Positions 1 to 64,000 of a stretch of DNA of 64,000 nucleotides are shown in pieces. The stretch's first letter is position 1; each line of letters starts with the position of its first letter. The stretch spans positions 1 to 64,000 of the forward strand of contig QZKP01000031.1 in assembly GCA_003605055.1 (NCBI GenBank), in the 5' to 3' direction. The notes under the pieces were generated by a model. It was given only the letters and a program-made list of their open reading frames with translations, was not told where the DNA came from and made no database searches. The DNA is from Desulfarculus sp. Lineage in GTDB: Bacteria; Desulfobacterota; Desulfarculia; Desulfarculales; Desulfarculaceae. Position numbers and translations under genes: made by a program.

Positions 1-60
1 AAGGAGTCTGAATTCAGGTTCAATTACCGAGGGCAAAACCTGTATGCTATCCTACTCAAA

Positions 61-2091
61 CTAATCAGGCAGAAACCCCTCAACTAGTCTAGGCCCAAAT
101 CTTTTTTTATCCTGTTCACTCATAAGGGATGAAAATGCGTATGAATTACGAAACTCGAGCGAAGTATAGCGCATACTTTGTGGGGATACCCAAATGTTTG
201 TTTTCGAGTAAATTGGTGGTGGCACTAAATAACGTTTAAGTGGTATATTAATATCAGATAATAATAATATTTGTACCTTATAATTTTTAGAAGGACTTGG
301 GCAATAATTGTACAAATAAGAAAAATTATTAAAGCTAGAGAGCAAGTCGCCAATTAGGAATAGAGTAAATATTATCATAACAATAGAAGTCAGCTTTTGG
401 ATTGATAATGTTTTGCCAAATTTACTTTTTGTTAGTAGTTGGTATAAAAGGAAGGGAAGAAATATAAATATTGATATCCTTAACGCAAAGTAATATCTGT
501 CAGGATTTAAAAAAAATACTATTAAAATCTGTGAAACAACAACGCTAACAAATAGTCCGATGCTGCCAAGTCGGCGTCTGAGAGCCCAGCCAAAAAAGGA
601 TAAAAAAACAATATATGCCCAGCTATAAAGGATTACGGGGTATTTCAATTGGGTCGCTAGGTAAATAATAAATGTAACAACCGAAGCAAAAACAATCGTA
701 CTGATTAAGGCTCTCTTGTCCAACAATGTTTTCATGTTAAACGCATTATTATACGGAAGCCAACCCAAAAAGCGATCTAAGCCGATGACAAAGAAATATA
801 GTAAAAAGAAAGAAACAAATAACATAAGTGAATGAGTATGCCGTAAAAACCAAAATGGAGGGAATAGGCTGTAAATAAGTCTATGAATGCCGCCATTGGG
901 TCCCATGGTAACAAGAGTAAAAATCAATAGTAATGTAAACATCGTCGGTTTCATTTCATGCTGGCCAAATATTATTCCAATAAGTATAAAAATCCAAGTT
1001 AACAAGCCTAAATATAAAAAACACTCGGAGGCATTCCCCCACATAGATCGTCCCGGCCATAACGCATGTCGGTTGCCGCCAGGTGATATGACTTGTAGAA
1101 AGTCCCAAAAATTTGTGAAAGCCCCCGTCTGTTTTACCAGTTCGTAAGGCATAAAAATACCTTCTAATAGATCATTAGGGCCCCCTTCGTGTTGCTGATT
1201 TCCATAGTAATTAGCGCCATCAAGCGTTTGTTGGCTTGCCATTCTGGTAGGGAAAATATATTTGTTTCTTTCTAGCATTAAAACAATATTCGGGGCGGAC
1301 ATGGCAATGATAATGGCTAACACCAGTATAAGTTTTAAAAATAATTTAGAGGAAAAAAATAAATTTTTTAGCAAATAAAAGCGATAAAATAAATGAGATA
1401 TTATGAGAATAATAATAAGCAATGTGCTACCTATAAACAAGTTTGACTGAAAAGTAAGACCGAAGAATGCCCCTATTAAAATAAAATTACACCAGCGATA
1501 ATCTTCTCGATATAAAATCTTTGAGATATAATAAAATAGAAACGGTACCCAAAGAAAATGATGAACCAAACCCGTAGTACGAAAAGTACCTAGGGTCATG
1601 GAGGAAAAAATCAATATAGGAATTAATAATAATTTGGATATAATCTTGGTAGCATATGTACGAAGAACAACATAAGAGCCGAGCAGCATAACTAGCGTTT
1701 GGATCAAACGATCCCAACTAAAGAGTATCTCCAGATTTTTAGTAAAATATTTACCAATAAAAATTATCGGTATTGATAAATCCAAAAACTTAACCTTAAA
1801 AGGTATTAAATAAAACGGCTCCCCGGCATGAGTGAATGGATTCCAATACGGAAAATGTCCTAAAGCAATATTTTGCGCGAAAAAATTGTAGAGCGGAAGG
1901 CTGAAGTAATATAAATCATGTATGGGAACAAAGTCTCCATAAAAAAGCATGCCTCGGAGTTGGTAAATTAAAATTGAAAGGCATATTAACCAAAAAAATG
2001 ACTCCCAAATGATATTTCTGGCGGATTTGTAAACATCTCCGGCGGTAGATGATATAAACAGATATGAAAGATTATTTATGTGCATTGCCAA
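61..2091 (-). CDS. Multi-TM YfhO-like / polysaccharide-associated membrane protein
   Basis: 676-aa ORF, many hydrophobic segments, motif YWNPFTHAGEPFYL shared in form with the YfhO-like proteins at 18450 and 33113; AT-rich. Confidence 0.7.
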   Translation of the reverse strand: MAMHINNLSYLFISSTAGDVYKSARNIIWESFFWLICLSILIYQLRGMLFYGDFVPIHDLYYFSLPLYNFFAQNIALGHFPYWNPFTHAGEPFYLIPFKVKFLDLSIPIIFIGKYFTKNLEILFSWDRLIQTLVMLLGSYVVLRTYATKIISKLLLIPILIFSSMTLGTFRTTGLVHHFLWVPFLFYYISKILYREDYRWCNFILIGAFFGLTFQSNLFIGSTLLIIILIISHLFYRFYLLKNLFFSSKLFLKLILVLAIIIAMSAPNIVLMLERNKYIFPTRMASQQTLDGANYYGNQQHEGGPNDLLEGIFMPYELVKQTGAFTNFWDFLQVISPGGNRHALWPGRSMWGNASECFLYLGLLTWIFILIGIIFGQHEMKPTMFTLLLIFTLVTMGPNGGIHRLIYSLFPPFWFLRHTHSLMLFVSFFLLYFFVIGLDRFLGWLPYNNAFNMKTLLDKRALISTIVFASVVTFIIYLATQLKYPVILYSWAYIVFLSFFGWALRRRLGSIGLFVSVVVSQILIVFFLNPDRYYFALRISIFIFLPFLLYQLLTKSKFGKTLSIQKLTSIVMIIFTLFLIGDLLSSFNNFSYLYNYCPSPSKNYKVQILLLSDINIPLKRYLVPPPIYSKTNIWVSPQSMRYTSLEFRNSYAFSSLMSEQDKKRFGPRLVEGFLPD

Positions 2092-2269
2092 ATAGCCTTT
2101 TCATAGAATAAAGTTATAAAAATTAACCTGAGGTAAAGCTTAGCGTTAGATCAAAACCACCTTAGTAATTATTAAATTATTTGAGGCCGATGCATAAATT
2201 CCGTGTTTGGTTTCTCGCCTCGATGGGGCTATCAATGAAGGAGAAGACTCCGGTATAGGCCTCTTCCTT

Positions 2270-2312
2270 GCCCCCCGATCAGGCCGTTTCGGCCTGTCCG
2301 GGGGCGTTTTTC
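2270..2312 (+). terminator. Rho-independent terminator-like hairpin at the 3' end of the IS transposase gene, reading on + strand
   Basis: CCCCCGATCAGGCCG-TTT-CGGCCTGTCCGGGGG followed by GTTTTT. Confidence 0.55.
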
Positions 2313-2324
2313 ACTCTCCAGGCA

Positions 2325-3353
2325 CTACTCCAGCATGAGGGCCGCCTTCTTGAGGTTGAAGGCCATGGCGTTCAGGAGAAATTCCAGCTTTACCTTGGCG
2401 CATCCCAGGTAGCGGGTCCGCTGAAATCCATAGTCCCGCTTCAAGGTGCCGAAGGCCCTTTCCACCTTTCCCCGCAATCCGCTGATCACCCGGTTCATGA
2501 GCCTCTCGGCCTCGGTCAGCTTCCTGCCCCTGGCGGCCTTGTACATGATGCCATCGGTGATGCCGGCCTTCTCCAGGCTTATCCGGTTGTCCGCACTGGC
2601 GTAGCCCTTGTCGGCCAGGACCATGGAGCCTTGGGAAATGCCTGATTCCTCCACCACCTCCATCAGCTCCTTGGTGTCGGCCCGGTTGGCGGGGGTGACG
2701 TGGCCGCCTATGATGAAACCATGCCCGGCATCGGTGGCTATGTGGATTTTGTAGCCGTAGTAAGGCCTCTTGGCCTTGATGGTCCAGGCGGCCTCCACAT
2801 CCTCGGAGTAGCTGGTGGTCACCTCATAGCCGGAATCTTCCTCCTCCCGGCCCTCCCGAGACTCCACCACTTCTATCTTCTTGGGCCTGCGGCTGGAGGT
2901 GACTATGCTGGCATCCACTATGGCGCCCTGCTTGATGATGATCTTGTGCGCCTCCAACTGACGCCCCAGGAGATCGAACAGCTTCAGGTCCAGGCCTCTT
3001 TCCATCAGGTGATTGCGGAAGCGGCAGATGGTGGTGGAGTCGGGCGTATCGTAATCAAAGGAAAAACCCACAAAACGCCGGAAGGATATGCGATCGGCCA
3101 GGGCGTCGTCCATGCCTTGGTCGCTGAGATTGTACCAACGCTGGAGCAAAAGCACCTTGAACATGCCCAGCGGGAGGTAGGCGGGATTGCCCACCGCATT
3201 CTGGTTACGGCGAAGCTTTTTCTTCAGAAGCTTCTCGATGGGAGCCCAATCGACGATCCGCTCCACGTCATCCAGAAAGGTCTTGGCCTTTTTCAACTGG
3301 GAAACCGCCAAATCCAGAAAACCAATTCCAGGCTTTTCAAATCGACTGGGCAA
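2325..3353 (-). mobile_element. IS5-family-type transposase (intact ORF, 342 aa)
   Basis: Transposase-like protein: LLQRWYNLSDQGMDDALADRISFRRFVGFSFDYDTPDSTTICRFRNHL, IVDASIV, ADKGYASADNR, GKVERAFGTLKRDYGFQRTRYLG; terminal inverted repeats not resolved. Confidence 0.85.
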
Positions 3354-3446
3354 TTCATACCTCCAGAATGATCGACTGAAAGTATTATAGTAAAATAAAT
3401 CAGATAGTTAAAGCATCTTTAGCGCACAAGCACCGTGCATCGGCCT

Positions 3447-5534
3447 CTATTTGTGTGTAATAATATTAACTGTTATGGCATCGAAATAAACTGGGGCATT
3501 GGCTGCCTGGTCAACAAAACAATAAAATACTAACTTCTCAGTACCAATAGGAATTCGGTACGTCAAACTAAGTAGTTTCCATTGACCTGAATCGTTGTAA
3601 AAAGCTTTCGGCCAGTTAGAAGAATTGATGCCATTGTTTAGTGCAATGCCCACTTGCCGCTGAACTGAGTTTTGAGAGCTAACCCAAGCTTGAAAACGAA
3701 CAGTTTTGCCTAAGAATCCGTATAGCTTATCCCAAGTTACCTTATGGTATAAAAGAACGATGCCTTTTCCGGAAGGAGTAATTTCCGCAGAATATTTTCC
3801 ATGAGCTACCTTAGAAGGATCTTCTGTTCTCCTAAGCTTGGCACCCATACCGTCAACCTGGACCAGCCCCCAACCAAGCGGCAGGAAATCCTTGTTTAAT
3901 TTCTTCCAATTTTCGAAACTACCAGTATTTTGTAATATTATTTCTTTAATAGGCGGACGTGGTATCCCATGGCTTGTTTCTGCTAATAAACGATTCGCCG
4001 CAACGGTTCCGCTCAACCATAACACAAAAATAAATAAAGTACAGACGGAAAAAAAGAAGAACCTGGCTCTTATCGAAGGATTGTTTTGCTCTCCGTTAAT
4101 AATATACATAGTCCTTTTCAGCGAGTAGTTAGAACGTTTAAGTAGTTGGATTAAGGGAAATAAATGTTTTGATATAAATAAAATAAGAGCGCATATTGAT
4201 CCACCAAGAAGCTGGATATATAAAGGATAAAAAGCCGTTTGGTGTGCATCCACCGGTGGAAAATACAAGCCTAATATGGTGACAAAATACAGGCCTTGTA
4301 GAAAGGGGGCAAACAACAACATAAAGCGATTATAATCAAATAATAAAGTAATGGATAACGCAATAAATATGACGGCAAAAAAAATCCAAGAAATTACTAA
4401 TAGAGGAGTCGTGTAAAATTTAGTATTACTATCAACCAAACCTACAAATCTGGGACCGCTATAATACCTCTGCCCAAAGGCATAAGTCATAGTCAAGCCA
4501 CGTTTGAGGTTGCTAACAAAGTTGCGCAGGTAAATATCCGGCCGTAATTTGAGAAACTCCAGGGCCTTCGCTTTCATGAAGGCGTCGTAGGCCTCCATGC
4601 CATCTTTATTTAAATCGGGCCCCCCGTTGTCAATCGCCCATCTCACTGCTGTCAGATCAGCGCTGTCTTTGATGCCGAAGGGATTTGGATATAGGCCCAA
4701 CCCAGAAATAATTGTATGCCAGACGCCACGGTTGGATAATTTAAAAACACCATACCACTTGTAAGTTATGGCCATCTGAGGAGCCAAGGCAACCCCTTGC
4801 CCCAAAAGCATGAAAAAGAGCAAAAGCAGGCTGACCTTAATGTTTCTTTCCTTTAGATATATGAGAGGACTCATTACCAAAGTTAATGGTACAAACGATA
4901 ACCGCAAAAAAGAAGCAAATCCCACCAAAAAACCATAAGATACAAAAAGCCACGCTTTAGAGGCAAAGCTCCACTTTCTTCTTTCCGGAAGGTACAGCAC
5001 AGACCAAAAAAAGGCGCTGAGACACGAAAAGGGGATTGCCCAATAGTAATAGACCACCCAGGTGGAGAAATAAATGGCTGGCAGAAAAAGGGCATAAAGA
5101 AAAGCGGTGAAAGCGCCGCACCATGGTCCTGCCAGGCTCCGGCCCGCAAAAAACAAAAGAACCAACACGCATAAGTCAAAGAATATCTGATAAAGCGCGA
5201 CTAACTTGGCTATGTTGTTAATGCCCTTGGTGCCTTCAGGGATCAAGAAGGCAAGGATAAATGCCCAACCCTTTTCGTTGCGGAAGGAGCCGACCGCCCG
5301 GTAAGATGGCTTGGTTGTAAAGATGTAATCATCTGGGTTTTTAGTCGTTTCAATATATTTTTGAAAATTATAGCCTCCCGGCTGCCTGAAAAAATGGGAT
5401 GCCATATCCACGAAGACGGCAAAACCGTTGTTTGTAGCCAAATGATTGTTGAAGTAATGCAGCCGGAGTGCACCTCCCACGATGATCGCTGCTAGGAGGG
5501 CCAGCCAGGGTAATATTTTTTTATAATTAGACAA
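3447..5534 (-). CDS. Multi-TM glycosyltransferase-like (GT39/PMT-like) membrane protein with C-terminal carbohydrate-binding-like beta domain
   Basis: 695-aa ORF; hydrophobic N-terminal two thirds, soluble C-terminal domain (FENWKKLNKDFLPLGWGLVQ...VYFDAITVNI); paralogue of 8036..9622. Confidence 0.65.
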   Translation of the reverse strand: MSNYKKILPWLALLAAIIVGGALRLHYFNNHLATNNGFAVFVDMASHFFRQPGGYNFQKYIETTKNPDDYIFTTKPSYRAVGSFRNEKGWAFILAFLIPEGTKGINNIAKLVALYQIFFDLCVLVLLFFAGRSLAGPWCGAFTAFLYALFLPAIYFSTWVVYYYWAIPFSCLSAFFWSVLYLPERRKWSFASKAWLFVSYGFLVGFASFLRLSFVPLTLVMSPLIYLKERNIKVSLLLLFFMLLGQGVALAPQMAITYKWYGVFKLSNRGVWHTIISGLGLYPNPFGIKDSADLTAVRWAIDNGGPDLNKDGMEAYDAFMKAKALEFLKLRPDIYLRNFVSNLKRGLTMTYAFGQRYYSGPRFVGLVDSNTKFYTTPLLVISWIFFAVIFIALSITLLFDYNRFMLLFAPFLQGLYFVTILGLYFPPVDAHQTAFYPLYIQLLGGSICALILFISKHLFPLIQLLKRSNYSLKRTMYIINGEQNNPSIRARFFFFSVCTLFIFVLWLSGTVAANRLLAETSHGIPRPPIKEIILQNTGSFENWKKLNKDFLPLGWGLVQVDGMGAKLRRTEDPSKVAHGKYSAEITPSGKGIVLLYHKVTWDKLYGFLGKTVRFQAWVSSQNSVQRQVGIALNNGINSSNWPKAFYNDSGQWKLLSLTYRIPIGTEKLVFYCFVDQAANAPVYFDAITVNIITHK

Positions 5535-5644
5535 TATTATTTGTCCCAGCGCATAAAGTCAAAAGCGATTATGGCGATAAATAATTATTTGAGAGGGTCC
5601 TTATTGTTTTGCACTTACGCCAATGGTTAGAAGCAAAAACCCGG

Positions 5645-6520
5645 TTAATAAATATCTTCCTTAAGTACTTTTCCTAAATATTGAGAGTATTCACCATCTC
5701 CCAGGGAGTCAATCAGGGCCCTCATCTGCGCGGCACCTATATAACCCATGCGATACCCCACCTCTTCAATGCAAGCTATTTTCAGGCCCTGCCTGTTTTC
5801 AAGTGTCCTGATAAAGGATGAGGCCTCCAAAAGCGCCTCCGGCGTGCCCGTGTCCATCCAGGCAATACCGCGGCCGAGCCTGATTACCGACAGGCGATCG
5901 CTGGATAGAAAGGCCTTGTTGACGTCGCTTATCTCCAATTCGCCGCGGGCCGAAGGCTTTATTCTGGAGGCAATATCCAAAACCTCATTCTTGTATATAT
6001 AGAGGCCGGTTACCGCGTAATTTGATTTCGGGGCCTCGGGTTTTTCCTGTATGTCCACCGGCCGCCCATCCTTGTCCATGGTTATGACCCCGTACCGCCA
6101 GGGATCCTTGACCGGATACACAAACACTGTGCCGCCTTTGTTGTCGCTGATGGCCTCTTGGAGGTATTTGGGAAAAGAGACGCCGTAGAAAAGGTTGTCG
6201 CCCAAGATCAAGCAAACATCGTCGTCGCCCACGAAATCCCGGCCGATGATAAAGGCCTGCGCCAGCCCTTCTGGGCGGGGCTGCTCGGCATAGGAAATGG
6301 AAATTCCCCAGGCTTGGCCGTCAGCCAGCAGCGAGCGGTAAAGAGGCAGGTCATTGGGCGTGGAGATGACTAATATGTCTTTTATGCCGCCCATCATCAG
6401 CACGGACAGGGGATAGTAGATCATAGGTTTGTCGTATATGGGTAGAAGCTGCTTGCTCACCACCTTGGTCATGGGATAAAGGCGGGTCCCCATGCCGCCC
6501 GCCAAAATGATGCCCTTCAT
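5645..6520 (-). CDS. rfbA: Glucose-1-phosphate thymidylyltransferase
   Basis: [54 protein letters not shown]; full length 291 aa. Confidence 0.95.
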
Positions 6521-6658
6521 GACCTCGCTCCTGTTGCCTAGGCCTTTTTTGGTCCTATGCCCCGGCAGATGCCGTATTTGCCGCTCTTAGGCGCACAATA
6601 ACAATACAGTACGTACTGCGCCCCGGTCAGGCGGACCAAGAGCGTCTGCCCGGACGAC

Positions 6659-7723
6659 TCAGGCCTTGGCGCCCAGACCCAGCCGCTGTCCGGAATATTG
6701 CCGGGACATGATCTTTTCCCACCACCAGCGGTTGTCCAGATACCAGCTGACCGTCTGGGCCAGGCCAGACTCGAAATTCTCCTCGGGCGCCCAGGCTAGC
6801 TCACGTTTGATCTTGCTGGCATCCATGGCGTAGCGGAAATCGTGGCCGGGCCGGTCCTGTACAAAGGCAATGAGCCCCTCATGAGGTTTGTGCCCTGAGC
6901 CGGGAACCATTTGATCGAGGCACTGGCACAGCTTGCGCACCACCTCTAAGTTGGTCAACTCACAGCCCCCGCCGATGTTGTAGCTCTCCCCGGGCGCACC
7001 CCGTTCGAGCACTGTCAGCAGGGCCCGGACGTGATCATACACGTACAGCCAGTCGCGGACGTTGTCCCCCTTGCCGTAAACCGGCAACGCCTCGCTCTTG
7101 AGCGCCTTGATGATCATCAGGGGGATCAGCTTTTCGGGAAACTGAAAGGGGCCGTAGTTGTTGGAGCAATTGCTGATAATCACCGGCAAGCCGTAAGTAC
7201 GGTGCCAGGCGCGCGCCAGAAAGTCCGCGGAGGCCTTGCTGGCCGCGTAGGGGGAGTTGGGGCGATAGGCCGTGTCTTCGTTAAACCGGCTTTGGGCCGG
7301 CAGGGAGCCAAACACCTCGTCCGTGGAAACGTGCAGGAAGCGAAAGGCATCCCGTTGCTGCGAGGGCAGGCCTTGCCAGTAATCCTGGGCTGCCTCCAGC
7401 AAGGTGTAGGTGCCCACAATGTTGGTTTGCACGAAGGCGCCCGGGCCATCAATGGAGCGGTCCACGTGCGACTCGGCCGCCAGGTGCATAATGGCCTGCG
7501 GCCGGTGGACCGCCAGCAAACTTTTCACCAACTCGGCGTCGCAGATGTCACCCTGTTGGAAATGATAGTTGGGATCGCCGGCGGCCTCGGTCAGTGAATC
7601 CAGGTTAGCGGCGTAGGTGAGCTTGTCCAGGTTGACCACGTGGCAGTCTCCCCTGGCGATCAACATGCGCACCACGGCCGAGCCGATGAAGCCTGCCCCT
7701 CCGGTGACCAGAATTGTTTTCAT
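6659..7723 (-). CDS. rfbB: dTDP-glucose 4,6-dehydratase
   Basis: [56 protein letters not shown] track begins at 7969 but the family start is the ATG at 7723. Confidence 0.93.
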
Positions 7724-8035
7724 GCTAGGCTTGGCCACCATGCTGCAACCATTAAGCCGCGGCCGGTTTGCATCCCATGGTCTCCTGAAGGTTTGCTTTG
7801 GGTTTTTTTCTCCTTCTCTAAAGCGACGACTCTTGGGGATGCGGTTGAGCGCCCACCCCCATGGTCGCTGGAGCCAAGGATGTTGCCAAGTCAGTTGCCT
7901 GATCAGGCGGCTTAGTCTGAAACCTACTTCAACATCACCTTGCCAAAAAAAACCCCGAACATAAAGCACATTATTTGGGCCCCCACCCAGGCCCCAATGC
8001 TTGGCTGGGAGATGACGGCCCCGGCCCCCTGCCCT

Positions 8036-9622
8036 CTAGGGGGTGGAGGAGGCCGCTTCGGCGGGCGCCTTGGGGCCCAGCCACGGCCAATGGCGGACGA
8101 ATTGCTCCCTGGTGATCTGGATCAGTTGCCGGTAGTCCGCGTCCTTGGCCACGTACACCGCAAACAGCGATCGGCCGCAGGCATAGAGGAACTTGAACCA
8201 AACGGCCAAAGAGGCGAATATCAGGAACGCGAACACCGGGATATAGCCAGCCATCCAGGGCGAATAGTTGGGGAAGTACGCGACCACCACCAACAGGAAA
8301 TATAACCCCTGCAGGGAGATGCCGGCGGCGATCCAGAACAGCCGGCGCGACAGGAAAAAGAGCAGGGCCAGGGCCGACAAGACCAGCCAGGGGTAGGTTG
8401 CCTTGATCAGGCGGTCGTCGGGGAATATGCCGAAGAATTTAAAAAAGTGGGGGGTGATGGTCAGACCGAAGCGGAAGTTGGACTTGAAGTTGCGCCAGAA
8501 GATGTCCGGCCGCTCCTTCATGAACTGAAACAACTTGGCCCGGCACCACTCATCCCAGACCTTGATGCCCACCTTGTTCAGGTTAGGCCCCCCCCGGGCC
8601 TGGACCCACTCGTTCAGATGGACCTCTCCCGTATTGATTATGCCCCAGGGATTGGGATAGGCGCCCAGGCCGGAAAGGGCGCTGTGCCAGGCGCCGCGGG
8701 TGGTTACGACGTAGCGCCCGTGATAGTGCTTGTTCCAGAAGATGGTGGGGGTCACCAAGAGCAGGTGGCCGGCAAAGAAGGCCAGCAGGAGCACCAGGCC
8801 CTTTTTATTGAATCCAGCCCGGATCAGGATGAAGGGGGCATAGACCAGGGGCAGCAGCAGAAAGTGCAGGCGAACCCAGGTGGCAAATCCGGTGACCAAG
8901 CCGAAGAAAAAAACCGCCGCCAGGTTTGTCCAGTCATTGACGCGCTTGTCCTCGGGGCGAAAAAGGCAGGCCCAGACCACCATGCAAAGGGCGGAGAATG
9001 GAATGGGCCAGTAATAGTAAATGAACCAACTGGCAAAAACCATGGGCATCTTGAAGGTCGCCCAGCCCAGCGCGGCCAAAAGCCCCCCCAGGTTTCCCAC
9101 CAGCGTCCGCCCCACCAAAAAGAAGAACAGCACCACCAGCAGGTCCACCAGGATTTGATGGCGGACAACCTCCAGGGCGATATTCTGAATGCCTTTGATG
9201 CCGGGCGGCAGGATCAGGCGCAGGATGAGGCCCCAGCCAATCTCGTTGTTGATGGCGCTACGGGCCTTGTATTTTGTGTTGCCAGGATCATAGACGAATT
9301 CTTTGGGGGTCTTATAGGCCAACACGGCCTCTTGGCTGGAATAGGCGCCCAGGGTCTGGCCGAAGTGGGCGGCCATGCTGAGGAAGGCGCCGTGCCCATC
9401 GAGAATCTGAAAATTTTCTTTCAGGACCGCCGCCCGGTGGCTGGCGCCCAGAATAACGATCAGAATCAGCACCCAAGGCACCAAGCAGCCCAGAGCCGGC
9501 CGCACCTTTTGATAATAATCGGTTATCGTTTCCTTAACTTTGATCACCAACCTGCTCGCTTTTCCCGGCCGAAACCGTTGCCAATGATTATGCAACCTGC
9601 CCGGCTGTAAAATCCCCTTCAT
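8036..9622 (-). CDS. Multi-TM glycosyltransferase-like membrane protein
   Basis: 528-aa hydrophobic protein; collinear similarity to 3447..5534 (e.g. GIKGIQNIALEVVRHQILVDLLVVLFFF / GTKGINNIAKLVALYQIFFDLCVLVLLFF). Confidence 0.65.
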   Translation of the reverse strand: MKGILQPGRLHNHWQRFRPGKASRLVIKVKETITDYYQKVRPALGCLVPWVLILIVILGASHRAAVLKENFQILDGHGAFLSMAAHFGQTLGAYSSQEAVLAYKTPKEFVYDPGNTKYKARSAINNEIGWGLILRLILPPGIKGIQNIALEVVRHQILVDLLVVLFFFLVGRTLVGNLGGLLAALGWATFKMPMVFASWFIYYYWPIPFSALCMVVWACLFRPEDKRVNDWTNLAAVFFFGLVTGFATWVRLHFLLLPLVYAPFILIRAGFNKKGLVLLLAFFAGHLLLVTPTIFWNKHYHGRYVVTTRGAWHSALSGLGAYPNPWGIINTGEVHLNEWVQARGGPNLNKVGIKVWDEWCRAKLFQFMKERPDIFWRNFKSNFRFGLTITPHFFKFFGIFPDDRLIKATYPWLVLSALALLFFLSRRLFWIAAGISLQGLYFLLVVVAYFPNYSPWMAGYIPVFAFLIFASLAVWFKFLYACGRSLFAVYVAKDADYRQLIQITREQFVRHWPWLGPKAPAEAASSTP

Positions 9623-9625
9623 TAG

Positions 9626-11371
9626 CTACTTGCCAACCCGGGCCTTGCTTACCAGGAAATGCCCCATGATCAAATCGTCAATATCGGTCTGCAGAAAACA
9701 GTCCAGCGCGTCCTCAGGGCTGTTGACGATGGGCATGCCGGCTACGTTAAAGGAAGTGTTGAGGATGACCGGTATGCCGGTCAGCCGGCCGAACTCGGCT
9801 ACCACCTCATAGAACAGGCCGTTCTGCTCCTGGTTCACGGTCTGCAGGCGGCCGCTGCCGTCCACGTGGGTCACTGCCGGTATCTGGCTCCTTTTCTCCG
9901 GCTTCACGTCAAAAACCAGCAGCATGAACGGCGAAGGATAGCTAGCCTCGAAATAATCGCCTATCCGCTCCTCCAGCACCACCGGGGCAAAGGGGCGGTA
10001 GGGCTCGCGGTGCTTCACCCGCTGGTTGAGGATGTCTTTCATCTCGGCCGGGTAAGGGGCCGTGAGGATGCTGCGGCTGCCCAGGGCCCTGGGCCCGAAC
10101 TCGGCCCGGTCCTGGAACCAGCCCACGATCTTGCCCTGGGCCAGGAGCTGAGCCGCCTCTTGGGACGGATTGTCCAAGCGGGAATAAGCGATGCCGCTGC
10201 GCAGCAGGCAATCCTCGATCTGCTGCTCGCTGAAACGGGCCCCTACACAGGCGGTCTTGAACTGGTAGCGGCGCGGATAACCCAGCATGATGTTGTAGAT
10301 GTGAAAGGCCGCCCCGATGGAGCAGCCGGAGTCGCTGGCCGCCGCCTGGATGAATACGTCGTCAAACAGTCCCTTTTGCAATACCCTGCTGTTCATTACC
10401 GAGTTCAGGGCCACCCCGCCGGACAGGCACAGGTTGCGGCTCTTGGTCTTTTTGCGCAGGGCCGTCAGGATGTGGAAACAGGACTCCTCCAGGACCCGCT
10501 GCAGGGCGGCGGCCACGTCCTCGTGGGATTTGGTGATCTCGCCGCCCGGGGCGCGCGGAGGTCCGAAAACATCTTCGAAGTATTTGGAGTAGCGGTTGCT
10601 GGTGCGCGTGATGTGAAAGTTGAAGTATCGGAAATCCAACTCAAAGGTTCCGTCGGGCTTGAGGATCACTGTCTTCTTGAACTCCGGGTAAAAGCGCTCC
10701 GGGTCCCCGTAGGAGGCCAGGCCCATGACCTTGCCCGGCCCCTCCAGGAAGGTGAAGCCCAGGTATTCGCAGACCGAATTATAAAAGGTGCCCAAGGTGT
10801 GGGGCGCGTAGATGCGCTCAAGGATGTCTATCTGGTTGCCGTGACCATAGGCGGTCATAGTGGTGCACCACTCGCCGCATCCATCTATAGACAGGCAGGC
10901 CGCCTCCTCAAAGGGCGAGACCAGAAAGCTGCTGGCCTGGTGGCACACGTGGTGCTCCAGAAAATGGAATTTGAAGCGCGGCTGGTGCTCTTGGTAAGTC
11001 TCCCGCAGGCGCTTGCCAACCTGCAGCATAGACAGAGGGCTGGTTAAAGGGCCGTATGGTATGTAGTCGTCCTGGTTCAGGGCCACCCGCCGGTCATAGA
11101 TCAGGTTCAGGCTGCGGGGCAGGTACTTGAAAAAATGCCAGAAGACCGGAAGATAGCCCAGCCAGGGCTTCAAATAATAACCCACATGGTCCACCTGGCC
11201 CATGGTGATGCCGGCCTCGGCCAGGCAGTGGTTGATGGAGTGAAGGGGGAAGGCGTGCGAATGCTTCCTGCGGTTGAATCGCTCTTCTTCCACGGCGGTA
11301 ATCAGCTCGCCATCTTTGACGATAGCTGCCGAGGAATCATGCCCGTAGCAAGTAAGCCCCAAAATGATCAT
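9626..11371 (-). CDS. Carbamoyltransferase (NodU/CmcH/TobZ family)
   Basis: MIILGLTCYGHDSSAAIVKDGELITAVEEERFNRRKHSHAFP, CLSGGVALNSVMN, GWFQDRAEFGPRALGSRSIL, ILNTSFNVAGMPIVNSPEDAL; start moved from 11464 to 11371. Confidence 0.93.
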   Translation of the reverse strand: MIILGLTCYGHDSSAAIVKDGELITAVEEERFNRRKHSHAFPLHSINHCLAEAGITMGQVDHVGYYLKPWLGYLPVFWHFFKYLPRSLNLIYDRRVALNQDDYIPYGPLTSPLSMLQVGKRLRETYQEHQPRFKFHFLEHHVCHQASSFLVSPFEEAACLSIDGCGEWCTTMTAYGHGNQIDILERIYAPHTLGTFYNSVCEYLGFTFLEGPGKVMGLASYGDPERFYPEFKKTVILKPDGTFELDFRYFNFHITRTSNRYSKYFEDVFGPPRAPGGEITKSHEDVAAALQRVLEESCFHILTALRKKTKSRNLCLSGGVALNSVMNSRVLQKGLFDDVFIQAAASDSGCSIGAAFHIYNIMLGYPRRYQFKTACVGARFSEQQIEDCLLRSGIAYSRLDNPSQEAAQLLAQGKIVGWFQDRAEFGPRALGSRSILTAPYPAEMKDILNQRVKHREPYRPFAPVVLEERIGDYFEASYPSPFMLLVFDVKPEKRSQIPAVTHVDGSGRLQTVNQEQNGLFYEVVAEFGRLTGIPVILNTSFNVAGMPIVNSPEDALDCFLQTDIDDLIMGHFLVSKARVGK

Positions 11372-11402
11372 CGCTCGTACCGCCCTTTGGTATTGCGCCC
11401 GG

Positions 11403-12872
11403 TTAACTCCTTCTTTCCGCTGCCGAAAGCTCCTTATTCCGTTTTTTTTGATCAAGCCCCCCAAATCCTAAAATAGTCAGCATGCCTTTGAATTTAGTAA
11501 CGAAGTGGGAGGGGGTACGCACGCTGAGAACCTGCTTGAGTACCTTGTTGGGCTGCAGATAAAACCTTCGGTAACAGGTCTTGAGCAGTTGGCTCAACTC
11601 CTCCCGGGTGAGGTTCTCCTCCCAAATGGGTATGAGCACATTGGGCCTGGGGTGGCGTACGTAAAGGGGCCAAAAGTCGGCGGGCAATATCCCTTTGGCC
11701 ACGCCCTCGGCGAAGATGGGCGTCTCGATGTAGGGGATGAGGATGTTGAACTGCGCGTAGTCCGTGCCGGCCTTGATGGCGAACTTGAGCAGGTCGATTA
11801 TGTCCTGCCGGCTTTTGTGCGTGGGCAGACCGATGATCCAATTGGTGCTGGTCTCCAGCCCCATCTTTTTACAGATGGCTATGGCTTTGATAACCTGCTG
11901 GGTTGTGATGTTCTTGCGGATGGCCTTGAGGTCCTCGTCGCTGCCCGCCTCCACTCCGAAAAGGATCTGGCGCAAGCCGGAGTTCATGGCCACTTGGACC
12001 ATCTCCTCGGTGATCTGATCCACCCGGCCCCGGAAGGACCATATGATGTCCGGGAAATTGGCATTGATCGCCTGGCTGATCTCGATGACCCGCCTGGGGG
12101 TGATGTTGAACATGTCATCAAAGAACAGAAACTCCCGGGTGCTCCTCTGATAATGGAAGCGCATCTCCTGCATGATGCGCTCGACGCTGTATTGGCGGTA
12201 GGTCTGGTAAGGCCGGTTGCAATAGGTGCAGTGGTAGGGGCAGCCCCGGGAGGAGGCGATGACGCCTACTGTGGCCCCGGTGCCGATGGCGCTCTTGTAT
12301 CGGTCCAGGGGCAGCAGGTTGAAGGCCGGCGGTGGCAGGGCGTTCAGGTCTTTGTGATAGCCCGGCTGCCCGGTGCTCACTAGCTGACCGTCCTGCTTGA
12401 AGGAGATGCCCTTGACCTCGGCAAGGGGCGTACCCTTTTCGATGGTCTGCAAAAGCTCGGCGAAGATGACCTCTCCCTCGCCGTGCACGCAGAAGTCCAC
12501 CTCGGGATGGGACATGGTCTCTTCGGTGAAGGTGTCCACGTGGCTGCCGCCCAGGCAGACCAGGCAATCCGGCCGGCTCTTCTTGGCCAACTTGCACACC
12601 TGGAGCACGTCGTAAAAAGTGGGGGTGAAGGCGGTGACTCCCACCAAGTCGGGCTGCACCTTGCGGATGTGCTTCTCAATCTGGTGAGCATCCATGCGCA
12701 GGGCCAGGGAATCCAAGATGCTCACTTGGTGGTCGGTGTATTTTTGTAGATACCCTGCCAGATAGCTGAGGCCGATGGGCGGGAAGGCCCCTATGTCTTC
12801 GGCGGTGGTGTCCCAGTCGGCGGTGGTAACCGCTGCGTGAACGGAGGGGGCGTTGATCAGCAGAACCTTCAT
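11403..12872 (-). CDS. B12-binding-domain radical SAM protein
   Basis: N-terminal B12-like domain (KVLLINAP...GLSYLAGYLQ) and SRGCPYHCTYCNRPY CxxxCxxC motif. Confidence 0.92.
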   Translation of the reverse strand: MKVLLINAPSVHAAVTTADWDTTAEDIGAFPPIGLSYLAGYLQKYTDHQVSILDSLALRMDAHQIEKHIRKVQPDLVGVTAFTPTFYDVLQVCKLAKKSRPDCLVCLGGSHVDTFTEETMSHPEVDFCVHGEGEVIFAELLQTIEKGTPLAEVKGISFKQDGQLVSTGQPGYHKDLNALPPPAFNLLPLDRYKSAIGTGATVGVIASSRGCPYHCTYCNRPYQTYRQYSVERIMQEMRFHYQRSTREFLFFDDMFNITPRRVIEISQAINANFPDIIWSFRGRVDQITEEMVQVAMNSGLRQILFGVEAGSDEDLKAIRKNITTQQVIKAIAICKKMGLETSTNWIIGLPTHKSRQDIIDLLKFAIKAGTDYAQFNILIPYIETPIFAEGVAKGILPADFWPLYVRHPRPNVLIPIWEENLTREELSQLLKTCYRRFYLQPNKVLKQVLSVRTPSHFVTKFKGMLTILGFGGLDQKKRNKELSAAERRS

Positions 12873-13903
12873 ATCGGGGAGACTTCCGAATCCAGGCCGC
12901 TGGGTTTGACTGCTTCCAGCACCACCTGACCCCCGAACTGCCTGATCAGGGGCAGGCGTCCGAAAAGGCGGTCGCTCAGGCCTATGATTCTGCAGGCAGA
13001 GGCATATCCCAGCCGGTTCAGTAAGTGGGGCGGTAAAAAGATGCTGGTGCGGGCCTGGGGCACCAACCCTGCCGCCCGGGCCAAGTCAATCAACTCCTGA
13101 ACCTTAAAAAGGGGATGGCTGCCTGCCTCCTCAACCCACAGCCTATTCAATCTCATGAGGAAATCAAAGATAAAGCGAACTACGGACTCATGGTTTTCTA
13201 AAGCGAAGAACCTTCCGCCGGGGGCGAGAATCCGTTGGGCCTCCGCCAGGATACTCTCCGGCTTATCTACATGGTGCAGCATGCCATAGGATACTACCGC
13301 CGCGAAGCGGCCGGGCAGCAAAGGCAGGTGTTCGGCGTCGGCCAAGAAGAAGGTGATCGGGCCCGCCCCCGCGGCTTCGGCCTTGGCCTGCGCCCGCTTG
13401 AGCATGCCCAGGGAGATGTCGCTGCCCATCACCCTGCATCCCGCCTGGGACAGGGGGATGGTGACCCGGCCCGTGCCGCAGCCCAGGTCCACCACCGCGC
13501 CTTGGCGGGGCATCTGCTCCATCCAGGCGCGCAGGATGTTGGCGTCCGCGGCGCGCCAGAAAGGGGATTCGGAAACGTCGTCGTCGTACTCAGCGTCTTG
13601 GTTGAAAAACGCCATCTGGCGCATCTTGGCCTGGTTGGTGCCCTGCTCGTAGGCGGTGAAGCCGCTGAAGTCGAAGGCACCCTGCCAGCGGGAGCGAAAC
13701 CCCTCCAGGTCAAAATCCGGGATGTAGCCCCGGTCAATGAGCAGGGGAATTCCTTCGCTGATGGCAAAAAAAATTCGGCAGGCCTGGCAGGCCAGGACCC
13801 CTTCCTGCACGGCTTCCGGCCGGTGGCCAGGCGCCAGACAGCTCAACTCCAGGGGGCCGCCGCAGAACAGGCAGGCGAAATAGGCGGCGTCGGCGGCGTT
13901 CAT
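12869..13903 (-). CDS. SAM-dependent class I methyltransferase with N-terminal Cys-rich domain
   Basis: AVVDLGCGTGRVTIPLSQAGCRVMGSDIS; N-terminal CLFCGG...CQAC; 4-bp overlap with the next gene. Confidence 0.85.
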   Translation of the reverse strand: MNAADAAYFACLFCGGPLELSCLAPGHRPEAVQEGVLACQACRIFFAISEGIPLLIDRGYIPDFDLEGFRSRWQGAFDFSGFTAYEQGTNQAKMRQMAFFNQDAEYDDDVSESPFWRAADANILRAWMEQMPRQGAVVDLGCGTGRVTIPLSQAGCRVMGSDISLGMLKRAQAKAEAAGAGPITFFLADAEHLPLLPGRFAAVVSYGMLHHVDKPESILAEAQRILAPGGRFFALENHESVVRFIFDFLMRLNRLWVEEAGSHPLFKVQELIDLARAAGLVPQARTSIFLPPHLLNRLGYASACRIIGLSDRLFGRLPLIRQFGGQVVLEAVKPSGLDSEVSPI

Positions 13904-14874
13904 GGGCAGGTGGCCTCACCCGGGGCCAGGCCGTCGCTGCGCACCTCTTCTTCCACCAGAAAAGGCGGGCGGCTGCGCGCCTCTTCCAGGGCGCGCCACA
14001 CATACTCGCCGATAATGCCCATGCCGGTCAGGGTGATACCAAACATGAAAAGGATCACCACCATCAACGACGGCCAGCCGGCCACGTTCATCCAGCCGAA
14101 TAGAGAGGCCAGCAATACGTAGAGGATGCCCAGGAAGGCCAGCAGGGAGGCTGCCACGCCGAACAGAGAGAAAAAGCGAAGCGGTTTTTTGCTAAAGGCC
14201 AGAAAGGAGTCTATGAAATAGTCTATCTTTTTGCCCACGGTCCAGCGGGATTTGCCGTGTTTCCGCTGGCGGCGGACGTAATACACCAGCTCCCGGCTGA
14301 AGCCGGTCCACAGAATTAGCCCCATGAGGGTGGTGTTTTTTTCCCGCATGGAACAAAGGGATTGGACCACTATCTTGTCGACGAGCACGAAGTCGAAGCC
14401 GCCCTTGGGCATGTCCTTGGCGATCATCAGCCGAAACAGCCAATAATACAGGTTGGCGAAGATGGCCTTTAATCTGCCATCTTCCCGCCTCTGGCGGACC
14501 GCCAACACCACCTTGGCCCCGGCTCGCCACTTGGCCACCATGTCGGCCAGCAGCTCCGGCGGGTCCTGCAAATCCGCCGAGATAATGGCGGTGCAATCAC
14601 CCTGGGCGCGGGTCAGCCCGGCCAGGCAGGCGTTGAAGGCACCGAAGTTACGCGAGAGTTTTATCCCCACCACCCTAGGGTCGAGCTTGACCAGTTCCTG
14701 GATGACTTTATAGGAGTCGTCTCCCGAGCCGTCGTCCACGAAGAATATCTTGAGCTGCAGGGACGGGTCCCGCTCGCTCAGGCTCAGCAGGCGCTGGTAG
14801 AGCTCCGGCAGGCTCGGCGCGTTGAAATAGACCGGAACCACAACCGACAGTGTGTCCATAACCTCTACTGCCAA
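13900..14874 (-). CDS. Family 2 glycosyltransferase (DPM1/ArnC-like, two C-terminal TM helices)
   Basis: LSVVVPVYFNAPSLPELYQRL, FVDDGSGDDSY, ISADLQDPPELL. Confidence 0.9.
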   Translation of the reverse strand: MAVEVMDTLSVVVPVYFNAPSLPELYQRLLSLSERDPSLQLKIFFVDDGSGDDSYKVIQELVKLDPRVVGIKLSRNFGAFNACLAGLTRAQGDCTAIISADLQDPPELLADMVAKWRAGAKVVLAVRQRREDGRLKAIFANLYYWLFRLMIAKDMPKGGFDFVLVDKIVVQSLCSMREKNTTLMGLILWTGFSRELVYYVRRQRKHGKSRWTVGKKIDYFIDSFLAFSKKPLRFFSLFGVAASLLAFLGILYVLLASLFGWMNVAGWPSLMVVILFMFGITLTGMGIIGEYVWRALEEARSRPPFLVEEEVRSDGLAPGEATCP

Positions 14875-15986
14875 CCTTCGATCCTGGCAAAGTCGGCGAT
14901 CAGCCCGCTTACTAAATCAACCTGCTCCTGGGTCATGGCCGGGTGCATGGGCAGACTGAGTATCTCCCGGGCCGCCTGTTCAGTGGCCGGCAGGTCACCC
15001 ACAGTGTATCCCAAATCGGCATAGGCCTTCTGCAGGTGCACGGGCACAGGGTAATGGATCAAGGTCTGCACCCCATGCCGCGCCAGGTGGCTGCCCAGGT
15101 CATCCCGGCGAGCGGTGCGGATAACATAAAGGTGATAGACGTGCAGGTTCCCCGGGGCGTCCTCGGGCAGCCCGCACAGCCCGGCCAGGCGCTGGTGGTA
15201 CCAGCCGGCCACTTGCCGCCGCGCCTGGTTCCATTGGTCCAGGTGGGGCAGCTTCACCCGCAGCATGGCGGCCTGTATCTCATCCAACCGGCTGTTGATC
15301 CCCTTGACCAGGTGCAGATAGCGTTGCTCTTGACCATAGTTGCGCAGCTTGCGCAGCAGGTCGTGGATATCCTCGCGGTCGGTGACCACTGCCCCGCCGT
15401 CGCCGTAGCAACCCAGGTTCTTGGTGGGATAAAAGCTGAAGCAGCCCAGGTCTCCCCAGGCGCCGGCCCGGACCCCTTGATGCTCAGCCCCGTGGGCCTG
15501 GCAGGCGTCCTCCACCACGCGCAGGCCGTATTGCTGGGCCAGCGCATTTATGCCTTCCATGTCGGCTACCTGGCCGTACAAGTGCACCGGCAGGATCACC
15601 TTGCTGCGTTCGGTCACCAGGCTTGGCAGGTGCTCAACATTCATGAGCAAAAACTGGTTTACATCGGCGAATACCGGCCTGGCCCCCACCATGGAGATAG
15701 CCGAGACCGTGGGCACCGCCGTGTTGGCCACGGTGATCACCTCGTCCCCGGGGCCGACGCCCAGGGCCATCAAGGCCAGGGCCAGGGCCTCGGTCCCTGA
15801 GGCGCAACTCACGCAGCAACGGCGGCCGCAATAGGCGGCGAACTCGCGCTCGAACTCGCGCACCTGCCGACCCAGCACATACCAGCCGCTGCGCAAAACC
15901 TCCAGGGCCGCCCTCTCGATCTCAGGTTGCAGCGAGCCGTACTGCTCGCTAAGTCCTGAGAAGGATAGGGCGGGCCTGTGACTCAT
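14865..15986 (-). CDS. DegT/DnrJ/EryC1/StrS sugar aminotransferase (FdtB/QdtB-like)
   Basis: GPGDEVITVANTAVPTVSAISMVGARPVFADV, EDACQAHGAEH, FSFYPTKNLGCYGDGGAVVT. Confidence 0.92.
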   Translation of the reverse strand: MSHRPALSFSGLSEQYGSLQPEIERAALEVLRSGWYVLGRQVREFEREFAAYCGRRCCVSCASGTEALALALMALGVGPGDEVITVANTAVPTVSAISMVGARPVFADVNQFLLMNVEHLPSLVTERSKVILPVHLYGQVADMEGINALAQQYGLRVVEDACQAHGAEHQGVRAGAWGDLGCFSFYPTKNLGCYGDGGAVVTDREDIHDLLRKLRNYGQEQRYLHLVKGINSRLDEIQAAMLRVKLPHLDQWNQARRQVAGWYHQRLAGLCGLPEDAPGNLHVYHLYVIRTARRDDLGSHLARHGVQTLIHYPVPVHLQKAYADLGYTVGDLPATEQAAREILSLPMHPAMTQEQVDLVSGLIADFARIEGWQ

Positions 15987-16552
15987 AAAGACTCGATTCT
16001 ACCGCCAACCAGCCGATAGCTCAGCCCGCAGGGACAGGTGGCCTCCTGCTGGTCCGCCAAGCGCAGACGCTTCCCGCAGGTGCAAATCCATCCCTGGAAG
16101 TGGGCTGGGTTACCGAATACCAGGGCGTAGTCCGGTACATCCTTGGTGACCACCGCGCCGGCTCCCACCATGGCGTACCGGCCAACGGTGACCCCGGCGA
16201 TCAACACGCAGGCTGCGCCCAGGCTGGCGCCGCGGCGGATCAGCGTGCGAGGATACACCGCCTGATAGGCCTTGGAACGGGGGAAGCGGTCGTTGGTAAA
16301 AGTCGCATTGGGGCCCACGAAGACCTTGTCCTCGATGGAAATGCCGTTCCAGATATAGACCCCGCTTTTAACGGTGACCTGATCGCCCAGGACCACGTCA
16401 TCCTCTATGAAAACATGCTCGCAGATGTTGCAGTCGGCGCCTATCCTGGCGCCGGGCATGACATGGGCGAAGGCCCACACGCGCGTCCCCGGCCCAATGC
16501 TTGCTGAATCCACGATGGCCTGGGGATGTATGAATACCTTTTCTAAGGGCAT
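15983..16552 (-). CDS. Left-handed beta-helix acyltransferase (dTDP-amino-sugar N-acetyltransferase-like)
   Basis: Hexapeptide repeats (GPGTRVWAFAHVMPGARIGADCNICEHVFIEDDVVLGDQVTVKSGVYIWNGISIEDKVFVGPNATFTND); overlaps aminotransferase start. Confidence 0.9.
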   Translation of the reverse strand: MPLEKVFIHPQAIVDSASIGPGTRVWAFAHVMPGARIGADCNICEHVFIEDDVVLGDQVTVKSGVYIWNGISIEDKVFVGPNATFTNDRFPRSKAYQAVYPRTLIRRGASLGAACVLIAGVTVGRYAMVGAGAVVTKDVPDYALVFGNPAHFQGWICTCGKRLRLADQQEATCPCGLSYRLVGGRIESL

Positions 16553-16556
16553 ATCC

Positions 16557-17591
16557 TTACCAGTAATGTTGCCGGTACTTCCGGTAATAGTCCACCGTGG
16601 CCGCCAGACCCTCGGCCAGCCCCACGCTGGGCTCCCAGCCCACCAGGCGCCTCAGCTTGCTTATGTCTGCATAGAAGTCCCCTGGCTCGCTGGCCTTTCG
16701 CTCGGCAGAAAACTCCGCGAATTCCCATTGGCCCTTGCCCACGGCGGCGATGATCAGCTTGACCAGCTCCAACAAGGAGACCGGTTGCCCGTTGCCCAGG
16801 TTAATGACCTCCCCCCTGGCCTCTGGGCAGATTGCGCAGAGAAGCATGGCCTGGACGCAATCATCAATGTATAAAAAATCCCGCAGTGTACTGCCGTCGC
16901 CGAAAACCCGTATGGTCTGGCCCTCCATGGCCTGGCGGATGAACCAGTTGGCCACCCCGAAATGATGGCTCTTCATCTGAGAGCGCGGCCCGTAGATGTT
17001 GGTCAGCCTCAGCAGCACGCAGGCCATCCCGTGTACGTCATGATAGACTTTCATGATCTTTTCCGCGGCCAAGTTGCTTATCTCGTAGATCCCGCGGGGG
17101 TTGCTGGGCGCCTCCTCGCCGACGGGCAGCTTTTGGACCGGTCCGTACTGCCCTCTGGTCCCGGTCTTAATCACCTTGGCGGCGAGGTTGTTGTGCCGGC
17201 AGGCCTCCATGAGCACCGCAGTGCCCTTGATGGTGTACTCCAGGTCCGGGTAAGGGTCCCTGAGCCCCAAGACGTGGCTAACCTGGCCGGCGCAGTGAAA
17301 GATGAAGTCCTGGCCTTGGACCAGATCATTGACAATCCTGGCCTGGGTGACGTTGGCCTGGATGATTTGGAACTGGTCGTAATGCGGATGCAGGTTGAAG
17401 GGGTTGCCTCCGTAATCAGGAATGAGCGCATCCAGCACCGTAACCGAGGCCCCCAAATCCAGTAGGCGCAGGGCCAGGCTGCTGCCGATGAAGCCCAGCC
17501 CGCCCGTCAACAAGACCCGCTTGCCCCTGAAGGACCTGGCCAGCGTCTCTGCCACCTGCGCCTCGGTGCCGCTTGATTTCTGCTCAACCAA
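16557..17591 (-). CDS. NAD-dependent epimerase/dehydratase
   Basis: VLLTGGLGFIGSSLALRLLDLGASVTVLDAL Rossmann motif, NIYGPRSQMK. Confidence 0.88.
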   Translation of the reverse strand: MVEQKSSGTEAQVAETLARSFRGKRVLLTGGLGFIGSSLALRLLDLGASVTVLDALIPDYGGNPFNLHPHYDQFQIIQANVTQARIVNDLVQGQDFIFHCAGQVSHVLGLRDPYPDLEYTIKGTAVLMEACRHNNLAAKVIKTGTRGQYGPVQKLPVGEEAPSNPRGIYEISNLAAEKIMKVYHDVHGMACVLLRLTNIYGPRSQMKSHHFGVANWFIRQAMEGQTIRVFGDGSTLRDFLYIDDCVQAMLLCAICPEARGEVINLGNGQPVSLLELVKLIIAAVGKGQWEFAEFSAERKASEPGDFYADISKLRRLVGWEPSVGLAEGLAATVDYYRKYRQHYW

Positions 17592-17879
17592 TTTTGATAA
17601 TATCCCACCGAAACCTAAAACGAAAAGCGGGACGGAACCACGCCAGCGACCGCCTTTTAATGAAAATTTTATAACAACAAGGTGTTAACTGTACCGCGCC
17701 CGGTTGCTTGGATACGAGTTTGTCATCTAGCGGCTTCCTCGGTCAAGTAGGTTTGCCCGTGCTGGACAGGGCCTACGGGTCAAGCCTGATCTCGGAGAAA
17801 CGACGTGTCGGCTTTGGGCGGCTGCCCGAAGCTTGTTCGCCAGCCGCAGTCCAGGCTCGGAGCAGGCGGTGGCTTCTTC

Positions 17880-18361
17880 TCTATATCCTCAAGTTCTCCG
17901 TCGGTATGCGGCTGAAAGACCTGGCCGCGGCCCGGGTTGGCAATGGATACCGGCGGCTGCGTGTACTACCGAGACAAGAAGGCCGGGCGAGCAGAACCAA
18001 GCGGGTTTACTGTATCTACATGAAGGAGGGCCTGACCATGCACCGTAAGCGCTCCAGGCGCGGGGTCGGGGCCGCCCAGAGGGTAAGCCAACCCAGGCCC
18101 AGGAGGAGTAATGTGAGTTGTCCTATGGACTTTGTGCCCGATCATCTTTATTCTGGGCATCAGGCCCGGGCTGCAGGCGATATGGGGACAAGGGGAGCGA
18201 ATCTACCTCGAGAGCCTTGGATCAATGGGCCGTTTATAACAAGGTGGAGCTTGATTTCGGTCGACCTGGCAAGGCCTACGGATAACGCATTCATCGAGTC
18301 ATTTAACGGACGCCTCCGCGGAGAGCGTCTGAACGAGAATTGTTTTGTGCCCGTTAATTAG
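17880..18361 (+). pseudogene. Degraded IS3-family OrfB transposase relic
   Basis: LKDLAAARVGNGYRRLRVLPRQEG..TKRVYCIYMKEGLTMHRKRSRR, MDFVPDHLYSG, then after an apparent internal deletion and a frameshift WDQWAVYNKVELDFGRPGK / PTDNAFIESFNGRLRGERLNENCF. Confidence 0.8.
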
Positions 18362-18449
18362 GGTACATTGATGCGATCCAACCTAATCAAAGGCCGGGAT
18401 GATATTGCGTCGAAAGCTGTTTGATTCATACAGCAAAAGGTGATGATAC

Positions 18450-21400
18450 ATGGGCGCGAGGCTGCTAAAGACGGCTGTATACGGAGCATCGTTCGGCGGT
18501 GTGCTGGTTGGACTGATCTGCATTATCGTTGGCATTTGCCTGAGCCCAGACTTCGCGGCAAAGATTTTCTCCCCTGACAATCGCTTGGCCAATGAAACTA
18601 TAACCATGACAAGCGTGAGCCGTCAGCTTCTCTTCTGGGGAGGCTCTCTGCTGTTTTTGCTGAGCCTGCACGCGGTTTTTTTCGCAAAAAATATTTTACG
18701 TATTGGAACCGAATTCTTCTCAAATGAAGTCAGATCAACAGCCGGTAAAATGATAATAGCCAGCGCGGTCATTTCGGTGATAATCGGGGTCATTAATGTC
18801 ATCCAACGTGTGCAGTATCAGACCAAAGTAACATCTTGGGAAAAAAGTTTTCTGGCCGAACTTTATGTGCGGATGCAGCATATTATCTCTACTGACTTAT
18901 CATTTTTACCTCTACAGGTATGGGTCGTGCTGAGCGGTATTTCCCTATTGACTTTAATTTCGGTGCGCTGTTTGAGAACCAAAGGAGTGAACTGCCGCTT
19001 TTTAACCGGTCCGGACACCGCTACCCTCAAGCCGACATTAACCTTGATGGTCCTGATGGCCCTGCTCGCAGCGGGGCTAGTCTCCCTCTCCTTCTTCAGC
19101 CTAACCGCACGCGGCTATCTGGTGCTGGCCCTGATACTCAGCCCCTGGGCCTACCTGGTGTGGCGGGTCCGTGAAAGGAATTATTACGATTTATTTATTT
19201 ATTTGGGGATAGTAGCCCTCTACGCAATCATAAACGTGGGTCTGATCTCGGGGGAGCAATTTGCTTACCACGACACCAGGCAGGGCTACCACGTCCCGTT
19301 TTTGATTTTTTATGATTGGATCAGGCACGGGTACGCGATCGGCTGGAACTCCTTTTTAAATGGGGGGGAGCCGCTTTACTTGTATTCCAATTTTTATCTG
19401 TGGGCTGAACTTGCCGTTCTCTCACTTGTCAACCAACTATTTAATCTGCCCCCCAACAATCTAATAAATATTTTCTTCGCTTACATATTCATTACTTATT
19501 TCACCGTAGGCCTCTTTTTCTTCTCAATTGTCTTTCGCAGCCGCGCCACTTCTTTCTTTCCCGCCATCGTGCTGGCCTTTGGTGGTATGACTCTCGCTAA
19601 CCTGGGGCAGTTCCAATTGGCCGGAGTCTATTTTGTGCCGCTGGTGGCCATGGCCATTTATATGTTTTACTCCCGCCGGCAAAGGCTTTTCTTGGGCTGG
19701 GCGGTTTTCTTTTTCTGCGTTTCGGCTAATCATTATCTGCCTGGTTATATTCTATATTTTTTCGCTGCGTTCTTGCTCTCTATGGCCGCGGTCAAATTTT
19801 TCTTCAACAAAAAGTATGCAGTATCCAAGCTAAAAATACCCCATAGCGCATTATGGGCATGTATCATCACGATTCTTTCTTTGAGTGCTCTAGCGACCTT
19901 CCTTTATCTGTTCGCTGAGTTGAGAGATGAGTATGTTTCACCGGTTCGCGGTTACGCCGGCCTGACCGAAACTCACGTTGGCCCACAGGCATCGGTAAAT
20001 ATTGATTTTGCGAAATACGCGCATCTCTTTTATGTTTCCGGCAAAGATATTGCAGACCTAAGTTATTCTCACGGCATACATTACGTAGGCTTGTTCACCG
20101 TGCTCCTGGCCATTTTATCCCTTCTGAGGAGCCGAAGTATTCTTTACTCTGGATGGGTTATTACTTTTGTCCTGCTGGTAATTATCGGCCTGGGGGAAAT
20201 CACACCTCTATGGTTGATCTTAAAAAAATACACGGTGGTGTTTAACTTAAGGCACAGCTTCTTTTTTGGAACGGCGATTGCCTTTGCTGTCGTATTTGTG
20301 GCCGCATTCGGGTTCAGAAAGTATATGACTTCCTCTACCCTGCAAAAAGTTTCCATATTTTTGATCGTAATCACCGGCGTGGCATTTTCCATCATTAACA
20401 CCAAAGTTACCTCAATGCCTCCAGAGCCCATTGAAAAATATGTTTATCCAGGCTACCGGAATTTTTTGTCTTCCAAGTCGTACACAAACTTGCCTTTGGA
20501 CTTTACACCGGTCTTCACCCGGGAGGCCGTGGTGACTCACCACGATGGAAACTTCATATTCTTTGTAAGGAAAAAATATATCCACGAGCTGGAAAATAAC
20601 CCGCCCTATCTGATGGGCCCGCTGTTTTTCTTCCTGGACCCGGTTCGCGACCAGGACGCCATCGCCGGAAAAATGAGGAGCGAAAAGGGCTTGGTCAATG
20701 AAGAACGCATTGAATTACTGGCAAATCCTGCGATGCTGATCCAGGGGCAAAGGTATTTTAAAAAAATAATCAGCGGATTGGGAGGCAACGCTCCCATCGT
20801 CGGAGTTGCCCGTGAGGATGAGGACCCTGTCGGGGGTGGCGAATCCGTGATGGTGATGCCGCCGCGAGAATGCCGATTCGAGGTCACCTTCGATGATGTC
20901 TTAAGGCTCCGCGGAGAAGACATGCAATTTTCAGTTGCGGCTAAAAGCAAGAACCAGACATGGAATGCGATTGGTATCGCCGTCTTTAGTAAAAACGAAA
21001 GAGAAAATGAGGAAAAAAATGACATATCGGATTGGAGGTTAATAGGGGTCAGTCATTACCACAACAGCGGTAAATGGGAACAATTGAATGCGATCGCCAC
21101 CGTTCCTTTACTGGCGGCTCAAATCAAGTTGCGTATTTATGTCACTATCGGTGCTGATTTCGCGGTTTATTTTAAAGATCCCATAGTCAAGTTGTTCGAT
21201 TCCGCAGTGGGCAGAACTGCGATGGCTGGTTCGGCCATCAAAATCCTGCCAGCCGATGACCCCAACCGCGTGATAGTGGAGGTGGATGCCCCCAAGGACC
21301 TATGGCTGGTGCGCAGAGAAAACTGGCATCGTGGATGGAAGGCCAAAGTTGATGGCCAGGCGGCCCCGATTAAGGAGGTGCTGGGCACTTTTCAGGGATT

Positions 21401-21575
21401 ACTGCTTCCCAAGGGTAAGCACGTGGTGGAGTATTCTTTCAATTCTTACTACCCCTGGTTGATGTGGCTGCACATAGTGGCCACCTTGCTGGGTTACCTC
21501 CTGTTCTTCTGGTTTGTGTTGCATTGCGGCGACCTGAAGCACGACCCCGAGGCGGAAGGAGCTACAAACGGGTAG
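18450..21575 (+). CDS. Large multi-TM YfhO-like membrane protein with extra N-terminal TM module and C-terminal soluble domain
   Basis: 1041-aa ORF; IGWNSFLNGGEPLYLYSNFYLW; C-term WLVRRENWHRGWKAKVDGQAAPIKEVLGTFQGLLLPKGKHVVEYSFNSYYPWL typical of YfhO-like proteins. Confidence 0.8.
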   Translation: MGARLLKTAVYGASFGGVLVGLICIIVGICLSPDFAAKIFSPDNRLANETITMTSVSRQLLFWGGSLLFLLSLHAVFFAKNILRIGTEFFSNEVRSTAGKMIIASAVISVIIGVINVIQRVQYQTKVTSWEKSFLAELYVRMQHIISTDLSFLPLQVWVVLSGISLLTLISVRCLRTKGVNCRFLTGPDTATLKPTLTLMVLMALLAAGLVSLSFFSLTARGYLVLALILSPWAYLVWRVRERNYYDLFIYLGIVALYAIINVGLISGEQFAYHDTRQGYHVPFLIFYDWIRHGYAIGWNSFLNGGEPLYLYSNFYLWAELAVLSLVNQLFNLPPNNLINIFFAYIFITYFTVGLFFFSIVFRSRATSFFPAIVLAFGGMTLANLGQFQLAGVYFVPLVAMAIYMFYSRRQRLFLGWAVFFFCVSANHYLPGYILYFFAAFLLSMAAVKFFFNKKYAVSKLKIPHSALWACIITILSLSALATFLYLFAELRDEYVSPVRGYAGLTETHVGPQASVNIDFAKYAHLFYVSGKDIADLSYSHGIHYVGLFTVLLAILSLLRSRSILYSGWVITFVLLVIIGLGEITPLWLILKKYTVVFNLRHSFFFGTAIAFAVVFVAAFGFRKYMTSSTLQKVSIFLIVITGVAFSIINTKVTSMPPEPIEKYVYPGYRNFLSSKSYTNLPLDFTPVFTREAVVTHHDGNFIFFVRKKYIHELENNPPYLMGPLFFFLDPVRDQDAIAGKMRSEKGLVNEERIELLANPAMLIQGQRYFKKIISGLGGNAPIVGVAREDEDPVGGGESVMVMPPRECRFEVTFDDVLRLRGEDMQFSVAAKSKNQTWNAIGIAVFSKNERENEEKNDISDWRLIGVSHYHNSGKWEQLNAIATVPLLAAQIKLRIYVTIGADFAVYFKDPIVKLFDSAVGRTAMAGSAIKILPADDPNRVIVEVDAPKDLWLVRRENWHRGWKAKVDGQAAPIKEVLGTFQGLLLPKGKHVVEYSFNSYYPWLMWLHIVATLLGYLLFFWFVLHCGDLKHDPEAEGATNG

Positions 21576-21642
21576 CCCGCCGGTCGGAAACCTCCTCGCT
21601 GCTGTCCAATCTTAGTAAGCCATTACGGCGGCCTGGGATGTT

Positions 21643-22689
21643 ATGATGCAATTAGACGAGGTTCCGGGGGGCAGACTGGCCCGGTTTTCGCTCCAGGAGT
21701 TTACGGAGAAAGCAACAGAGGTGAGGCGGTACAGGCCATTTGATCGTTCCCAACTGGAACTAAAACCATTAGCCCAACGCACCCACGACATTAACATCAA
21801 CGCGATAATGCCCTTACAGCCCGTTTCCGACCTGACACTGCCAGCGCGGACCCATGTGGAGCAAGTAGCCCAGGCCATTAAGCGAGCCAAAGGCCAAGGC
21901 GCGGCCTCGGTGTTGATGATCGGCGCCCACGTCATACGCGCCGGCGTGCAGCACTACCTCATAGACCTCATGCGGGCCGGCTTCATCACCTGTCTGGCAA
22001 TGAACGGGGCCGGCATGATTCACGACTTTGAGTTGGCCCTGGTGGGGGCCACCACGGAGAGCGTGCCCCGCTACATAAGGACCGGCGAGTTCGGGATGTG
22101 GCAAGAGACCGGCCAGATCAATGATATTATCAACCAAGCCTACGCCGATGACCTCCACTCCGGTTTGGGGACCTGTGTGGGGCGGGTTCTGCATGAAGGC
22201 GACTTCGCCCACAAGGACATCAGCGTTCTGGCGGAGGCCTACCGTCTGGGTACGCTGGTCACGGTGCATGTCGCCATTGGTTGCGACATCATACATCAGC
22301 ATCCCAACTGCGACGGGGCAGCCACAGGGGCGTTGACCTACAATGACTTCCTGCTGTTCACCCAGGAGCTGCAGCGCTTAGAGGGCGGGGTGCTGATGAA
22401 CTTCGGCAGCGCGGTTATGGCTCCGGAGGTCTATCTCAAGGCCCTGAGCATGGTGCGCAACCTGGCGGCGCAGGAGGGGCAGACCATCGGCCGCTTCACC
22501 AACTTGGTGTGCGACCTGCGCGAGATGCCTGCTGATTTCACCCGCGAACCATCCAAGGGCAGCCCTGCCTATTTCTTCCGCCCCTGGAAGACCATGTTGG
22601 TGCGCACCGTGGCCGACGGCGGCGTCAGCTACTATGTCAAGGGGCCGCATCACCAGACCATCCCCGCCCTGTGGACGGCCTTACAATAG
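21643..22689 (+). CDS. Deoxyhypusine synthase-like family protein
   Basis: VLMIGAHVIRAGVQHYLIDLMRAGFITCLAMNGAGMIHDFELAL, CDIIHQHPNCDGAATGALTYNDF, AYFFRPWKTMLVRTVADGGVSYYVKGPHHQTIPAL. Confidence 0.8.
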   Translation: MMQLDEVPGGRLARFSLQEFTEKATEVRRYRPFDRSQLELKPLAQRTHDININAIMPLQPVSDLTLPARTHVEQVAQAIKRAKGQGAASVLMIGAHVIRAGVQHYLIDLMRAGFITCLAMNGAGMIHDFELALVGATTESVPRYIRTGEFGMWQETGQINDIINQAYADDLHSGLGTCVGRVLHEGDFAHKDISVLAEAYRLGTLVTVHVAIGCDIIHQHPNCDGAATGALTYNDFLLFTQELQRLEGGVLMNFGSAVMAPEVYLKALSMVRNLAAQEGQTIGRFTNLVCDLREMPADFTREPSKGSPAYFFRPWKTMLVRTVADGGVSYYVKGPHHQTIPALWTALQ

Positions 22690-22696
22690 GTAGGCC

Positions 22697-23185
22697 ATGA
22701 AGATAAGGGACCTGCACGAATTGAGCGAAACCCTGGCCCAACTCAAGGCCGAGGGCAAAAAGGTCGGCCTGTGCCACGGGTGTTTTGATTTGATGCATCC
22801 GGGCCACATAAAGCACCTGCAGGCCGCCAAGAGCCAATGCGACGTGTTGGTGGTCACCCTGACGCCGGACCAGTGGGTGGACAAGGGGCCGAACCGCCCG
22901 GTTTTCAATCAACTCCTGCGCGCCGAAAGCCTGGCCGCGTTGGAATGTGTGGATTTCGTGGCGATCAATAAATGGCCCACCGCCGAAGACACCCTGCGGT
23001 TGCTGCGGCCGGACCTTTACTTCAAGGGCCAGGAGTTTGCAACTCTGCGAGATAAAACCGGCAAGATTCAGAAGGAGGCGTGCGTTTTGAAGGAGATTGG
23101 TACGGAGCTTCGCTGCACCCAGGAAATCGTATTCTCCTCCTCCAAGCTGCTGAACAAGTACTTCCTCAAAAAAGAGCCTAGGTAG
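22697..23185 (+). CDS. HldE C-domain/RfaE2-like cytidylyltransferase-family nucleotidyltransferase
   Basis: VGLCHGCFDLMHPGHIKHLQAAKSQCDVLVVTLTPD with intact HxGH (HPGH). Confidence 0.9.
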   Translation: MKIRDLHELSETLAQLKAEGKKVGLCHGCFDLMHPGHIKHLQAAKSQCDVLVVTLTPDQWVDKGPNRPVFNQLLRAESLAALECVDFVAINKWPTAEDTLRLLRPDLYFKGQEFATLRDKTGKIQKEACVLKEIGTELRCTQEIVFSSSKLLNKYFLKKEPR

Positions 23186-23195
23186 CCTGGACGTC

Positions 23196-24734
23196 ATGAA
23201 TACCAAGGCCGAGTCCAAGATTTTCCTGCTTGATGACCTGGTGGAGAAAGTCCACCAACTGCAGGAGCAGGGCAAGGTGGTGGTGCAGAGCCACGGGGTC
23301 TGGGACCTGATCCACCCCGGCAACCTCAGCCACCTGCAAGAGGCGTCGCGCCAGGGGGACGTGCTGGTGGTCACAGTCATCCGGGACCAACACGTGCGCC
23401 GCGGACCAGGCCGCCCTGTTTTTCCCGAGAAAAGCCGGGCTCAGAGCGTGGCCGCCCTGGAGGTGGTGGACTACGTAGCCATTGTTGACGATGAGATACC
23501 CTTTGAGTGCGTCAAATGGATTCGGCCCGACGTGTTCGCCAAGGGCAAGAACCACGCCGAACGGGACGCGGCGGCGGACCAGGGGATATTCGAGGAAGAG
23601 AAGGAGCTGGGGTTCGCCAAGATACGGACCTATTTTACGGACGGGTTCTCTTTCAGTTCCTCGGATATCGCTCAGCGCCTGCTGAATTTTTACCCTGAAG
23701 AAACCAAGCGATTCTTGGTTGAGTTCGGCAAGAAGTACTCCTTTGAAGACATCCGCCAGCGGCTGGACGGCCTGCGTGACCTCAAGCTGCTCCTGATCGG
23801 CGACACCATTGTGGACGAATACTGTTATTGCGGCTCGCTGGAAAAGGCCAGTAAGAGCCATGTGGTGGTCTCCAAATTCCTGGAAGAAGAGGCCTTTGCC
23901 GGCGGCGTGTTGGCGGTGGCCAACCACCTGGCCGGCATCTTGGATCAAGTGAACCTGGTGACCATGGTGGGGCACGATAAACTGGGAGAAGATTTCGTCC
24001 CCGCCAACCTCAGCCAAGCCGTGCGGGCCCAATATTTCGTGCGCCACGACGGCCCCACAGTGGTTAAGCGGCGCTATCTGCATCAATATCTAAACCAGAA
24101 ACTATTTGAGATAAATTACATCAACGACAACTCTATCAGCCCGGAGTTGGAAGAAAAAATCGTCGCCTTCTTGGAAGATTGCGTGGCCGATTTTGACGCC
24201 GTGGTCGTAACCGACTTTGGGCACGGCCTGATGAGCGAAAGAATAGTTAGTACAATTCAAAAACAGGCCAAAGTATGCGTAGTAAACACCCAGACCAACG
24301 GTGCCAACAGCGGCTTCAACTTTATTACCAGATATTCGCCTGATTTTGTTTGCCTGGATGAGAGGGAGGCCCGCCTGGCCACCCAGGAAAAGCATCTGGC
24401 CATGGACCAGGTGCTGAAAAAGCTGTTTGCCGTCTTGGGCTGCAAAGCCGCTATCATAACCCTGGGGCGGCAAGGCTCCATCTCCATGGGCCAGACGCAA
24501 AAAGTCTTGCACACTCCGATTTTTTCCACCAAGGTTGTGGATACCATAGGCGCCGGTGACGCTCTCTTTGCCTTCGTGGCGCCTTGCCTGGTGCGCGGAT
24601 TCCCCCTGGACTTGGTTTCCTTTGTGGGCAACGCGGTGGGCGCCTTGGCCGTGCAGATCGTGGGTAACAAGGCTCCGGTGACCAAGTTCGACCTGTATCA
24701 GTTGATGTATTCTCTATTGCGCATCAGCGAATAG
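23196..24734 (+). CDS. Bifunctional nucleotidyltransferase (N)-PfkB sugar kinase (C), inverted relative to HldE
   Basis: N-term SHGVWDLIHPGNLSHLQ...SEK/FAKGKNHAERD; C-term LLLIGDTIVDEYCYC...FAGGVLAVANHLAG...VDTIGAGDALFAF. Confidence 0.88.
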   Translation: MNTKAESKIFLLDDLVEKVHQLQEQGKVVVQSHGVWDLIHPGNLSHLQEASRQGDVLVVTVIRDQHVRRGPGRPVFPEKSRAQSVAALEVVDYVAIVDDEIPFECVKWIRPDVFAKGKNHAERDAAADQGIFEEEKELGFAKIRTYFTDGFSFSSSDIAQRLLNFYPEETKRFLVEFGKKYSFEDIRQRLDGLRDLKLLLIGDTIVDEYCYCGSLEKASKSHVVVSKFLEEEAFAGGVLAVANHLAGILDQVNLVTMVGHDKLGEDFVPANLSQAVRAQYFVRHDGPTVVKRRYLHQYLNQKLFEINYINDNSISPELEEKIVAFLEDCVADFDAVVVTDFGHGLMSERIVSTIQKQAKVCVVNTQTNGANSGFNFITRYSPDFVCLDEREARLATQEKHLAMDQVLKKLFAVLGCKAAIITLGRQGSISMGQTQKVLHTPIFSTKVVDTIGAGDALFAFVAPCLVRGFPLDLVSFVGNAVGALAVQIVGNKAPVTKFDLYQLMYSLLRISE

Positions 24735-24819
24735 GCACGCTGCCGTATGGGTCATCCCGATAGGGTCCTCTGGCCAGGAGGCAGTGGCGAGCCAGCACAA
24801 CTTTGAGGAGTCGCAGACG

Positions 24820-25815
24820 ATGGGATACAGAAAGGTTTTCGTTACCGGCGGCGCTGGCTACGTTGGTTCGGTGCTGGTTCCCAAGCTGCTGGCCGCCGGC
24901 TACGGGGTCAAGGTGATAGATCTCTACCTTTACGGCGAGGGCGTTCTGGATTCCTCAAAGGAAAACCCCGAGCTGAAGGAGGTCAAGGGCGACATCCGCG
25001 ACCGGGGCCTGCTGGAGAGAGAAATCCAGGGCTATGACACCGTGATTCACCTGGCCTGCATCTCCAATGACCCCAGCTATGAGCTGGACCCGGAGCTGGG
25101 CAAGTCCATCAACTATGATGCCTTCGTTTCCTTGGTGGAGGTGGCCAAAAAGGCGGGCGTGCGGCGCTTCATCTATGCCTCCAGCTCCAGCGTATACGGG
25201 ATCAAGGAAGGCCAAGACGTGACCGAGGACCTGCCTTTGGAGCCCTTGACCGACTATTCCAAATACAAAGCCAAGTGCGAGGAGGTGCTCTTGGCTGCGG
25301 CGGCCGATGACTTCATCGTCACCATCATCCGCCCCTCCACGGTCTGCGGATACGCGCCCCGGCTGCGCCTGGACCTGACGGTGAACATCCTGACCAACCA
25401 TGCCATCAACAAGGGGAAGATCACCGTGTTCGGCGGCGAGCAGATGAGGCCCAACCTGCACATAGAAGACATGGCCGAGGTGTACCTCTTCCTGCTGGCG
25501 CAGCCCGAGGAAAAGATTCAAAAGAAAATTTACAACGTCGGCTATCAAAACTATAAGGTCAAGGAGATCGCCCAGATCATCAACAAAGCCCTGGGGGGGG
25601 GCATTCCCATCGAGGTGACCCCCACCGAAGACATCCGCTCCTATCACGTTTCCTCGCGCAGGATAAAAGATGAGTTGGGCTTCGAGGCCAAGCGCACTAT
25701 CGACGAGGCGGTGCTGGACTTGAAGCGGGCCTTTGAGCAGGGCAAGATACCCGACCCGCTGGCGGACATGAGGTATTTCAACATCAAGACCATGCAGGCC
25801 ATCAAATTAAAGTAA
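24820..25815 (+). CDS. NAD-dependent epimerase/dehydratase (SDR)
   Basis: MGYRKVFVTGGAGYVGSVLVPKLLAAGYGVKVIDLYLYG, YASSSSVYGIKEG, YSKYKAKCE; start moved from 24784. Confidence 0.9.
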   Translation: MGYRKVFVTGGAGYVGSVLVPKLLAAGYGVKVIDLYLYGEGVLDSSKENPELKEVKGDIRDRGLLEREIQGYDTVIHLACISNDPSYELDPELGKSINYDAFVSLVEVAKKAGVRRFIYASSSSVYGIKEGQDVTEDLPLEPLTDYSKYKAKCEEVLLAAAADDFIVTIIRPSTVCGYAPRLRLDLTVNILTNHAINKGKITVFGGEQMRPNLHIEDMAEVYLFLLAQPEEKIQKKIYNVGYQNYKVKEIAQIINKALGGGIPIEVTPTEDIRSYHVSSRRIKDELGFEAKRTIDEAVLDLKRAFEQGKIPDPLADMRYFNIKTMQAIKLK

Positions 25816-25838
25816 GGCGCGCGCTGAGAGCAGACAGC

Positions 25839-26939
25839 ATGCAGGTTAAATATTCTTATCTGCAAGAGCAGTTCGCGGATTACCCGGCCATCTTGGAGCG
25901 GATCGCAGAGGTGGTCAGGGCCGGCGACTACACCCTGGGCCAGGCCGTGGCCGAGTTCGAGCAGTGCTTCGCCGCCTGCCTGGGGGCCCATTACGCCGTG
26001 GGCGTCAACTCCGGCACCGACGCCTTGTTCCTGGCGCTGAAGGCGGCGGGTATCGGCCCGGGCGACGAGGTGATCACCGCGCCCAACACCTTTATAGCCA
26101 CCATCGGAGCCATCAACGCCAGCGGCGCCAGGCCGGTATTCATGGACATCACCGACGAGTTCGTCATCGACCCGGCCTTGATCGAGCAGGCCATCACCCC
26201 GCGCACCAAGGCCATCATGCCGGTGCACTACGCCGGGGTCTGCGCGGACATGGACCAGATACTGCCCCTGGCCCAGCAAAAGGGTCTGACGGTGGTCGAG
26301 GACGCCTGCCAGGCCATCGGCGCCAGCCTGCAGGGCCAGAAGGCGGGCACCTTTGGCCTGGCCGGAGGCTTCAGCCTGCACCCCCTGAAGAACCTCAATG
26401 TTTGGGGCGACGCGGGGGTCATCGTCACCGATGACCTTCAGCTCCGAGACAGACTGGTTCTTTTGCGCAACCACGGCCTGAAAAACCGGGACGAGGTGGA
26501 GATCTTCGGCTACAACAGCCGCCTGGACACCATCCAGGCGGCGGTGGGCCTGCACCTGATCGGCCAGTTGGAGTGGATCACCGAGACCAGGATCAAATGG
26601 GCCCAGCGTTTTGACCAGGCCCTGGCTAAGCTGGCGCCCCAGGTGAAGGTCCCGGCCCGCCGGCCGCAAAAGCGCTACGTGCATCATCTTTACATGTTCC
26701 AGGCCCAGCGCCGGGACGCGTTGTTGGCCTTTTTACAGGCCAGCGGCATAGAGGCCAAGGTTCACTATCCCGTCCCCTTGCACCTGCAACGTTGCGCGGC
26801 CCCCCTGGGGTACCGCGAAGGTGATTTCCCGGTCGCCGAGGCTCAGGCTCGTTCCATAATCACTCTGCCGGTGCACCAGCACCTGCGCGAAGAGCAGGTG
26901 GAGTACATGATCGCCAAGATCAGCGAGTTTTACAGTTAA
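25839..26939 (+). CDS. DegT/DnrJ/EryC1/StrS aminotransferase (copy 1 of tandem pair)
   Basis: GVNSGTDALFLALKAAGIGPGDEVITAPNTF, EDACQAIGA, FSLHPLKNLNVWGDAGVIVT. Confidence 0.93.
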   Translation: MQVKYSYLQEQFADYPAILERIAEVVRAGDYTLGQAVAEFEQCFAACLGAHYAVGVNSGTDALFLALKAAGIGPGDEVITAPNTFIATIGAINASGARPVFMDITDEFVIDPALIEQAITPRTKAIMPVHYAGVCADMDQILPLAQQKGLTVVEDACQAIGASLQGQKAGTFGLAGGFSLHPLKNLNVWGDAGVIVTDDLQLRDRLVLLRNHGLKNRDEVEIFGYNSRLDTIQAAVGLHLIGQLEWITETRIKWAQRFDQALAKLAPQVKVPARRPQKRYVHHLYMFQAQRRDALLAFLQASGIEAKVHYPVPLHLQRCAAPLGYREGDFPVAEAQARSIITLPVHQHLREEQVEYMIAKISEFYS

Positions 26940-26944
26940 ACCCT

Positions 26945-28048
26945 ATGCGGGTGCCCTACCTAGACCTGCCTAGTCAATTCGCGGACCCGGAGTTGCACTC
27001 TGCCCTGCAGGCGCAGTTGGCCGCCTGCTCCTTTGTCCTGGGCCCGGAGGTGGAGCGCTTTGAGGCCGCCTTCGCCGATCTCTGCGGGGCGGCCTATGCC
27101 CTGGGACTCAACTCAGGGACCGACGCCATCTTCTTGGCCCTCAGGGCCCTGGGGGTGGGGCCGGGCGACGAGGTGATCACCGCGCCCAACAGTTTCGTGG
27201 CCACCGCCGGCGCCATCGCCGCCGCGGGCGCCCGGCCGGTGTTCGTGGACGTGGGCCCGGACTACAACCTGGACCCCGAGCTGCTGCCGGCGGCCATCAC
27301 CTCGCGCAGCAAAGCGATCCTGCCGGTGCACCTCACGGGCAAGCTGGCCGACATGCCGCGCATCATGGAAATAGCCAAGCGCCATGGCCTGCCGGTGGTG
27401 GAGGACGCGGCCCAGGCGGTGCGGGCCGAGCTGCAGGGCCGCCGGGCCGGGGCCTGGGGAGCGGCCGGCTGCTTCAGCCTGCATCCGCTGAAAAACCTCA
27501 ACGTGGCCGGCGACGGCGGCATGCTCACCACCAACGACCCCGAGCTTTACGCGGCCGTCAAGAAACTGCGCAACCACGGCTTGCGCAATCGCGACGAGGT
27601 GGAGTTCTTCGGTTTCAACAGCCGCCTGGACAACCTGCAGGCCGTGGTGGGCCTGCATCAGTTGGGCAAGCTGGAGGAGGTGACCGCCCGGCGGCGGGCC
27701 AACGCCGCTCTCTATGACCAACTGCTCGGCGACTTGGCGCCGCAGGTAGTCGTCCCCCCCCGGGACCCGGAGCACTTCCAGGTCTTCCACACCTACGTGG
27801 TCCAGGTAGAGCGGCGGGAAGAGCTACGGGAGCACCTGGCCCAGCAAGGGGTGGACTCCAAGATTCACTATCCAATCCCCATTCACCTGCAACGGCCCTG
27901 CCGCGAGTTGGGACACCAGGAGGGCGACTTCCCTGTATGCGAGAACCAGGCTTGCCGCATACTCACCCTGCCGGTGCACCAGCATCTGCGGCCCGCGCAG
28001 GTTAGATACGTGGCCGACCAGATCGCGCGTTTCTACCGGGTGGGCTAA
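26945..28048 (+). CDS. DegT/DnrJ/EryC1/StrS aminotransferase (copy 2 of tandem pair)
   Basis: GLNSGTDAIFLALRALGVGPGDEVITAPNSF, EDAAQAVRA, FSLHPLKNLNVAGDGGMLTT. Confidence 0.93.
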   Translation: MRVPYLDLPSQFADPELHSALQAQLAACSFVLGPEVERFEAAFADLCGAAYALGLNSGTDAIFLALRALGVGPGDEVITAPNSFVATAGAIAAAGARPVFVDVGPDYNLDPELLPAAITSRSKAILPVHLTGKLADMPRIMEIAKRHGLPVVEDAAQAVRAELQGRRAGAWGAAGCFSLHPLKNLNVAGDGGMLTTNDPELYAAVKKLRNHGLRNRDEVEFFGFNSRLDNLQAVVGLHQLGKLEEVTARRRANAALYDQLLGDLAPQVVVPPRDPEHFQVFHTYVVQVERREELREHLAQQGVDSKIHYPIPIHLQRPCRELGHQEGDFPVCENQACRILTLPVHQHLRPAQVRYVADQIARFYRVG

Positions 28049-28051
28049 ATT

Positions 28052-29041
28052 ATGCCCCAGCTAAGCGACATACCGCCGCAGGACCGCCGCCGCCTCTGGG
28101 AGACTATGCTCCTGATCCGCCGCTTCGAGGAGCACATCGTGGACGTATACGGCCAGCAGGAGATGCAGAGCCCGGTGCACCTGTACATCGGCCAGGAGGC
28201 GGTGGCCGCCGGGGTCTGCCTGCACCTGCGGCCGGAGGATTACCTGTTTTCCACCCACCGCAGCCACGGCCACTGCCTGGCCAAGGGCGCCGACGTTTTC
28301 AGTTTGTACGCCGAGTTCTACGGGCGCGCCGCCGGCTGCTGCCGGGGCAAAGGCGGCTCCATGCATCCCTGCGCCCCAGAGGTGGGCATCTTGGGGACCA
28401 CGGCCATCGTGGGCGGGGGCATTCCCCTGGCCACTGGCGCGGCCCTGGCCTCCAAGCTGCTGGGGCAGGGCAGGGTGGCGGTTACGCTCTTCGGCGACGG
28501 GGCCAGCGAGGAGGGGGCCTTTCACGAAAGCCTGAACTTCGCGGCCCTCAAGGCCCTGCCGGTGGTGTTCGTCTGCGAAAACAACTTCTACGCCACCGCC
28601 AGCCCCATCCACCAGCGCCAACCCCACGACGACATCTTCCGCCACGCGGCCGGCTACGGCATCCCCGCTGCGCAGGTGGACGGCAACGACGCGGCAGCAG
28701 TGTACTTCGCCGCCCGGGAGGCCGTACAACGGGCCCGCCGGGGAGGAGGCCCCAGCCTGATCGAGGCGCGCACCTACCGCTGGAAGGGGCATGTAGGACC
28801 ATCCTGCGACTGGGAGAACGGCTGCCGCCCCAAGCAGGAACTGGAGCAGTGGATGGACCGCTGCCCCTTGGAGCGCTTCACCCAGCGGCTGTTGCAGAGC
28901 GGTGATTTGACCGAGCAGGACATAAGGGGCACACTAGAGAGGACAGACGTCATGTTGGCCCGGGAGCTGGAGCGGGCCAAGCATAGTCCACCTCCCGCGT
29001 CCAGTGAAGTTTGGCGCCACGTTTTCCACGAGACGAAGTAG
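28052..29041 (+). CDS. TPP-dependent 2-oxoacid dehydrogenase E1 component, alpha subunit-like
   Basis: RRFEEHIVDVY, THRSHGHCLAKGAD, GKGGSMH, FGDGASEEGAFHESLNFAALKALPVVFVCENNFYA. Confidence 0.93.
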   Translation: MPQLSDIPPQDRRRLWETMLLIRRFEEHIVDVYGQQEMQSPVHLYIGQEAVAAGVCLHLRPEDYLFSTHRSHGHCLAKGADVFSLYAEFYGRAAGCCRGKGGSMHPCAPEVGILGTTAIVGGGIPLATGAALASKLLGQGRVAVTLFGDGASEEGAFHESLNFAALKALPVVFVCENNFYATASPIHQRQPHDDIFRHAAGYGIPAAQVDGNDAAAVYFAAREAVQRARRGGGPSLIEARTYRWKGHVGPSCDWENGCRPKQELEQWMDRCPLERFTQRLLQSGDLTEQDIRGTLERTDVMLARELERAKHSPPPASSEVWRHVFHETK

Positions 29042-29044
29042 CCC

Positions 29045-30088
29045 ATGCCCTGGACCAAGATTTTCAGCAATCAGGCGGAGTTCGATCTAGCCTTGGGCGG
29101 CCAAGGCCTGCGGGCCTTATCATTCCGGGAAGCCCTGGTGGAGGCCCAGCGTTTTCTGCTGCAGGATGATCCCCGGGTGCTGCTGATGGGCGAGGGCGTG
29201 GACGACCCGGGGGCCATCTTCGGCAGCACCGCCGGCCTGGCCCAGAGCTTCGGCAAGGACCGGGTGATGGATGTTCCCCTGGCCGAAAACGGGATGACCG
29301 GTGTGGCCATCGGAGCGGCCCTGGCCGGCCTGCGGCCCATCTTCATCCACATGCGCAACGACTTCCTGCCCATGTGCATGGATCAGCTCATAAACCACGC
29401 CGCCAAATGGAGCTACATGACCGGGGGCCGGGTCAACGTCCCCCTGGTGGTGCGCAGCATCGTGGGCCGGGGGTGGGGCTCCGCCGCCCAGCACTCGCAG
29501 GCCCTGCACGGCCTGTTCCTGCACGTGCCAGGGCTGAAGATCGTGGCCCCGGCCACGCCCTATGACGCCAAGGGGCTGTTGATCGCGGCCAGCCGCGACG
29601 GCAATCCAGTGATGTTCTTCGAGCACCGCTGGACCTTCGACTATGTTGGTTACGTGCCCGCGGAGGCCTACCAGGTCCCTCTGGATCAGGGTGTGCGCCG
29701 CCGCCAGGGAAGCGACGCCACGGTGGTGGCCATCGGCTGGATGGTCAACGAGGCCCTGAAGGCGGCCGCGGCCCTGGAAGCCGAGGGCGTGTCGTTGGAG
29801 ATAATAGATCCCCGCACCCTGCTGCCCCTGGACATGCCGCTCATCCTGGAGTCCGTGGCCAAGACCGGCCGGCTGGTGATCGCCGACACCGCCTGCCACA
29901 CCGGCGGGACCGGGGCCGAGATCGCCTGCCGGGTGGCCGAGTGGTCCCCCGGGGCGCTCAAGGCGCCGGTGGTGCGGGTGGACTTTCCCGATGCGCCCAC
30001 CCCCGCCAGCACGGCGCTGGAAAAAACCTACTACCCCGACGCCGAGGCCATTGCCCAGGCAGTGCACCGCACTCTGCGGGAAGGGTGA
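29045..30088 (+). CDS. 2-oxoacid dehydrogenase E1 component, beta subunit-like
   Basis: REALVEAQRFLLQDDPRVLLMGEGVDDPGAIFGST, VPLAENGMTGVAIGAALAGLRPI, EIIDPRTLLPLD. Confidence 0.92.
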   Translation: MPWTKIFSNQAEFDLALGGQGLRALSFREALVEAQRFLLQDDPRVLLMGEGVDDPGAIFGSTAGLAQSFGKDRVMDVPLAENGMTGVAIGAALAGLRPIFIHMRNDFLPMCMDQLINHAAKWSYMTGGRVNVPLVVRSIVGRGWGSAAQHSQALHGLFLHVPGLKIVAPATPYDAKGLLIAASRDGNPVMFFEHRWTFDYVGYVPAEAYQVPLDQGVRRRQGSDATVVAIGWMVNEALKAAAALEAEGVSLEIIDPRTLLPLDMPLILESVAKTGRLVIADTACHTGGTGAEIACRVAEWSPGALKAPVVRVDFPDAPTPASTALEKTYYPDAEAIAQAVHRTLREG

Positions 30089-30089
30089 G

Positions 30090-30866
30090 ATGCCGCCGAT
30101 CCAAGTCAGCGTGATAATGCCGGCTCTCAACGAGCAGAGGAATATTCTCAAGGCCCTAGGCAACACCTTGCAGGCCTTCAGCGACTATGGCATCAGCGGC
30201 GAGGTCGTCGTTATCAACGACGGCAGCAGTGACCGGACTGGAGAGTTGGTACAGGAGATCGCGGAGGTGGAAGAGCGGGTGCGGACGATCACCCACAGTG
30301 CCCCTCAGGGCGTGGGCGCCTCCTTCTGGGAAGGGATAGAGGCGGCCCGCGGCGAGGTGGTGGTGATGATGCCCGGGGACAATGAGAACGACCCCTGGGA
30401 GACCCTGCGCTACCTGGGACTGCTGGACCACGTGGACATCGTGATCCCCTTCGTGTTCAACAAGGAGGTGCGCTCCCTTTTCCGTAACGCTTTGTCCTTC
30501 GCGTACCGTTTCATCATCAACACCACCTTCGCCGTGAACTTCAATTACACCAACGGCACCGTGCTCTACCGCCGCTCCATACTCAAAGGCCTGAATTTCC
30601 GCAGTCAGGGCTTCTTTTTTCAGACCGACATCCTGGTGCGCAGCGTTAAGGCCGGCTTTTTGTTCGCCGAGGTCCCCTACCGCCTGGCCCAACGCCGAGA
30701 GGGTGTATCCAAGGCTGTCACTTTTCCCTCCTTGTTTAAGGTGTGTCAGGGCTATCTGCGTCTGTGCCGGGACATCTACTTCAACCAGCAGACGGGCTTC
30801 AGCGGCGAGCCGGAGGAGGACTCTCAGACCCGCAAGCGCAAAAACGACAAGAGCACCATGTGCTGA
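30090..30866 (+). CDS. Family 2 glycosyltransferase
   Basis: MPPIQVSVIMPALNEQRNILKALGNTLQAFSDYGISGEVVVINDGSSDRT; start moved to ATG at 30090. Confidence 0.9.
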   Translation: MPPIQVSVIMPALNEQRNILKALGNTLQAFSDYGISGEVVVINDGSSDRTGELVQEIAEVEERVRTITHSAPQGVGASFWEGIEAARGEVVVMMPGDNENDPWETLRYLGLLDHVDIVIPFVFNKEVRSLFRNALSFAYRFIINTTFAVNFNYTNGTVLYRRSILKGLNFRSQGFFFQTDILVRSVKAGFLFAEVPYRLAQRREGVSKAVTFPSLFKVCQGYLRLCRDIYFNQQTGFSGEPEEDSQTRKRKNDKSTMC

Positions 30867-30880
30867 GGAGAGAGCGGGCC

Positions 30881-31984
30881 ATGCCCGAGCTGATTTTGGA
30901 TGGACACAAACTGGCCTGGCACCGGGAGCGGGTGGAGGCCTGGCAGCGCGGCGAGCGGATCGCGCCCATAACCATCGACTGCGCGCTCACCCGCCGCTGC
31001 ACCTATCGTTGCGTCTATTGCTATGGCCAACTCCAGGCCAACGACGAAAAGAAAATGACCCGGGAGGTGATCTTCCGCTTCCTGGACGACGCCGCCGAGA
31101 TCGGGGTCAAGGCCATAAGCTTCGTCTCCGACGGCGAGAGCACCTGCAGCCCCCATTTCTACGACGCACTCCTGCGCGGCCGGGCCAATGGCCTGGACAT
31201 GGCCGTGGGCACCAACGGCTACCTGCTCAGGGACGAGCGTCTGGGGGAGACGCTGCCCGCGCTCACCTATCTGCGTTTCAACATCTCCGCCGCTCAGCGC
31301 GACCGCTACGCCGCCATCCACGGCTGCGCGCCCAAGTGCTACGACAAGGTGCTGGACACCGTGCGCGAGGCAGTGCGCATCAAGCGCCGACGCGGCCTGC
31401 CGGTGACCCTGGGTCTGCAGATGGTGCTGCTGCCCCAGTTTGAGGACCAGGTGCTGCCCCTGGCTCATTTGGGCAAGGAGTTGGGCGTGGACTACCTGGT
31501 AATCAAGCATTGCAGCGACGATGAGCAGGGCAGCCTGGGGGTGGATTACAGCGCCTATAGCTCGCTGGTGGAGACGCTGCGCCAGGCGGAGGCGGTCTCC
31601 GAAGGGGACTATCTGGTGCGGGCCAAATGGTCCAAGATCATGAGCCTGGGCCAGCGCAGCTACAGCCGCTGTTACGGCCCGCCCTTCATCATGCAGTTCT
31701 CCGGCTCCGGGCTGGTGGCGCCCTGCGGCATGCTCTTCAACCGCAAGTACAGCCGATATCACATAGGCAACATCGCCGAAACCTCCTTCAAGGGGCTGTG
31801 GCAAAGCGAACGCTATTGGGAGGTCATGGACCTGATCGCCTCTGAAAAGTTCGACGCGCGCACCATGTGCGGCTCGCTGTGCCTGCAGCACAAGGTCAAT
31901 GAATGCCTGTACAGTCTGCGTCAGGAAGGGGCCTGCCTGCCGCCGACGCAGGGCGAGCCTCCCCTGCATTGCAACTTCATCTGA
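30881..31984 (+). CDS. Radical SAM/SPASM-domain protein
   Basis: TIDCALTRRCTYRCVYCYGQ (CxxxCxxC); C-terminal Cys cluster CYGPPF...APCGMLFN...MCGSLCLQHKVNECLY; start moved to ATG at 30881. Confidence 0.9.
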   Translation: MPELILDGHKLAWHRERVEAWQRGERIAPITIDCALTRRCTYRCVYCYGQLQANDEKKMTREVIFRFLDDAAEIGVKAISFVSDGESTCSPHFYDALLRGRANGLDMAVGTNGYLLRDERLGETLPALTYLRFNISAAQRDRYAAIHGCAPKCYDKVLDTVREAVRIKRRRGLPVTLGLQMVLLPQFEDQVLPLAHLGKELGVDYLVIKHCSDDEQGSLGVDYSAYSSLVETLRQAEAVSEGDYLVRAKWSKIMSLGQRSYSRCYGPPFIMQFSGSGLVAPCGMLFNRKYSRYHIGNIAETSFKGLWQSERYWEVMDLIASEKFDARTMCGSLCLQHKVNECLYSLRQEGACLPPTQGEPPLHCNFI

Positions 31985-32008
31985 GCCGGCGCCAGTCAAG
32001 GGAGTGAG

Positions 32009-32530
32009 GTGACGGTTTTAATCTTGGGGCTAGTCATCTTCGGGCTGGCCATGCTGGTTCATCTGATCTGGTGGCGCATATCTCTGCCGCGGCGCCAGAC
32101 CAAGGCCCTGCTGGCCATTTTCCTGACGGCCACGGCGGCCTCGATACTGCTGCTGGCCCTGCTCACCCGGCTGGCACCGGAGTGGCAGGGGTACGGGCCC
32201 GATGATCTGTGGGAGTATCTACACATCGCCGAGATGGTCTTAGCCCTGGGCTTGGCCTACATCGTAACCTATTCGGCCCTGGAGGTGGACAGCCCCTCCC
32301 TGGTCATTGCCCTGGCCATCGCGGACCAGGGGACGCGCGGCCTGGCCGCCGAGGACCTGGCCCGGGCCATGAACGACGAGCGGCTGATCAGGCCGCGGGT
32401 GGAGGACCTGGTCCTGGACCAGATGGCCTTTTGGCAGGGAGAGCGCCTGCTGCTCACCCCCAAAGGACAAACCATGGCCCGGCTTTTTGCCTTCTATCGC
32501 CGTCTGCTGGGCAAGGGCCTGGGGGGCTAG
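32009..32530 (+). CDS. Small membrane protein with C-terminal winged-helix-like cytosolic domain, unknown function
   Basis: 173 aa, about 3 N-terminal hydrophobic helices, then ALAIADQGTRGLAAEDLARAMNDERLIRPRVEDLVLDQMAFWQGERLLLTPKGQ. Confidence 0.6.
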   Translation: MTVLILGLVIFGLAMLVHLIWWRISLPRRQTKALLAIFLTATAASILLLALLTRLAPEWQGYGPDDLWEYLHIAEMVLALGLAYIVTYSALEVDSPSLVIALAIADQGTRGLAAEDLARAMNDERLIRPRVEDLVLDQMAFWQGERLLLTPKGQTMARLFAFYRRLLGKGLGG

Positions 32531-32535
32531 GCGTT

Positions 32536-33060
32536 ATGAGCGGGCTGATGACCCTGCTGGCGCCGATCGCCGCCCTGGCCCTGAACATCGTGTGCCAGGT
32601 GGCCGTCTGCCGCCTGGCGCCCCGGGCCTCGCTTCTGCGCTCGCTGGTCTTGGGCTTCGGCCTGGGAGCGATGTTTTTGCTGCTCTACCACGCGGCGGCC
32701 TGGGCATTGGCGGGCCAGCCCCTGGCCCAGGCGGCCGGGTTGCTGATAGCCAACCTGGCCACCTACGGAGCCCTGGGCTACTGCTACTTTCATTTTGTGA
32801 ACCTGGGCGAGACCGCCCGCCGTATACGCCTGGTGCGGGAGCTGCACCAGGCCCCGGCCGGGCTGACCTATCCGGAAATCCTCCTGCGCTACAACGCCGC
32901 CCAGATTACCGACCTGCGCATGCAAAGACTGCTGAAAACCAGGCAGGTGGCCCTCCGGCAGGGGCGCTATTTCATCGACAGACCTTTATTTCTCGCAATA
33001 TCCAAACTCATGGTTGCTCTTAAGGTCGTGGTGTTGGGCAAAAGAAGCGAGTTTGACTAG
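32536..33060 (+). CDS. Small membrane protein, unknown function, organisation similar to 32009..32530
   Basis: 174 aa, TM N-terminus; C-term LTYPEILLRYNAAQITDLRMQRLLKTRQVALRQGRYFI; start at ATG 32536. Confidence 0.6.
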   Translation: MSGLMTLLAPIAALALNIVCQVAVCRLAPRASLLRSLVLGFGLGAMFLLLYHAAAWALAGQPLAQAAGLLIANLATYGALGYCYFHFVNLGETARRIRLVRELHQAPAGLTYPEILLRYNAAQITDLRMQRLLKTRQVALRQGRYFIDRPLFLAISKLMVALKVVVLGKRSEFD

Positions 33061-33112
33061 CTCAAGTCCAAAAGCCGACAGCGCGCAGGCGGCCGGAATC
33101 TCCTCCCGTCGC

Positions 33113-35452
33113 ATGGCGTGGCCCTGGCTGATTATCGGCGCTCTGCCCGTCCTGCTGCTGCTGCTCTATCTCATCTTCGGCCTGGACCCCATCGCAGGGG
33201 TTTGGTGCGGGCACCTGTTTCTGAACAACGATTTTTTCAACTATATGCTGCCGACCATGACGGTCATCCAGAAGGCACTTCTGGGCGGGGAGTTCCCCTG
33301 GTGGAATCCCTACCTGGGCGGCGGCCTGCCTCTTTATACGGAGGGCGGCAAACCCCTGCTGGAGTTGCTCCTGCTCTTTCTGTTCTCCCCTGCCACCACC
33401 ATCGTCTTGATCGCCTATCTGCACGTGTTCGCAGCCCTGGCCCTGTTTTACATCTTTGCCCGCGAACTGGGGCTTTCGCGGGAGGCCTCGCTGCTGGGCG
33501 GCCTGCTCTGGAGCCTTAACGGCTACCACGCTTGGTATCTTTACGACCTCTCCATCCTGGGGACCAACCTTTGGCTGCCCTTTTTGCTCACCTGCCTGCT
33601 GCGCTTAAGGCGTTGGGAAGGCAACCCTCTGCCCCTGCTGGTGGGGGGGGCAATGGCCATGGGCCTGCAGGCCAGCTACGGCCGTACCACCGATTTTGTC
33701 TACGGCCTGGCCTTGCTGCTGGCCTTCGCCTGGTTTGCTGCCTGGCGGGGAGCGGGCGAAGGCCAGGCGCTCGGCAGGTGGAGGCATCTGGCCGGCTCCA
33801 CCGGGGTCTGGGCGGTCATGGCGGGCGGCGGGGCAATGCTGGCGGCCGGCTTCCTGTTACCCTTCGCCATTAACCTGCTGGGTTCGGACCGCTACGCCGG
33901 CGCGGCCCAGGCCCTGACCGCCTACCGTAGCTACGGCTCCGCCATGGAGTTCTTCCTGCCCAACCTCGTGCGGCCTCTGAGTCGACTGCTGAGTCTGTCC
34001 CCGGTGGGGGGCAGCGGCCATAGCATGTTGTTCCTGGGCCTGATCAGCCTGCCTTTCATCCTGGCCGCCTGGAGGGCCAAAGAGGACCGCTACCGCCAAT
34101 TTTTCTTCGCGGCCCTGGTGGTGCCCATATTTTTCCTTTTCCGGGTGCCCAAAACCAACATCGGCCTGTTCGACCTGCTGCGTCTGCTGCCCCTGCACGA
34201 GGGAGCCGCGCAGCCCATCAGACTGCTGCCCATTACCGTGCTGGCTGCCTCTTATCTGGCCGCCCGCGGCTTCGACACCCTGCTGCCAACCCAAGGCCCG
34301 GCCCGGCCGACAGCAGGGATGCGCTGGCTGTTACTCCGCGGTCCCCTCTGGTTGGGGGGGCCTCTGTTGGCAATGCTGCTGACCCTGAGCGTGTGGCAGG
34401 GGGACTATTGGCCCCTGGTGGCCATCGTGGCCCTGAGCTGGGCCGGGCTGGCCGTGGCCTGGGCCGCGGTGCGGGGCCGCCTGGGCCGCAGCGCCGCCTT
34501 TGCCGCGGTGTTCGCTGTGCTACTAGTCAACCTGTTCATTGCCAACCAGTCCGACCGCTCCGACGGCGACCCCCGGGACATGATCCACCAACACCTGCGG
34601 CTGGAACCCGGCCTGGTAACGGTGCAGTATCTACGGCGGCTGCCCAGCGATCCTCCCTTCCGGGTATGGTCTCTGAGCCGGTTCCGCAAGGCTTTCTGGG
34701 AGCGCTACCTCATACCCACCATGTCCGCCTACGGGCCGATCATACCCGAGCGACCCAGCCGCTGGCAGAGCCGGCTGCGGCAGAGCTTCTTTGCTGATCT
34801 CAAAAAAGGCCGCGGACAGGACCACGCCTCGTCCTCCAGGGTTTGGCTGGACCTGAGCAACGTGACCTATCTGGCGGTCAAGGACAGCCTAGGCCCCCCT
34901 CCTGCCTCAGGGGACTACCATCTCGTGCTGCGCGACCAGCCCGCCAGGGCCACGCTCTACCGCAACCCCGGGGCCAGGCCCCGCCTGTACCTGGCCTCGG
35001 GCTATAAGGTGATCGCCGAAGACGAGCAGGCCCTGGATTTCATGGCCGAGCGACACTCGGCGGACCCGGTCTGGTTCCGGGACAAGGTGGTGCTAGCTAC
35101 ACCGCCGCCCCAAGGCTTTACCCCCGGCCCCGGGCCGAGCAAGGTGTCCTTACGGCGCTACGCCTATAATCGGGTGGATCTGGCCAGCCAGAGCGCGCAG
35201 CCGTCATTGCTGGTGTTCCTGGACAGCCTGCAGGCCGGTTGGCGGGCGGAGCTGGACGGCCGGCCGGTGGAGATACTGCGGGCCAACTACATGTTCCGGG
35301 CAATAGCCCTGCCGCCCGGTGAGCATCGCCTGGCCTTCGCCTACCGCCCGCCGGGCCTGTACCTGGGCATCCTCATTACCTTGGGTGGCCTGCTGGCCGC
35401 GGGCATCCTGCTCCTGGTCAATTGGAAGCGGCGGGGTCGGTGCCCCGCCTAG
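33113..35452 (+). CDS. YfhO-like multi-TM membrane protein
   Basis: PWWNPYLGGGLPLYTEGGKP; C-term LQAGWRAELDGRPVEILRANYMFRAIALPPGEHRLAFAYRPPGLYLG; ORF track opens at 33014, ATG at 33113 preferred. Confidence 0.82.
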   Translation: MAWPWLIIGALPVLLLLLYLIFGLDPIAGVWCGHLFLNNDFFNYMLPTMTVIQKALLGGEFPWWNPYLGGGLPLYTEGGKPLLELLLLFLFSPATTIVLIAYLHVFAALALFYIFARELGLSREASLLGGLLWSLNGYHAWYLYDLSILGTNLWLPFLLTCLLRLRRWEGNPLPLLVGGAMAMGLQASYGRTTDFVYGLALLLAFAWFAAWRGAGEGQALGRWRHLAGSTGVWAVMAGGGAMLAAGFLLPFAINLLGSDRYAGAAQALTAYRSYGSAMEFFLPNLVRPLSRLLSLSPVGGSGHSMLFLGLISLPFILAAWRAKEDRYRQFFFAALVVPIFFLFRVPKTNIGLFDLLRLLPLHEGAAQPIRLLPITVLAASYLAARGFDTLLPTQGPARPTAGMRWLLLRGPLWLGGPLLAMLLTLSVWQGDYWPLVAIVALSWAGLAVAWAAVRGRLGRSAAFAAVFAVLLVNLFIANQSDRSDGDPRDMIHQHLRLEPGLVTVQYLRRLPSDPPFRVWSLSRFRKAFWERYLIPTMSAYGPIIPERPSRWQSRLRQSFFADLKKGRGQDHASSSRVWLDLSNVTYLAVKDSLGPPPASGDYHLVLRDQPARATLYRNPGARPRLYLASGYKVIAEDEQALDFMAERHSADPVWFRDKVVLATPPPQGFTPGPGPSKVSLRRYAYNRVDLASQSAQPSLLVFLDSLQAGWRAELDGRPVEILRANYMFRAIALPPGEHRLAFAYRPPGLYLGILITLGGLLAAGILLLVNWKRRGRCPA

Positions 35453-37155
35453 TTTAGGACCGGGGGCGGCTGCATGGGTCGGATGGCGCCCTGATGCACC
35501 TGGAAGGCCTTGTTGAAGGCTATAGAGTCAGTGTGCCGGTGGGAGGCCACCACCAGTATGGCCCGGCTGTCCAGGTGCCGCAGGACGTTCTGGAAAATCT
35601 TTCGTTCGCTGTCCGGGTCCACGTTGGAGGTAGCCTCGTCCAGAAGCACCAGGCTGGGATGGCGCAGGAACAGGCGGGCCAGTAGAAGCCGTTGCCGCTG
35701 GCCCAGCGAGAGCATCTCACCGTCGTCACCCACCTGGGCCTCCAGCCCTCCGGGCATCTTTTCCACCTCTTCCAGCAGAAGTACCTGCGACAGGGCCTGG
35801 CGCAACTGGTCCTCGGAAAACTGGCCGGCCGGGTCCAGGGACTGGCGCACGCTGCCGGGGAAGAGGAAAAGGTCGTTGCTGGTGTAAAAGGTGAGCCGGC
35901 GCAGATTGGCAAATTCCGCGTCCGCCGCTGCCTGCCCGCTGGCCACCTGTACCGAGCCGCCCTGGGGCGGCAGATAACCGGCCAGGATGAGGAGCAGGGT
36001 GGACTTGCCCTGGCCCGAAGGCCCCTGGACCAGCACCCGGTCCCCCTCGGTCAACTCCAGGGAGGCCTGCTTCAGCACAGGCTTGCCGGGAAAGGAAAAG
36101 TCCACCCCCCGTAGCCGCAGTCCCTTGATCTCCCCCAGGTCGCAGTCGATTTGCTCGCTGCGCATGGCCGCCATTCTGGCCAGGACCTCGCCGACCTTTT
36201 CCACGCCGTAGCGCGATTCGCGAATGGACATCAAGTCGAACTGCATGCCATAGACATAGGTCCGCAGGCGGTTGAAGATCATGAGCAGCGCGATGAAGAT
36301 GCCGGCCTCCAGATCGTAAAAAACTAGGCCGACCGTGACCAGGGCGATGATGGAAACCAGACTGAAGGTGTCCCCCAGAATGGCGATGGCCTCGCGGGTG
36401 TGCATCTTGGAGGCGCGCCACTGACGGCTCTTGCTGGCCACCTGGTGCACCCGCTCCAGGATGGTGGGCTCCAGCATGTCGAACTTGATGCGGCTTAGAC
36501 CCTGTAATACCTGGCGGGCGACGCCCATGAGGTCCTTTTGCACCTCCGTCTCCTGTTCGCCGATCTCCTGGAGACCAGAGAACTTCCGCCGGTTGATCAC
36601 GATGCTGAACACCCCCAAGGCCATGGCCAGCAGAATGATGGCCGGGGGGGTGTAATAGAACGTGGAGAGGGTGAGCACCAGCACCGCCATCAGGTTGAAG
36701 GCAAAGCTGAGCAGGGAGAAGAACACCACGGAAACGTTCTTAACCAGGTTGACCGCCACGTTGGAAAAATTGTCCAGGTCCTCCTGGGCGGCCAAGTGGG
36801 GCGGCACCTGCAGAAGCCCCTCCATGACCATGCGCAAGGTTTCCTCGTAGATGCCGAAACGGATGTCCGTGGTCCGCTTTATTCGCCACCAGCGACCCAG
36901 GGCGAACAGGCCCACGCAGGCCACGGCCACCGCAAAGAAAAGCAGGCGCAACTCCTGTTCGCCGGCGATGGCGGGCAACCCCAGCGCCTGGCTGAGCTTG
37001 GCCACCATAGGCGCGGCGTTGCCCGGCGACACGATCAGGTATATGAGGACCATGCAATAGGCTTCCAGAGGCGGCAAGATGAGCATCAGGCCCAGGTATT
37101 CCGCCGCCACCCGTTTGCGCGCTCGCAGCAGCTCTAGGAATAAAGACAGCTTCAT
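35449..37155 (-). CDS. ABC transporter, fused permease/ATP-binding protein
   Basis: Walker A GPSGQGKSTLLLILAG, signature LSLGQRQRLLLARLFL, Walker B LVLLDEATSNVDP. Confidence 0.95.
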   Translation of the reverse strand: MKLSLFLELLRARKRVAAEYLGLMLILPPLEAYCMVLIYLIVSPGNAAPMVAKLSQALGLPAIAGEQELRLLFFAVAVACVGLFALGRWWRIKRTTDIRFGIYEETLRMVMEGLLQVPPHLAAQEDLDNFSNVAVNLVKNVSVVFFSLLSFAFNLMAVLVLTLSTFYYTPPAIILLAMALGVFSIVINRRKFSGLQEIGEQETEVQKDLMGVARQVLQGLSRIKFDMLEPTILERVHQVASKSRQWRASKMHTREAIAILGDTFSLVSIIALVTVGLVFYDLEAGIFIALLMIFNRLRTYVYGMQFDLMSIRESRYGVEKVGEVLARMAAMRSEQIDCDLGEIKGLRLRGVDFSFPGKPVLKQASLELTEGDRVLVQGPSGQGKSTLLLILAGYLPPQGGSVQVASGQAAADAEFANLRRLTFYTSNDLFLFPGSVRQSLDPAGQFSEDQLRQALSQVLLLEEVEKMPGGLEAQVGDDGEMLSLGQRQRLLLARLFLRHPSLVLLDEATSNVDPDSERKIFQNVLRHLDSRAILVVASHRHTDSIAFNKAFQVHQGAIRPMQPPPVLN

Positions 37156-37423
37156 TGGTTACCGCCAGTGCTTATTCGATTCAAAAAACGCGGCGTCGGT
37201 CCTCATCTTTGTGCTTGGGCTGACAGAAGCGTAATGCAATAAGCGGCCGCAAGTGGCAGTTTGCGCTTGATTATAATACAAATGCCGCGCCGGCATTCTC
37301 CTTTCGGCCATGGGAGCGCGCGCATTTTTTAAGGCTCTGGCCGGAAACCCCGCCTTTGGCCTGCTTACTGAAAATGAAGGCGCACTGATTACAGACGGTG
37401 GGTTATGGCCAAGGGGCCGGGCA

Positions 37424-38299
37424 TTACATGCTGTTCATCTCAGGGGTCCAGTAGAAAATCCCCATCCACTTGCTGCGATCCATCTTGGGATGTTTGCGGT
37501 ACAGGGTGAAGTTGTACTCAGCGGCATAGTCCTCGGTGTGGCGGGTTTCTTTCTCGGGATTGTCCTCCCGCGGCATGCGCTCGAAGAAGATCACACAGCG
37601 GGATATGCGCTTGAGCTGCTTGATGTAGGCCTGCTTGGCTGGCCCATTGGGGACGTGCACCAGGTGAGAGAGACAGAAGGTATGGCTGAAATAATCCGCG
37701 GGAAAGCGATTGAAAAACTGGTGCTCCAGCACGTCCTGGCAGTAGAAGGTGGCGCGGGGATAGTCCGCAAACATGGTGGAGCGTGCGTATTCAATGGCCT
37801 CGGCTGATATGTCCAGGCCATGTATCTCGCACCCGTAGCAATCGGCCAGATAGCGCAGGAAGCCGCCCGCATTGCAGCCAGACTCCAGAACCCGGCTGCG
37901 CCCGTCCAAAGGAGGGATCAGCCGCTTTTCGATCATCTCCGGCAGGCTCCGCTCCAAATGGGGGTTGCGGCGCTGGGCATACACGTCTTCCAGGGAGGTG
38001 GAGTGGTGCAGGCGCAGCAAGGGCAGGCCCAACAACCGCAGGGTCAGCCGTCCCTGCTGGCCCTGGTAGACGGTTTCTCGCCAAAATTCAGGGTCGGGAA
38101 GCGGCTTGTCTTCCTTGAAGTACAGCACCTTGCCCAGCAAGGGCACTGCATTCAGCCTGAGCAGCTTGTTCTTCAGCTTATGGGATACCTGCACTGGCCT
38201 TCGCAATATGAATGGTTGGCTGAAAGTCTGGTGGTTGCCAAAGCGGCCATAAATCGCTGATGCCCCCGTCGCAGGAGAAAATTTGCAACGACAACTCAA
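37424..38299 (-). CDS. SAM-dependent class I methyltransferase
   Basis: RSRVLESGCNAGGFLRYLADCYGCEIHGLDISAEAIEYAR. Confidence 0.82.
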   Translation of the reverse strand: MSCRCKFSPATGASAIYGRFGNHQTFSQPFILRRPVQVSHKLKNKLLRLNAVPLLGKVLYFKEDKPLPDPEFWRETVYQGQQGRLTLRLLGLPLLRLHHSTSLEDVYAQRRNPHLERSLPEMIEKRLIPPLDGRSRVLESGCNAGGFLRYLADCYGCEIHGLDISAEAIEYARSTMFADYPRATFYCQDVLEHQFFNRFPADYFSHTFCLSHLVHVPNGPAKQAYIKQLKRISRCVIFFERMPREDNPEKETRHTEDYAAEYNFTLYRKHPKMDRSKWMGIFYWTPEMNSM

Positions 38300-38421
38300 A
38301 ATCTTAATTCATGTTAACAAAATTTACGATCCTTTGCACGGCGGCGTCGGGCAGGGGCAACCTCCAGGCCGCTCCGGCCGAAGGCTGCGGCCAAGGCCCA
38401 CCGCAGGTTCCGATAGGACGG

Positions 38422-39885
38422 CTACACCTTTTCGGCCAGACCCGCCAGATGTAAAAGCCGCCGGCCCACGGCCTGGCCGGCGCGCCCCCGGTTGACCGGG
38501 ATCATCTTGTCCACCAGCCGGGCCCGGTTTTCCCGGTCCAGGGAGGGGTCGCGCAGATAGCCGTTCAGCAGGGCCTCCAGCTCACCAAAGGAATAGGCGT
38601 TGCGGCAGGCCCCGGACTCCAGCACCGGCTGCAGGTGGGTGTAGGTCTCGAAGAACCTGGCCGGCCGGTCCGTGTCCCGGTATTGGAATAGGCTGACGTT
38701 GATCACCGGCCGGTCCAGGATGGCCGCCTCGATCATAAGGGTGGAGTACTCGGTCAAGAGCACGTCGGCGTGGCCCAAGGTCTCGGCCAGGCCCAGCATG
38801 TCCTCCTTGGGCATGTCCAGGCCTCCGGACAGGCTCTCTATCCTGGGGTGGGCGAAGCGCACCAGCCCGCGATAGTCCCGCTCCAAGGCCTCAATGCGCC
38901 CTTGGTAGCTCTCCAGCACTTGGCCGTTGCCCTTGCTCACGAAGTAGGCCGGGTGCAGGCGCACCAGGAGCTGGGCCGGCTGGGCGAAGCGGTCCTCCCT
39001 GATCGCCTGGGCCAGCCACTCCAGGGCGTCGAAGGTGTGGGGGAAGTTCTTGGGCGCCGAGCTGCCGTAGAACAGGAGCCGGCGTCCGGGGTCCAGGCCC
39101 AGGCTGGCCAGGAACTCGGGCCGCGGCCGTAGCCGCAGGCTGCCGTCAAAGTAGTAGTCCCAGTGGGCCACGCCCTCCACGGAGATGATGCCCGGGTCTA
39201 TATCCTGGTACACGGCCAACTCCTGAGCCATCCGCAGGTTCCAGGCGATCACCGCGTCGGGCCGGGCCGCGCGGTAGCCCTTGGCCGTGGGGTTGTCCCA
39301 GGAGTGCACGACGGCCGCCACCGGGCAGTGGTGGCGGCGGGCGGCGCGCATGAAAAAGGGGTCTATGCTGTAGCCCACCGAGGAGGTCACCAGCAGGCGG
39401 GGCTGGAACTCGCGGAAGTAGGGGTCATAAAAGCGGCCCGGGAACAGGCGGTCCTGCAGGGCGATCAGGCCCCGGCGCAGGGCCGGGCTCTGGCCGGCCA
39501 GCCGGCCCAGGGCGATGGCCGCGTTGTCCACCGCCTGGGCCCGGCGGCCGCCGTGGAAGTTGTAGTCGTGCAGATAGGTGCGCGCCTCGGCCGTGAGGTT
39601 GCGCTGCCGGCCGTCGCCGCCGCTCAGGCGGGTGTTGGCCAGCAGCAGCCAGCGGCCCAGGCGGGTGCCCTTGAGCTGGGCCAGGGCCTGGGGCATGAGC
39701 ACCGGCCGGCAGAGCACGTTGCCGCCCTCCAGGCGGGGGGCGAAGTGCTCCAGGTCCTCGTCGCGCAGGAAAACCACCAGCCGGGCCCCGGAGTCCTTGA
39801 GCACCTGGAACACGTCCGAGTAGAGCAGATAGCGCACCGAGGGGTTGCGCCAGGCGGAGATGAATATGGTGGGTGCTGCGGCCAT
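38422..39885 (-). CDS. CDP-glycerol glycerophosphotransferase-like / surface-glycan transferase
   Basis: 487 aa; ADVLLTEYSTLMIEAAILDRPVINVSLFQYRDTD, LLVRLHPAYF. Confidence 0.6.
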   Translation of the reverse strand: MAAAPTIFISAWRNPSVRYLLYSDVFQVLKDSGARLVVFLRDEDLEHFAPRLEGGNVLCRPVLMPQALAQLKGTRLGRWLLLANTRLSGGDGRQRNLTAEARTYLHDYNFHGGRRAQAVDNAAIALGRLAGQSPALRRGLIALQDRLFPGRFYDPYFREFQPRLLVTSSVGYSIDPFFMRAARRHHCPVAAVVHSWDNPTAKGYRAARPDAVIAWNLRMAQELAVYQDIDPGIISVEGVAHWDYYFDGSLRLRPRPEFLASLGLDPGRRLLFYGSSAPKNFPHTFDALEWLAQAIREDRFAQPAQLLVRLHPAYFVSKGNGQVLESYQGRIEALERDYRGLVRFAHPRIESLSGGLDMPKEDMLGLAETLGHADVLLTEYSTLMIEAAILDRPVINVSLFQYRDTDRPARFFETYTHLQPVLESGACRNAYSFGELEALLNGYLRDPSLDRENRARLVDKMIPVNRGRAGQAVGRRLLHLAGLAEKV

Positions 39886-40138
39886 CGGCCTCCTCGCGCC
39901 TGGGTCCTGGGGCCCTGCTCAAGGCAAGCGATTGTATCATAGCGCCGGCGTAGTTACTTGGCCAGCCCCGCGAGGCTGACCCAAGTGAAGTCCTCAAAAT
40001 GCCGCTTGAATTACCTTGGTGGCCGGGATAAATTGACTCTAAAATATCTCCGGCGCGGCCGGCGGGCTGTCCGGCCCTGGCGGATATGGTCTCAGCTTTT
40101 TTTATTTGCCTATTAGCAACCCTGGTCAGACCGGAATC

Positions 40139-41191
40139 ATGAAGCAAGACAACCCCCTGCATTGCCCGCTGGGCGTCAGTGTGCGCCAGGTTATCCAGCG
40201 CATCAACGACAACAAGATGGGCATCGTGCTCATGGTGGACCAGGACGGGCGCCTGCTGGGCACCATCACCGACGGCGACGTGCGGCGTTTCCTCTTGAAC
40301 CAGGGCAGCCTGGACGGCCCGGCCGGTCCCCTGATCTGGCAACATCCGGTCACCGCGCCGGCCGGCGCCTCCCGTGGGGAGCTGACCCGGCTGCTGACCG
40401 AGCACAAGCTGCGCAACATCCCTCTGCTGGACGATGACGGCCGGCCCACCGGCCTGTTCACCCTGGCCGACGCCCTGGAGAGCGAGGGCGAACGGCCCTG
40501 CGCGGTGATTCTGGCCGGGGGGCAGGGCAAGCGGCTGCGGCCCCTGACCGAGGACATCCCCAAGCCCATGCTGCCGGTGGGGGACGCCCCCCTGCTGGAG
40601 AACATCGTGCGCAACCTGGTGGCCTGCGGCTTCAGCGACATATACTTGTCGGTGAACTACAAGGCCCAGGTCATCGAGGACCATTTCGGCGACGGCCAGG
40701 CCTTCAGGGCCCATATCCGCTATCTGCGCGAGGAAACGGAGTTGGACACGGCCGGGCCGCTGTCCCTGCTGCCGCCCCAGTCCGCGCCGCTGTTGGTGAC
40801 CAACGGCGACATCTACACCGCCACCGGCCTGGACCGGCTGTACGAGTTCCACCTGGCCCACCGCTGCGTGATGACCGTGGCCGCCACCCAGTACCGGGTC
40901 AAGGTGCCCTACGGCGTGCTAAACCTGGCCGGGCACCTGCTGCTGGGCATGGATGAGAAGCCGGAGCAGCGCTTCTACTGCAACGGGGGCATCTACGTGA
41001 TCAACCCGGAGATACTGCGCCTGATCCCCGCGGGCGAAGCCTTTTCCATGAGCCAGCTCCTGGAGCGGGTGCTGGGGGCCGGGCTGCCGGTGGCCGTGTT
41101 CCCCATCCACGAGTCCTGGGTGGACGTAGGCCAGCGGGCCGACCTGGAGCGGGCCTGTGAGGAGGCCCTCGGCAAGGGGGGGGAGCAGTAG
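40139..41191 (+). CDS. Sugar nucleotidyltransferase with N-terminal CBS pair (PtmE-like)
   Basis: CBS-like GIVLMVDQDGRLLGTITDGDVRRFLL and LRNIPLLDDDGRPTGLFTLADAL, then CAVILAGGQGKRLRPLTEDIPKPMLPVGDAPLLENI. Confidence 0.9.
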   Translation: MKQDNPLHCPLGVSVRQVIQRINDNKMGIVLMVDQDGRLLGTITDGDVRRFLLNQGSLDGPAGPLIWQHPVTAPAGASRGELTRLLTEHKLRNIPLLDDDGRPTGLFTLADALESEGERPCAVILAGGQGKRLRPLTEDIPKPMLPVGDAPLLENIVRNLVACGFSDIYLSVNYKAQVIEDHFGDGQAFRAHIRYLREETELDTAGPLSLLPPQSAPLLVTNGDIYTATGLDRLYEFHLAHRCVMTVAATQYRVKVPYGVLNLAGHLLLGMDEKPEQRFYCNGGIYVINPEILRLIPAGEAFSMSQLLERVLGAGLPVAVFPIHESWVDVGQRADLERACEEALGKGGEQ

Positions 41192-42186
41192 TGGGTTTCT
41201 GGCAGGATCTGCCGGTGCTGGTCACCGGCGCCGACGGCTTCATCGGCAGCCACCTTACCGAGCGCCTGGCCGCCGAAGGCGCCCGGGTGCGGGCCCTGGC
41301 CTATTACAACTCATTCGCCCGCTGGGGCTGGCTGGACGAACTGCCGGCCGCGGCCCGGGAGCGGGTGGAGATATTCCCCGGCGACATCCGCGACCCCCAG
41401 CGGGTGGAGGAGGCGGTGCAGGGGCAGAAGGTGGTGTTCCACCTGGCCAGCCTCATCGCCATACCCTACAGCTACCACGCCCCGGACAGCTATGTGCAGA
41501 CCAACGTGGGCGGTGCGCTGAACGTGCTCAACGCCTGCCGGCGCCAGGGGGTGGAGCGCCTGGTGCACACCTCCACCAGCGAGGTCTACGGCTCGGCGCG
41601 CTACGTGCCCATTGACGAGCAGCACCCCCTGCAGGGCCAGAGCCCCTACAGCGCCTCCAAGATCGGGGCCGACGCCCTGGCCGAGAGCTACTGGCGCGCC
41701 TTTGGCCTGCCGGTGGCCATCATCCGGCCCTTCAACACCTACGGCCCCCGCCAGTCGGGCCGGGCGGTGATCCCCACCATGCTCAGCCAACTGGCCGCCG
41801 GGGCCCAAGAGTTGCGCCTGGGGGCGCTCAGCCCCACCCGGGACTTCAACTACGTGGCCGACACGGTGGAGGGCTTTTTGGCCGTGGCCCGGGCCGAACA
41901 GGCGCTGGGCCGGGTGGTCAACATCGGCTCGGGCCGGGAGATCGCCATCGGCGATCTGGCCGAAAAGATCATGGCCGCGGTGGGCCGTAAGGTGCCCATC
42001 CTCACAGAAGAGGCCCGGCTGCGGCCGGCGGCCAGCGAGGTGGACCGCCTGCTCTGCGACCACACCCTGGCCCGGGAGCTGACCGGCTGGCAGCCGCGCC
42101 ACAGCCTGGAAGAGGGGCTGGCCGCCACCGCCGCCTGGGTGGCCGCCAACCTGCACCACTTCCGACCCGGCTCCTACACCATCTAG
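41191..42186 (+). CDS. NAD-dependent 4,6-dehydratase, LegB-like
   Basis: LVTGADGFIGSHLTERLAAEGARVRALAYYNSFARWGWLDELPA, VHTSTSEVYGSARYVPIDEQHPLQGQSPYSASKIGADALAESY. Confidence 0.9.
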   Translation: MGFWQDLPVLVTGADGFIGSHLTERLAAEGARVRALAYYNSFARWGWLDELPAAARERVEIFPGDIRDPQRVEEAVQGQKVVFHLASLIAIPYSYHAPDSYVQTNVGGALNVLNACRRQGVERLVHTSTSEVYGSARYVPIDEQHPLQGQSPYSASKIGADALAESYWRAFGLPVAIIRPFNTYGPRQSGRAVIPTMLSQLAAGAQELRLGALSPTRDFNYVADTVEGFLAVARAEQALGRVVNIGSGREIAIGDLAEKIMAAVGRKVPILTEEARLRPAASEVDRLLCDHTLARELTGWQPRHSLEEGLAATAAWVAANLHHFRPGSYTI

Positions 42187-42189
42187 CCG

Positions 42190-43752
42190 ATGAACGCGCT
42201 GTTCCTCACCCAAGCCGGCAGCCTGGAAACCTTCCATCGGCTGGCCCAGGCCCTGCGGCCCCTTGGCCTAGAGCGCGCCGGCTTCGTGGTCACGGACTCG
42301 CGCTACTTTCATGAGACCTTTCTGCCGCAACACCCCGGGTTCGAAAGCCAGGGCCAGGCCCTGCTCAAGGAGTGGGAGCTCTACGCCCGGGCCCTGGCCG
42401 GCCGGGCCGAGCCAACGGCGCTGGCCGAGTTGGAACAGCGCCTGGGCGCGCCCTATCTCTGGGACGCCCTGGTGGCCGACCGGCGCATATACCTGGGCCG
42501 CAAGGCCACCTTCACCCAGGACTACGCTCCGTCCTTCAGTCACCCGCAGATGCTCTCCATCCTGCAGCACATGGCTTTAGCCCTGGAGGCGCTGTTCGAC
42601 CAGGTGCAGCCGGATATGGTGGTCTCCTTCATCTGCGTGACCATGGCCGACTACCTGGGCTGGCGGGTGGCGGCCAGCCGGGGCATTCCCTACCTGAACC
42701 TGCGGCCCACCCGCATACGCAACTACTTTTACGCCGGCGAAAGCCCCCTGGAGCCCTCGGCCTGGCTGTGGCGAGCCTATGAGCGCCGGCGGACCGCGGG
42801 CGGCGACACCACGGCGGCGGCCGCGTATCTGGCCGAGGTGCGCGGCCAGAGTGCCCGCTACGAGGGCGTGATCGCGCCCTCGGCCAAGCCCATGGAGCAG
42901 GCCCTGGGCCCCGGCGAGCAGCCGGGCCCGGCCGCCCGCCTGGCCCGGGCCTGGGGGCAGTGGCGCGACTACCAGAGCAAATACCGCCGGGACCCGCACG
43001 TGCCGCCGCTGGTCAGCCAGACTATTTACCGGCGGGTGGTCAAGCCCTGGCGGGCCTGGAGCCTGGACCAGCGCCTGCGGCCCCATTACCTGAGCCCGGA
43101 TCAACTGGCCGCGGGCAGCTTCGCCTTCTTTCCCCTGCACAAGGAGCCCGAGGTCACGCTCCTGGTCTACAGCAAGCCCTATCTGAACCAGATCGAGGCC
43201 TGCCGGCTCATCGCCTCCAGCCTGCCGGTGGGCCTGAAGCTGGTGGTCAAGGAGCACCCGGGCAGCGTGGGGGCGCGTAAGCCGGGCTTCTACAGCAAGC
43301 TCTTGCAGATACCCAATCTGGCCCTGGCCCCGCCGGAGCTGGACGCGCGCCGGCTCATAGAAAAGGCGGCGCTCATCGCGGTGATCGCCGGGTCGGTGGG
43401 CTTTGAGGCCCTGATGCTGGGGCGACCGGTGCTGACCCTGGGCAACGCGCCCTTCAACTGCCTGCCCCCCAGCATGCTGCGCCAGGCGACCCAGCCCCTG
43501 CGCCTGAGTCAGGAGGTGGCCGGGCTGCTGGCCGGTCACCAGCACGACGAGCAGGCGCTCCTGGCCTACCTGAGCACGGTGATGGAAAACTCCTGCCCGG
43601 TGGACTGGTACTCCCTGTTCCTGGGCCGGCAGGGGGTGCATACCGTGGGCAATGAGGAGGGCGACCGCCAGGCGCGGCAAGAGGAGCAGACCGGCCGCCT
43701 GGCCGAGTATCTGCTGCGGCGGGCGGCGGAGATCAAGGCGGGGGCTGCCTAG
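42190..43752 (+). CDS. Capsule/surface polysaccharide biosynthesis protein, unknown specificity
   Basis: 520 aa; LKLVVKEHPGSVGARKPGFYSKLLQIPNLALAPPELDARRLIEKAALIAVIAGSVGFEALMLGRPVLTLG. Confidence 0.65.
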   Translation: MNALFLTQAGSLETFHRLAQALRPLGLERAGFVVTDSRYFHETFLPQHPGFESQGQALLKEWELYARALAGRAEPTALAELEQRLGAPYLWDALVADRRIYLGRKATFTQDYAPSFSHPQMLSILQHMALALEALFDQVQPDMVVSFICVTMADYLGWRVAASRGIPYLNLRPTRIRNYFYAGESPLEPSAWLWRAYERRRTAGGDTTAAAAYLAEVRGQSARYEGVIAPSAKPMEQALGPGEQPGPAARLARAWGQWRDYQSKYRRDPHVPPLVSQTIYRRVVKPWRAWSLDQRLRPHYLSPDQLAAGSFAFFPLHKEPEVTLLVYSKPYLNQIEACRLIASSLPVGLKLVVKEHPGSVGARKPGFYSKLLQIPNLALAPPELDARRLIEKAALIAVIAGSVGFEALMLGRPVLTLGNAPFNCLPPSMLRQATQPLRLSQEVAGLLAGHQHDEQALLAYLSTVMENSCPVDWYSLFLGRQGVHTVGNEEGDRQARQEEQTGRLAEYLLRRAAEIKAGAA

Positions 43753-43774
43753 GCCCCTGCGGCGGGAGAGGAGC

Positions 43775-44824
43775 ATGGCAGAGTTCGAGCTGGCTGGCCG
43801 CAAGATCGGCCCCACCCATCCGCCCCTGGTCATTGCCGAGGCGGGCATCAATCACGAGGGCGAGTTTACTAAGGCCATCGCCCTGGTGGACGCGGCCAAG
43901 GCCGCCGGCGCGGAGTGCATCAAGTTTCAGTGCCACATCACCGAGGCCGAGATGATCCCCACGGACATGACCCCGGGCGAGATATCCCGGGAAAAGCTAT
44001 GGGACATCATCAAGCGCTGCGAGCTGAGTGCGGACGAGGAGCGGCGGGTGCAGGCCCACTGCGCCCAGCAGGGCATCCGGTATCTGTCCACGCCCTTCTC
44101 CCGCGAGGCCGCCGACCGCCTGCAGGCCATGGGCGTGCCCGCCTTCAAGATCGGCTCGGGCGAGTGCAATAACCTGCCCCTGCTCAAGCATGTGGCTTCC
44201 TTCGGCAAGCCCATGATCCTGTCCACGGGCATGAACGACCTGGAGTCCGTGCGCCGCTCGGTGGCGGTGATCCAGGCCGCCGGCGCGCCCTTGATGCTCA
44301 TGCACTGCACTTCCTTGTACCCCACGCCCCATGACAAGGTTCGCCTGGGGGCCATCCCCCAGATGATTAGGGAGTTCGGCCTGCCCGTGGGCCTGAGCGA
44401 CCACAGCCTGGGCATCTGGGCCTGCCTGGGCGCCGTGGCCCTGGGGGCCTGCGCGCTGGAAAAGCACTTCACCATTAGCCGCGACTGGCCGGGCCCGGAC
44501 ACCGGCCTGTCCATCGAGCCGCAGGAGTTGGCCGATCTGGTGAATGGCTCGCGGGCGGTGTGGGAGGCGGCGGGCAAGGGAGAGGCCACGGCCAAGGGCA
44601 TTCTGCCCGAGGAGCAGCCGGTGATAGACTTCGCTTACGCCAGCGTGGTGACCATCGCGCCCATCAAGGCCGGCCAGAGTTTCGACCGGGACAACACCTG
44701 GGTCAAGCGGCCGGGCACCGGGCCCATACTGGCCGCGGACCTGGAGCGGGTGCTGGGCAAGAAGGCCCGCCGCGACCTGCCGGCCGAGGTGCAGATCGCC
44801 CCGGACGACGTGCATGGCTTCTAA
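43775..44824 (+). CDS. neuB: N-acetylneuraminate/legionaminate synthase-like (NeuB family)
   Basis: VIAEAGINHEGEFTKAIALVDAAKAAGAECIKFQCH, KIGSGECNNLPLLKHVASFGKPMILSTGMND, C-terminal SAF-like domain; start moved to 43775. Confidence 0.93.
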   Translation: MAEFELAGRKIGPTHPPLVIAEAGINHEGEFTKAIALVDAAKAAGAECIKFQCHITEAEMIPTDMTPGEISREKLWDIIKRCELSADEERRVQAHCAQQGIRYLSTPFSREAADRLQAMGVPAFKIGSGECNNLPLLKHVASFGKPMILSTGMNDLESVRRSVAVIQAAGAPLMLMHCTSLYPTPHDKVRLGAIPQMIREFGLPVGLSDHSLGIWACLGAVALGACALEKHFTISRDWPGPDTGLSIEPQELADLVNGSRAVWEAAGKGEATAKGILPEEQPVIDFAYASVVTIAPIKAGQSFDRDNTWVKRPGTGPILAADLERVLGKKARRDLPAEVQIAPDDVHGF

Positions 44825-45761
44825 TCTGGCCCACAGACCGGTGCTGGTCACCGGCGCGGCCGGGTTCATCGGCCGGCACCTGCTGCCCCGCCTGCGGGCG
44901 CGGGGGGCGCTGGTGGTGGCCCTGGACGAGAGGCCGCCAGAGGGCGCGGCCTTTGATCCGAACGTGACTTGGCTGGCGGGCTCGGTGCAGGTGGAGGCGG
45001 ACCTGACCCGGGCCCTGGAGACCCTGCCGGCCGGCGAGGCGGTGTTGTTTCACCTGGCCGGCTGGAGCCACGTGGAACAATGCGAGAATGACCCGGCCGG
45101 CGCCAGGGCGCTCAACGTGGAGGCGGCCCTGAATGTCGCCGGGCTTTGGCGCGCCCAGGGCTATAGCAAGATGGTTTTTCCCTCTACAGCCCTGGTATAT
45201 GCGCCCGCCTGCGACGGCAGGTCGCACGAGGAGGATGATCCCGTGCAACCGGCTGGCGTTTACACCCAGAACAAATTAGAGGCTGAGCAAAGGCTATGCG
45301 CCCTGGCCAGAGTAAAGGGCTTGTCCATTGAGATAGCCCGTCTGAGCCAAATCTATGGACCCGGCGCAGCCGGCGACACGGTAGTGGCTCAGGCCATAGG
45401 TCATGCCTTGGCTGGTGATCCGCCGGTGATGCGCAAGCCCGGCGAGGTGCTAGACTTCATTCACGTACAGGACGTGGCTGAGGGTTTGTTGCGTCTGGCC
45501 CTGCTGCCAGAAACCGTTGGTTGTCAGGTGGTGAACCTCTCCAGCGGCCGCGGACACAGCGTGGGGCAGATGGCGGAGATGGTCAGGCAAATGGCTGGCA
45601 TCCATGAGGGGTCCCCGCAGGTAATGGGTCAGAAAGCCGCTAATAAGGTCCTGGTGTTGAACAACACCAGGCTGAAAGCCCTGACCGGCTGGCAGCCGGA
45701 GTACGACCTGGCCGCCGGCCTGGCCCAGACCTGGCAGGAAATGAAGGGACGCCGTGGCTAA
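44814..45761 (+). CDS. NAD-dependent epimerase/dehydratase
   Basis: VLVTGAAGFIGRHLLPRLRARGALVVALDERP; overlaps neuB stop and next gene's start. Confidence 0.88.
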   Translation: MASNLAHRPVLVTGAAGFIGRHLLPRLRARGALVVALDERPPEGAAFDPNVTWLAGSVQVEADLTRALETLPAGEAVLFHLAGWSHVEQCENDPAGARALNVEAALNVAGLWRAQGYSKMVFPSTALVYAPACDGRSHEEDDPVQPAGVYTQNKLEAEQRLCALARVKGLSIEIARLSQIYGPGAAGDTVVAQAIGHALAGDPPVMRKPGEVLDFIHVQDVAEGLLRLALLPETVGCQVVNLSSGRGHSVGQMAEMVRQMAGIHEGSPQVMGQKAANKVLVLNNTRLKALTGWQPEYDLAAGLAQTWQEMKGRRG

Positions 45762-46941
45762 GCGCAAGATCGCCATCTTCACCGGCAACCGGGCCGAGTA
45801 CGGCCTGCAGAAGCCGGTGATCCAGGCCGTGTACGATCACCCGGAGCTGGAGCCCTATCTGCTGGTGGGCGGGGCGCACCTGAACGAGGACTTCGGCCTG
45901 ACCAAGCAGGAGATCGCCCGGGACGGCTTCAAGGTCTTTGCCGAGGTCAAGATAGATTTGCCCCAGGACAACCTGGTGGGCACGGCCCAGGCCATCGGCA
46001 CCGGCATCCTCAACCTCAGCCGCACCCTGGCCGAGCTCAAGCCCGACTTCCTGGTGGTGTACGCCGACCGCTTCGAGGGCTTCGCCGCGGTGATCACCGG
46101 CAGCCAGATGGGCATCCCCACCGCACATATAGAGGGCGGGGACATCACCGAGGGCGGGGCCTTGGACGACATGGTGCGCCACGCCATGACCAAGCTGGCC
46201 CACCTGCACTTCACCACCAACGAGCAGGCCGCCGAGCGGGTGCGCCGCCTGGGCGAGGAGCCTTGGCGGGTGCACAACGTGGGCTTCCCGGCCCTGGACC
46301 TGATCGCCAAGGGCGACCTGGCTACGCCGGCCGAGCTGGCCCAGCGCCTGGGCCTGGACCCGGCCCGGCCTCTGGTGATCTTCACCCAGCACTCGGTGAC
46401 CACCGAGTTCGAGCAGGCCCTGGCCCAGTTGGAGCCCTCGTTGCAGGCCCTGGAGGAGCTGGCCGGCCGCGGCGTGCAGGTGATCGCCACCTATCCCAAC
46501 AACGATGCCGGCGGCATGCGCATCATCAAGCGCCTGGAGCAATGGGCCGCCCAGGGCCTGCCCGGCGTGCAGGTGCAGGGCAGCCTGGGGCGCTACATTT
46601 ACCACGGGGTGCTGAACCTCTGCGGCCGGGAGGGCCGGGGGGCCTGCCTGGGCAACTCCTCCAGCGGCATCAAGGAGACCCCGGCCCTGGGCTGCCCGGC
46701 GGTGAACATCGGTAGCCGCCAGCAGGGCCGGCTGCGGGCGGCCAACGTCATCGACACCGGCTACGACCGCGACGAGATCCTGGCCGCCGCCGACAAGGCC
46801 CTCTGGGACGAGGCCTTCCGGGATCTGTGCCGCACCTGCCGCAACCCTTACGGCCAAGGCGACGCTGGCGCCCGCATCGCCCAGGTGCTGGCGCAGGCGG
46901 AGCTGGGCCCGGCACTGATCCAGAAGAAGATGACCTACTGA
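45754..46941 (+). CDS. neuC: Hydrolysing UDP/GDP-N-acetyl sugar 2-epimerase (NeuC/LegG-like)
   Basis: KIAIFTGNRAEYGLQKPVIQAV, HIEGGDITEGGALDDMVRHAMTKLAHLHFTTNEQAAERVRRLGE, LGNSSSGIKETPALGCPAVNIGSRQQGR. Confidence 0.93.
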   Translation: MAKRKIAIFTGNRAEYGLQKPVIQAVYDHPELEPYLLVGGAHLNEDFGLTKQEIARDGFKVFAEVKIDLPQDNLVGTAQAIGTGILNLSRTLAELKPDFLVVYADRFEGFAAVITGSQMGIPTAHIEGGDITEGGALDDMVRHAMTKLAHLHFTTNEQAAERVRRLGEEPWRVHNVGFPALDLIAKGDLATPAELAQRLGLDPARPLVIFTQHSVTTEFEQALAQLEPSLQALEELAGRGVQVIATYPNNDAGGMRIIKRLEQWAAQGLPGVQVQGSLGRYIYHGVLNLCGREGRGACLGNSSSGIKETPALGCPAVNIGSRQQGRLRAANVIDTGYDRDEILAAADKALWDEAFRDLCRTCRNPYGQGDAGARIAQVLAQAELGPALIQKKMTY

Positions 46942-46960
46942 GGCCTGTGGGCGGTGAGCC

Positions 46961-48208
46961 GTGCTCAAGCTGCTAGATGATTTTCCCGGCGCCAATATCG
47001 GGCCGGGTCAAGTGGACGGCAACCGAGTGCGGCTGCGCCTGCGGCGCGATCCCGTTACCCGGGCCGACGGCGCCCGCCACGACTACAACTACCACTTCGT
47101 CTTCGGCCTGCAGAACCAGGGCCCTGCTCCCTGCCGCGCACAGGTGGGCATCGAGGCCGAGGGCCCGCAGGGGCTCAGCCAGCGGCCCCTGCTCTACGCC
47201 GCGGCCACCCTGGAAGAGGAGTTCGCGCCAGCTAATGTAGGGGCCCGCTATGACGGCGGCCGCGCCTACTGGCTGGAGCTGGACCTGGCCGCCGGCCAGA
47301 GCCTCTATCTGGCCAACACCTATTTTCAGCCGCCGGCCCGGCTGGCGGCGCGGCTGGCCGAGCTGGCCGCGGCCGGCGGGGCCCGGGCCGAGGCGTACGG
47401 CCACAGCCTGCAGGGCAGGGATTTAGTGGCCTATCACTACCCGGCCGCCCAGGGCCCTGAGCAGGCCTGCGTGTTCATCACCAGCGGCTTCCATCCGCCC
47501 GAGCCCGACACCCTGGCCAGCCAGGCCGTCATGCAGTGGCTGGCCTCGCCCCAGGCCAGCGAGGCGCGCCAGCGCCTGTCATTCTGCCTGGCGCCCATGG
47601 TGAACCCGGATGGCTTTTTCTTGGGCACCCAGGGGCACAACGCGGCCGGAGTGAATTTTTACTGGGAGTTCCGGCCGGAGCGGGCAGAGCGTATCCCCGA
47701 GGCTGCGGCCCTGTGGGCCCTGGCCCAGCGCCTGCAGCCGGCGCTGTACTTCGACTTCCACGCCTACACCTTCCAGGGCGCGGCCAAGGCCGCCGGCCCC
47801 TATCTGAAGCCGCAGTGGCACTACCGGGGCTTGGCGGTGCGCACCCTGGCCGCGGACATGGAGCGCCGCCTGCTGGAGTTCACGGGCGGGGCCTGCATGC
47901 GCGGGGCCTCGCCCCTGGCCCTGACCACCCTGCAATCCCGGCTCACCCGGCGCTTCAACACCGTCACCTTTGCCAAGTACCACCTGCACCTGGGCCAGGG
48001 CCTGGAGGCCTGCCGTGAGCACGGCCGCCAGGTGGTGGCCGCCGCGGCCCTGGCCATGCTGGACGCGGATCTGACCCGCACGGCGGACATCCTGGCGGCG
48101 CCCTACGGCCGTCAGCCCCGTGACCCGCTGCGCAGCCTGGCCGGCTGGAGCCAGGCCCTGTGGGAGGGGCCCAGCAAGGGATTCCTGCGGCCGCTGTTGG
48201 GCCGCTAG
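46961..48208 (+). CDS. M14-family zinc carboxypeptidase-like protein
   Basis: SGFHPPEPDT (HxxE), MVNPDGFFLGTQGHNAAGVNFYWEF, FDFHAYTF; N-terminal beta-domain preceding catalytic domain; GTG start. Confidence 0.78.
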   Translation: MLKLLDDFPGANIGPGQVDGNRVRLRLRRDPVTRADGARHDYNYHFVFGLQNQGPAPCRAQVGIEAEGPQGLSQRPLLYAAATLEEEFAPANVGARYDGGRAYWLELDLAAGQSLYLANTYFQPPARLAARLAELAAAGGARAEAYGHSLQGRDLVAYHYPAAQGPEQACVFITSGFHPPEPDTLASQAVMQWLASPQASEARQRLSFCLAPMVNPDGFFLGTQGHNAAGVNFYWEFRPERAERIPEAAALWALAQRLQPALYFDFHAYTFQGAAKAAGPYLKPQWHYRGLAVRTLAADMERRLLEFTGGACMRGASPLALTTLQSRLTRRFNTVTFAKYHLHLGQGLEACREHGRQVVAAAALAMLDADLTRTADILAAPYGRQPRDPLRSLAGWSQALWEGPSKGFLRPLLGR

Positions 48209-48229
48209 GGTCGCTTGCTGTAAGGGGGC

Positions 48230-50509
48230 TCAGCGCAGAGTCAGGCGGTCTAGGGCCGCGGCGTCGCGGCCGTTGTGCGAGAGCATCTGCACCCGTAGGG
48301 TGTGCCTGCCCGGCGGCACCGGGAAGGGCAGCCGGTAATCCCGCCAGTCGGAGACGCCCACCGACAGCCGGCCCATCTTCCGGCCGTCCAGATAAAAGGC
48401 GATTACCGGCGGCTCTTTGCCCCGCGGCGGCCGGTCGTAACGGCAGGCCCTGACGATCAGCTCGCTGGCCCGGCCCACGATGCGCACCTGCCCTGACTCG
48501 CCGGGCCGCCGCAGCACCAGCAGCACCGGCTGATCAAAGTAGTCGCCGTAGAGAGGGGCCCTGCCGGTGTACATGGTCTCGGCCTGCACCTCGCCACTGG
48601 GCAGGTGCCGGCCCAGCAGGATCAGCCCGGCCCCCACGGCCAGAATCAGGCATAGGCCCCACAGCGCCGGCCGCAGCAGGCCAGGCCGCTGGCGGGGCCT
48701 GCCGGGCTGGGGATCGCGCCAAAGGTACGCGGCCGCCGCCGCGGCAATGCCTAGCCAGGGCAGGGCCGGCGCCAGGCTGGGCCAGATGGGGTCGCTGAAG
48801 GCCGGGAAGAAACGGTGCAGCACGCTGTCAAAAAGGCCCCCCAGCCAGGCCAGCAGGTTGTTGACGCCCAGGCGGCGGTGCAGGACCCACTGCGGGATCA
48901 GGGTGAAGACCAGGCTGGCCAGGGCGCTGAGCCCGGCCAGGGTGGCCAGCAGCCAGCGCCAGAAATAGCCGGTCCGATCCAGGGCGGGCAGGGCCCACAG
49001 GGCCAGGAGGGGCAGCATCGGGGCCAGGAAGCGCCCGGGCGGGGCGAAGCCGCCGTCCCACTGCAGCCAGCGCCAGGCCGCCACCAGGCCCAGGGTGACC
49101 AGGAAGACGCACAGCGAGTAGGTCAGCATGGCCGGGCGGTCCCGGCCGAAGCGGGCCGCGCCGGCCAGGCCCAGGAACAGCCAGGGGGCGTAGGTGAGCA
49201 GGCCGAACTGCTGGTCCAAGAGCAGGGCCGGCATGGACAACAGGAAGCGGTCGGCTTGGAAGGGGCGCAACTGATAGAGGTACACTTCCAGGCGTTCCAG
49301 GCCGGGTGTCTTTAGAATGGCCGCGATCATCGCTGCCGCTGCCAAGGCCAAGCAGGCCAGCCCCCCCCAGACCAACCAGCGGCGCAGGTTCGGCCGCTTT
49401 TTATACAGAGCCAGCCAGGCGGCCAGGGCCAGGCCCAGGGCGGTGGGGATAAGGCGGAACTTGCACAGCGCCGCCGCCAGGGCCATGCCGGCCAAGGCGG
49501 CCAGCCGCCAAGCGGTGCGCCGCTCCAGGTCCAGGAGCAGCCACAGCCCGGCCAGGCTGAACAGGGCCCCCAGGACGGCGGGGTACACGTGCTGGGTGAA
49601 GGTGAGCATGGGCAGGCACAGGCCCAGGAGCAGGGACCCGGCCAGAGCCACCCGCGGCCGGTAGCCCAGGCGCAGGGCCAGGTTGGCGAAGAGCCCCACG
49701 GTGGCCGCCCCGGCCAGGCAGAGCACGGCCAGGGCCCCCACCCGGCCGGCCAACCCGAAGCCGGGGGCCAGCAGCAGGGTGAAGGCCCAAGACTCGCGCA
49801 GCGGCGCGCCCAGGGCGTTGCTCCAGCGGCCCCAGTAAAAGGCCAGGCGCTGGGCGGGCTGGGCCGCGTCGCCAAAAGGCAGGCCCAGGCCGGCCAGCAA
49901 CCGGTCGGTCTGGATCAGGTAGATGGTCTCGTCGCCGCTGGTGCTCACCGCCTGCACCACCCAGAACACGCAGGCCAGGTACAGGGACAGGCAGAGCAGG
50001 CCGCAACCCCGGGCCAGCCCGGCCCGGGGCGGCGAGGCCTGCTCCGCGGCGGCCGCCTGCCAGAGCATGGCCCCGGCCAGGCCGGCCTTGACCGTCAGAG
50101 CCAGAAGATAAGCCAGGCCGCACCACAGGGGCCAGGCCGGCGGGTGCAGGCCGCTGAACAACACAAGCACGGGCAGGGCCAAGTAGGTGAACCAGTCCCA
50201 GGACAGGAAGCGCCGGGCCTGGCCTGGCGCGCGGCCGCCGCACCAGGCGGCCAGCAGATGGCCGGCGGCGCTGGTCAAAAACAGGCCCAGAGGGGCCAGG
50301 CCGGCCAGGAACCAGCGCCAGCCGCCGGGCCGGTCCAGGCCCAGCAGGGGGCTCAGGGCCCCGGCTGGGGAGTCAGGCAGCCGGCCGTAGAGCAGCAGCC
50401 GCAATAGCAGGGCCCAGGCCAGCACCAGGGCCAGCTTGAGCAGCAGGCCGCGCCAGAGGGCTTCTCTGTCGGGCGCGGCAGAGGGCGCCTGTTCCTGGGC
50501 GGGGCTCAT
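48230..50509 (-). CDS. Large multi-TM membrane protein (GT39/ArnT-like) with C-terminal beta domain
   Basis: 759 aa, strongly hydrophobic; C-term LYGDYFDQPVLLVLRRPGESGQVRIVGRASELIVRACRYDRPPRGKEPPVIAFYLDGRKMG. Confidence 0.65.
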   Translation of the reverse strand: MSPAQEQAPSAAPDREALWRGLLLKLALVLAWALLLRLLLYGRLPDSPAGALSPLLGLDRPGGWRWFLAGLAPLGLFLTSAAGHLLAAWCGGRAPGQARRFLSWDWFTYLALPVLVLFSGLHPPAWPLWCGLAYLLALTVKAGLAGAMLWQAAAAEQASPPRAGLARGCGLLCLSLYLACVFWVVQAVSTSGDETIYLIQTDRLLAGLGLPFGDAAQPAQRLAFYWGRWSNALGAPLRESWAFTLLLAPGFGLAGRVGALAVLCLAGAATVGLFANLALRLGYRPRVALAGSLLLGLCLPMLTFTQHVYPAVLGALFSLAGLWLLLDLERRTAWRLAALAGMALAAALCKFRLIPTALGLALAAWLALYKKRPNLRRWLVWGGLACLALAAAAMIAAILKTPGLERLEVYLYQLRPFQADRFLLSMPALLLDQQFGLLTYAPWLFLGLAGAARFGRDRPAMLTYSLCVFLVTLGLVAAWRWLQWDGGFAPPGRFLAPMLPLLALWALPALDRTGYFWRWLLATLAGLSALASLVFTLIPQWVLHRRLGVNNLLAWLGGLFDSVLHRFFPAFSDPIWPSLAPALPWLGIAAAAAAYLWRDPQPGRPRQRPGLLRPALWGLCLILAVGAGLILLGRHLPSGEVQAETMYTGRAPLYGDYFDQPVLLVLRRPGESGQVRIVGRASELIVRACRYDRPPRGKEPPVIAFYLDGRKMGRLSVGVSDWRDYRLPFPVPPGRHTLRVQMLSHNGRDAAALDRLTLR

Positions 50510-50649
50510 GCCTACAAGTCCCTCGTTGGGTCGGCGGTGTGGTAAAGGAAGCCCAGCCTCCCAGGCTCCTGGCCGGGTTAGCTCTTACCTTACTCCTTTT
50601 GCCGGGCGGACAACAACTCGGCTTGGCCCCTCGACCCGGGCGCACCCCC

Positions 50650-50679
50650 AAAAAAAGCCCGCCGCAAAAGGCGGCGGGC
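50650..50679 (-). terminator. Rho-independent terminator of the gltS/metF operon
   Basis: Perfect 9-bp stem GCCCGCCGC-AAAAG-GCGGCGGGC, with 7 A on + strand (T7 on minus transcript). Confidence 0.85.
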
Positions 50680-50701
50680 GGTAGGGGACGTTTCCGGAGG
50701 G

Positions 50702-53362
50702 TTATTCGGGCGGGGACTGCTTGGCCAGCACGGCCAGGCGCACCGCGCCCACCTTGCGGTACACCTCCAGGGGCGAGCGCCGCACGCCGTCCACGGTCAA
50801 GAGATCCCGCTCGATGGAGATGCCGAAGTGGCGCTGATTGGCCTCCAGGTAGGGCAGGATCAGGTTCCAGTCCGCCTCGGTCATCTCCACGAACTGGCCG
50901 CCGTTGAGCTGGCGCTCCACCAGTTTTTGGTGCGGGTCGCGCACGAAGATGGCCCCGCCGCTGGCCAGGGAAAACAGGTTGGAGCCGGGGTAGGGGGTCT
51001 CCTGGCTCTGCACCCGGCCCTGGTCGTCAAAGGCCACGCCGTTGAGGATCACGAAGCCGCCGCCCTTGTGCGGGTCGCCGGCCATGAAGGACTCGGCCAG
51101 GAAATCCAGGCAGGTGCCGTTGATCACCACCCGCGGCCGGCCCACGGCGTTGATCAGGGGCCGGCCGGCGCCGTTGCCCATGATGAAGACATCGCCGCCC
51201 TTGGCCCCGTACATGAAGGCCTGGCCCACGTCGCCGTGCACCACCAGGGTGCCCTGCTTCAGAATCTGGCCCAACTGGTCCTGGCCGTTGCCGTGTATCT
51301 GTATTTCCAGGCCGTCGATGCCCGAGGCCAGGTAGTCGCCCGAGGCGCCGTAGAGGTCCAGACGCACGCCCTGGGTCTCCGGGCCCAGGCCGCAGCCCTG
51401 GAAGCGCTGGCCCTTGAGGCCGTAGATGATGAAGCGCCGCCAGCCCTGGCGATAGGCCTGCACCTCCAGGCGGGCGTCGCAGGATTCGCCCTCGGGCGGG
51501 AAGCTGCGCGCGAATATGACCAGCACCTCTTCTCCGGGCAGGGGAGGGCGCAGGTCGCCGAGGCTGTCCCAGGTAATGCGGGCGTAGCGGCGGCCGGCCT
51601 TATCGCCGATGGCCGGCAGCCCGTCCAGGATGCGGTCTATGGTCCCGCGCGCCATTTGCAAGAGCAAGGAGCGCTTCATCTGGCCGGTGTCGTAGCGCCG
51701 GTCGTTGAGCAGGGTGAGCAGCTCCAGGGCCCAGGCCACGCCGCCGTCGCCACGCTGGGCCACGGCCTGGGCCTGCTCCAGCAGCCAGGCGAGCTGGGCG
51801 AATCCCCAGCCGGCCATGGCCCCGGCCACGGCCGCGAACACCTCCCGCGGGTCATTGGCGGGAGCGGTGGCCAGGCTCTGGGCCAGCTCCGCGGGCTGGG
51901 CCGGCTGGCCGGCGGTGAGCCCGGGCTCCAGGCGCCACTGGCCGGGTTCGCCCTTGATAGGCTTGCCGAACTTGTCCGCGCAGGACAGCACCGTGCCGCC
52001 GCCGTTCTGGCTCACCGTGAACACGAAGGCGCCGCCGTCGGTGTGGCTGCCGCCGCGGGCGTTCCAGTAGCGGTCGGCCACCAGCCTGAAGCGCGGGTCC
52101 TCCTCGTGCAGGGAGAGCAGGGTGGCGTCTATGGCCTGCTTTTCCGAGGCCACCAGGCCGATGGACACGTCGCCCTCCTGCAGGGCGAATACCTGGGGCC
52201 GCAGCATGGAGGTGTCGGTGATGCCCATGAGCTGGTACTGGCCCTGGTCCGGCTGGGACCGGGCGATGATGAAGAACCAGGGGCCGTCGGGCGAGCCGTG
52301 CATGTGCAGGGCCTGGATGGCCCGGTAGATGGGCTGCTTCTCTTGGGGCAGGCGGTCGAAGTCCAGCTCCGTGGTGGGGGCCATGGCCTCGATCACGTAC
52401 TCCAGGGGGTAGTGGTAGATGCGGGTCCACAGGTCGAATAGGAGCACCGCCACCTCGGTGTCGGTGAGGAACTGGGTGGCGATGCCGTGCTGGCGCAGGT
52501 ACTCGCTGACGCTGTAGTAGTTGGCGAAGTCCCCGTTGTGCACCAGGGCCTCGTTGAGTCCGATGAAGGGGTGGCTGCCGCCCGGGTGCCAGACGCGGCC
52601 CTTGGTGGGGTAGCGCTGGTGGGCGATCCAGATGTGGGCCTGGAAGTCATCCATGCCGTAGTACTGCACCACGTTCTCGGCGTAGCCCACGATCTTGAAG
52701 ATCAACAGGTTGCGGGCGTGGGAGAGCACAAAGGCCCGCTTCTCGCCCAGGGAGGTGTAGAAGGCGTTGTTGAGCCCCACCGTGTTGCGGGAGATGAACT
52801 CGTCCTCGATGGGGCGGTGCTCCACGCCCTCCAGCCCGTTGTCCTGGGCGAACTTGGCCAGCGCCCGCTCCTTGACCCGCACGAAGTAGCGCACCACGTC
52901 CGGCGGTTGCACCTCCAGGCCCCAGTCGCGGTGGTCGCCCTGAGTCTGTACGCGGGCCTTGTGGTGGATGTCCAAGTAGGGGCTGATGCACTGGGCCTCC
53001 ACCTCGTTCTCGGCCTGGGGGTCCAGCAGGGCCACCTGCAGCAGGTAGTCATTTTCCAGGGTGGCCTGGTCCACGCCCAGTTGCTCCGGGTTCAGGCAGG
53101 CCGCGGCGATGCCGCCTCCTTTGCCGTTGCCCCGGTTGTGCATCTGCATGGAGGGCTCAAAGATGTGGCGGCCGCGCACCGGCACGCTGGCCGCGAAGCC
53201 CACCACCCCGCAGCCGCCTTCTTCGGCGGCCTTCTGGGGCGACAGGGGCGGGGCCGCGGCCGCCTGTCGGCGGCGGTGGGTCAAGATCGCCTCGGTGAAG
53301 CGGCGCAGTTGCTCCGGGGAGGGGAGGGGCCGCTGGCCATGGGTGGTGGATAGCCGGGACAT
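50702..53362 (-). CDS. Glutamate synthase-type class II glutamine amidotransferase plus GXGXG (alpha domain) protein
   Basis: EEGGCGVVGFAASV, MHNRGNGKGGG, HQRYPTKGRVWHPGGSHPFIGLNEALVHNGDFANY; C-term SGIDGLEIQIHGNGQDQLGQILKQGTLVVHGDVGQAFMYGAKGGDVFIMGNGAGRPLINAVG; start moved to 53362. Confidence 0.9.
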   Translation of the reverse strand: MSRLSTTHGQRPLPSPEQLRRFTEAILTHRRRQAAAAPPLSPQKAAEEGGCGVVGFAASVPVRGRHIFEPSMQMHNRGNGKGGGIAAACLNPEQLGVDQATLENDYLLQVALLDPQAENEVEAQCISPYLDIHHKARVQTQGDHRDWGLEVQPPDVVRYFVRVKERALAKFAQDNGLEGVEHRPIEDEFISRNTVGLNNAFYTSLGEKRAFVLSHARNLLIFKIVGYAENVVQYYGMDDFQAHIWIAHQRYPTKGRVWHPGGSHPFIGLNEALVHNGDFANYYSVSEYLRQHGIATQFLTDTEVAVLLFDLWTRIYHYPLEYVIEAMAPTTELDFDRLPQEKQPIYRAIQALHMHGSPDGPWFFIIARSQPDQGQYQLMGITDTSMLRPQVFALQEGDVSIGLVASEKQAIDATLLSLHEEDPRFRLVADRYWNARGGSHTDGGAFVFTVSQNGGGTVLSCADKFGKPIKGEPGQWRLEPGLTAGQPAQPAELAQSLATAPANDPREVFAAVAGAMAGWGFAQLAWLLEQAQAVAQRGDGGVAWALELLTLLNDRRYDTGQMKRSLLLQMARGTIDRILDGLPAIGDKAGRRYARITWDSLGDLRPPLPGEEVLVIFARSFPPEGESCDARLEVQAYRQGWRRFIIYGLKGQRFQGCGLGPETQGVRLDLYGASGDYLASGIDGLEIQIHGNGQDQLGQILKQGTLVVHGDVGQAFMYGAKGGDVFIMGNGAGRPLINAVGRPRVVINGTCLDFLAESFMAGDPHKGGGFVILNGVAFDDQGRVQSQETPYPGSNLFSLASGGAIFVRDPHQKLVERQLNGGQFVEMTEADWNLILPYLEANQRHFGISIERDLLTVDGVRRSPLEVYRKVGAVRLAVLAKQSPPE

Positions 53363-53364
53363 GT

Positions 53365-56307
53365 CTAGCTCCTCCCCTGGGCCGCGCGGTTGTCGTAATC
53401 CAGGTGCACCAGCAGATCGCTGCGTCCCACCAGCTCCCGCACGCTGTGCATGCCCAGGCGCCAGAGTATCTCCCTCAGCTGCATGGCCCAGGAAGTGAAC
53501 AGATTGATCAGGCGCCGGGAGCCCCATTCCACGTCATAGGCCAGGGCCAGCTCGCTGTCGGTGGTGGCGATGCCCCGCGGGCAGCCCCGGCCGGACTCGC
53601 AGTTGGCGCAGCGGATGCACTCCAGCGCCACCAAGTCCGCCGTGCCGGTGACCACGCCGTCGGCGCCCAGGGCGATGGCCTTGGCCACGTCCCAGGCGGT
53701 GCGTAGGCCGCCCGAGGCGATCAGGGTGATATGCTCGCGGATGCCCTCCTCCTTGAGGAAGCGGTGGACCAGGGGGATGGCGTACTCGATGGGCATGGCG
53801 ATGTTCTTCTTGGCGATGTCCGGGGCCGCGCCGGTGCCGCCGTAGGAGCCGTCCAGGTGCACGATGTGGGCGCCGGCGTAGTAGGAGCCCACGGCCACCA
53901 TGTCCACGTCAATGGGGGTGGAGACCTTCACCGAAACCAGGGCCCGCTCGTTGATCTGCTTGATCCAGTCCACGTGCTTCTTGTGGTCTTCCACCGAGTA
54001 CACCGAGTGGAAGGGGAAGGGGCTGAACAGGGCGTTGCCCTCCACCGCCTCGCGCATCTTGGCCACCGCCGGGGTCACCTTGTCGCCCAGCAGATGCCCG
54101 CCCAGGCCGGGCTTGGCGCCCTGGGCGTACTTGAACTCCACGATGCGCACCCGCTGGATCGTCTCCTCGCGCACCCCGAACAGCCCGGTGGCCACCTGAG
54201 TGATGACGTGATCGTCAAACTCCTTGAGGGCATCGGGATAGCCGCCCTCGCCAGTGCAGTTGAAGGAGTCCAGGCTGGCCAGGGCCTTGGTGCGGCTGAG
54301 CATCGTGGCCTGGCTCACGGAGCCGAAACTCATGCCGCCGCCGTAGACCGGCAATCCTATTTCCACCCGCGGCCGGTCGTCGTCGCTGCGCCGGTTCAGG
54401 GGGATGGACAGGTTCACCTCGGCCGGGGTGAAGCTCTTATCCGGCGGCTCGGGCGGGAAGCTGAAGTCCATGCGGTCCAGTCCGCCGCCGCTGGCCCCCA
54501 CCCGGTACTCCAGACCGTTGTCCGGCGGCCGGCCGGTCTCGGCCTGGATCCAGGTGCTCACCAGCAGGTCCGCGGTCCAGCGCGGGTCGCCGAAGGTCTG
54601 CCAGGCCGGGTTGGGCCCCACCCGGATGGCCCCCACCGGGCACTCGTCGCCGCAGTAGGCGCCGAGGGAGCGGCAGTGCTCCGCCCCCCGGCAGTTCTGG
54701 CTGCGCGGGGTCAGCATGCGGCCGGCGGCCATGACGTGCACGCCGTAGCGGCACACCTCGGCGCACTTGCCGCAGGCGATGCAGGCGCTGGTGCGCACCG
54801 CCTTGAATTTGGTAAGCGGGTTGCGGTAGCGCGAGGGCGCCGGCTGCACCTGCTCCGCGCCGGTCACGTACTGGCCCGGCTCCAGGGGGGGCGGCGGAGG
54901 CGCGGCCTGGTCCGGCTCGTAGGCGCTCACCCGCTGGCCGAACAGGGGCGCAAAGCTCATCTTCTCCAGGTCCTCGAAGAACATGGCCCGGCCCACCTCG
55001 CCGCGCAGGCGGCGGACCTCGCGCATGCCCATGGCGCCCATGACCTCGATGAGTTGGGCGTGGAGGGCGCCCAACAGGTTCAGCACCCGGGCGCTGCCGA
55101 TCTGCTCGGGAATGGTGTCCAGGTCCACCGGGCACTCGAAGCCGTTCTGGCAGTTGTGGCACATGCGGCATTCCATGGCCACGTTCAAGGCTAAATCCAG
55201 GCCCACGCCGTCCACGCCGCAGATGATGGTCTTGGCCACGTGCTCAGCCATGGCCACCCCGCCGCTGGCCAACACCGTCACCTGCTCGCGGCAGGCTTCG
55301 GCCACCAGCTTCAGATGCACCTCCCGGACCAGCTTGGTCAGGAAGTTCCCCGCGGCCGGGCCCAGGCCCTGGCCCTGGTAGCCGGCCTGCAGGTGGATCA
55401 CCTCGCCGCCGCCCAGGGCCAACTTGGCCGCCCGCTCCGGGGCCTGGCCGTCCAGGGGCAGGCGCACCGAGACGATGAGGCCGGGCAGCTTTTCCTTGAG
55501 GGCCGCGGCCTGCTCCAGCACCTGCTCGGACCAGGCCAGCTCCACCAGGGGCACGCCCTCCAAGGGAGACAGGTCCCGGGGCACGCCGTCGAGCTTGACG
55601 ATGAGGTGCGGCCGGAACTCGGCCAGCAGCTCGGCCGCCTCGGCGTAGGTGGCCACGGCCAGGGTGTGGCCCTGCACGGCCGCGCTGACCACCGCCCGGC
55701 GGGTGCTGGGGCCGATGGCGCCCCAGGGGGCCATGTCCAGCAGCATGGGCACCGGCAGCTCCAGGAAGGGAGGCACCTCATTGAGCATGCGCCCCTGGTC
55801 GTCGAAGACCAGGCGCTCGGGCCGGCGGCCCAGCTCGATGACCGTGCTGATGTATTCGCGGCCGTGGATGCCGTCGCGGGTGGGGCGGACGATCTCGCTC
55901 ATGTCCGTCCACATCTGGTCAAAGCCCGGTCCGCAGAAGCGTCCGCGGTAGCCGGCGCCCGAGACCGGGATCTTGCCGGTGTCCGCCTGCTTCCACAGGC
56001 TGGCGATCACGTCCGGCCGCCAGTACTCATCGCCCATGCGCTGGTACTGGGGGTTCAGGGCGCGGCTCAGGATGCCTTTTTTGCACTCCTGCACGCAGCG
56101 CATGCAGGCCAGGCAAAGGTGGTCGCCGCTGTCCACCACGCGCTCGGCGTTGAAGGCCCGCTTGCGGTAGACGTCGTATATGCAGGCCTCGCGCTTGACG
56201 CATTCCAGGCAGCCCAGGCACTCCTCGGTCTCCAGGGCCATGATCTTGGATACCGGAGCCAGGCGCGGAGCCACCGGCGAGACATTGAGGTGGTACTTTT
56301 CGCTCAT
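53365..56307 (-). CDS. Ferredoxin-domain/FMN-binding glutamate synthase-like protein with internal duplication
   Basis: CLGCLECVKREACIYD...CLACMRCVQECKKG; CIACGKCAEVCRYG; GMSFGSVSQATMLSRTKALASLDSFNCTGEGGYPDALKEFD, KPGLGGHLLGDKV, HLDGSYGGTGAAPDIAKKNIAMPIEYA. Confidence 0.92.
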   Translation of the reverse strand: MSEKYHLNVSPVAPRLAPVSKIMALETEECLGCLECVKREACIYDVYRKRAFNAERVVDSGDHLCLACMRCVQECKKGILSRALNPQYQRMGDEYWRPDVIASLWKQADTGKIPVSGAGYRGRFCGPGFDQMWTDMSEIVRPTRDGIHGREYISTVIELGRRPERLVFDDQGRMLNEVPPFLELPVPMLLDMAPWGAIGPSTRRAVVSAAVQGHTLAVATYAEAAELLAEFRPHLIVKLDGVPRDLSPLEGVPLVELAWSEQVLEQAAALKEKLPGLIVSVRLPLDGQAPERAAKLALGGGEVIHLQAGYQGQGLGPAAGNFLTKLVREVHLKLVAEACREQVTVLASGGVAMAEHVAKTIICGVDGVGLDLALNVAMECRMCHNCQNGFECPVDLDTIPEQIGSARVLNLLGALHAQLIEVMGAMGMREVRRLRGEVGRAMFFEDLEKMSFAPLFGQRVSAYEPDQAAPPPPPLEPGQYVTGAEQVQPAPSRYRNPLTKFKAVRTSACIACGKCAEVCRYGVHVMAAGRMLTPRSQNCRGAEHCRSLGAYCGDECPVGAIRVGPNPAWQTFGDPRWTADLLVSTWIQAETGRPPDNGLEYRVGASGGGLDRMDFSFPPEPPDKSFTPAEVNLSIPLNRRSDDDRPRVEIGLPVYGGGMSFGSVSQATMLSRTKALASLDSFNCTGEGGYPDALKEFDDHVITQVATGLFGVREETIQRVRIVEFKYAQGAKPGLGGHLLGDKVTPAVAKMREAVEGNALFSPFPFHSVYSVEDHKKHVDWIKQINERALVSVKVSTPIDVDMVAVGSYYAGAHIVHLDGSYGGTGAAPDIAKKNIAMPIEYAIPLVHRFLKEEGIREHITLIASGGLRTAWDVAKAIALGADGVVTGTADLVALECIRCANCESGRGCPRGIATTDSELALAYDVEWGSRRLINLFTSWAMQLREILWRLGMHSVRELVGRSDLLVHLDYDNRAAQGRS

Positions 56308-56351
56308 CTTCGTTCCTGTCGTCGCTGCCTGCGGCGCGGGCCCCGGGGGGC

Positions 56352-57293
56352 CTACACCTGCGGCCGCGGGGTCAGGCCGGCGGCCGGGATGATCTCCCGC
56401 AGGAGCTCCTCGGCCTCGATGGCCTGCAAGTGCACGCCCTTGACCCCGGGCAGTTCCCGGACCGCCTGGATCAGCTCCACGGTGACCTTGATGCCCTCGG
56501 CCTTGGGGTCGGAGGCGCCCTTCAGGCGGGCGGTCAGCTCCGCGGGCACCACCACCCCGGGCACGTTGTTGTGCATGTAGGTCAGCATGCCGGCCGAGCG
56601 GGGCACGATGATCCCCGGCAGGATGGCCGCCTTCTCGGTCAGGCCCTGGTCGTGGGCCTGGGCCAACTGCTGAGCGAAGGCCTTTACGTCGTAAACCGCC
56701 TGGGTCTGGATGAAGTCCGCGCCGGCGGCGATCTTCTTGGCCAGGCGGGTGACCCGGAACTCCTTGGGCGGTCCCAGGGGGGTCCAGGCCGCGCCGATGA
56801 AAAAGGCCGGCCTGCTGGTCAGCTCGTCGCCGCTGGCCTGCAGCCCTTCGTCACGCATGCCCTTGAGAATGGCTAAGAGCTGCATGGAGTCCACGTCGTA
56901 GACTCCCTTGGCCCCGGGGTGTCCCTTGAGCTTGCCGCCGGCGCCGGCCCGCTGGTGGTCGCCGCTGATGGCCAGCACGTTCCGGAGCCCCAGGGCAGAG
57001 GCGCCCAGCAGGTCGCTCTGCATGGCGATGCGGTTGCGGTCCCGGCAGGTCATCTGCATCACCGGCTCCAGGCCTGCGTCCAGCACCAGCTTGGCGGCGG
57101 CTATGGAGGACATGCGCACCACCGCGGTCTGGTTGTCGGTGATGTTGTAGGCGTCGGCCAGGCCCTTTAAGAGAGCAGCCTTCTTGGCCACCACCTCGGC
57201 GTCCGGCCCGCGGGGGGGGCCGATTTCGGCGGTGAGGGCGAACTGGCCCGCGGCCAGCACCTTTTCCAGATTGGTCGAGGCTTTCAAGCTCAT
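56352..57293 (-). CDS. metF: Methylenetetrahydrofolate reductase
   Basis: FALTAEIGPPRGPDAEVVAKKAALLKGLADAYNITDNQTAVVRMSS, MQMTCRDRNRIAMQSDLLGASALGLRNVLAISGDH, GADFIQTQAVYD. Confidence 0.95.
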   Translation of the reverse strand: MSLKASTNLEKVLAAGQFALTAEIGPPRGPDAEVVAKKAALLKGLADAYNITDNQTAVVRMSSIAAAKLVLDAGLEPVMQMTCRDRNRIAMQSDLLGASALGLRNVLAISGDHQRAGAGGKLKGHPGAKGVYDVDSMQLLAILKGMRDEGLQASGDELTSRPAFFIGAAWTPLGPPKEFRVTRLAKKIAAGADFIQTQAVYDVKAFAQQLAQAHDQGLTEKAAILPGIIVPRSAGMLTYMHNNVPGVVVPAELTARLKGASDPKAEGIKVTVELIQAVRELPGVKGVHLQAIEAEELLREIIPAAGLTPRPQV

Positions 57294-57961
57294 GGCCGCA
57301 AATCCTCCCGCAGCATCCGCTTGGGCCCGCCGGCCGGCGAGTTGGACCAGTCCTTGGGTCGGCGCACCGCGCTCAGGCGATCCAACTGGCCCCGGGCCTT
57401 GGCCCGCTCCACGATGAGGTTCCAGATACAGGGCGTGTCCTCGCTGATCTCACAACTGCCGCTGGTGCGGGTGCCGCCGCAGGGCCCGTTCAGCAGGCTC
57501 TTGGCGCAGCGGGAGACCGGGCACAGGCCGAAGGTCTCGCCCAGCACGCAGTCGCCGCAGGCGGCGCAGCGAGTGGTCCACAGGCCGGGCGCCTCGCGCA
57601 GGGACAGGGAGGTGGTGTTCACGCCGGGGTAGAAGGCGATCTGAGGGAAGCGCTCGGCCAGCAGTTGCATGCCGATGCCGCAGGCCAGGCTCATGATGGC
57701 GTCCACGCCTTCGGCGGCCGGGACAAAAGGCTCTATGAACTCCGGCTCGCACTGCCGCTCCAGGGTGCCGGTGATAATCTCCACCGGGCTGCCTTCCTTG
57801 GCCAGGGCCATGCGCAGCAGCGGGGCCAGGGTCTCCACCTCGCGCTCCCCGCCGGCGGCGCACTCGGCCACGCAGGTGGCGCAACCCAGCAGGAGCACCT
57901 TTTGGTGGCCGCGCAGATAACCCACCAGTTCGGGTATGGGCTTCCACTCTGCGGTGATCAT
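57290..57961 (-). CDS. metV: MetV-like methylenetetrahydrofolate reductase C-terminal-type protein
   Basis: VLLLGCATCVAECAAGGEREVETLAPLLRMAL, CAACGDCVLGETFGLCPVSRCAKSLLNGPCGGTRTSGSCEI; 4-bp overlap with metF. Confidence 0.92.
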   Translation of the reverse strand: MITAEWKPIPELVGYLRGHQKVLLLGCATCVAECAAGGEREVETLAPLLRMALAKEGSPVEIITGTLERQCEPEFIEPFVPAAEGVDAIMSLACGIGMQLLAERFPQIAFYPGVNTTSLSLREAPGLWTTRCAACGDCVLGETFGLCPVSRCAKSLLNGPCGGTRTSGSCEISEDTPCIWNLIVERAKARGQLDRLSAVRRPKDWSNSPAGGPKRMLREDLRP

Positions 57962-58392
57962 CAGCTGCTAACTCCTTTCAGGGGATTGGGTCCCAGGGGC
58001 CGAACCGCCTCGGCCCGCTGGCCGGCCATCTCCGTGATGGACTCCAGGCTCAGGCCCTGGCCGCGGGCCAGGCCCAGGCGCTCGGGTTCCAGCCCAGCCT
58101 GCTGCAACAGGCCCTGGGCGTAGGCCAGGCGCTTCCCGGCCCGCATGCTGCCCACCAGGTGCTGGCAGGCGTTGTCCGGGCAGGCCACCAACTGCAGGCC
58201 GTCCGCGCCCTTTTCCAGGATGCGCATCAGGTTGTGGACCTGCATCTTGCTGGAGCAGGGCAGGAGCACAAGTTGGGCCGCGAACCCTTGGCCGGGTCGG
58301 CGGCCCTCAAATGGCTGGGCATCGGCGGCCAGGCACTGTCGGCAATAGAGCACCGTGATCCGCGGCTGAAACTTGTTCGCTGGGGCTGCCAT
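57961..58392 (-). CDS. MvhD/hydrogenase iron-sulfur subunit-like protein
   Basis: ITVLYCRQCLAAD, LVLLPCSSKMQVHNLMRILEKGADGLQLVACPDNACQHLVGSMRAGKRL; GGAGAG RBS before ATG at 58392. Confidence 0.85.
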   Translation of the reverse strand: MAAPANKFQPRITVLYCRQCLAADAQPFEGRRPGQGFAAQLVLLPCSSKMQVHNLMRILEKGADGLQLVACPDNACQHLVGSMRAGKRLAYAQGLLQQAGLEPERLGLARGQGLSLESITEMAGQRAEAVRPLGPNPLKGVSS

Positions 58393-58573
58393 CAACTCTC
58401 TCCGGGCCAATGAGCGGCCGACGGGGCCGCGATTGGATGTCCTGTGTCGCCGGGCGCGGCCGATCCCCCGGCCGCCTCGGGCGGCGCGCAGGCCGTGCTT
58501 CACTTGCATAATTGAAATGAGCCCGCCGCCTGTGGCAGGGACGTAGCCAATGGGCAGAGCCCGACGCCGACAC

Positions 58574-58586
58574 GGCAACAATTGCC
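58574..58586. promoter_or_regulatory. Inverted repeat GGCAA-CAA-TTGCC, candidate operator O1
   Basis: Abuts the -10-like hexamer of the minus-strand promoter. Confidence 0.6.
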
Positions 58587-58615
58587 TTTATGACACGCCC
58601 TCCGCACGATGTCAA
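58587..58615 (-). promoter_or_regulatory. Sigma70-like promoter for the mvhD-like/metV/metF/glt operon
   Basis: On minus strand TTGACA (58610-58615), 17-nt spacer, CATAAA (58587-58592). Confidence 0.65.
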
Positions 58616-58683
58616 GGGCCGGCGCGGAGCGGGAATCGAATTATATAACTGCTGATGGTAATTAGATAAATATCATGCATCCC

Positions 58684-58712
58684 GGCAAGCCCTTTTGCCT
58701 TCTAACGGGCAA
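58684..58712. promoter_or_regulatory. GGCAA-N6-TTGCC inverted repeat (58684-58699) plus extra GGCAA half-site (58708-58712), candidate operator O2
   Basis: GGCAAGCCCTTTTGCC TTCTAACG GGCAA. Confidence 0.5.
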
Positions 58713-58726
58713 TACTTCTGGAAAAT

Positions 58727-58755
58727 CTGAATGGCGGCAATATTGCCGTATTCAG
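58727..58755. promoter_or_regulatory. 29-bp interrupted palindrome CTGAAT-GG-CGGCAATATTGCCG-T-ATTCAG, candidate operator O3
   Basis: Two perfect nested arms; core GGCAA-TA-TTGCC at 58736-58747, just upstream of the nrpR-like -35. Confidence 0.65.
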
Positions 58756-58757
58756 CC

Positions 58758-58786
58758 TTGACACCCTGGCATAAGACGGCTAGGCT
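58758..58786 (+). promoter_or_regulatory. Sigma70-like promoter for nrpR-like gene
   Basis: TTGACA (58758-58763), 17-nt spacer, TAGGCT (58781-58786). Confidence 0.55.
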
Positions 58787-58804
58787 TTGGCCAGATGGGC
58801 GGGC

Positions 58805-58817
58805 GGCAAGCCTTGCC
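58805..58817. promoter_or_regulatory. Perfect palindrome GGCAAG-C-CTTGCC, candidate operator O4
   Basis: 18 nt downstream of the nrpR-like -10 and 31 nt before its ATG. Confidence 0.6.
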
Positions 58818-58848
58818 TCAAACCTGAGGTGCTCCACGCGAGGCATCC

Positions 58849-59841
58849 ATGGACGAACGCACCCGACGCAAGATTCTGGATGTGCTCAGGGTCCTGTCCG
58901 AGTCCGAGCGGGCCTTGGGCGGCACCCGTATTGCCCAGGCTCTGGCACTGGCCGGCCGGGACATGAGCCAGCGCACCATCCGCTACTATCTGGGGCTCAC
59001 CGACACCGAGGGCCTGACCGAGCAGGTGGGCCGCCGGGGCCGGCGGCTGACCGAGCTGGGCCGCCAGGAGCTGGAGACGGCCTACGTGGCCGACAAGGTG
59101 GGCTTCGTGGCCGCCCGGGCCGACGCCCTGGTCTACGGCATGGACTTCAAGATCCGCCAGGGCCGCGGCAAGGTGGTGGTCAATCTCTCGGTGCTGCACG
59201 AGACGGACCTGCCCCGGGCCAAGGCCGTCATGCGCCGGGTATTCGAGGCCGGCTACTCCCTGGGCGACCGGCTGCTCATCGGCCGGCCGGGTCAGAAGGT
59301 GGGGCTGTTCCAGCCCGGACCCCAGGAGGTGGTGGTGGCCACCGTCTGCTCCGTGGCGATCAACGGCGCGCTCCTGGCCGAGGGCGTGCCCATGACCAAC
59401 CGCTTCGGCGGGCTCTTGCAGATACAGGACCACAAGCCGGTGCGCTTCACCCAGATCATCAACTACGACGGCACCACCTTGGACCCCCTGGAGATATTCA
59501 TCAAGGGCCAGATGACCTCCGTCAGCCGGGCCGTGGCCGAGGGAGAGGGCGTGATCGGCGCCAGCTTCCGGGAGATACCGGCCCCGGCCGCCGAGGAGGT
59601 CCGGCGCCAGGTGCCCCGCCTGGAGCGGGCCGGCCTGGGCGGCATCCTCCTGGTGGGGCGTCCGGGCCAGCCGCTCTTGGAGGTGCCCGTGCCGCCCGGG
59701 CGGGTGGGCATGGTGGTGCGCGGCGGGCTCAACCCCCTGGCCGCGGTGGAGGAGGAGGGCATCGCCACCAGCAACCGGGCCTTTGGCCAGTTGTTCCCCT
59801 TCGAAGAGCTAAAGCACTATAGCGAGGTGTTGGCTGATTAG
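58849..59841 (+). CDS. nrpR: NrpR-like (DUF128/wHTH) transcriptional regulator
   Basis: N-term wHTH RRKILDVLRVLSESERALGGTRIAQALALAGRDMSQRTIRYYLGLTDTEGLTEQVGRRGRRLTELGRQEL followed by one regulatory domain (VGFVAARADALVYGMDF...GGLLQIQDHKPVRFTQIINYDGTTLDPLEIFIKGQMTSV). Confidence 0.88.
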   Translation: MDERTRRKILDVLRVLSESERALGGTRIAQALALAGRDMSQRTIRYYLGLTDTEGLTEQVGRRGRRLTELGRQELETAYVADKVGFVAARADALVYGMDFKIRQGRGKVVVNLSVLHETDLPRAKAVMRRVFEAGYSLGDRLLIGRPGQKVGLFQPGPQEVVVATVCSVAINGALLAEGVPMTNRFGGLLQIQDHKPVRFTQIINYDGTTLDPLEIFIKGQMTSVSRAVAEGEGVIGASFREIPAPAAEEVRRQVPRLERAGLGGILLVGRPGQPLLEVPVPPGRVGMVVRGGLNPLAAVEEEGIATSNRAFGQLFPFEELKHYSEVLAD

Positions 59842-59849
59842 CAGCCCGC

Positions 59850-60491
59850 TTAGCGGCCCGCCGTTGCCTGCACCTGGCTCTCCAGATAGCGCCGCAGCAG
59901 CTCCACCACCTGGGCCGGGGTGAGGCCGGCGCCGGCCTTGCCCAGGTCTTTCATCTGCAGCCGGGCCAGGTCCAGGCTGCGTTTTTGGCCCGAAGGCCCC
60001 TGCCGCACGATGAGACGCGCCCGGTCCACCAGCAGGCGGTCTATCTGCAAACGCAGCCCGGGCGGCAGGCGCTGGACGCCGGCGGCCAGACGGCCGGCGA
60101 TGCGCTCCAGGCCGCTCTTTAACGCCTCGGCCGAGCGGTCCTGGCCGCTCGGCCCCAGGATGAAGGCCGGCCCGCTGATTACCAGGTCCTCAATGACGAT
60201 CTTGGGTTCGATGAGAGACTCCAGCTTCACCCGCAGGCGGAGCGAGGCCACCAGGGCCGCGTAGGGGCCGGGGTTGCCGTAGGGGTCGCCGATCTCCAGG
60301 CCCCTCAGGAGCACCTGGGCCGGGAACACCTCCACCTTGACCATCTCCACCTGCACCGGCGTCTGCATGATGCGCGAGCCGAAGTGGGTGATCCCTTTTT
60401 GCGCGATGAGGTCCAGGCTGAGATACAGGGCCGCCACCGCGGCCACCACCGTCAGCAGCATCCCCAACAGGACAAGAAGCACTTTTTTCAT
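59850..60491 (-). CDS. AsmA/DUF748-like membrane-anchored protein
   Basis: N-terminal TM MKKVLLVLLGMLLTVVAAVAALYLSLDLIAQ; VEMVKVEVFPAQVLLRGLEIGDPYGN pattern. Confidence 0.6.
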   Translation of the reverse strand: MKKVLLVLLGMLLTVVAAVAALYLSLDLIAQKGITHFGSRIMQTPVQVEMVKVEVFPAQVLLRGLEIGDPYGNPGPYAALVASLRLRVKLESLIEPKIVIEDLVISGPAFILGPSGQDRSAEALKSGLERIAGRLAAGVQRLPPGLRLQIDRLLVDRARLIVRQGPSGQKRSLDLARLQMKDLGKAGAGLTPAQVVELLRRYLESQVQATAGR

Positions 60492-60596
60492 GGCCAGCCT
60501 TCCGGGGCTCCTTTATGCTTGGCCCTGTGCATTGACCCTATCATTCCCCAGCGCGCGGCGGCAACCACCCCGGCCGCGCCATCCGGAAGGGGCGGC

Positions 60597-61490
60597 GTGC
60601 GACCAGCACTCTCACCGGGCAGGGACCTGATCAGCCTCCTGGCCGGCGCGATCCTGATCAGCTTCTCCAGCATCATGGTCAAGCTGGCCCAGGTGGGCCC
60701 CACCGCCTCGGGCTTCTACCGGGTGCTCCTGGGCGGGTTGGGGCTCCTGGCCCTGGTGCTGGCCCGGCGGGAGCGGCTCTGGGCCGGCTGGCGGCCCCTG
60801 GCCGGGGCCCTGGCCGCGGGGCTGTTCTTCGCCCTGGACCTGTTCTTTTGGCACCGCTCCATCCTCTACGTGGGCCCGGGCCTGGCCACCATCCTGGCCA
60901 ACTTCCAGGTGTTCATCCTGGCTGGGGCCGGGGTGCTGATGTTCGGCGAGCGGCCGGGCTGGCGCCTGGCCGCGGCCATACCCTTGGCCGTGCTGGGCCT
61001 GTTCATGGTGGTGGCCCAGGACTGGGTGCATTTGGGCCCTGAGTACCGCCTGGGGGTGGTCTTCGGCCTGGTCACGGCCCTGTGCTACGCCTGCTACCTG
61101 CTCACCCTGCGCGGGGCCATGCGCCGGCAGCCCACCCTGGGCGCCACGGCCAACGTGGCCCTCATCTCCCTGATCTGCGCCGGGCTGCTGGCCTTGGAGA
61201 TGCTCAACGCCGGGGAGTCCTTTGCGGTGCCCACGGCGGCCGACTGGGGTTGGCTCCTTATCTACGGGCTGGCCTGCCACGCCCTGGGCTGGGTGCTGAT
61301 CTCCCGGGGCCTGGGCCGCATCCCGGCCTCCCGGGCCGGCCTGTCCCTGCTGCTGCAGCCCACGCTTTCCTTTGTCTGGGACATGCTCCTGTTCGCCCGG
61401 CCCACCACCGCCCTGGAGGCCGCGGGCGCGGCCCTGGCCCTGGGCGCCATCTACCTGGGATCGCTCAGCCGGCCGGAGCAGAGCGGCTAG
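60597..61490 (+). CDS. EamA/DMT-family transporter
   Basis: Ten hydrophobic segments; ILISFSSIMVKLAQVGPTASGFYRVLLGGLGLLAL, GLATILANFQVFILAGAGVLMFGERPGWRLAAAIPLAVLGLFMVV; GTG start chosen. Confidence 0.85.
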   Translation: MRPALSPGRDLISLLAGAILISFSSIMVKLAQVGPTASGFYRVLLGGLGLLALVLARRERLWAGWRPLAGALAAGLFFALDLFFWHRSILYVGPGLATILANFQVFILAGAGVLMFGERPGWRLAAAIPLAVLGLFMVVAQDWVHLGPEYRLGVVFGLVTALCYACYLLTLRGAMRRQPTLGATANVALISLICAGLLALEMLNAGESFAVPTAADWGWLLIYGLACHALGWVLISRGLGRIPASRAGLSLLLQPTLSFVWDMLLFARPTTALEAAGAALALGAIYLGSLSRPEQSG

Positions 61491-61572
61491 GTGTAGCTGC
61501 TAAAGACGTTGTTCACACACCACACCTGTAAGAGACTTGCGGCGGCAACCGAGTCTCGTTCAAGGGCAACGT

Positions 61573-61870
61573 GTGAACAACAATTATCAGAATGCCCGAA
61601 CTACGTTCCATAGTCGAATCTTGATCGTGGAAAAGGTTTTGAAGGAAAGAAAGAGCGCCGGAGAGGCGGCCGAAGGGCTGGATGTGAGTAAGCGCACGGT
61701 TTACAAATGGTTGGCTTGCTACAGGGCCGGTGGCCGGGAGGCTCTGTATGAGCGAAGTTCCCGGCCCGCCGCACTCCCTGGCGTCTGCCGGTGGAGCGGG
61801 TGGCCATCATCGCGGCCATGAAGTACTTGCGCATGAAATCGCCCAGATAGCTTTTCCCCTTTTCCTGCCT
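61573..61870 (+). pseudogene. Truncated/frameshifted IS481-family transposase relic
   Basis: VNNNYQNARTTFHSRILIVEKVLKERKSAGEAAEGLDVSKRTVYKWLACYRAGGREALYERSSRP, then RLPVERVAIIAAMKYLRMK in another frame. Confidence 0.78.
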
Positions 61871-61923
61871 GTTTCCCGCGCGACTGGCGAACTGCGGCGC
61901 CCAGCTAGACCGGTTGGCCGTAG

Positions 61924-61956
61924 AAAAGCCGAGGGCCGGGCATGAAGCCCGGCCCT
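61924..61956 (-). terminator. Rho-independent terminator of cooS
   Basis: 10-bp stem AGGGCCGGGC-ATGAA-GCCCGGCCCT followed (minus strand) by a short T run. Confidence 0.65.
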
Positions 61957-61985
61957 GGGCCACGCAGGTTGTTTATGGCCGGCGC

Positions 61986-63959
61986 CTAATGCGCGGCCGC
62001 CGCCCGGCGGTCGGCCATGTCCACCAGCACGCGCTCCTTGCCCTTGTCCAGGCCCAGGGCCCGGCGCTTTTTCTCGATGTGCTCGACGATCATGCGGGCC
62101 ATGTCGTGCGGGTCCACGGCAAAGCCCCACTTGCCCATGCCCTGCTTCTCCAGGCCGTCGAAGAGCAGGTCGTGGAACTTGGTGCCCGCGATGGTGGGGA
62201 AGGTGACGCCGAAGACGGTGTACACGCCGCTGGCCACGAAGTACTGGCCGATGGCGATGGCCTTCTCGCTCATGAACTCCGGCGCCGCCCCGGCCACGGG
62301 CAGGTCGGCGATGGACTCGCCCAGGCCGCCGGCGGCCACCATGTTGCAGGCCGCGGTGAGGATGCGGGTGTTGTCCACGCAGGCGCCCAGGCCCAGCACC
62401 GGCGGCATGCCCACCGCCTCGCAGACCTCGGACAGGCCCGGTCCGGCCAGGTGGGCCGCCTCGGGCAGGGACAGGCCGGCCTTGGCCAGGGCGATCTGGG
62501 CGCAGCCGGTCTGCACCACCAGCACGTCCTTCTTGATCAGCTCCTTGACCAGCTCCACGTGCGCCGAGTCCTGGGGCACCCTAACGTTGGTGCAGCCCAC
62601 CACCCCGGCCACGCCGCGGATCTTGCCGTTGATGATGTTCTGGTTCAGAGGGGCGTAGGAGCCGCGGAAGGTGCCGCCCAGCATGTAGTTGATGTACTCG
62701 TGGGAGAAGCCGAACACGCCGGTGTCCTTGCGCTTGGGGATCACCACCGGATGCTCCCGGCCAGCGAAGCGCTTTATGGCCATCTCCACGATCACGTCCG
62801 TGCAGTCCCGGGGCTGGTCCTCGTGGAACTCCACGTGGTGGGCGCCCTCGATGTGGGCCCGGTCGTTGGTGGTGAACAGGGGCGTAGCGTAGCAGTCGGC
62901 CACGCTGACCAGACCCTGCTTGATGCACTGCACGTCCACCACGAAGGAGTCCACGGCGCCGGTGACCAAAACCGCCTCGGTGGACATGAAGTTGCCCGCG
63001 TGGGGCACGCCGCGGCGCGAAAGCATCTCCAGGCCCGAGCAGCACATGCCCACCAGGTTGATGCCCGTGGCGCCGGCGGCCTTGGCCTTTTCGATCAGGG
63101 CCGGGTCGCTAACCGACACCAGCATGGAGTCGAACAGGTTGGGCTCGTGGCCGTGGATGATGATGTTGACCTGGTCCTCCTTGAGCACCCCCATGTTCAC
63201 CTCGCCCTGCACCGGCTTGGGCGTGCCGAAGAGGATGTCGCCGATCTCGGTGGCCACCATGGAGCCGCCCCAGCCGTCGGCCAGGGCTGTGCGGCTGATC
63301 TGCTTGATGATGTTGCTGTAGTCCTGGTCCATGCCCATGTGGGTGCGGTTCATCATCTCCATGATCTCGCGCATGGCCCCCCGAGGCACCACGCCGTGCT
63401 GGCGCCACATCTCCTGGGTCTTGGCCGGGGCCCGGCGCGTAAAAGGTATCTCGCCCTCCAGTTGGGTGTAGGTCTTCTCTAGGACCTGGTACAGGTCGCG
63501 GGCGATATCCATGTGCTCGCGGTCCTGGGTCTTGATGCCCATCTCCGAGGCCACCTCCAAGAGCTTCTCGGTGTCCTGGATCTGGTAGTCCTTGATGCGG
63601 CCTTCCACCACGCCCTTGAACAGCTTGAGCATCTCCATGCCGTGGTCGGTGTGGGAGGCGGTGCCGGTGGCCACCATGCGTCCGAAGTTGCGCGACTGGA
63701 TGGTGTCAATGGTGGCGCCGCAGACGCCCACCTTGGCGTAGGGGTCCTTGGAGTTCAGGCGGCAGGGACCCATGAAGCAGTTCTTGCAGCAGGCCGACTT
63801 CTCGCCGATGGGGCAAGGCTTCATCTCCGCCGCCCGGTCAAAGGCGGTTTGCACCCCGTCCCGCTTGGCCTTGGCCAGCATTTGTTGGGTGGATTCGCAG
63901 GTGGTCACCTCGCTGGGATTGATGGATTCCAGCTTTTGCAGCTTCTTTTCAATGGGCAT
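61986..63959 (-). CDS. cooS: Anaerobic carbon-monoxide dehydrogenase catalytic subunit
   Basis: CPIGEKSACCKNCFMGPCRLN, VGVCGATIDTIQSRNFGRMVATGTASHTDHGMEM, INIIIHGHEPNLFDSM/GMCCSGLEMLSRRGVPHAGNF; GGAGG RBS before ATG at 63959. Confidence 0.96.
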   Translation of the reverse strand: MPIEKKLQKLESINPSEVTTCESTQQMLAKAKRDGVQTAFDRAAEMKPCPIGEKSACCKNCFMGPCRLNSKDPYAKVGVCGATIDTIQSRNFGRMVATGTASHTDHGMEMLKLFKGVVEGRIKDYQIQDTEKLLEVASEMGIKTQDREHMDIARDLYQVLEKTYTQLEGEIPFTRRAPAKTQEMWRQHGVVPRGAMREIMEMMNRTHMGMDQDYSNIIKQISRTALADGWGGSMVATEIGDILFGTPKPVQGEVNMGVLKEDQVNIIIHGHEPNLFDSMLVSVSDPALIEKAKAAGATGINLVGMCCSGLEMLSRRGVPHAGNFMSTEAVLVTGAVDSFVVDVQCIKQGLVSVADCYATPLFTTNDRAHIEGAHHVEFHEDQPRDCTDVIVEMAIKRFAGREHPVVIPKRKDTGVFGFSHEYINYMLGGTFRGSYAPLNQNIINGKIRGVAGVVGCTNVRVPQDSAHVELVKELIKKDVLVVQTGCAQIALAKAGLSLPEAAHLAGPGLSEVCEAVGMPPVLGLGACVDNTRILTAACNMVAAGGLGESIADLPVAGAAPEFMSEKAIAIGQYFVASGVYTVFGVTFPTIAGTKFHDLLFDGLEKQGMGKWGFAVDPHDMARMIVEHIEKKRRALGLDKGKERVLVDMADRRAAAAH

Positions 63960-64000
63960 GCCTGGCGCCTCCTTCATAGAGGTATTGTCACGGGGGTGGT

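Follow-up and report, generated by a model that had tools for sequence, protein, structure and literature searches.

The ADP-heptose pathway is formed by GmhA, HldE, GmhB and HldD. In Coxiella burnetii, a reversed HldE (CBU0678), in which the nucleotidyltransferase (NT) domain precedes the kinase, is essential for full-length LPS, and the phase I LPS region (CBU0674–CBU0693) also includes a phosphoheptose isomerase (CBU0674), SDRs (CBU0676/0677) and E1-like genes (CBU0686/0692/0693); this region has been linked to virenose, with no sugar-synthesis role given to the E1 genes (PMC5843353, PMC5423948). The Cj1427 protein of Campylobacter jejuni oxidises C4 of GDP-heptose (PMC10680097). Two-subunit E1-like and split transketolase families have been proposed to introduce C2 branches into keto sugars, the E1-like pairs in avilamycin, paulomycin, everninomicin and kibdelomycin (PMC12247030, PMC4753412, PMC10338323), and each of the 13 split transketolases that PMC12247030 notes comes from Streptomycetes. 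In Geobacter, GSU2085–2087 (HldE, GSU2086 and GmhA) have a common Tn-Seq phenotype (PMC5585712), and nothing on GSU2086 was found in the literature beyond that Tn-Seq table.

The window analysed here, 64,000 nucleotides of Desulfarculus sp. contig QZKP01000031.1, contains ten co-directional ORFs on the + strand at 21643–31984, all with intact reading frames and with intergenic gaps of 7, 10, 49, 23, 5, 3, 3, 1, and 14 bp. These gap figures use the starts ATG 30090 (GT2) and ATG 30881 (radical SAM), which were judged better than the longest-ORF starts 29991 and 30743. The close spacing of the ten genes and their family assignments (DHS-like, HldE2-like NT, NT-PfkB, SDR, two DegT, E1 alpha, E1 beta, GT2, and radical SAM/SPASM) had been given in a preliminary description made from the sequence alone; both hold, the family assignments being upheld by profile searches. 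A promoter scan gave no sigma-70-type site. The window lies in a polysaccharide region of mosaic make-up, where transposase remnants occur and the GC content shifts. The cassette and its neighbors are as follows:

18450..21575, +, large YfhO-like membrane protein, upstream (PF09586 23.5 bits, under cut-off)
21643..22689, +, GSU2086-family protein of the cassette-type clade, DHS/ArgZ-C-like NAD-binding fold; putative heptose-pathway NAD-dependent epimerase/oxidoreductase (NF052581 369 bits, over the curated cut-off of 250; structure model; clade tree)
22697..23185, +, separate HldE2-like NT, HPGH motif intact (TIGR02199 99 bits, under the cut-off of 181.5)
23196..24734, +, reversed HldE (domain and motif searches): N-terminal NT domain (34–160) with degenerate HPGN, C-terminal PfkB kinase (197–493) with GAGD intact
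24784..25815, +, SDR (Epimerase), putative NDP-heptose C4 dehydrogenase (best PDB match 6vo6/6vo8)
25839..26939, +, DegT aminotransferase 1 (PF01041 364 bits; nearest solved structures 3uwc, 7b0d, 2oga, QdtB)
26945..28048, +, DegT aminotransferase 2 (PF01041 378 bits; nearest solved structures 3uwc, 7b0d, 2oga, QdtB, WbpE)
28052..29041, +, E1 alpha-like TPP subunit (PF00676 248 bits; TIGR03182 316 against a cut-off of 394)
29045..30088, +, E1 beta-like TPP subunit (Transket_pyr and Transketolase_C; NF006667 296 against a cut-off of 321)
30090..30866, +, GT2 of polyprenyl-phosphate sugar synthase type (PF00535 68 bits; best NCBIfam matches PgfS, PgaC and ArnC-type, all under cut-off)
30881..31984, +, radical SAM/SPASM enzyme of the rSAM2 group (PF04055 and PF13186; conserved HKLxWH...PxHxNF signature)
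32009..32530, +, small predicted membrane protein of no family, 24 bp after the cassette; a protein of similar make-up lies 3' of the GT2 gene in locus L025
33014..35452, +, second YfhO-like membrane protein, downstream (PF09586 44 bits, over the cut-off of 28.5)

Pieces and variants of this cassette were found in ten or so bacterial phyla and in methane-oxidising archaea, and it is a mobile, modular system. The core across relatives consists of a SIS isomerase, the reversed HldE (NT-PfkB) and the GSU2086-family protein, with GmhB added in some loci and a two-subunit TPP enzyme present in 46 of 89 distinct related loci. Two Nitrospirae MAGs (L050 and L051) carry the identical ten genes in the identical order plus one GmhA-like SIS gene, and the NT-PfkB gene lies at most two genes from the DHS-like (GSU2086-family) gene in 68 of the 72 loci holding both; chance clustering is therefore unlikely, and the gene-neighborhood check proposed in the preliminary description shows the homologs to co-occur. 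The window's cassette has no SIS (GmhA-like) gene, though most relatives have one in the operon, and two other SIS genes are present elsewhere in the same genome. GmhB is likewise absent from the cassette and present elsewhere in this genome. Large proteins related to the upstream YfhO-like protein occur in L025/L049 and L089; that protein is possibly a polyprenyl-phosphate-sugar-dependent transferase, and such a transferase was rejected as a core component since only a few relatives carry one.

The core is predicted, with good probability, to make an activated heptose, a feature that had been missed when the cassette was first described. The PfkB half of the fusion scored highest to HldE (158 bits, against 55 for ribokinase), the NT scored highest to HldE domain II, and the SIS proteins of relatives are nearest to GmhA/phosphoheptose isomerases. 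GmhB lies in the operon of L021, L027, L041 and L091, passing its equivalog cut-off in the latter two, and the SIS, kinase, NT, GmhB and SDR families together point to an NDP-heptose. No HldE, PDH or PseC equivalog cut-off was reached by the cassette proteins (for HldE, kinase 158 against 521 bits and NT 99 and 86 against 181.5), and the relatives' SIS proteins scored 92–98 bits against a GmhA cut-off of 209. The DPKG-type stretch of the kinase is also replaced by a different conserved motif, and with such scores a sugar phosphate other than that of heptose may be the substrate. A separate NT gene occurs in 27 of the 30 loci whose fusion has lost the second His of HxGH and in none of the 41 in which this His is intact. 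On this motif evidence, the second catalytic His has gone from the fusion's NT domain in the window's lineage, and the role of that domain has passed to a separate NT with an intact motif. The kinase/NT pair previously proposed for sugar activation is explained by the degenerate NT domain of the fusion together with the intact separate NT.

The structural model of the GSU2086-family protein (pLDDT 80) matched LOR/SDH, AgrE/ArgZ and deoxyhypusine synthase in the PDB, and a tree separated the cassette clade from a canonical clade with support of 100/100. Of 118 Desulfobacterota genomes, 75 have a family member scoring over the cut-off. Its canonical-type paralog lies directly 3' of GmhA in 16 of 20 genomes, where the remaining neighbors are unrelated housekeeping genes only. 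Across the 118 genomes, canonical-type GSU2086 was anticorrelated with HldD ([[6,22],[67,23]]; p=9e-7), and the anticorrelation also held at family level (p=0.006), although 6 genomes have both and 23 neither. Together with the adjacency to GmhA, this suggests that the paralog clade is a putative epimerase replacing HldD. No anticorrelation of this kind was seen between canonical GSU2086 and GmhB, and a replacement of GmhB was rejected, as GmhB is present in 67 of the 73 genomes with canonical GSU2086. Equivalence of the cassette Lys316 to the catalytic Lys329 of DHS was also rejected: hhalign sets the Trp of the RPWKT motif, invariant in cassette-type members, against SWG with no partner for the Lys, and the motif is missing from canonical members.

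The SDR matched 6vo6/6vo8, which we take to be the heptose C4-dehydrogenase Cj1427, with 138 bits over its whole length, the next match having 99 bits. Among relatives, this SDR and another radical SAM protein, rSAM1, are largely exclusive as oxidisers (p=5e-6), E1 alpha/beta and a split transketolase are exclusive (p=1e-10), and an oxidiser and a TPP pair co-occur (55 loci: 36 with both, 9 with neither, 10 discordant; p=3e-4), although these Fisher p-values overstate independence because related loci share ancestry. Four of the discordant loci have the TPP pair but no SDR or rSAM1, and six are the reverse. The TPP pair is rare in loci with the core only. The E1 scores listed above are under their PDH cut-offs and, as the preliminary description had it, no E2 or E3 is among the window's scanned genes; on these grounds, and on the exclusivity with transketolase, a PDH remnant was rejected. 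The context is that of an aKADH2 sugar-branching enzyme, with the window's SDR beside the two-subunit E1-like pair, and the putative role of this pair in branching a keto sugar has slightly less than an even chance. The DegT pair is confined to SDR loci (5 of 5) and most TPP loci are without it. The radical SAM enzyme rSAM2, whose model is of medium confidence (pLDDT 66) and resembles DesII and BlsE best, is also found without DegT, and so the steps do not form one fixed chain.

Taken together, we tentatively propose that the cassette may make an NDP-heptose and tailor it, by way of a keto form, to an aminated sugar with a C2 branch that goes into a surface glycan. As a whole this statement has somewhat less than an even chance: the sequence shows gene content, conserved gene order, protein families, motif loss and takeover, and exclusivity, and from these the reactions and the order in which they run, as well as the nucleotide and the acceptor, are predicted. 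Sedoheptulose 7-phosphate would be isomerised by a GmhA-like SIS protein, encoded in the operon in most relatives and here supplied from elsewhere in the genome, and the PfkB domain of the reversed HldE would phosphorylate the product. GmhB, from the operon in some relatives and from elsewhere in this genome, would remove the C7 phosphate, and the separate NT would couple the heptose to a nucleotide in place of the decayed domain of the fusion. An NAD-dependent step on the heptose would fall to the GSU2086-family protein, most likely epimerisation at C6 in the manner of HldD. The SDR (rSAM1 in other loci) would then oxidise a ring hydroxyl, probably at C4, and the resulting ketone would receive two carbons from the E1 alpha/beta pair (split transketolase in other loci). 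Either the ring or the branch would be aminated by the two DegT enzymes, and rSAM2 may carry out a further C–H modification. Finally, the GT2 would load the sugar onto polyprenyl phosphate, from which the YfhO-like proteins may transfer it. The comparative evidence agrees well with the earlier suggestion that an unusual, ADP- or CDP-activated and perhaps branched or diamino sugar is made and transferred. A wider proposal is doubtful in its full extent: that a modular route to C2-branched (amino)heptoses is pan-prokaryotic, that its two unrelated oxidisers can stand in for one another, as can its two unrelated TPP carboligases, and that its foundation is a GSU2086-family non-orthologous replacement of the ADP-heptose 6-epimerase HldD, partnered with GmhA in most Desulfobacterota genomes examined.

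It is rather unlikely that the product is instead an unbranched NDP-heptose bearing a 4-amino group, as in septacidin, or a 3-amino group, for which the TPP pair would only supply a dedicated ketose phosphate precursor. The 3-amino sugar would follow desosamine logic: DegT1 would act at C4, a radical SAM reaction like that of DesII would come next, and DegT2 would act at C3. Sedoheptulose 7-phosphate is indeed a product of transketolase-type enzymes, rSAM2 folds best on DesII, and both DegT enzymes are nearest to 2oga and QdtB (DegT2 to WbpE also), which we take to be 3-aminotransferases. A precursor supplier would not, however, be expected to track the oxidiser and to be rare in core-only loci; DegT is also lacking in most TPP loci, and rSAM2 is found in loci that have no DegT. 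A further reading, with a probability lower again, is that the SIS/PfkB/NT trio was recruited to a different sugar phosphate, be it of a hexose, an octulose or a branched ketose that the TPP pair produces, as in the lincosamide octose route, and has only folds in common with the ADP-heptose pathway. The low scores of the core enzymes, the altered substrate region of the kinase and the potential of the TPP pair to provide the SIS enzyme with an uncommon ketose are in its favor, but equivalog-grade GmhB in two operons, the likeness of the SDR to a Cj1427-type enzyme, the pairing of the GSU2086 paralog with GmhA-like isomerases and the existence of core-only loci without TPP enzymes argue for the heptose.

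For the GSU2086-family gene only, and compatible with a heptose core, the protein could be a scaffold or a DHS-like or ornithine-cyclodeaminase-like enzyme whose substrate is an amine or imine, with the cassette attaching an amine-containing group to the heptose. Its fold relatives and the motif confined to cassette-type members make this worth considering, if somewhat unlikely, given the anticorrelation with HldD, the GmhA partnership seen where a genome has no cassette, and a motif Lys that is not confidently aligned to that of DHS. An O-antigen locus that is degenerate or only loosely put together, with ordinary genes side by side by accident, would suit the mosaic surroundings of the cassette. 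It is highly improbable and already contradicted by the conservation described above, namely the shared ten-gene order, the intact frames, and, in many phyla, the mutually exclusive alternatives and the NT takeover.

If correct, the proposed branched-heptose pathway would give a function to a family curated solely as 'GSU2086 family' and explain how L,D-heptose might arise in genomes that have GmhA and HldE and lack HldD. Sugar branching by E1-like and split-transketolase enzymes would then extend to the surface glycans of Gram-negative bacteria and archaea, with heptose as the backbone, and the interchangeable enzymes would form a natural set in which to study ketone-accepting carboligation.

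In a literature keyword search no published assignment was found for the whole gene set, which had been called apparently undescribed; this is too strong for its parts, given the Coxiella region and the E1-like branching pairs. The cassette shares its enzyme folds with the ADP-heptose pathway, and in some loci an equivalog-grade GmhB, but its SIS, kinase and NT proteins are under the cut-offs, its HldE domains are reversed, it has no HldD but a GSU2086-family protein instead, and oxidation, TPP and PLP steps are predicted to follow. The GDP-heptose capsule pathways of C. jejuni have in common with it the presumed NDP-heptose C4-dehydrogenase, whereas the published scheme there uses GDP and a separate guanosyltransferase and no TPP enzyme or reversed HldE was seen in it. 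The septacidin and desosamine aminosugar pathways would resemble it in NDP-heptose amination and in DegT–radical SAM–DegT logic, and to our knowledge have no TPP enzyme. As in the antibiotic branching systems, a two-subunit E1-like enzyme or split transketolase adjoins keto-sugar-forming enzymes, but the cassette occurs in Gram-negative bacteria and archaea, has a heptose-type core, and has two TPP types that appear interchangeable. The Coxiella phase I LPS region, compared through its published accounts, is like the cassette in combining a reversed HldE with SIS, SDR and E1-like genes, and the pathway proposed here would bear on the roles of its E1-like and reversed-HldE genes.

The families that a preliminary description had assigned to the ten genes of the cassette were confirmed with Pfam and NCBIfam. 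Intergenic gaps range from 1 to 49 bp, and the preferred starts of the GT2 gene (30090) and of the radical SAM gene (30881) were both moved from the initial ORF calls.

21643-31984 (+): ten genes for, in order, a DHS-like protein (GSU2086 family), a separate nucleotidyltransferase (NT), an NT-PfkB fusion (reversed HldE), an SDR, two DegT aminotransferases, E1 alpha, E1 beta, a GT2 and a radical SAM/SPASM protein (rSAM2)

Of 395 genomes from the phylum, 18 encode the NT-PfkB protein, among them the window's own (3.6 Mb in 78 contigs, the window being contig 15), and no match was found in the nine other genomes of its family, which makes the cassette patchy in distribution and probably mobile. 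Neighbourhoods were compared for 17 of these 18 genomes and for 80 DHS-like-protein loci, the best among at least 564 in named genomes. This established gene order for 89 distinct loci, of which 77 have the NT-PfkB gene and 46 a two-subunit TPP enzyme (TPP loci). Two loci from Nitrospirae MAGs (L050, L051) hold the window's ten genes in the same order, with a SIS (GmhA-like isomerase) gene added between the NT-PfkB and SDR genes. Hosts of relatives include Nitrospirota, Nitrospinota, Planctomycetota, Omnitrophota, Myxococcota, Acidobacteriota, Verrucomicrobiota and the archaeon Methanoperedens.

Several independent families point to a C7 sugar on the basis of their sequence affinities. The kinase and NT are closest to HldE, scoring under its cut-offs, and the SIS protein, encoded in the operon at 45 of the 89 loci, is closest to GmhA. 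Several operons include a GmhB-like phosphatase gene (above the equivalog cut-off in L041 and L091), and in L027 the SIS, GmhB and NT-PfkB genes adjoin one another. The solved structure nearest to the cassette SDR is 6vo6/6vo8, which we take to be Cj1427. Cj1427 carries out C4 oxidation of GDP-D-glycero-D-manno-heptose (PMC10680097, PMC7949155). Since the cassette kinase is missing the DPKG-type stretch of HldE, the substrate may be a variant heptose or another sugar. The window's copy has neither SIS nor GmhB and must therefore use such genes from elsewhere in the genome.

Where E. coli HldE has HAGH, the window's fusion has HPGN in its NT half, and the separate NT has HPGH. The second His is lost from the fusion in 30 loci (HPGI, V, L, M or N); a separate NT gene is present in 27 of them and in none of the 41 loci whose fusion motif is intact. 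Of the remaining three, L025 carries an NT that is joined to the DHS-like protein, L026 stops at a contig edge and L077 offers no explanation. The simplest reading of these motifs is that the NT was duplicated, the separate copy took over and the fused domain decayed.

The GSU2086-family protein has the DHS / LOR-SDH / ArgZ-C fold, a family of NAD users, and HldD chemistry requires NAD(P). Its tree has two fully supported clades, with 82 rows of the cassette type and 22 canonical ones. In 16 of 20 genomes, a GmhA-like gene immediately precedes the canonical gene, whose remaining neighbours are unrelated housekeeping genes; one such pair lies on contig 54 of the window's genome. In a set of 118 genomes with a completeness of 90% or more, 67 have canonical GSU2086 alone, 22 HldD alone, 6 both and 23 neither (p=9e-7 by genome, 0.006 counting families), an anticorrelation that owes part to phylogeny; none comparable was seen between GmhB and canonical GSU2086. 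In Geobacter Tn-Seq, GSU2085 (HldE), GSU2086 and GSU2087 (GmhA) share one defect (PMC5585712). From the GmhA pairing, shared defect, HldD avoidance and NAD fold, we propose canonical GSU2086 as a replacement for HldD, in which case the cassette copy would perform the corresponding step on the cassette heptose. A genome of the same genus (G053) has two almost identical canonical genes (L145 on C3, L144 on C1), with a GmhA-like neighbour detected for just one. Deoxyhypusine synthase-family genes also occur in Desulfobacterota (L147-L149, L152), L147 scoring above the NF002006 and TIGR00321 cut-offs.

Tailoring genes appear to be interchangeable, and the p-values given here assume independent loci, which are partly related. 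TPP loci have the SDR alone (15), the radical SAM group rSAM1 alone (24), both (2) or neither (5; p=5e-6). For the TPP enzyme, E1 alpha/beta and a split transketolase are mutually exclusive alternatives (p=1e-10). Oxidiser (SDR or rSAM1) and TPP enzyme are both present in 36 loci, both absent in 9 and discordant in 10 (p=3e-4). The DegT pair occurs only alongside the SDR (5/5 loci). The two radical SAM groups have signatures in common, HKLxxHxxRV in the N-terminal part and HxNF in the C-terminal part, and a medium-quality rSAM2 model (pLDDT 66) best matches the folds of DesII and BlsE, whose substrates are nucleotide-linked sugars. E1-like pairs and split transketolases are the two families proposed to put acetyl or hydroxyacetyl branches on keto sugars, the E1-like pairs with in vitro support for KbDH, and in kibdelomycin the sugar branch is open to transamination (PMC12247030, PMC4753412, PMC10338323). 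These published roles, with the oxidiser/TPP co-occurrence, suggest a route in which an NDP-heptose would be oxidised, branched with a C2 unit and aminated.

The cassette GT2 resembles polyprenyl-phosphate sugar synthases. YfhO-like proteins, missing in most relatives, are encoded on both sides of the window's cassette. Other features nearby are as follows.

2325-17591 (-): RmlA-like, GDP-mannose-dehydratase-like, carbamoyltransferase, B12-binding radical SAM, DegT and hexapeptide acyltransferase genes, a predicted second sugar-modification block
2325-3353 (-): transposase within that block
17708-18361 (+): ORF with a short integrase-core piece (rve_3) directly before the upstream YfhO-like gene, possibly an IS remnant bordering the cassette region
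40106-46941 (+): CBS-domain NTP transferase, SDR, NeuB and NeuC-like genes just downstream, a putative legionaminic/sialic-acid-type nonulosonate locus

GC drops to 42% at 1-4000, and several relatives' cassettes are also flanked by NeuB/NeuA-like genes. Three core-only loci (L047, L062, L069) have SIS, NT-PfkB and GSU2086 genes followed by a conserved protein of ~800 aa, perhaps the transferase of the unmodified heptose, with no TPP enzyme or oxidiser.

The nearest published relative of the cassette is the Coxiella burnetii phase I LPS region, which contains genes for a reversed HldE, a phosphoheptose isomerase, SDR and E1-like proteins (PMC5843353, PMC5423948); its reversed HldE, CBU0678, is indispensable for full-length LPS (PMC5843353). 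The published accounts found of this region assign no sugar step to the E1 genes and name no product for the reversed HldE. Given this precedent, we class the cassette as a variant of a kind of NDP-sugar pathway already known. Two of its parts may be new, the function of GSU2086 and the proposed branching of a heptose by a module of interchangeable enzymes.
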